Shown piece after piece: positions 1 through 21,577 of a stretch of 21,577 nucleotides of DNA. Numbering within the stretch: the first letter of the stretch is position 1; the number at the start of each line of letters is the position of its first letter. Source of the stretch: a virus; IMG/VR virus record IMGVR_UViG_3300031539_005212, positions 1 to 21,577 of that record, one strand, 5' to 3'. The position numbers and the translations under genes were made by a program. The notes beneath the pieces were generated by a model. That model made no database searches, had not been told where the DNA came from, and worked only from the letters and a program-made list of their open reading frames with translations.

Positions 1-29
1 TTTGTTGGTGTCTCTTTTTTGATTCCCAT
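1..29 (-). CDS. possible start of a gene running off the left edge (partial)
   Basis: On the minus strand an ATG at 29-27 opens a frame reading MGIKKETPT up to the window edge. A GGAG lies about 10 bases upstream, a plausible but slightly distant ribosome binding site. It would be transcribed in the same direction as the recombination operon but lies beyond that operon's terminator. Only nine codons are visible, so no function can be given and the call rests on the start context alone. Confidence 0.3.
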
Positions 30-118
30 GATACAGTTACTCCAGTTGTGCGATTTAGGCCCTATCGGGTCGGTTGTATAGCTCCTCAGTGATGTTGGCT
101 GTTGGTAGCGGTCGACTG

Positions 119-153
119 AAAAACCCCGGCCTTAAAAAGCTGGGGTTTTTTTT
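119..153 (-). terminator. intrinsic, probably bidirectional, terminator at the end of the recombination operon
   Basis: The stem is CCCCGGC (124-130) with GCTGGGG (139-145), closed by an 8-base A/T-rich loop. It is flanked by A5 on the left and T8 on the right, so a U-tract follows the hairpin in either direction. Read on the plus strand the stem is fully paired with one G-U; read on the minus strand that pair becomes an A-C mismatch, so it should be stronger for plus-strand transcripts. It begins 3 bases beyond the stop codon of the 88-aa membrane protein gene. Confidence 0.75.
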
Positions 154-155
154 GC

Positions 156-422
156 CTAAAAGAACGACACCAACAACACGCCAGCCCTCCATGCCAACCA
201 AGAGATAAACAGGTACGTCAGCACCCTGGGCAGGGCATCAAAGGTTTCTTCAATGAACGCCGTTAAAACATGATCCAACCGGTTTTTATTGCTTTTATCA
301 CGGTTGAACCAATTCTTGTAATCCATCAGCCTGACACACAGATCAAACATGCGATCCTTCCAGTCAATCAGTTGTTCTTTGCAAACCTCAAGGTTCTTTG
401 CCATACCATCCTTATTTCCCAT
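156..422 (-). CDS. small protein with a C-terminal membrane segment
   Basis: 88 aa, last gene of the minus-strand recombination operon. The ATG at 422 has GGAG seven bases upstream and overlaps the end of the zinc-ribbon gene by 11 bases, which suggests translational coupling. The N-terminal two thirds are charged and probably helical, rich in K, D, E and R. Residues about 66-88 form a hydrophobic stretch (VLTYLFISWLAWRAGVLLV) that should span or anchor in the membrane, with the charged part cytoplasmic. An internal ATG at 404 (MAKNLE) is an alternative start. No family is recognised; small membrane proteins at the end of early phage operons are sometimes exclusion or lysis-timing factors, but nothing here shows that. 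Confidence 0.6.
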   Translation of the reverse strand: MGNKDGMAKNLEVCKEQLIDWKDRMFDLCVRLMDYKNWFNRDKSNKNRLDHVLTAFIEETFDALPRVLTYLFISWLAWRAGVLLVSFF

Positions 423-600
423 CTTTCTTCTCCAGCTTCAACAAGTGTTTACACATTGGGCAGGTATGATTTTCACACCCTACAACCCAGCCGATCTCCC
501 TCGCTTCCCGCTTGGCAGTAGCAAGGTTCCAGGCTTCATCCAGCCGTTCAGTTAAGTCACATTTATCACAGGTAATTTCATAGCAGCTACGAAGGGCCAT
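412..600 (-). CDS. small zinc-ribbon protein
   Basis: 62 aa, from the ATG at 600 (MALRSCYEIT). The start lies inside the end of the preceding gene (14-base overlap) and is preceded by a purine-rich GGAGAAAAAAAGGA stretch. Two CxxC pairs, C11-x2-C14 and C47-x2-C50, can form a zinc ribbon, with a central helical part ending in an AREIGW motif. This architecture is common in small phage proteins of unknown function; such ribbons may bind nucleic acid or another protein. The frame is open further upstream, to 678, but that would overlap the preceding gene fully and lacks a better ribosome site. Confidence 0.72.
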   Translation of the reverse strand: MALRSCYEITCDKCDLTERLDEAWNLATAKREAREIGWVVGCENHTCPMCKHLLKLEKKDGK

Positions 601-772
601 TCCTTTTTTTCTCCGGTAAAGGACAAATAACGTGGAACATTGTCCGGTAGTGGCTGTCATTGATTTCCTCAACCTCAACCTCCACCGGACCCTCGATTAT
701 GCGCCTTAATTTGGCGTTTTGCTCGGCCACTTCGCGCAATAATTCTTCGAGCTCAATTTGACTTGTTTTCAC
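587..772 (-). CDS. small helical protein, probable GTG start
   Basis: 61 aa if translated from the GTG at 772; 67 aa from the ATG at 790. GTG is preferred because AAGGAG lies nine bases upstream of it, while the ATG at 790 sits on top of that same ribosome site and has none of its own. The gene overlaps the end of the YqaJ nuclease gene by 20 bases and the zinc-ribbon start by 14 bases. Residues about 3-28 look like a short amphipathic or coiled-coil helix (IELEELLREVAEQNAKLRRI), followed by an acidic V/E stretch. No family is recognised. Its place between the nuclease and other small early proteins suggests an accessory role only by context. Confidence 0.6.
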   Translation of the reverse strand: MKTSQIELEELLREVAEQNAKLRRIIEGPVEVEVEEINDSHYRTMFHVICPLPEKKRNGPS

Positions 773-2519
773 GCACCAATTCTCCTTCATAGTCTATAAC
801 GCCCCACCTGATCAGGATGCTTGTAAGGTCTACCTCCGCTTCCTTTGACAGGCCCCAGTGTTTAGCCCAGTTGTCGATTTCCTCACCCAGGGAGCAGTGC
901 TCCTTGAAGGGTTTGTCCTGTGCGGTATCACGGGTGCTTTCAAGGAATTCTGCAACAGGGATGTGCCTACCATCCTTCATCACCCCGGTACCAGAATCCG
1001 CCATGTCATTCATAACTTTTCGGTGTTCTTCGGCGGTCTTCTTGGCTTGCTCCTGAACCTTCTTCATAGCCTCCACATTGGCCTTGCGCTCGTCTTCACG
1101 GGCCTGGGCGGCTATCTGCGCCCGCTCCTCGTCGAGCTTCTTCTGGGCGGCCTCCTGGGCCTTTTTGGCCTCCTCCTCCCTGATCCGATCGCGTTGCTCT
1201 TGCTCCTTTTGGGCTTCGTGGGCCTTTTGGGCGTCAATGCGCTGATTGATCGTCAGGGTGAAGGCCTCCAGGGGCAGGGCCAAGAGAGTGTTCAGATCGC
1301 CACCAAACAGATAACCATACCCGCCAACAGTGGCGTTGTAGACGTGCAGGTTTTGCTCAATATGGGCGGTGTGGGTTTCCAGTCCAGCTTTGAAACTGGC
1401 CAATCCATCATCGACCGCTGATTGAAGGCTGGTTACGGTTTTCTTTCCTTTCATAGCCAGCGCAAGGTCCGGCCTTGGCGGGACTCCTGACACACACAGA
1501 ACATCGACGGGGATAGTGCGCTTGTTGCACTCCGCAAAGAACGCATGAAGATCGAGCTGGGCCTTTCGAAGTATGTCCTGCTTGATCCGTTCCTTTTGCT
1601 CTTTTACCTGCTTCTCACCATGAGACTGGGCCTTCTGGAGTATGCTGTCAGCCTCGGCCAGCAGGGCCTCAACCTCGGCCACACTGGTAAATTCCTGCTT
1701 GATCCCTTCTTTGACAGTAGCGATCCGGCCACGGGTTTCCTTCACCTGTTTGACGAAGGCTTCCTTGTCAGCAAAATCTTGATCTGTCTCAAGGTTTTTG
1801 GCCATTTCATCCTCGCACCGCTCCCGTAGTATCGGGATCACAGTGGACAGGTTAGTGGTGATCATGGACCCATCCACCTTCCAGGCGATCGCCGGCAGGT
1901 TCTTTTGAGACTTGGCTACCGGTTTCTCTTTGACCACCTTGGGCTTGTATTCTTTCAGGTCTTTAGCGAACTGCTTCCACCCGGCAATCAGGGCCTCCCG
2001 GCGCTCTTTGATGGATACATACACCATCTTTTCACACTGGAAGGGCGTACCGTCAGATACCTGGAAAAGGCAGTTATTCTTGCCGGCCACAAGCATCTGG
2101 TGTTCAAGCTGCCAGTAGTAGTGCGGCTCAAGTACACCATTACGGACATTCTCGGCAAGGGTCTTATTCCAAACCTTGTGCTCCCAAATATCGAGGTTAT
2201 CTGTCAGGCCGTCGAATGAAGCCAGCAGCATTAAATCATCGACCTCCTGGGCGCCGGTGGTTCGGTGGTAATCTTCCAGGGTGTCGGCCTCCAGGTGCTT
2301 CCGGGCGCGTTCTTCGGCCTCATGGCCGCTGTCAAAAAGTTTCTGTTTAAAGGAATCAACCTCCTCGGGTTTACGGCCACTCAACTCCGCAAGAAGATCA
2401 TTACGGGACTGGTACTTCGACTCCCCCATCATCGCGGCGGCCCGTGAGGCCGTGAATGGAATATCGGCACGAAGTTTGTGCCACTCGGGACTACCTTGCT
2501 CTACGTTGTGCTGGATCAT
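753..2519 (-). CDS. YqaJ-like viral recombinase (lambda-exonuclease-type 5'-3' nuclease) with long coiled-coil extension
   Basis: 588 aa. Residues 1-210 form a PD-(D/E)XK nuclease of the YqaJ family: GSPEWHKLRAD near the N-terminus, GHEAEE at 65-70, the catalytic set D103...E113-x-K115 (SFDG...WEHK), then the conserved WQLEHQ at about 136-141. The family resects dsDNA 5'-3' to give 3' single strands for an annealing protein; here that is the ERF protein encoded just upstream (6-base gap). The start ATG at 2519 has AGGAG 11 bases before it. YqaJ proteins are usually roughly 200-350 aa. The extra C-terminal part holds a predicted alpha-helical region and a K/E/A/Q-rich coiled coil at about 440-525, then a short globular end. 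The nuclease call is firm; the role of the extension is unknown. Confidence 0.93.
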   Translation of the reverse strand: MIQHNVEQGSPEWHKLRADIPFTASRAAAMMGESKYQSRNDLLAELSGRKPEEVDSFKQKLFDSGHEAEERARKHLEADTLEDYHRTTGAQEVDDLMLLASFDGLTDNLDIWEHKVWNKTLAENVRNGVLEPHYYWQLEHQMLVAGKNNCLFQVSDGTPFQCEKMVYVSIKERREALIAGWKQFAKDLKEYKPKVVKEKPVAKSQKNLPAIAWKVDGSMITTNLSTVIPILRERCEDEMAKNLETDQDFADKEAFVKQVKETRGRIATVKEGIKQEFTSVAEVEALLAEADSILQKAQSHGEKQVKEQKERIKQDILRKAQLDLHAFFAECNKRTIPVDVLCVSGVPPRPDLALAMKGKKTVTSLQSAVDDGLASFKAGLETHTAHIEQNLHVYNATVGGYGYLFGGDLNTLLALPLEAFTLTINQRIDAQKAHEAQKEQEQRDRIREEEAKKAQEAAQKKLDEERAQIAAQAREDERKANVEAMKKVQEQAKKTAEEHRKVMNDMADSGTGVMKDGRHIPVAEFLESTRDTAQDKPFKEHCSLGEEIDNWAKHWGLSKEAEVDLTSILIRWGVIDYEGELVRENKSN

Positions 2520-2525
2520 GGCTTT

Positions 2526-3350
2526 TTAAGCTCCTGTGATTGCTGTTTCGATTGCAGTAAGCCGCTCGATCTGAGCGGGGGAAAGGGTAATATCACGTTC
2601 TTCCATGAAATCTATCGCGTCCTGGGTTCTCCAGGCACCGCTTTCCAGCTTGGCGGTGAACTGGGGGAGCTTTTCGTTGAAGCGCTCGTCTGGGTAGTAC
2701 GCAATTTCTTGTGGCTTGCCCTGCTCTATAAACGAATTATTCTCAATGTACTCCTGTGCATCATCGTCCTCACCGCCGACCGTGACGCCGGCCACGTCCA
2801 GCAGCGTGTAACGCTTCAAATAGGACCGGGCAGAAGCGATCTGATGGACACCAACCTTGTTCCCGGATTGATCCGGTGTACTGGTCATTGTTGAGGATTT
2901 GCTGTGTCCACCAATATGCGACATGGTGCAGGTCACAGTAATGTACCCGCCCTCGGCCTGGGCGCACTCCCAGGAATAGGACAGCCCATTTTTGGCCAGA
3001 TAAGGTTTAATGCCTTCAGCAATATCTTCCAGCTTGGCGTAGTCGTAATTGGCTTTGCCTTCGCCGTAGTCAGCGTGTCCCTTTTTGGAAATAACAGGGA
3101 TATCGCTCTGGAACCACGACATAGCTTCAAGAAACTGCTTCTTGGCGTTATTCGCCTCCCATTCCTTTTGCAGCGCCATAAAACGCTCAAGACGGTCAAT
3201 ATCCAGGTTAGAAGATATTGCCTGTTCGAGCATTGGTAGATATTGCGAGCTACCCGCAACCATGCTGGTTCTGGGCTGTTCCTGGACTGCTACAGCCTGA
3301 CCGGGGTTCTCGACTTTCGTGACCTCACCTGCTTTTTTTCTGGGTGCCAT
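2526..3350 (-). CDS. erf: ERF-family single-strand annealing protein
   Basis: 274 aa from the ATG at 3350 (MAPRKKAGEV), which has AAGGAG eight bases upstream. An ATG two codons earlier, at 3356, overlaps the previous stop as TAATG but is only two bases from the ribosome site, so reinitiation there is possible. After a basic, flexible N-terminus of about 35 residues comes the ERF domain: a helical FMALQKEWEANNAKKQFLEAM segment, then the family pattern YAKLEDIAEGIKPYL...GLSYSWE, a beta region with GGHSKSSTM, and the HQIASARSYLKRYTLLDVAGV signature followed by acidic EDDDAQ. ERF proteins, first known from phage P22, anneal complementary single strands exposed by a partner nuclease, here the adjacent YqaJ protein. 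Family assignment is firm. Confidence 0.93.
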   Translation of the reverse strand: MAPRKKAGEVTKVENPGQAVAVQEQPRTSMVAGSSQYLPMLEQAISSNLDIDRLERFMALQKEWEANNAKKQFLEAMSWFQSDIPVISKKGHADYGEGKANYDYAKLEDIAEGIKPYLAKNGLSYSWECAQAEGGYITVTCTMSHIGGHSKSSTMTSTPDQSGNKVGVHQIASARSYLKRYTLLDVAGVTVGGEDDDAQEYIENNSFIEQGKPQEIAYYPDERFNEKLPQFTAKLESGAWRTQDAIDFMEERDITLSPAQIERLTAIETAITGA

Positions 3351-3355
3351 TTTCA

Positions 3356-3544
3356 TTACTCCTTGGTTTTGATAATACTTACTTGTTGGTCGAACACTTT
3401 GAAGGCCTGTGTCCGGGTAGGGTGTGGCGTCTTCTTTTGATCTACGCCGTTTACCCTCTCCCAGGTGCACCAGCCACCATCATTAACACCTACACACACC
3501 TGATGATCCCCTTCGGCGGGGTAGGTAGAACTAACGATTTTCAT
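3356..3544 (-). CDS. hypothetical protein, 62 aa
   Basis: Starts at the ATG at 3544 (MKIVSSTYPAEGDHQ), inside the last 14 bases of the preceding gene, and its TAA stop overlaps the first possible ERF start by one base (TAATG). This chain of overlaps supports real translation coupled to ERF, though the ribosome site is weak. The protein looks like a small beta-rich fold (HQVCVGVNDGGWCTWERV) ending in a short basic stretch. No family is recognised. The frame runs upstream to 3604, but a longer form would overlap the preceding gene by 74 bases. Confidence 0.55.
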   Translation of the reverse strand: MKIVSSTYPAEGDHQVCVGVNDGGWCTWERVNGVDQKKTPHPTRTQAFKVFDQQVSIIKTKE

Positions 3545-3797
3545 ATTTGCCGAGGTCCTGTAACAGCTTGTCTGCCGCTCTAACAATGCCAAGACTATCT
3601 CCATCCCAATCCGGGTCAGAAAAACAACCAGACAAAAGGTGGGTAGCCATGTACTCGCGTTTAGTCATTGTTGAGGCCAGTGACTCCCCGTTTTGCTTGG
3701 CTTCTTCCAGGCGGCGAAGGCCTATTTCAGCCTCCAGTGTTTCAAGGGATTTCTCGATACCTGCTGTGTTCAGCATTTCAAGGGGTGGTAGTGCCAT
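3531..3797 (-). CDS. small phage protein, first gene of the recombination operon
   Basis: 88 aa from the ATG at 3797 (MALPPLEML); an ATG two codons earlier at 3803 gives 90 aa. The only ribosome-site-like sequence, ACGAGAA, fits the 3797 start better. It is the first gene after the divergent promoter region. An N-terminal helix rich in L, E and R is followed by TKREYMATHLLSG and then IVRAADKLLQDL. The TKREY...(A)...AADxLL pattern resembles a family of small proteins of unknown function common in phage early regions near recombination genes; this is by memory of the motif and is tentative. No catalytic residues are evident. Confidence 0.65.
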   Translation of the reverse strand: MALPPLEMLNTAGIEKSLETLEAEIGLRRLEEAKQNGESLASTMTKREYMATHLLSGCFSDPDWDGDSLGIVRAADKLLQDLGKYENR

Positions 3798-3827
3798 GAT
3801 CATTTCTCGTCTGTTGGTAGGTTGTTC

Positions 3828-3856
3828 AGAATAGACCTAATTTATTTGTAATACAA
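3828..3856 (-). promoter_or_regulatory. sigma70-like promoter for the recombination operon
   Basis: On the minus strand the -35 TTGTAT (3856-3851) is separated by 17 bases from the -10 TATTCT (3833-3828). The -10 matches consensus at four of six positions and the -35 at three. The -35 lies in the left arm of the palindrome at 3848-3868, so a bound repressor should block it. Transcription would begin near 3821 and read the minus operon. Confidence 0.55.
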
Positions 3857-3868
3857 GCATTGTATTAC
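3848..3868. promoter_or_regulatory. perfect palindromic operator (9-3-9) between divergent operons
   Basis: GTAATACAA (3848-3856), a GCA spacer, then TTGTATTAC (3860-3868): a perfect 9-bp inverted repeat. A degenerate third half-site, TCGTATTGC, follows at 3872-3880 and matches seven of nine bases at a 12-base register. Both divergent promoters have their -35 hexamer inside this palindrome. The first gene of the plus operon encodes a ribbon-helix-helix protein, a class that binds such short symmetric sites as dimers or tetramers, so it is the likely ligand (inference). Confidence 0.7.
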
Positions 3869-3888
3869 TATTCGTATTGCTTTATTAT
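3860..3888 (+). promoter_or_regulatory. sigma70-like promoter for the RHH-SSB operon
   Basis: The -35 TTGTAT (3860-3865) is separated by 17 bases from the -10 TATTAT (3883-3888; five of six consensus bases). The -35 is the right arm of the operator palindrome. Transcription should begin near 3895, upstream of the RHH gene at 3931 and downstream of the earlier TTG at 3877, which rules that TTG out as a start. Confidence 0.65.
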
Positions 3889-3930
3889 CGCCGTGTACAC
3901 AAATCAAGCATGTCCAACAGGAGCAGCAAA

Positions 3931-4104
3931 ATGAAGAAGACACTGAAGCAGCCGCACAGTTACAGGGCCTACCCGCAAACCCACAAACAGTTGCGATATA
4001 TCTGCAAACAATTGAAGAAAAACGAGTCGGATACTATCAGCGGCCTGATCAGTAATGAGTACGATGCGATCAAGGCAAGCAAGGAAGGGGCAAAAACCAA
4101 ATGA
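3931..4104 (+). CDS. ribbon-helix-helix DNA-binding protein, probable autoregulator
   Basis: 57 aa from the ATG at 3931, chosen because AGGAG lies seven bases upstream; the ATG at 3910 has no such site. The layout is typical of the MetJ/Arc/CopG fold: a basic tail, a beta strand with alternating side chains (HSYRAYP, residues 9-15), helix 1 (about 16-29, THKQLRYICKQLK), a turn with NESD, and helix 2 (about 33-47, TISGLISNEYDAI). Such proteins dimerise, insert the two strands into the major groove and repress their own and neighbouring promoters. Position directly behind the divergent palindromic operator supports that role. An antitoxin-like role is an alternative, but no toxin partner is apparent next door. 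Confidence 0.7.
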   Translation: MKKTLKQPHSYRAYPQTHKQLRYICKQLKKNESDTISGLISNEYDAIKASKEGAKTK

Positions 4105-4421
4105 GGTATACCACACTGTATCTCTGGTTCATTACTCTACTCTCCCTGTATCTATACCTGTGCCCAGGAGCAGAGGCCCAGGAGGACGACTATTACGACG
4201 AGGACTCATATTACTATGAGGAGGACGAGGAGGAAGGCTATGAAGAAGACTACATGGGTCCGGAGTGTTACGATCCCGACGGCCTCTGTACCAGCACCCG
4301 GATCGGCAATATCCGCTATGGTTATGATGGAACGAGCTCTCAGCGAGTTGGTAAGCGCACCTATCATTCTAACGGCGTTGTGTGTACGACCATCCGCAAC
4401 ACTACCTACTGCGAGGAGTAG
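4101..4421 (+). CDS. secreted acidic, tyrosine-rich protein with signal peptide
   Basis: 106 aa. The ATG overlaps the RHH gene stop as ATGA, so it is probably translated by coupling. Residues 1-26 form a clear Sec signal peptide: MRYTT, a hydrophobic core LYLWFITLLSLYLYL, and a PGAEA cleavage site before QEDD. The mature protein starts with about 25 residues made almost only of D, E and Y, then a small region with four cysteines (GPECYDPDGLC and GVVCTT...TYCEE) that could form two disulfides in the periplasm. No enzyme motif is present and no family is recognised. An exported product from an early operon could act at the host envelope, for example in superinfection exclusion, but this is speculation. 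Confidence 0.7.
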   Translation: MRYTTLYLWFITLLSLYLYLCPGAEAQEDDYYDEDSYYYEEDEEEGYEEDYMGPECYDPDGLCTSTRIGNIRYGYDGTSSQRVGKRTYHSNGVVCTTIRNTTYCEE

Positions 4422-4423
4422 AT

Positions 4424-4861
4424 ATGCAGCGGTTCTGGGACAAGGTTAGGATTGGGCCGCCCAATGAGTGTTGGGAGTGGCTGGCGTATAAGCAATATAA
4501 AGGTTACGGAGTATTCGGTTTTAACGGAAATCCGAAACTGGCTCACAGGGTCAGTTACCAGCTCAGTATTGGGACCATCCCAGAAGGAATGTGTATCTGC
4601 CACCACTGCGACAACCCATCCTGCGTCAATCCTGCCCACCTATTCCTTGGTACCAATGCGGATAATACGGCTGACCGGGATGCCAAAGGCAGGCACGTTG
4701 CACTGAAAGGCGAAAATAATGGCCGCGCCAAGCTCACGGACGCTGATGTTCTGGCGATCAGGGATAGTGGCCTCTCACAGAATGAGATAGCGGCAGAATA
4801 TGGCGTTAGTCAAACTGTAGTTAGCAACATCAAAATACGAAAATCATGGAAACACATTTAA
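4424..4861 (+). CDS. HNH endonuclease with C-terminal helix-turn-helix (homing-endonuclease type)
   Basis: 145 aa from the ATG at 4424, two bases after the previous stop; AGGAG is five bases upstream. The N-terminal part has the CWEW...GYG-x-F pattern, then AHRVSY and the HNH core [20 protein letters not shown] (residues 58-77), with H60/H61, N69 and H72 as likely metal and catalytic residues, followed by DN...DRDAKGRH. This fits the HNH_3 family. Residues about 103-140 form a helix-turn-helix ([33 protein letters not shown]) for site recognition. Such genes are usually mobile, free-standing homing endonucleases in phages. It is intact and sits directly before ssb, a common place for these genes to invade. 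The DNA target cannot be read from sequence. Confidence 0.88.
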
Positions 4862-4877
4862 TCAACGGAGAGCAGAT

Positions 4878-5339
4878 ATGAAAGGCATCAATAAAGTTAT
4901 TCTTGTGGGAACCTGTGGGAACGACCCGGAGAGCCACACATTCCCAGACGGCAATATCGCTACCCGAGTGAGCATTGCCACCAGTGAATCCTGGAAGGAC
5001 AAGCAGACTGGCCAGAAGCAGGAGCGCACAGAATGGCACCGGTTGAGCTTTATAGACCGGGGCAACCGCAAGCTGGGCTCGATCTCCGGGGAGTACCTTA
5101 AAAAGGGTTCCAAGGTTTACGTCGAGGGGAAGCTCCAGACCAAGAAGTATCAGGGCAAGGATGGTTCGGATCGATACACCACTGAAATCATTGTCGACGA
5201 AATGCAGTTCCTCAGTGATCCCAGGGAGCAGACCGCAGCCCCCCAGGCCCAGAGCGCGACACCACCGCCCAGGCCAGCCGCCCCCACACCAGCACCGACC
5301 AAGGACTACGGCGACTTCGACGACAATATCCCGTTTTAA
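4878..5339 (+). CDS. ssb: single-stranded DNA-binding protein
   Basis: 153 aa, with GGAG eight bases before the ATG and 16 bases after the HNH gene. Residues 1-112 are a bacterial-type SSB OB fold: [65 protein letters not shown] and [14 protein letters not shown] flexible linker rich in P, A and Q (about 118-142) leads to the acidic tail DDNIPF, the standard hook for SSB-interacting proteins. It coats the 3' single strands made by the YqaJ nuclease and at replication forks. Length is normal for phage SSBs, and the call is firm. Confidence 0.96.
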
Positions 5340-5646
5340 CAAATAGTGGCTATCGTTTTTAGCAGGTTTTGTAAAGCCACTCAAATCAGAAAACCGCCGC
5401 CTGGGAACCCCAAGATAGTAGGGCGTAAAAGCACAGTTGGGGCGACTTGCCGCCGTTAGCGGCTCCAATAAATTACGGGGGCTTTGGGCAGACTGGAATT
5501 AAGGGGCCATTCTGTTCAGCGGGGGAATTCCCGCACCCCCACCTTTTTATGCCGGGACAAGCTGCCGTTGAATCCTTCAGCAAACCCTAATGACAGCCTG
5601 GGTATGTCCACCCTAACCGGCACCCTACAACAACGAGGAACTACCA
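5340..5646 (+). other. 307-base gap with several hairpins and no gene
   Basis: No convincing ORF is present. Inverted repeats seen include AGTGGCT (5345-5351) with AGCCACT (5375-5381); CCCCAA (5408-5413) with TTGGGG (5437-5442); GCCGC (5449-5453) with GCGGC (5459-5463); and GCGGG (5519-5523) with CCCGC (5530-5534), the last followed after ten bases by T5. The final hairpin could be a weak terminator for the ssb transcript, or the region could be a structured leader for the two genes that follow. No promoter with good -35 and -10 elements was found, and no known riboswitch was recognised. Confidence 0.4.
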
Positions 5647-6009
5647 GTGAATAAAGACAGCGCAATAAAGCTCAAGGCGTTTGCCCAAGAGATAGCAGAT
5701 CGGTTTAGCCACAAAGACAGGGAAAAGAACTTCAACAAAGAGGACTTTCATGTACATAAAATAACGGTGTTGTCGGACACAACGGCGTCCATTATTTATC
5801 TAAAAGAGCCTTCAAAGAAATTTGCGGCTGCCTTTATGTATTATGTGAATTCGTCCGGCGGGAATTGGCATTACTTTTTCCCTACCGACTCACATGTTAG
5901 CGGTATGCTTAATTTCAAAGACACGCTGCTTGCGGTAGAAAGGGCAAATTTCCCGAGAAACTTTGACGAGATAGTACAAGAACAGCAATTAACGGGGAGC
6001 GCCCAATGA
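5647..6009 (+). CDS. hypothetical protein, 120 aa, GTG start
   Basis: The start is the GTG at 5647, supported by GAGGA seven bases upstream. The N-terminal 40 residues are strongly charged and helical (SAIKLKAFAQEIADRF). The middle alternates hydrophobic and polar residues like a beta sheet (HKITVLSDTTASIIYLKEPSKKFAAAFMYYV), and aromatic residues follow in GGNWHYFFP. No signal peptide, membrane segment or catalytic motif is visible, and no family is recognised. It is coupled to the next gene by an ATGA overlap, so the two products may act together. Confidence 0.65.
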   Translation: MNKDSAIKLKAFAQEIADRFSHKDREKNFNKEDFHVHKITVLSDTTASIIYLKEPSKKFAAAFMYYVNSSGGNWHYFFPTDSHVSGMLNFKDTLLAVERANFPRNFDEIVQEQQLTGSAQ

Positions 6010-6329
6010 AACCAACCTATTTAGTGGTCACATCACGCAACTCCTGGGGAAAGGGAGTTACCGAGAAGGAGGCACTGTCCGAGGCGCACAAAAACCGCTA
6101 CTCGCCTACATTCTCCACCAACAACAAGCCCTATGAGGTAGCTATATGGCGCTTCCCTGCCCAGTTTGTAACGGGGTTCGGGTGCAATTCTATGGGCGGT
6201 GTCGAATGGGACTGGGTGGAAGGTCTGACAGAGAAGGTTAAGGACTTTGTAAGGCCGTCATTCCATATAGGAAACTACATCCGTGGGGCTCGCGGCGCAC
6301 TTACTCCGGTAGAACGGCCCAAAGACTAA
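6006..6329 (+). CDS. hypothetical protein, 107 aa
   Basis: The ATG overlaps the preceding stop (ATGA) and has GGGGAG about six bases upstream. The protein begins with a beta strand (TYLVVTSR), then a helix (VTEKEALSEAHKN) and further strands (PYEVAIWRFP, GGVEWDWVEGL), and ends with a basic tail. This resembles a small alpha/beta fold in which the query protein acquires residues by a strand-helix unit, but no named family is recognised. It is cytoplasmic, with no membrane segment. Confidence 0.65.
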   Translation: MKPTYLVVTSRNSWGKGVTEKEALSEAHKNRYSPTFSTNNKPYEVAIWRFPAQFVTGFGCNSMGGVEWDWVEGLTEKVKDFVRPSFHIGNYIRGARGALTPVERPKD

Positions 6330-6344
6330 TGATAGTCTCTGCCT

Positions 6345-6479
6345 ATGGATATAGGCAAAGCACTGTTCATTGTACTAATCGTGGTCGCGGGGGTTTCCTG
6401 GGGCGTCGGACTGACGCGCCCAGGGTGCTGCAAGCCGGCCGCACATGATATGCAGGACACCGGCCAACCTAATCGTTAG
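6345..6479 (+). CDS. possible 44-aa single-span membrane peptide
   Basis: The frame from the ATG at 6345 encodes MDIGKALFIVLIVVAGVSWG and continues to a TAG at 6477-6479. Residues 7-24 are a clean hydrophobic membrane span, and a GCC motif and short polar tail follow. No recognisable ribosome binding site precedes it, and it begins 15 bases after the 107-aa gene. Its stop codon overlaps the stop of the giant gene on the opposite strand by three bases, so the two operons meet tail to tail without a spacer. A hydrophobic stretch of this quality is unlikely in random sequence, but translation is not certain. Confidence 0.45.
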   Translation: MDIGKALFIVLIVVAGVSWGVGLTRPGCCKPAAHDMQDTGQPNR

Positions 6480-9400
6480 AAATACTGCCTCGTCTTTTCG
6501 TCAATCAGCATTGTCAGATCGTTCTTCATAACCTGCAACCTATCCATTTCCGCTCTCTTTTCCTGTGCTGTCATGTTTTGATCCATCACCACCTGGGACA
6601 TTTTGGCATTGATCTTTGACAGCTTCTTGGACACCTTGTTATAGACCCGACGCAGTGCGATCTTGTTGCCCGACTCAGCCTTGATCCGGTCGATAGCGTC
6701 TTGATCTTCCTCTTTGGCAGCAAGGCGAATATCGGCATAGGCCTCACTGATCTCATTCAGTCGATCGTAAAACAGTCCTATCTGCTTGGGATTGCGGTTC
6801 GGGCCGCTCCTGGTGAAGGCCTTGGCAATGGGGTATTCGGTCCAGCGCATAGCCGGATCGGGCGGAGCGCCGGCAATAGGCTCAGTGATGAACATATCGG
6901 CGCCGGCCAGTGTGGTGGCACCCAGCCAGCCGAAATAGCCCCGTACCAAGTGCTGTACCTGGACGGGTGACAACACCACCTTGCCCCAGGTTATTGTGTC
7001 CATGCCTTCCGATATTGCTATGGCGGTATCGCTCGTCCAGGCCCGCTTTCGGTTGACTGGGGACAGGTTACGCAAGCTCATACCCTCGATCGGTGATCCG
7101 GTAAACCAGTTGGTATCCATAGCTACTTCGAGCGCGGGTTTAACGGCCTGGGGCATGGGGTTGAAGGAGAATGTCTCGCCCAGGGTATGCAGGATGCGCT
7201 CCGCAAACAGTGATCCGTGCACATCATCGTTTACCAGTTGCTCAACAGCGCGTTCTGCCATTGAGGCAATTGCTCCCACCTCGAAGGGCCGGGGGATTCT
7301 CCACAGAATATCGGACCCAGGCACCTTAAACAGGTGATAGGTATCTCGCTCCCAGTCTTCGGTTTCCTTGTAATCATCGTCGTCACGCATCAACAGGTAC
7401 AGCAGGACGGACATGATTGAATAGGCACCCACTACCGCGAAGAACTGGCCTTTCTGGCCGGTGGTTCTGGCAGCCCGCGCCAGCTTGTCCAAGCCCTGCA
7501 AGCGGGCATTGAAGAATGGCACCACCTGGGCAATAAAGCGGATCGCCACAAACGACCCTTGCCGGGTGAAATCAAGGTGATCTCGAGCATTGAAGTTAGC
7601 CGCCAGCCGGCCACGGCCTCGCTCAATATCCTGGACGTAATTGGCCGCCCGGTTCACGTTTTCCAGTCGTGCCCCGAAATCCTGATATTTATCCCACCAT
7701 TTTTTGATCGCGTACCGGGTATCGAGAATAGTCTCCCGGTGAGTGCCTTTTTTGATCACATGCCGGATTACCTCCGGATCGGCGCCGTGCTGGTAGCCCG
7801 AGTCTCCAAAGATCGCACCCCCGGCCAGCATTTGAGCCTTTGTCTCTGCGTTCTCGCCCGTAGCCTTCAGGCCGCCAGCCAAGTTTTTGGCTACATTGGT
7901 CGACATATCGGTTACGGCGATCGCAGACAGGGTATCCCGGATCAGGTTTCTGATCTTGAATTCCGGGGATGCTGTGACGCCCACGGTAAGTGCCCGCTTG
8001 AAGGCCCTCATGGCCTGCATGACATAGCCGTTAAGCCCGTAGCTGTTGAGCATGGTCAGGGATTCAAGGACCAGCTTGCCCTCGGAGCTCTCGTCCAGCT
8101 CCCACCACTTCTCGACACCATTCTCACGGACATAGATCGCTTTCTTGCTCTTGCGCTTTTTCAATACCCGCTGTGCATACCCCAGGGTTTCGGCTGCTTC
8201 GAGCGCCTGACGGGCCGCTTGGTTGTTCAGGGATGCGTGGATTATATGATTCCAGTTGAGCAATGAATTACCCAGCAGATCGCCCAGCTTCTCCTTGCCG
8301 CCTTTCAGGTGCTTATAGGCCTGTTGCCGTATGAGCTGTGCGGTACCCCCTATCCTGGGGCCGTTCATTTGCTCACTTTCTTCCATGACCCGATAGAATG
8401 GCAGGTAGAAGCCTTCTTCCATCCAGCGATCGACCTCCTCCTCGTTCATCAGGCCGGTTTCGACTGCGATCCGGTTGATAGAGTCAGCCAGCTCCTCAAA
8501 TTCTACCCGTACCCGCTCAAACAGGGCCTCCCGGTCAGGATTCTCCGGAGTGTTCTGGTTCATAGCCTTCAAAACAGCAATATCGTTGTCGTCGAACAGG
8601 TTTTCTCGTTCTTCGGCCTTTAGTCTTGATGCCCGGTTGCCGGCAATCCACCACGTCCAGCGGTCAAGGTCTTCGCCCAGGGGCTCCAGAATCTCTTTCA
8701 GTGATTTCTTCGTGGTATCAATGCCTATGGCGCCGTCGTCCAGGAAAGGACGGCCGTGTTCAACTACAGCTTCGATGGTACCTATGCTGCTCTTGGTCAG
8801 GTGTCCCATCATCCAGGCACGATCGTCGCCCAGGATATCTTTGAAGCTGCGGTACTGGTCAACAAGGCCCTGGTGGAGCCGGGTGCCCATATTGGCCCGG
8901 AACCGATTCCACTTGCTTACAAAGTTCTGGACAGGGTGATTGACTCCAAAACCACCCTTATCCACTACAGCCTGTTCGGCCGGCGTCATATCCGTCGCGC
9001 CTGCTCGAGTACGTCTGTTTGATTTTCGTTCGTCAACAAACTTAACACCCTGTTCGGCATGTTCCTGTCTGTTGAATTCAAAGGCCTTATTGGCAAATAT
9101 GTAGTCAGCCGGGTCTTCGCCCATCACATCGATAATGTCCTGGGCGCCCATCAGTGCGGCGTCGAGCCATGACGGCGCGGTACCGGAAGGCATACCAAAC
9201 AGCTTGGTTTTCACCCAGTCCTTGAAGCGATTCCACAGGGTAGAGCCCTTGTAGGGGACCATCGACATAGCCAGTTGCAGCTCTGGATCGGTCAGTGCTC
9301 GAACAAAGAATTCGTCCGACTCCCACAAAGCCTCCCCGGTATACATACCCCCATACATGCCACCGTGGCGGAAGGCCTTTTTAAACTCGTCGTACAGATC

Positions 9401-12400
9401 GCGGAATTGGTCTAACGCATCGAGCGCCACAGGCTTTGGCATACCAAATAGCCGGTAGTTGCTCGAAAGACTAATATCAAGATCGCGGTACCGGGCCATG
9501 AGGATCGCGTGGAGACTTTCGTGCAGGAAGGTGTCATATCGCAGTCCGGACAGGATATTTTCAGGATCACCGGTATACAGACTGACGGTTACACCCCCGC
9601 GCTTGTTCAGGCCCGCCGTGCCGTGGTCAGGAGATTCCGGGTAGTCCCGGTCCACCACTACATCAATGCCCGTGTCCGGCATCAGGTCGAGTATGGTAGA
9701 GGCCAGTCCTCTCAGCTCTGCTGGGCCGGTCTTCGAGGCCAGTTCTATGGCGCCTTTCAGATCGTTGGCGTCAATCAGCTTCACAATGCTCGGTGACAGG
9801 TCGGTATTCAGTATGGCCGAACTAATGGGGCGAGCCTTCCCAACAGGAACCCCTTCCATATTCGGGGCGGAAAACTTGTTGCCCAGGGCCGCTGTAACCG
9901 CAAATCCAGCACCAACCTTCAGGAAATCGCGCCGGGTCAGGCCGGCAAACAGGCCGTTATCTGGCTTTTTGACCCGGTTGAAGTAAATACCGCTCTCCCT
10001 GCCCACCTCGAAGCCGGGATCGGTCGGCTGTGCGTAAGTAACATTCTTGGCCATTACCAGTGGCCCTACCTGTACAGCCAGCTCTGCGGCCACTACAGGG
10101 GCTCCTGTGGCCTTGTCGTAGAAGTAGGAATGACGGAAGGGATTCATACCAACCTGCACCCACTTGGGGTCAGACATGACCATATTGGCCATATCGTGAG
10201 CTCCCTGGGCGCCTACGTCCTGCCAGTCGCCATGTATACGGGCAAACGGCGCCTTGGCCGTCTTCCCAGTGGCAATTCCCAGGGCCGCTTTCGGGCTGGT
10301 GACAAACTCCACATTGCTCATTACGGCATGATTGCCATAGGCGATCGCATTTCCGCCACGCTTCGAACCATCGTGGACAGTCACTACCCAGGTGTCATAG
10401 AAGTCGTAGGCAGGAATATCCAGCCTGGAGGCCACTCGGGTACCCTGCTCGATATTGGTGTCTACGCCCAGAATATTGGCCGCCTTGTGCACTGACAGGG
10501 CCGCAGACATATCCGCGACGGTTGTCAGCTCGGGTACTTCCTCGATCGGCATGATCGGCATGAAGTTTTTGACGATCTTGTTATATTCTTCGGGGGACAG
10601 CTCACCAGCCTCCAGTTGCTTGGCGGCCACCTGGACTTCAGCCACACGCCCCCTGCGCTGATTGACCTTGTGCGCTTCACGCCACTCCACGATCTCGTCA
10701 GGTGTCAGCTTGGCTGCCCTGGAAATCCGGTTGTACAGGAAGCCGCCCATATCGGTCCTGCCGTAGGCTTCATCGATATCCCCCCGGTTGGCCGGGATCA
10801 CATCGATAGCATTCCTGACACTGATACTCATGCCACGGACGGTATCATCAAATCGATTGCCTTCCCCGCCGTCACCCTTGTACTCCTGGCCGTCAAAAAT
10901 AGTGGTTTCATCAATGCCCATAGTGGTGGCGCCAGTTTCAGCGTACCGGTTGATCAGAAGGACGGGGGCAGACTTAACACCTTGCTTCGCCAGATAGGCC
11001 ATTCTGTGCCGGCCGTTGTGGCCCATGATCTTGTATCCACCCCTGCCGTTCTTCTCAACAGCCAAGTAGGTGGTTTCAGGATCGGACAAATAATCACGAT
11101 ATTTGTCCGTCGATTCGGCCATGATGTTGTCGAAGCTATCCTCTGACCCGGTAGTGGCATACACGAAATCATAGGGATCGATGGTGGCGATCGCAGCTTC
11201 AACCCTGTGATTCTCCTCCAATTGCTTGCCCCAGTGGCTCCACATGACATTATCCAGGCGCCGGCCCGTCCAGTTTGCATGAGGGGCATTATCCTGTTTT
11301 GTGTAAATGGCGTTGGTCGCCCTGGACGCAGCCCGCTCCCCGCTGGCGAACACATCACCCATCTGGTAGACCATTGCAAGAATGTCGCCCTTACGCGCCT
11401 GGGAGTCTATCCAGCCGTACTTGGCCATGAGGCCACGGAACCATCGCAAAAAGTCATTCCAGGCCCGGCCAATGGGATTCATTCTGGTATGGGCTATCTT
11501 GGCGAAAAGCTCCTCAACCTGTTGGGCTACCGGCTTGTCGGCGTAGTCGCGCTTCACGCCTTCCCACAGCTTCCGCATTTCCGGGGTGGATTCTGCCATT
11601 TCCCTGACTTTGGACAAAACAGCCTTCAGCTCTGTCTCGTTAAACATTCCCAGGCCTTTGTGCACCAGCAGTTCTTCCTGCAAGGAGGCAACGGCATCAG
11701 CCTTGCTCTGGATGGTGTCGGCAACCATGTACAGGGTATCGGTGTTGGTATCGTAGGCCGCAGAGTAGTTATAGACCCCAGCGTGTTCCGCCGTGACTCC
11801 GGGCAGATCGGTAGCTGTGTCGACGATTTCCACGTTCACGTCATTCAGGCCCGGATACTTCTTCAGGAATTGCTGGACAATACGATCCAGGCTGGCTTTG
11901 CTCATTCCAGCGCCCGTGGTTTTGCGGGTGGTCCGGTTGTAACTGGTTCCTTTCTGGCCGGGTGGTGGGATATTGGCTATGTCAGCCAGAAATATCGCTC
12001 TATCCCCAGCAGAATCAAAGCTGAACGTGGGCGTACCCGGTACCTTCACCCCATCATTGGGCTTGTAGTAATTACGGAATCTCGCCCGGATGTACATGCC
12101 TCCTGACTTCTTGGCCAGTGAGCTGAACGTATCGTAGTTGTCGCCCATTTCCTCGGTCAGATTGACCACATACAAGGGCTTCCCGGTCTTGGTGTGCTTG
12201 GAGTCCATCGTGCGGGCGTTGAATCCCGCTACCCAGGGCTCCGGCTCCCGTGCGGGCACTCGGTCCTGCTCTCCCAGCGCTTCACCTGAATCAATCCGCT
12301 CCTGATCCGCCCGGACCTGGGAAGGAGGACGTGTTTCACGGCCGCCGGCGATCCGGGTTTCCTTGCGGGCACCCATTTCAGTGTCTTCAATACGGTCGAA

Positions 12401-15400
12401 GAAGTCATTGATATCCGTGACGTCAGTGTAATCACGGCTCTTTTGCTCCAGGGTGGCAGCAACAGCAGGATCGTTCTGGCGCTCAAGAATGATCACTCGG
12501 GTAAGGACTGAGGTGCCTGCCCGCTCGAAGGTCACTGCCGGCAACAGGATATTGCCCACCTGATAGACGCCTTTTGCCGCATCACTCTCCATCAGGGCTT
12601 CAAATTTCTTGTCAGCCGCAGGCCCGGTGGGTATCAGGGCCACGATCCGGCCGCCGTTGCGTAGGTGCCTCATTGCCAACTGGACGTGATCCCGCGCCTG
12701 GGAGCCGCCAGCCCCAAAGGGCGGGTTCATTATGATCGAATCGTACTTGTTGCTGATATGGTGATCCATGTAGTCGCCAGTGATCACCTTCCCATCAAAG
12801 TGCAGTGACAGCTTGCTTGATAGGTCGTCCGTGTACTCAATCGCAGTACCGTTGCTGTTCTCGGGGAACCATCGCGCAATCGCCCCGTGGCCGGCGCTGG
12901 GCTCCAGGAAGTCGTCTTCTGCCTTCGGATCGGCCCAGTGAACCATTTTCAGGCCCAGCGGTTCCGGGGTAGCAAAGTATTCGCTGTTTTCTCTGCCGGC
13001 AGACGATCGGCCCTTGCCCTGCTTTTTAGAGCCAAAGTAGTAGGTCTTGGCCATATCCCAGGGGGTTAGCACATTGGCATAGGCCGCATCGAGCTCCTTG
13101 CCGCCCTGGCCCTCGCCGTCGTGGCCCGGTGCGTAGGTGTCAGCCTCCTCATAGGCGTCAATAAAGGACTGCTTCAGCCCTCTGGCCGCTTCACCCAGGG
13201 CAAGGTTCTCTGCCGCGCTGGCCCGCTGGGCAATCGTGCTGGCAAACGCCACGCGCTCCCAGGCAGTACCAATGGTCAGATACCGGAATATGGCATCACT
13301 GGCCTGCCCGGTACGGTAGGTGCGGCCTTCGAGCTGGATCGAGGCGGTAGGCTTAACGGGCAGCCCGAGCTGCAAGGATACCCGCTGGTGCTTGCCGGTC
13401 GTGTCGTGCAGGGATATACCTTCCCGAGCCGCATCAGCCTGGGCAATAATGATATTCAGGGTGCCGTTCCCGTCCTTCTGGAATTCATCCTGCATTTTGA
13501 CCCGGCTTTTTGGGCTCACATCACCGTTGTAGATACCTGCTTCAGGGAATGCCGTCTTCAGCGTGTCAATCACAGACGGAATTTGGTCAAACGCATCAAT
13601 CAGGTCTTGAAACTTCTTGCTGAATTCAAGGAATGCCGGCCCCGGCTGGTTCTTTGCAATTCTGAAGGGGTTTATCGAGCCGCCTTGTTTGAAGTCGTGG
13701 AACACTGCGACCTTGCGGCCAAGCTCCAGGTGCTTCTTGATAATGGGGACCGCATCCCGAGCTTTTAGCGCTTCCAGGAAGTACATTCTGGCGTGATAGT
13801 TGAAGCTCTCTTTCAGGTAGTCATTAAGATCGCTAATCCCGTCCAGCGGGTTCTTCTGGCCGGCCTGATCACGGACCCATTGCAGGGTCTCGTCGACCCG
13901 CTTCCCAATAGCGTTTTCCACAAGAACAAATTTACGGTCATAGTCGAATTCACTATCCAGTACCCGGCCAGATAGGACGCCTTCATTTTTCAGCCATGTA
14001 TTGAACGCCCGCTGCATCAACCCTGTATCAACTTCGGCCTCCGGCGCCGTCAGCTTGTTGTAGCGCATTCGGTAGCCGAAATGCTGCATCATAAAGGATT
14101 CGTACTTGTCGGCTTGGTTGTACCGCTGTCCTTGTCCATCGCTATCCGCGCCCCAGTCGAACAGGAATTCATTGGCCCAGCGCACGGTCTTCTCATAAGC
14201 AAACGGGGTGGCACTGAGCAGTATGGATCGCGCCTTGCTCTCGTCGGATCGAGCGGCAATGATCTCTCTTTCCGGCTCTATCTGGGGACGCAGCCGGTCA
14301 TAGATATCCGTGGATTCCTTCTTCAGCGCATCAGCTCTTGCGTAGTCGTAGTCCTTTTTGGCTTTTTCGATCAGTTTCGGAATTTCATCCAGCCGTGCAG
14401 CGTCCTCCGGATTTTTGGCCATGACGCGATCCCACTCGGTACCGCGCTTATACGATAGTGCCCGGAGCATCTTCAGGGCTTTCGTGTGGTCGCCTTCCTT
14501 GCTGGCCGCAAGGTAATGGGCCTCGTCCATAACGAAGGCATCCCAGTCCCGCTTGATCAGCGCCCGGTTCACACCCAGGTTGGCGAAGGTTGTAACGACA
14601 ATTCCCCGGCCGGCATCCTGGGTATCGTTCAATTTTGTGATATTCAGCCCAAAGAACTGGGCGCCAGCCTTCATCCAGGCATCGGCAATAGGCTGTTTCG
14701 GGGCGGCAATCAGGATATTCTTTTTGCCGGCTTCCCACATACGCTTGATAGCACCCAGGCCGACAAAGGTTTTACCGGTTCCAGTGCCATTGGTAAACAG
14801 GACACCAAACCCATCAGGCTTGGATAGTCGTGCCTCCGCAAACGCCACGTCCTCGGCCTGCCCATCCGTGAGGAAGGGCATTTCGGCCTTGATCTTGGCA
14901 ACGATAGAGTTTGCTGCTTTTTCAGTGATCGGAGTTTGGTCTTCCGCAGGATCGATCCCGGCGGCCATAGCCAGTATGGTGTCAGCGACCTCCTGAACCA
15001 GCTCGATCTCAACATCCATCTGCTCGGCAATGTTGTTGACGGCCTGGGAAACAACGGCCTCGGTGTAGGTAGTCTCGCCCAGCTCGTCCATGACCATATC
15101 CAGCTCGATGATCATGTCGCGCTGGTCAGTCGTCAGGTCTTCATTGTTAGCATCTAACGGAGTTAGAGAGATTTCGGCAGGGGTTTTGTCAACGATTGAA
15201 TCAGCAGTCGGGTCTGCGCTTGGTTCAGCAAATAGTCCTTCTGCGCCAGCCAAGCTGCTTCCCCCGGTGTCAGTATCTCGGGCAGCATCATTCGCAAGTC
15301 GGTCTTTTTCGTCACTAACGCTTGTATCGCTGGGTTCTCCAAATAGATCACTCCCAGGCTGATCCACGGGAGTATCAAATCCTCCTCGTTGTCCACCTGT

Positions 15401-18400
15401 TTCGCCGCCAGTTTCATCAGCGCCTTGTCCGATTCCTCCTCGTCCTTCATCGACAAGATTTTCCTCAGTACCGGGTGCTGGCAGTTCTCCGCGATCTGGT
15501 TCCGTAGTTCCTGTGGTACGTTCATCATTAGCTGTGACCCTTTTCAGGTATTCCTCTATAGTAGCACCATCGTCCAGTTGAGACTGGTATTCAGCCATAT
15601 CTGGGTTCCAGCGCACATTCTCGTAAAATTGACGCAAATAGGGGCGTATCCATTCCCCGATTCCTTCCACCATTGCGACTGCGTAATCCGCAAATTTGAC
15701 CGCTCCTCCCTCAATATAGTAAGTGGCCGCTATCACTGCATCTACCGCATCTTCTGGGTCTATGCCCGATTTCAGCCGGGTTTGACGGGCCTTGATCCGG
15801 GCTATTGCCTCCTCGGCTTTGGTCTTCGTAACCACCTTGTTCTTGGTGCCGAAATCGGCAATCTGGTGCTTCTTGTCCGGGGCCGTCGGGGATTCCGCTG
15901 TTTTGTTTTTTTGCTCCTTAACCCATTCCAGAATCGACTGTGCCTGTGTTCTGGAAAGTCCCGGCTTTGATTCGAGTCCGTGCGCCCACTCGCCAGCCCT
16001 TGCCTCTATTTTCAATACAGCGGCGTCAAGTGCCCCCTGGCGCGTTGATTGCGGCCCGTTTTGAGTCCCAGCCCTTTGTATGTGGGCTTCGTTCACGGAA
16101 ATGCTGCCTTGTGAGTACCATCCGTCTGCGGCCTTCCAAAGAACAATAGCGGCACCGCCAGCCGGGTCATTGGGGTTCTCCCCCCATCGCGCTCCGGGTG
16201 TGCTTTCAATTACCTCGGGGTTTTCTTCGGTAGGTTCACTGATCTCTCCCGTAGTCTCTGGCTCTCCACCACCGTATTCCAGGCCTTCCCGGTACCCGTT
16301 CTCAATCAGAGTCCCAAGCGTTTTATCGGACTGGCTGCTACGGCTTATGGTTCCCAGGTAAGAGTTGTGGTTCTTGTAGTCCTGCTGGCCCTGGGCACCG
16401 GCTATAAACGCATCCACATAATCATCTTTGTACATGCGGTATGGATCGGCAGCATCGTTCTCCTCGACAATGGCGGTATACCGCTTGTCGGCTTCAATTC
16501 TGGCGGTCGCACCATCCACACGGGCAACGGTTGGCCTGTTGTCGTTGAACGCCTTTTCTTTGGCCTTTTCGACTTCACGCTCGGCTTCTAATGCCGCCCT
16601 TTCCTCTCGGGCAATGCGCTGGTTTTCAGCCGCTTCCTCGGGGGTTGGCGGGGTATATTTAGGGGTCGTTGCCTCTGTTTCAATGGGTTCGGCTGCCGGC
16701 TGTTCGGTCGTTTCCTCCGGCGTCACAAACTCGCCGGATTCGGAAATGAACGTCTTCCCGGTACGGTTGGCCCGCTCCTGGTCAGTTTCCTGGGGGGCAG
16801 TGTCTTTGGCGGGGACAACGCCCTTCGATAGGTCTTTCAAGCGTTTCAGCTCGGCCTGTGCAACTTCCTCGACCAGTTCCCGGCCGGCGATCGTGCTGGG
16901 CATATTCTCGACTTGCTTGTACTCGCGCAGCGCTTCAGCCAGATTCGGGGTCTTTATGGCAAGTTCGGCCTCATACCCAGTCGCGGGGGTGGTGGCCTCC
17001 ATGAGCTCGTCTATTTGCTGGGCAAGAAGCTCGATCCGCTGTCCCCATTCGTACCCGGTCCCCAGGGGCGCATATTTGGCCTTTATGGAATCTTCACCAA
17101 TAACATCAGGCTCCGGCGAACCAAACCACACCAAACGCTCTGGCAGGGCTTTCTTGGCATTCTCAAGGCGCTGCAATATATCAGGGTAGGATACCCAGTC
17201 AGGTAGGCGTATAACAGGATCGCTTCGCTTGCTCATTGAGAACATGCCGTACCGGTCGGCATGACCACCGTTATCCAGTTCCTTCGCGGCCCAGGAAGGG
17301 AGTTTCTGGACGGTCCCACCCAGCCAGCCGGCTATGTTGTCTATCGCCTTGCTGCCCCTCGATTCAGGCCCTACATATCTTGCAAGGGCTTTATTCGGGA
17401 TTGCAAAGCGGGTCACAGTACCAGACGCCTCATTGGCAAAGCTGGCAATAGCCACCTCAACGTCTTTGTCGACTGTCTCTCCCAGGACGATCTGTGTACC
17501 ACCCTTGGCTACCGGGTAGTGAGTACCCATCAGGCCGTCTTTCTCGATCTCCTCAAAACCCTTTGTTAGGTTGTTTCCGGCGAGTTTGAAGGCTGTTGGT
17601 AGACCTCGTTTCTTTTTGAGCTTACCGCGCTTGTGCCCGACTCGCTTGCGGAGGGCTGCTTCGGCATCGTCAAAGGCCGTTTGTGGATCGCTTGCCTCGA
17701 CTTCTCCGCGATCTTCAGCACTTGATTCACGTTCACCTTCATCTTCCTGCTCCTTCGCTTGTGCGTCCCTGGCCTGCTTGCGTAGGCGAAGAACAATCAT
17801 CATCAGGTCAGCCGCATCGGCCTCACCATTCTCGTCAACCGCTGCTTCCAGGGCGTCAGAGATATCTCTTGGATCAACACCGTCTTTCGCTATAGCCGCA
17901 TTGATCTGCATAGCGACCACACCGGGGATTAGCGGGGTATTCATGGCGTCTTCCAGCCACAGACCACGATCTTCCTCGGTCAGCTCCTCTACGGCCTCCA
18001 GGTTCTCGGCCTGGACGGCGTTGACAACATCCTGTTGGTGGGCAAGTTCCGCCACACTCATTGTGTTGCCGGGAGCCACCAGCTCCATCAGGTGCACTCT
18101 GGCTACCGCAGCGAAGGTATCATCCCATTGGTCGAATTCTTCATCGGCTTCCCGGCCCAGGGCGTCATTGACTGTTTTGCGGATAACGGCTTCAGAAAAC
18201 CCAGCCTCTACCGCCGCCCGGACTGCACCCGCCGCCAAAGGCAATTCCCGCTCCAGGCGATCGGCAGCAGACAGGCCAGCATGGTTATTGGCCGCGAAGA
18301 ATGCCGCCGCGAAGCCTGTAGGCGTTTCGCTTCGAGTGTTTTTGGTTTCAATGGACCCGCCGCCAGCATCCAGGAAGAACTTACTCCCCATAGCCGGATC

Positions 18401-21400
18401 AACGTGGTACTCGGGAAGATCGTTATTGAATTTCCCCCATAGGGCCGTTCCCTTGGTGTAGGGATCACCATAGGCACTGGGATCAAACAACATGCGCTTG
18501 TTGGGCAGTCCAGTCAGGTCTTCTATCGGCCCCACAGGGTTCTCGATCACCCAAAAACGGGGATCAAGGTTCTCGATCAAATCCAGGGTGTCAGCAACAA
18601 GGTCAATAGATTCGCGCATTGCACCGCTTTCTACTTTAGCGGCCTTGTGCCTGTTGCCGGCGTTGGTGAAATCCGTGCAGGGACAGGCAGCCAGAATGCC
18701 GTATATCTCCATATCCCCATAGCCGTTGTCGTCCAGCCATTGATTAGGATTCTTGGCAATATCCCGCACATCCATCGGATTCAGCCAGTCGTCCATTTCT
18801 TCTTCAGAAATAAGCCCCTGCTCTACGGCCTCCTCGGCGGTGGTGCCCTTCTGTATATCGATAGGAACCACGGTATACCCGGCGTCTGCCCAGGGCGAAG
18901 CCCATTGCCCGGTGTAATCGAACAGGGACAGGATCATCTTTTGGGAATTATCAATAGCCGGGTCTTCACGCTGATCAATCGCCTGATCTATCAGCACATC
19001 CCGGAACATTACCTGGGAATGAATCTCCAGCCAGTAACCCTTTGCCCAGCGCTGGGCGTCCACCCAGGCCAGCTCCTCGGGAGTGTAGCGCGGGGCGTTC
19101 TTGTCCTTGTTGTTAGGGTCAATCTTGCGGCCACGCTCCTTGGTGATAGTGACTTCTTTTGTCTGCTCTAAATCCTGCACTTTCCCGGCCAGCTTGTCGT
19201 AATAAGCCTGCCATGAATTCTGCGGTAAATGGTTGTACCGGCTGTTGTAATTGGTTTTCACCGTGTAGGTGCGGTCGTTGATCTTGGTTACAGTCACCTT
19301 GAGGACTTCCGGCAGACTCCAGTCGTCTATATCCGCCTGCGATCCTTTGGCGGTTTCCATCAGTGTTTCGCGTATAACAGGATCGGCCTCGATCTCCCAC
19401 TTGCCCTCGGAAACCTCCTTCAGCTCCGGGGCAGAAAGGTACTCGCCATTGTAGAATCTATGCTGGCGGTTCTTGTACTCGCCCTTCTGGGGCTGCTTGA
19501 ACAGGTCGCTACGGTCGACAATCCGTGTCCATTCGACGGGATCAATCGGCAGCAGGCTTACGCCCTGGGCCTCGGCTTCATCGATCTGGGCCTGACTGAT
19601 ACCCTCTGGCCATGACGGGGAAAACTTACCTGTTACAAGGTAATCAAGCTCGCCCTGGGTAGCCTTCTGGGCAAACTCACTACCATAGCCGTAGTGCCGA
19701 ACAATACCCTCCGGGGTGTCGTGCTTGGAATCAGATACAGGTCCGTCCTTATCCCATACTGTAGCCTGATACTTTTTGTCGCCGTTGACCGCCTTAGTGA
19801 CGGTATAGAACAGCGTTGCATCGTTGTTTCGGTATATGGTTGGGGTTGTTTCATCCAGGATATTAGCAACTATTTCAGCCTGCTTTTCTTCTGAATCTTC
19901 AGCAGGAGTTAGCCCCATATCGACAAGGCGATTGCTAAGTTCTTCGTCGGAGATAGGCGAAGTTTCGGCCTGTTGTGTTGGGAGTTCGCCGGAGATAGGC
20001 TTGGTCAGGGCTCCCGCTTCGAGCAGGTTCTTCAGGGCGTCCATGCTCAATGAGCTGGTTTCACCCACTACCCAGTTATCGTCGTAGTTCTCCTTGTAGG
20101 CCGCGATCGCTTCAGCTTCAGTGTTGAAGCCCAGCATGACCTTGTGTTCATCAAAATTGCCCTCTCCGTCCACCTGATCGATAACAACGGCCAGATCGGA
20201 TTCAAGATTCTCACCCACAAACACGTCAACATGCTCACCGTCAGCGCCTTCGGTGCGCTTGATGTAGCCATAGTGGCTCTGCATTTCGTGTTCCCAGGCG
20301 GTTCCGTCCTCGTCCTTGCCGGTACGATAGGAGCCTTTCGGGTTCTCTATGGTGATATCCAGCCCTTGAACCTGGACGTGGCCCTTTTTGTAGTTCCCGG
20401 CCTCCTGCTGGCCCTCGGTGGGCTCTGGCAGGTTATTCAGCGGGCTGGTGGCAGATTCATTGGCCTGCTGGTCAAATAGATTGTCCTGACCATCGGCTGG
20501 CTTGGGCGCAGTGGCACCTACCTTATACAAGCCACTCTGAATCCCTTTGGCTATCTGCTCTGCATGTGCATCAGATATATTTAGATATCCCTCTGCTGCC
20601 AAACGCATAGACATAGCCATTCCGCTCGGATAATCCCTATCCGGCCACAGTTCATCTATCTTTTCGGCTATTTCCTCATTCGTTTTGTCTTTGGCAGGCT
20701 GGTCAAATAGATTGTTCTGGCCACGCGCTTCAGCTTCATCCACGGCAGCGGTGGAGCCAGTCATTACAAAGTCTTCAGGGCTCGGTACTTCGGCGGGCTC
20801 GGGCGCCGGCTTGTTCGCCTCGGCCTCGGCCGCCAGTGATTCTTCGGTTTGGGTTTCGAGGGCAAAAGCATCAGTCGTGCGATCGTCTTCCCGTGCAGCT
20901 TGGGCTGCGGCAGTGGTTTCTTTAATATCGGGATTTGTTCTTGGCCCCAGACTCATTGGCTCAACAGCAATGAAGTTAGTGTCCTCATTCGCCATAATGT
21001 CCCGTACCATCTGTTCCGGGATTTTCAGTTGAAACGCTATTTCCTTGGGCTGTATGCCTGGGTAGGTGTCCATTAAATGAAAAACGTCATTCTCAATACC
21101 GTATGGTTCGACGATTTCCGATACAGGCTTATCCTCGGAAAGGCCAGGTTTGGTTTTTACCTCGAAGGTGTCTTCCGCAATCAGCTCGGCGCGTAGTTTG
21201 GGGTTTGTCGCCCAGCTATCCAGGGCGTCAGATTCGGCCTGCAATTCCTTCAACCGGACCTTGATCGCTTCCGGGTCTTTCACGTCCACGCCCAGGGCCT
21301 TGGCTCTGTCAGGACGGTTTACCGCACCCTTCACGGCATTGATGTTTTCACGAATATCACGCTTCTTGGCCGCTACCCGCTTGGCTATCGCCTTGGCAGC

Positions 21401-21577
21401 CTTCAGGGCGGTTTCATCGAACCCGAACATATCAATGGATTCTGTGGAACCATCCTCCAGGGCAGCCATAGCCTTGACGGCCTGCATGGTGCCCACTACT
21501 TCATCGATGGACCGCCCTTCCTTGGCCTGGGAGATACCCAGGGTTTGCAGGGCCTCGTCATTTGGGGCTGCTTTCGC
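6476..21577 (-). CDS. giant polyvalent protein: DarB-like helicase, two methyltransferase-like modules, ParB-like, zincin and LPD38-like modules (5' partial)
   Basis: A single uninterrupted frame of 5033 codons, still open at the right window edge; the GTG at 21496 is internal, because 27 further codons (AKAAPNDEALQTLG...) precede it without a stop. Numbering here is from that GTG. Order: DdrB/ParB-associated helical tail (to about 105), linker, pyrophosphatase-like (372-476), C5-methyltransferase-like (850-1072), helical modules, SF2 helicase (2205-2740), N6-methyltransferase-like (2835-3010), a GKPLYVVNL module (about 3090-3172), ParB-like (3415-3516), an RHSYFYD module (3650-3830), Tat-like motif (3854-3877), HExxH zincin (3905-4100), LPD38-like C-terminus (about 4130-4905) and a terminal coiled coil. 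Such polyvalent proteins, of which P1 DarB is a smaller relative in part, are thought to enter the host with the DNA and counter its defences. The overall class is firm; the packaging and injection role is inference. Confidence 0.9.
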   Translation of the reverse strand, partial: AKAAPNDEALQTLGISQAKEGRSIDEVVGTMQAVKAMAALEDGSTESIDMFGFDETALKAAKAIAKRVAAKKRDIRENINAVKGAVNRPDRAKALGVDVKDPEAIKVRLKELQAESDALDSWATNPKLRAELIAEDTFEVKTKPGLSEDKPVSEIVEPYGIENDVFHLMDTYPGIQPKEIAFQLKIPEQMVRDIMANEDTNFIAVEPMSLGPRTNPDIKETTAAAQAAREDDRTTDAFALETQTEESLAAEAEANKPAPEPAEVPSPEDFVMTGSTAAVDEAEARGQNNLFDQPAKDKTNEEIAEKIDELWPDRDYPSGMAMSMRLAAEGYLNISDAHAEQIAKGIQSGLYKVGATAPKPADGQDNLFDQQANESATSPLNNLPEPTEGQQEAGNYKKGHVQVQGLDITIENPKGSYRTGKDEDGTAWEHEMQSHYGYIKRTEGADGEHVDVFVGENLESDLAVVIDQVDGEGNFDEHKVMLGFNTEAEAIAAYKENYDDNWVVGETSSLSMDALKNLLEAGALTKPISGELPTQQAETSPISDEELSNRLVDMGLTPAEDSEEKQAEIVANILDETTPTIYRNNDATLFYTVTKAVNGDKKYQATVWDKDGPVSDSKHDTPEGIVRHYGYGSEFAQKATQGELDYLVTGKFSPSWPEGISQAQIDEAEAQGVSLLPIDPVEWTRIVDRSDLFKQPQKGEYKNRQHRFYNGEYLSAPELKEVSEGKWEIEADPVIRETLMETAKGSQADIDDWSLPEVLKVTVTKINDRTYTVKTNYNSRYNHLPQNSWQAYYDKLAGKVQDLEQTKEVTITKERGRKIDPNNKDKNAPRYTPEELAWVDAQRWAKGYWLEIHSQVMFRDVLIDQAIDQREDPAIDNSQKMILSLFDYTGQWASPWADAGYTVVPIDIQKGTTAEEAVEQGLISEEEMDDWLNPMDVRDIAKNPNQWLDDNGYGDMEIYGILAACPCTDFTNAGNRHKAAKVESGAMRESIDLVADTLDLIENLDPRFWVIENPVGPIEDLTGLPNKRMLFDPSAYGDPYTKGTALWGKFNNDLPEYHVDPAMGSKFFLDAGGGSIETKNTRSETPTGFAAAFFAANNHAGLSAADRLERELPLAAGAVRAAVEAGFSEAVIRKTVNDALGREADEEFDQWDDTFAAVARVHLMELVAPGNTMSVAELAHQQDVVNAVQAENLEAVEELTEEDRGLWLEDAMNTPLIPGVVAMQINAAIAKDGVDPRDISDALEAAVDENGEADAADLMMIVLRLRKQARDAQAKEQEDEGERESSAEDRGEVEASDPQTAFDDAEAALRKRVGHKRGKLKKKRGLPTAFKLAGNNLTKGFEEIEKDGLMGTHYPVAKGGTQIVLGETVDKDVEVAIASFANEASGTVTRFAIPNKALARYVGPESRGSKAIDNIAGWLGGTVQKLPSWAAKELDNGGHADRYGMFSMSKRSDPVIRLPDWVSYPDILQRLENAKKALPERLVWFGSPEPDVIGEDSIKAKYAPLGTGYEWGQRIELLAQQIDELMEATTPATGYEAELAIKTPNLAEALREYKQVENMPSTIAGRELVEEVAQAELKRLKDLSKGVVPAKDTAPQETDQERANRTGKTFISESGEFVTPEETTEQPAAEPIETEATTPKYTPPTPEEAAENQRIAREERAALEAEREVEKAKEKAFNDNRPTVARVDGATARIEADKRYTAIVEENDAADPYRMYKDDYVDAFIAGAQGQQDYKNHNSYLGTISRSSQSDKTLGTLIENGYREGLEYGGGEPETTGEISEPTEENPEVIESTPGARWGENPNDPAGGAAIVLWKAADGWYSQGSISVNEAHIQRAGTQNGPQSTRQGALDAAVLKIEARAGEWAHGLESKPGLSRTQAQSILEWVKEQKNKTAESPTAPDKKHQIADFGTKNKVVTKTKAEEAIARIKARQTRLKSGIDPEDAVDAVIAATYYIEGGAVKFADYAVAMVEGIGEWIRPYLRQFYENVRWNPDMAEYQSQLDDGATIEEYLKRVTANDERTTGTTEPDRGELPAPGTEENLVDEGRGGIGQGADETGGETGGQRGGFDTPVDQPGSDLFGEPSDTSVSDEKDRLANDAARDTDTGGSSLAGAEGLFAEPSADPTADSIVDKTPAEISLTPLDANNEDLTTDQRDMIIELDMVMDELGETTYTEAVVSQAVNNIAEQMDVEIELVQEVADTILAMAAGIDPAEDQTPITEKAANSIVAKIKAEMPFLTDGQAEDVAFAEARLSKPDGFGVLFTNGTGTGKTFVGLGAIKRMWEAGKKNILIAAPKQPIADAWMKAGAQFFGLNITKLNDTQDAGRGIVVTTFANLGVNRALIKRDWDAFVMDEAHYLAASKEGDHTKALKMLRALSYKRGTEWDRVMAKNPEDAARLDEIPKLIEKAKKDYDYARADALKKESTDIYDRLRPQIEPEREIIAARSDESKARSILLSATPFAYEKTVRWANEFLFDWGADSDGQGQRYNQADKYESFMMQHFGYRMRYNKLTAPEAEVDTGLMQRAFNTWLKNEGVLSGRVLDSEFDYDRKFVLVENAIGKRVDETLQWVRDQAGQKNPLDGISDLNDYLKESFNYHARMYFLEALKARDAVPIIKKHLELGRKVAVFHDFKQGGSINPFRIAKNQPGPAFLEFSKKFQDLIDAFDQIPSVIDTLKTAFPEAGIYNGDVSPKSRVKMQDEFQKDGNGTLNIIIAQADAAREGISLHDTTGKHQRVSLQLGLPVKPTASIQLEGRTYRTGQASDAIFRYLTIGTAWERVAFASTIAQRASAAENLALGEAARGLKQSFIDAYEEADTYAPGHDGEGQGGKELDAAYANVLTPWDMAKTYYFGSKKQGKGRSSAGRENSEYFATPEPLGLKMVHWADPKAEDDFLEPSAGHGAIARWFPENSNGTAIEYTDDLSSKLSLHFDGKVITGDYMDHHISNKYDSIIMNPPFGAGGSQARDHVQLAMRHLRNGGRIVALIPTGPAADKKFEALMESDAAKGVYQVGNILLPAVTFERAGTSVLTRVIILERQNDPAVAATLEQKSRDYTDVTDINDFFDRIEDTEMGARKETRIAGGRETRPPSQVRADQERIDSGEALGEQDRVPAREPEPWVAGFNARTMDSKHTKTGKPLYVVNLTEEMGDNYDTFSSLAKKSGGMYIRARFRNYYKPNDGVKVPGTPTFSFDSAGDRAIFLADIANIPPPGQKGTSYNRTTRKTTGAGMSKASLDRIVQQFLKKYPGLNDVNVEIVDTATDLPGVTAEHAGVYNYSAAYDTNTDTLYMVADTIQSKADAVASLQEELLVHKGLGMFNETELKAVLSKVREMAESTPEMRKLWEGVKRDYADKPVAQQVEELFAKIAHTRMNPIGRAWNDFLRWFRGLMAKYGWIDSQARKGDILAMVYQMGDVFASGERAASRATNAIYTKQDNAPHANWTGRRLDNVMWSHWGKQLEENHRVEAAIATIDPYDFVYATTGSEDSFDNIMAESTDKYRDYLSDPETTYLAVEKNGRGGYKIMGHNGRHRMAYLAKQGVKSAPVLLINRYAETGATTMGIDETTIFDGQEYKGDGGEGNRFDDTVRGMSISVRNAIDVIPANRGDIDEAYGRTDMGGFLYNRISRAAKLTPDEIVEWREAHKVNQRRGRVAEVQVAAKQLEAGELSPEEYNKIVKNFMPIMPIEEVPELTTVADMSAALSVHKAANILGVDTNIEQGTRVASRLDIPAYDFYDTWVVTVHDGSKRGGNAIAYGNHAVMSNVEFVTSPKAALGIATGKTAKAPFARIHGDWQDVGAQGAHDMANMVMSDPKWVQVGMNPFRHSYFYDKATGAPVVAAELAVQVGPLVMAKNVTYAQPTDPGFEVGRESGIYFNRVKKPDNGLFAGLTRRDFLKVGAGFAVTAALGNKFSAPNMEGVPVGKARPISSAILNTDLSPSIVKLIDANDLKGAIELASKTGPAELRGLASTILDLMPDTGIDVVVDRDYPESPDHGTAGLNKRGGVTVSLYTGDPENILSGLRYDTFLHESLHAILMARYRDLDISLSSNYRLFGMPKPVALDALDQFRDLYDEFKKAFRHGGMYGGMYTGEALWESDEFFVRALTDPELQLAMSMVPYKGSTLWNRFKDWVKTKLFGMPSGTAPSWLDAALMGAQDIIDVMGEDPADYIFANKAFEFNRQEHAEQGVKFVDERKSNRRTRAGATDMTPAEQAVVDKGGFGVNHPVQNFVSKWNRFRANMGTRLHQGLVDQYRSFKDILGDDRAWMMGHLTKSSIGTIEAVVEHGRPFLDDGAIGIDTTKKSLKEILEPLGEDLDRWTWWIAGNRASRLKAEERENLFDDNDIAVLKAMNQNTPENPDREALFERVRVEFEELADSINRIAVETGLMNEEEVDRWMEEGFYLPFYRVMEESEQMNGPRIGGTAQLIRQQAYKHLKGGKEKLGDLLGNSLLNWNHIIHASLNNQAARQALEAAETLGYAQRVLKKRKSKKAIYVRENGVEKWWELDESSEGKLVLESLTMLNSYGLNGYVMQAMRAFKRALTVGVTASPEFKIRNLIRDTLSAIAVTDMSTNVAKNLAGGLKATGENAETKAQMLAGGAIFGDSGYQHGADPEVIRHVIKKGTHRETILDTRYAIKKWWDKYQDFGARLENVNRAANYVQDIERGRGRLAANFNARDHLDFTRQGSFVAIRFIAQVVPFFNARLQGLDKLARAARTTGQKGQFFAVVGAYSIMSVLLYLLMRDDDDYKETEDWERDTYHLFKVPGSDILWRIPRPFEVGAIASMAERAVEQLVNDDVHGSLFAERILHTLGETFSFNPMPQAVKPALEVAMDTNWFTGSPIEGMSLRNLSPVNRKRAWTSDTAIAISEGMDTITWGKVVLSPVQVQHLVRGYFGWLGATTLAGADMFITEPIAGAPPDPAMRWTEYPIAKAFTRSGPNRNPKQIGLFYDRLNEISEAYADIRLAAKEEDQDAIDRIKAESGNKIALRRVYNKVSKKLSKINAKMSQVVMDQNMTAQEKRAEMDRLQVMKNDLTMLIDEKTRQYF
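6782..9107 (-). other. giant protein: C-terminal LPD38-like region
   Basis: Residues about 4130-4905. Diagnostic-looking patterns are FKIRNLIRDTLSAI, RFIAQVVPFFNARLQGLDK, LWRIPRPFEVGAIASMAERA, FNPMPQAVKPALEVAMDTNW, and HLVRGYFGWLGATTL. A single hydrophobic stretch at about 4684-4703 (FFAVVGAYSIMSVLLYLLM) could enter a membrane. The family is known as a C-terminal module of virion-delivered polyvalent proteins; assignment is from memory of the motifs. Confidence 0.6.
9197..9784 (-). other. giant protein: HExxH zincin metallopeptidase-like module
   Basis: Residues about 3905-4100. The motif HESLH (3992-3996) follows DTFLHE-type helix. Downstream WESDEFFVRALTDPELQ holds acidic residues that could supply the third zinc ligand. 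A strand region with VVVDRDYPESPDHG precedes it. Polyvalent proteins often carry such a peptidase, which might cut the protein itself or a host target. Confidence 0.65.
9866..9943 (-). other. giant protein: internal Tat-signal-like motif
   Basis: Residues 3852-3877 read GLTRRDFLKVGAGFAVTAAL followed by GNKFSA. This matches the twin-arginine consensus (S/T)RRxFLK exactly and is followed by a weakly hydrophobic, Ala/Gly-rich stretch typical of Tat h-regions. It lies about 3850 residues from the nearest visible start and directly before the HExxH domain. Confidence 0.6.
10949..11254 (-). other. giant protein: ParB-like module
   Basis: Residues 3415-3516 contain the MGHNGRHRMAYL motif (R3496 and neighbours), after a DETTYLAVE-type strand and before VKSAPVLLINR. 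This is the ParB-like core that binds or cuts DNA or uses nucleotide triphosphates in different families. Position after the helicase and methylase fits polyvalent proteins. Confidence 0.65.
12467..12994 (-). other. giant protein: N6-adenine methyltransferase-like module
   Basis: Residues 2835-3010. The SAM-binding motif I is FLEPSAGHGAIARWF (2863-2877), and motif IV is IIMNPPFG (NPPF at 2924-2927). A RNGGRIVALIPTG strand follows. Both catalytic motifs are intact, so it is probably active as an adenine methylase. No separate target-recognition domain is evident. Confidence 0.85.
13277..14884 (-). other. giant protein: superfamily 2 helicase module (DarB / strawberry-notch-like)
   Basis: Residues 2205-2740. 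Walker A is GTGTGKT (2237-2243), motif II DEAH (2324-2327), motif III SAT (2428-2430). The C-terminal RecA-like lobe has KVAVFHDFK (about 2595), then IIAQADAAREGISL and the motif VI-type QLEGRTYRTGQAS (2721-2733). All ATPase motifs look intact. It sits directly before the N6-methyltransferase module, the same pairing as in P1 DarB. Confidence 0.88.
15163..15528 (-). CDS. candidate overprinted gene nested in the giant gene, 121 aa
   Basis: A 121-codon ORF lies on the same strand as the giant gene but in another frame, from ATGATG at 15528 to TAA at 15163. Its frame is closed by a TGA 18 bases upstream of the ATG, so the size is well defined. AAAAGGG lies about nine bases before the first ATG, a moderate ribosome site. 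The product looks like an ordinary folded, helical protein (MMNVPQELRNQIAENC... then ILTPGEAAWLAQKDYLLNQ), while the giant protein over the same bases is a Gly/Asp/Thr-rich disordered linker (about 1990-2112). By hand count 88 of 121 codons end in G or C here, against 37 of 123 in the giant frame. No family is recognised. It could be a live nested gene or a fossil of a gene absorbed by the giant frame. Confidence 0.45.
   Translation of the reverse strand: MMNVPQELRNQIAENCQHPVLRKILSMKDEEESDKALMKLAAKQVDNEEDLILPWISLGVIYLENPAIQALVTKKTDLRMMLPEILTPGEAAWLAQKDYLLNQAQTRLLIQSLTKPLPKSL
15542..15934 (-). other. giant protein: helical module before the helicase
   Basis: Residues about 1855-1985 hold ARIKARQTRLKSGIDPEDAV, VIAATYYIEGGAVKFADYAVAMV, then GEWIRPYLRQFYENVR. 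This pattern recurs next to strawberry-notch/DarB-type helicases in phage and plasmid proteins. No catalytic residues are seen; it may be a scaffold or DNA-contact domain. Confidence 0.5.
18281..18949 (-). other. giant protein: C5-cytosine-methyltransferase-like module
   Basis: Residues about 850-1072. Motif I reads SLFDYTGQWASPWADAG followed by VVPIDI. The catalytic loop is AACPCTDFTNAG, with the PC dipeptide at 939-940 giving the nucleophile C940. The ENV-type motif VI appears as WVIENPVGPIEDL. The end reads TGFAAAFFAAN, like motif IX/X. It is short, about 220 residues, with no obvious target-recognition domain, so specificity may be relaxed or the module may have another role. Confidence 0.7.
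20069..20383 (-). other. giant protein: inorganic-pyrophosphatase-like module
   Basis: Residues 372-476 contain LDITIENPKGSYR, MQSHYGYIKRTEGADGEHVDVFVG and the following FDEHKVMLGF and EAEAIAAY patterns. These match the pyrophosphatase-like (InPase) domain described in polyvalent proteins. HYGYI and the D/E/H-rich GADGEHVDVF segment would carry the metal-binding acids. The catalytic role in this protein is unproven. Confidence 0.7.
20468..20492. repeat. 25-bp direct repeat, left copy
   Basis: CTGGTCAAATAGATTGT followed by cCTGaCCA. It matches the copy at 20699-20723 at 23 of 25 positions, with a perfect 17-base core. It encodes QDNLFDQ in the giant protein (residues 337-343). The two copies are exactly 231 bases (77 codons) apart, so reading frame is kept. 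Confidence 0.85.
20699..20723. repeat. 25-bp direct repeat, right copy
   Basis: Same 17-base core as the copy at 20468-20492, followed by tCTGgCCA. It encodes QNNLFDQ (residues 260-266). The segment between the copies uses AT-rich codons such as ATA, CTA and AAT more than the flanking gene, as if inserted as a module. Confidence 0.85.
21182..21577 (-). other. giant protein: DdrB/ParB-associated helical tail (partial)
   Basis: The visible N-terminal end reads IDEVVGTMQAVKAM, then IDMFGFDETALKAA, AKKRDIRENINAVKGAV and GVDVKDPEAIKVRLKELQ. This helical pattern is the segment that commonly follows a DdrB-like ParB nuclease domain in phage polyvalent proteins. The nuclease itself, if present, lies beyond the right edge. 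Assignment is from memory of the family pattern. Confidence 0.55.

Follow-up and report, generated by a model that had tools for sequence, protein, structure and literature searches.

The question raised by this locus is whether an open reading frame (ORF) of 121 codons, lying wholly inside a giant phage gene and in another frame of the same strand, is a gene in its own right or an accident of the sequence that surrounds it. The stretch of DNA analyzed, hereafter the window, spans the full 21,577 bases of a virus record in IMG/VR. Most of it is occupied by a single minus-strand ORF at 6476-21496 (5006 codons). The nested ORF, at 15163-15528 on the minus strand, begins with ATG, runs for 121 codons plus a stop, and would encode a product of ~14 kDa. 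It is placed in a linker of the giant frame, immediately before the helicase. The features on which the argument depends are as follows.

6476..21496, minus strand: giant polyvalent gene, 5006 codons; open as far as the window edge, 21577
20021..20413, minus strand: InPase domain of polyvalent proteins (E 3.5e-50)
15544..15546, minus strand: nested-frame TGA, 5 codons ahead of the ATG; counts against frameshift entry from the upstream giant gene
15538..15544, minus strand: candidate Shine-Dalgarno (SD) sequence AAAAGGG, 9 nt before the nested ATG
15167..15529, minus strand: giant-frame reading of the overlap, predicted to be a disordered linker, without an invariant column
15163..15528, minus strand: nested ORF, very probably a gene, 121 aa, +1 relative to the giant gene; product predicted to be compact, with seven helices
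14489..14860, minus strand: helicase N-terminal core (Pfam ResIII), immediately following the linker; the nested-gene loci are defined by its relatives
13154..13465, minus strand: Helicase_C_4, the C-terminal domain of Strawberry notch homologues (E 1.5e-7, above the Pfam cut-off)
12632..12844, minus strand: MTS methyltransferase domain (small) (E 3.5e-5, above the Pfam cut-off)
6827..7381, minus strand: LPD38, large polyvalent protein associated domain 38 (E 1.9e-36)

With InPase, helicase (ResIII plus Helicase_C_4), methylase (MTS), and LPD38 domains, the covering gene combines a number of effector or DNA-processing domains in a single giant phage protein, which meets the criterion for a polyvalent protein and likens it to the polyvalent proteins already described (PMC5512222). 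Strawberry-notch-like ATPases are noted there for a few polyvalent proteins; the paper does not describe the nested gene, and the word "overlap" is absent from its text.

Codon-position bias and predicted structure

Over the overlap, GC content at codon positions 1, 2, and 3 is 0.73/0.56/0.31 in the giant frame (37/121 at position 3) and 0.56/0.30/0.72 in the nested frame (88/122), set beside 0.61/0.42/0.63 for the giant gene as a whole. An earlier note, made by reading the sequence only, had put third-position G/C at about 30% for the giant frame (37/123) and about 73% for the nested frame (88/121), and these counts held on recount. It had also claimed that this pattern is the opposite of that expected of a chance shadow ORF. 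Other long out-of-frame ORFs are present within the giant gene, and they retain the giant's codon pattern. Across related loci, the nested frame fits the codon usage of its gene better than the giant frame does in 44 of 58, and in the remaining 14 the giant frame fits at least equally well.

When the synonymous codons of the giant protein were shuffled, the nested frame was still open in 18% of trials for the window, and therefore the case rests on the inverted codon bias and on conservation across related loci. The probability of an open frame under the same shuffling is as high as 83% in some GC-rich relatives. At several AT-rich loci it is 0.005 or less, and yet the nested frame is open there.

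The earlier note had described the giant-frame product of this region as a low-complexity linker and the nested product as globular. The first description held: the giant-frame product across the overlap is rich in G, D, E, T, and S, and AlphaFold2, supplied with 29 homologues, gave pLDDT 54.4 and pTM 0.13. The second held as a prediction, with the nested product modeled as a compact, all-helical protein of seven helices (pLDDT 95.1, pTM 0.86), although this model drew on 47 homologous sequences only. No convincing fold match was found for the nested model by Foldseek on the PDB (best E 2.5) and BFVD (best E 1.2) or by VIA-align on Foldseek's candidates (best Z 3.1), which is not proof of a new fold.

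Homologues, selection, and linkage to the fused helicase

A first tblastn search with the window product returned weak full-length matches in three genomes, all of them in +1 relative to a giant gene whose annotation reads DarB-like, LPD38, or hypothetical. With the members found used as queries, matches reached E 9e-19. Full-length nested homologues are present in Vibrio, Pseudomonas, Serratia, Klebsiella, and Ruegeria phages and in a Comamonas plasmid, always in +1 inside a giant CDS, and also in bacterial contigs and many IMG/VR contigs. Among the phages are Skulduggery, which infects Pseudomonas fluorescens SBW25 and has its nested ORF at 33577-33966 of NC_070827, and the Serratia phage Parlo. 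Scanning IMG/VR and bacterial genomes with profiles enlarged the set to 62 loci with 60 non-redundant members; among bacterial genome contigs, the first such scan gave no loci and the second gave eight. A viral scan with the window product as the single query had no match because the window copy is divergent, a difficulty that alignment queries overcame. Including the loci fetched by way of the helicase (below), the final tally is 129 distinct nested proteins, which form 118 clusters at 90% identity.

The nested ORF is unannotated in all seven distinct phage or plasmid loci whose annotation was inspected. Gene callers discard an ORF contained wholly in a longer one, and we attribute to this the fact that the family has been overlooked until now. 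Against Pfam, PHROGs, NCBIfam, and PDB sequences, no score exceeded the family threshold, and the scattered weak matches were not consistent across members. No homologue was located elsewhere than in giant genes by tblastn among 50,697 phage records, and the open-licence literature searched contained no description of a nested gene in these giants. The nested proteins represent a new family of overprinted phage genes, on sequence evidence and with their function untested.

The coding capacity of the nested frame is conserved: the ORF is intact in all full-context homologues, and in the +1 frame throughout. In such an overlap, position 1 of a giant codon serves as the nested wobble base, and the wobble base of the giant codon occupies nested position 2, so that the two frames can be told apart by where differences fall. 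In 15 close pairs, 53% of differences in the upstream giant flank and 59% in the downstream flank are at giant position 3, whereas inside the overlap only 22% are at that position and 53% are at giant position 1, the nested wobble. For the window itself, compared with its two nearest relatives, L046 and L054, the giant-position-3 share is 0.28 and 0.23 inside the overlap versus 0.43-0.50 in the flanks. Amino-acid identity is higher in the nested than in the giant frame in 1650 of 1653 pairs; these pairs are not independent, but the direction is uniform. The alignment of the giant-frame linker has no invariant column. Purifying selection acts in the nested frame, as inferred from sequence alone, with the wobble position swapped relative to both flanks. 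The earlier note had proposed that stops or random changes in the nested frame together with a conserved linker would refute its case, and what we see is the opposite, with changes concentrated at the nested wobble.

For an unbiased test of linkage, loci were fetched through the adjacent Strawberry-notch-type helicase domain, regardless of any nested ORF, and searched with a nested-family HMM in all six frames. The sample comprised the 80 best helicase matches from each of two scans, not all matches. It yielded 114 unique loci, with the helicase inside a giant ORF in 104 and stand-alone in 10 (~850 aa in the two cases with a complete ORF). The nested ORF is present in 104 of 104 fused-helicase loci, 103 detected by the HMM, all in +1, and one, L230, recognized by eye as a clear member. 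The same six-frame search found it in none of the 10 stand-alone loci. The nested gene therefore tracks the fusion and not the helicase itself, and in this set its linkage to fused giants is strict. Nested and helicase distances are correlated (r 0.78). In the helicase tree, the stand-alone forms fall in one group (0.998), which also includes the fused L232. As the loci are related by descent, counts and P values are not independent.

Translation start and rival explanations

The start signals are also conserved. All 58 full-context members begin with ATG, and 46 of the 58 carry an SD core between -18 and -4, compared with 593 of 5529 (10.7%) other out-of-frame ATGs. The window's own SD is weak (AAGGG, duplex -4.5 kcal/mol), and it is strong in most relatives. 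A nested-frame stop occurs within 20 codons upstream of the ATG in 31 of 58 members, directly before it in 12. The conserved start signals and upstream stops together favor internal initiation over frameshift entry, and it is very likely, on sequence evidence only, that the nested ORF has its own translation start. That the protein is translated by internal initiation is likewise a highly probable inference, made without ribosome or peptide data.

The simplest rival is a chance shadow ORF, in which the +1 frame is accidentally open since a low-complexity linker lacks stop-making codons. Both the shuffling results (18% open for the window, up to 83% in some GC-rich relatives) and the other long out-of-frame ORFs of the giant gene speak for it. 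Those other ORFs keep the giant's codon pattern, however, and chance cannot explain a frame present at 104 of 104 loci, with a conserved ATG and SD, a shifted wobble, and an aligned protein that is predicted to fold, nor the AT-rich loci that are open despite a probability of 0.005 or less. The codon-position test rejects this reading, and we consider it virtually ruled out. A programmed ribosomal frameshift would instead join the helical domain to the N-terminal part of the giant as an alternative C-terminus. Because the nested ORF is in +1 and stops short of the helicase, such a shift would indeed yield a truncated variant. The nested-frame stops described above, including the TGA five codons upstream in the window, count against it, as do the conserved ATG and SD and the fact that homology starts at the ATG, and we regard it as highly improbable. 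Small helical proteins are typical of anti-defence proteins, which raises the alternative that the nested product acts alone after translation, for instance in anti-defence or host takeover, and resides in the giant gene merely so as to be expressed late. A solo copy with a closed giant frame in a Desulfamplus MAG (L051) and an intact copy next to a broken giant frame (L053) would fit this. Anti-defence genes are usually mobile and patchy, whereas this family is strictly linked to one helicase class, in fused form only, and had no homologue elsewhere in the phage records; a solo role therefore appears unlikely.

Which frame is older is a separate matter and is compatible with our main explanation. 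The small gene may have come first, once standing between two genes which, on fusing, left the giant frame reading across it as a linker. In favor are the folded product predicted for the nested frame and its better codon-usage fit in 44/58 loci, the disordered giant frame without an invariant column, and the existence of stand-alone helicases. On the other side, the same codon usage would follow from prolonged selection confined to the nested frame, no locus was found in which N-terminal part, small gene, and helicase are three separate genes, and a tree that groups stand-alone helicases with fused L232 inside fits loss equally. On balance, we lean slightly against this origin. It bears on the two readings that the earlier note had offered. 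One was a former small gene that the giant frame later read through; the notion that this gene is dead failed, because it is still under selection, and the historical half, extension of the giant frame across a pre-existing small gene, is neither confirmed nor refuted. The other, that an overprinted gene is translated from a ribosome site within the giant gene, is supported by the selection, the ATG in 58/58, and the SD core in 46/58, with no peptide or ribosome-profiling evidence. We conclude that the nested ORF is very probably a real protein-coding gene, fully overprinted in +1 on the linker, though this conclusion is without support from transcripts, ribosomes, or peptides. Judged by sequence, it is a well-supported same-strand nested gene, with more than 100 diverged copies, complete linkage to one helicase class in the tested set, and a clean wobble swap, and it offers an example of a giant polyvalent protein accommodating a second gene within a disordered linker.

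A putative companion of the giant protein

The explanation that we prefer combines an overprinted gene, an internal start, and a companion role; taken whole we consider it likely, with expression and function inferred and not shown. The linker that hosts the nested gene joins the N-terminal part of the polyvalent protein to its Strawberry-notch-type helicase-methylase part. Ribosomes would initiate internally at the nested ATG on the giant gene's mRNA, and a ~14-kDa all-helical protein would be produced alongside the giant. Selection on the overlap maintains the small protein and leaves the giant frame only as a flexible linker. The small protein would be an obligate companion that binds the giant or its helicase-methylase half, and it may aid loading of the giant into the head, keep the giant inactive until delivery, or assist ejection. 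Translation during the giant's expression and physical partnership are both inferences. The companion role, which we draw from linkage and analogy, could as readily prove wrong as right, and the Delftia locus L050, which keeps the nested ORF without the usual downstream helicase, is evidence against it.

Among possible roles, help with packaging, holding, or delivery seems to us the most likely, because the DarB-like giant protein of phage JC1 is present in the virion (PMC9144972) and P1 DarB requires helper proteins for head entry (PMC9024508), one of which, Ulx, is encoded beside darB. Evidence for and against this assignment is nearly balanced, since it rests on analogy with P1 Ulx/DarB without homology. 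Ulx and Hdf are small Dar helpers, and Ulx is listed as aiding DarB localisation (PMC9024508). The likeness is that of a small protein encoded beside a helicase-methylase, P1 ulx lying directly after darB; the difference is that Ulx has a separate gene, whereas the nested gene is inside the giant gene. The nested product as a Ulx homologue was considered and rejected, as the nested HMM gave no match to Ulx even when filters were switched off, and the P1 darB region contains no nested family member.

In layout, a closer parallel is the embedded Rz1-in-Rz class described for Bcep22-like phages (PMC9144972), in which a short gene is contained entirely in a longer gene but read in a different frame, and has a start and a product of its own. 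Rz1 and Rz are partner proteins that work together, which matches the companion role inferred here. The nested gene differs in that its host is a polyvalent gene of thousands of codons, its product belongs to no known family, and what the giant frame encodes across the overlap is no more than a linker.

If the companion role is correct, phages with such giants probably make a companion protein that has not been recognized, and the nested gene offers a direct handle on the loading and control of phage proteins thousands of residues long. A bolder reading, which is no more than possible, is that helicase-methylase giants carried in the virion form a whole class that relies on a companion encoded in +1 across its own linker. 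The giant gene would have been fused over a living small gene, and fusion and companion would have been inseparable since. Were it true, packaging or control of the giant would fail once the small protein was lost.

Some single contigs depart from the usual arrangement, and these cases are at most suggestive. In L050 (Delftia), the nested ORF is intact though the helicase that usually follows the linker is missing, and in L053 stops interrupt the giant frame and the nested ORF is intact. The L051 contig (Desulfamplus MAG) has neither an open giant frame nor a helicase, and its intact nested ORF, with an SD-like stretch, lies between CRISPR-like repeats.

Nested copies without the usual helicase

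The nested gene is intact and stands alone in L051 (a Desulfamplus MAG, 115-895), within an interval of about 650 bp. On either side of this interval lies a CRISPR-like repeat of 35 nt, whose copies are at:
115-149, repeat copy
180-214, repeat copy
861-895, repeat copy
The giant frame is closed at this locus, and the contig carries no helicase. This stand-alone copy may be the result of capture, domestication or an assembly artefact.

In L053 (a beta-proteobacterial MAG, 1-2000), stops interrupt the giant frame within the overlap; the nested ORF is intact, with a longer C-terminus, and no helicase was found. The nested ORF is also intact in Delftia acidovorans NBRC 14950 (L050, 7696-8611), where the giant frame beyond it lacks the usual helicase and runs on into other sequence, whereas the helicase is present in its close relative L060.

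Genes downstream of the giant gene

This region, window positions 753-6329, contains:
within 753-6329, minus strand, RecE-like exonuclease
within 753-6329, minus strand, Erf-like annealing protein
within 753-6329, plus strand, HNH endonuclease
within 753-6329, plus strand, SSB
5647-6009, plus strand, small ORF without PHROG match
6006-6329, plus strand, small ORF without PHROG match

Divergent members and the order of events

In six loci (L214, L235, L191, L190, L193 and L199) the nested member has diverged strongly (E 1e-9 to 2e-3), and in several of them its product is longer; these may represent a second subfamily. L232, a fused giant bearing the nested ORF, falls close to the root of the clade of stand-alone helicases (support 0.892-0.998); it is a promising locus for ordering the fusion and the birth of the nested gene.
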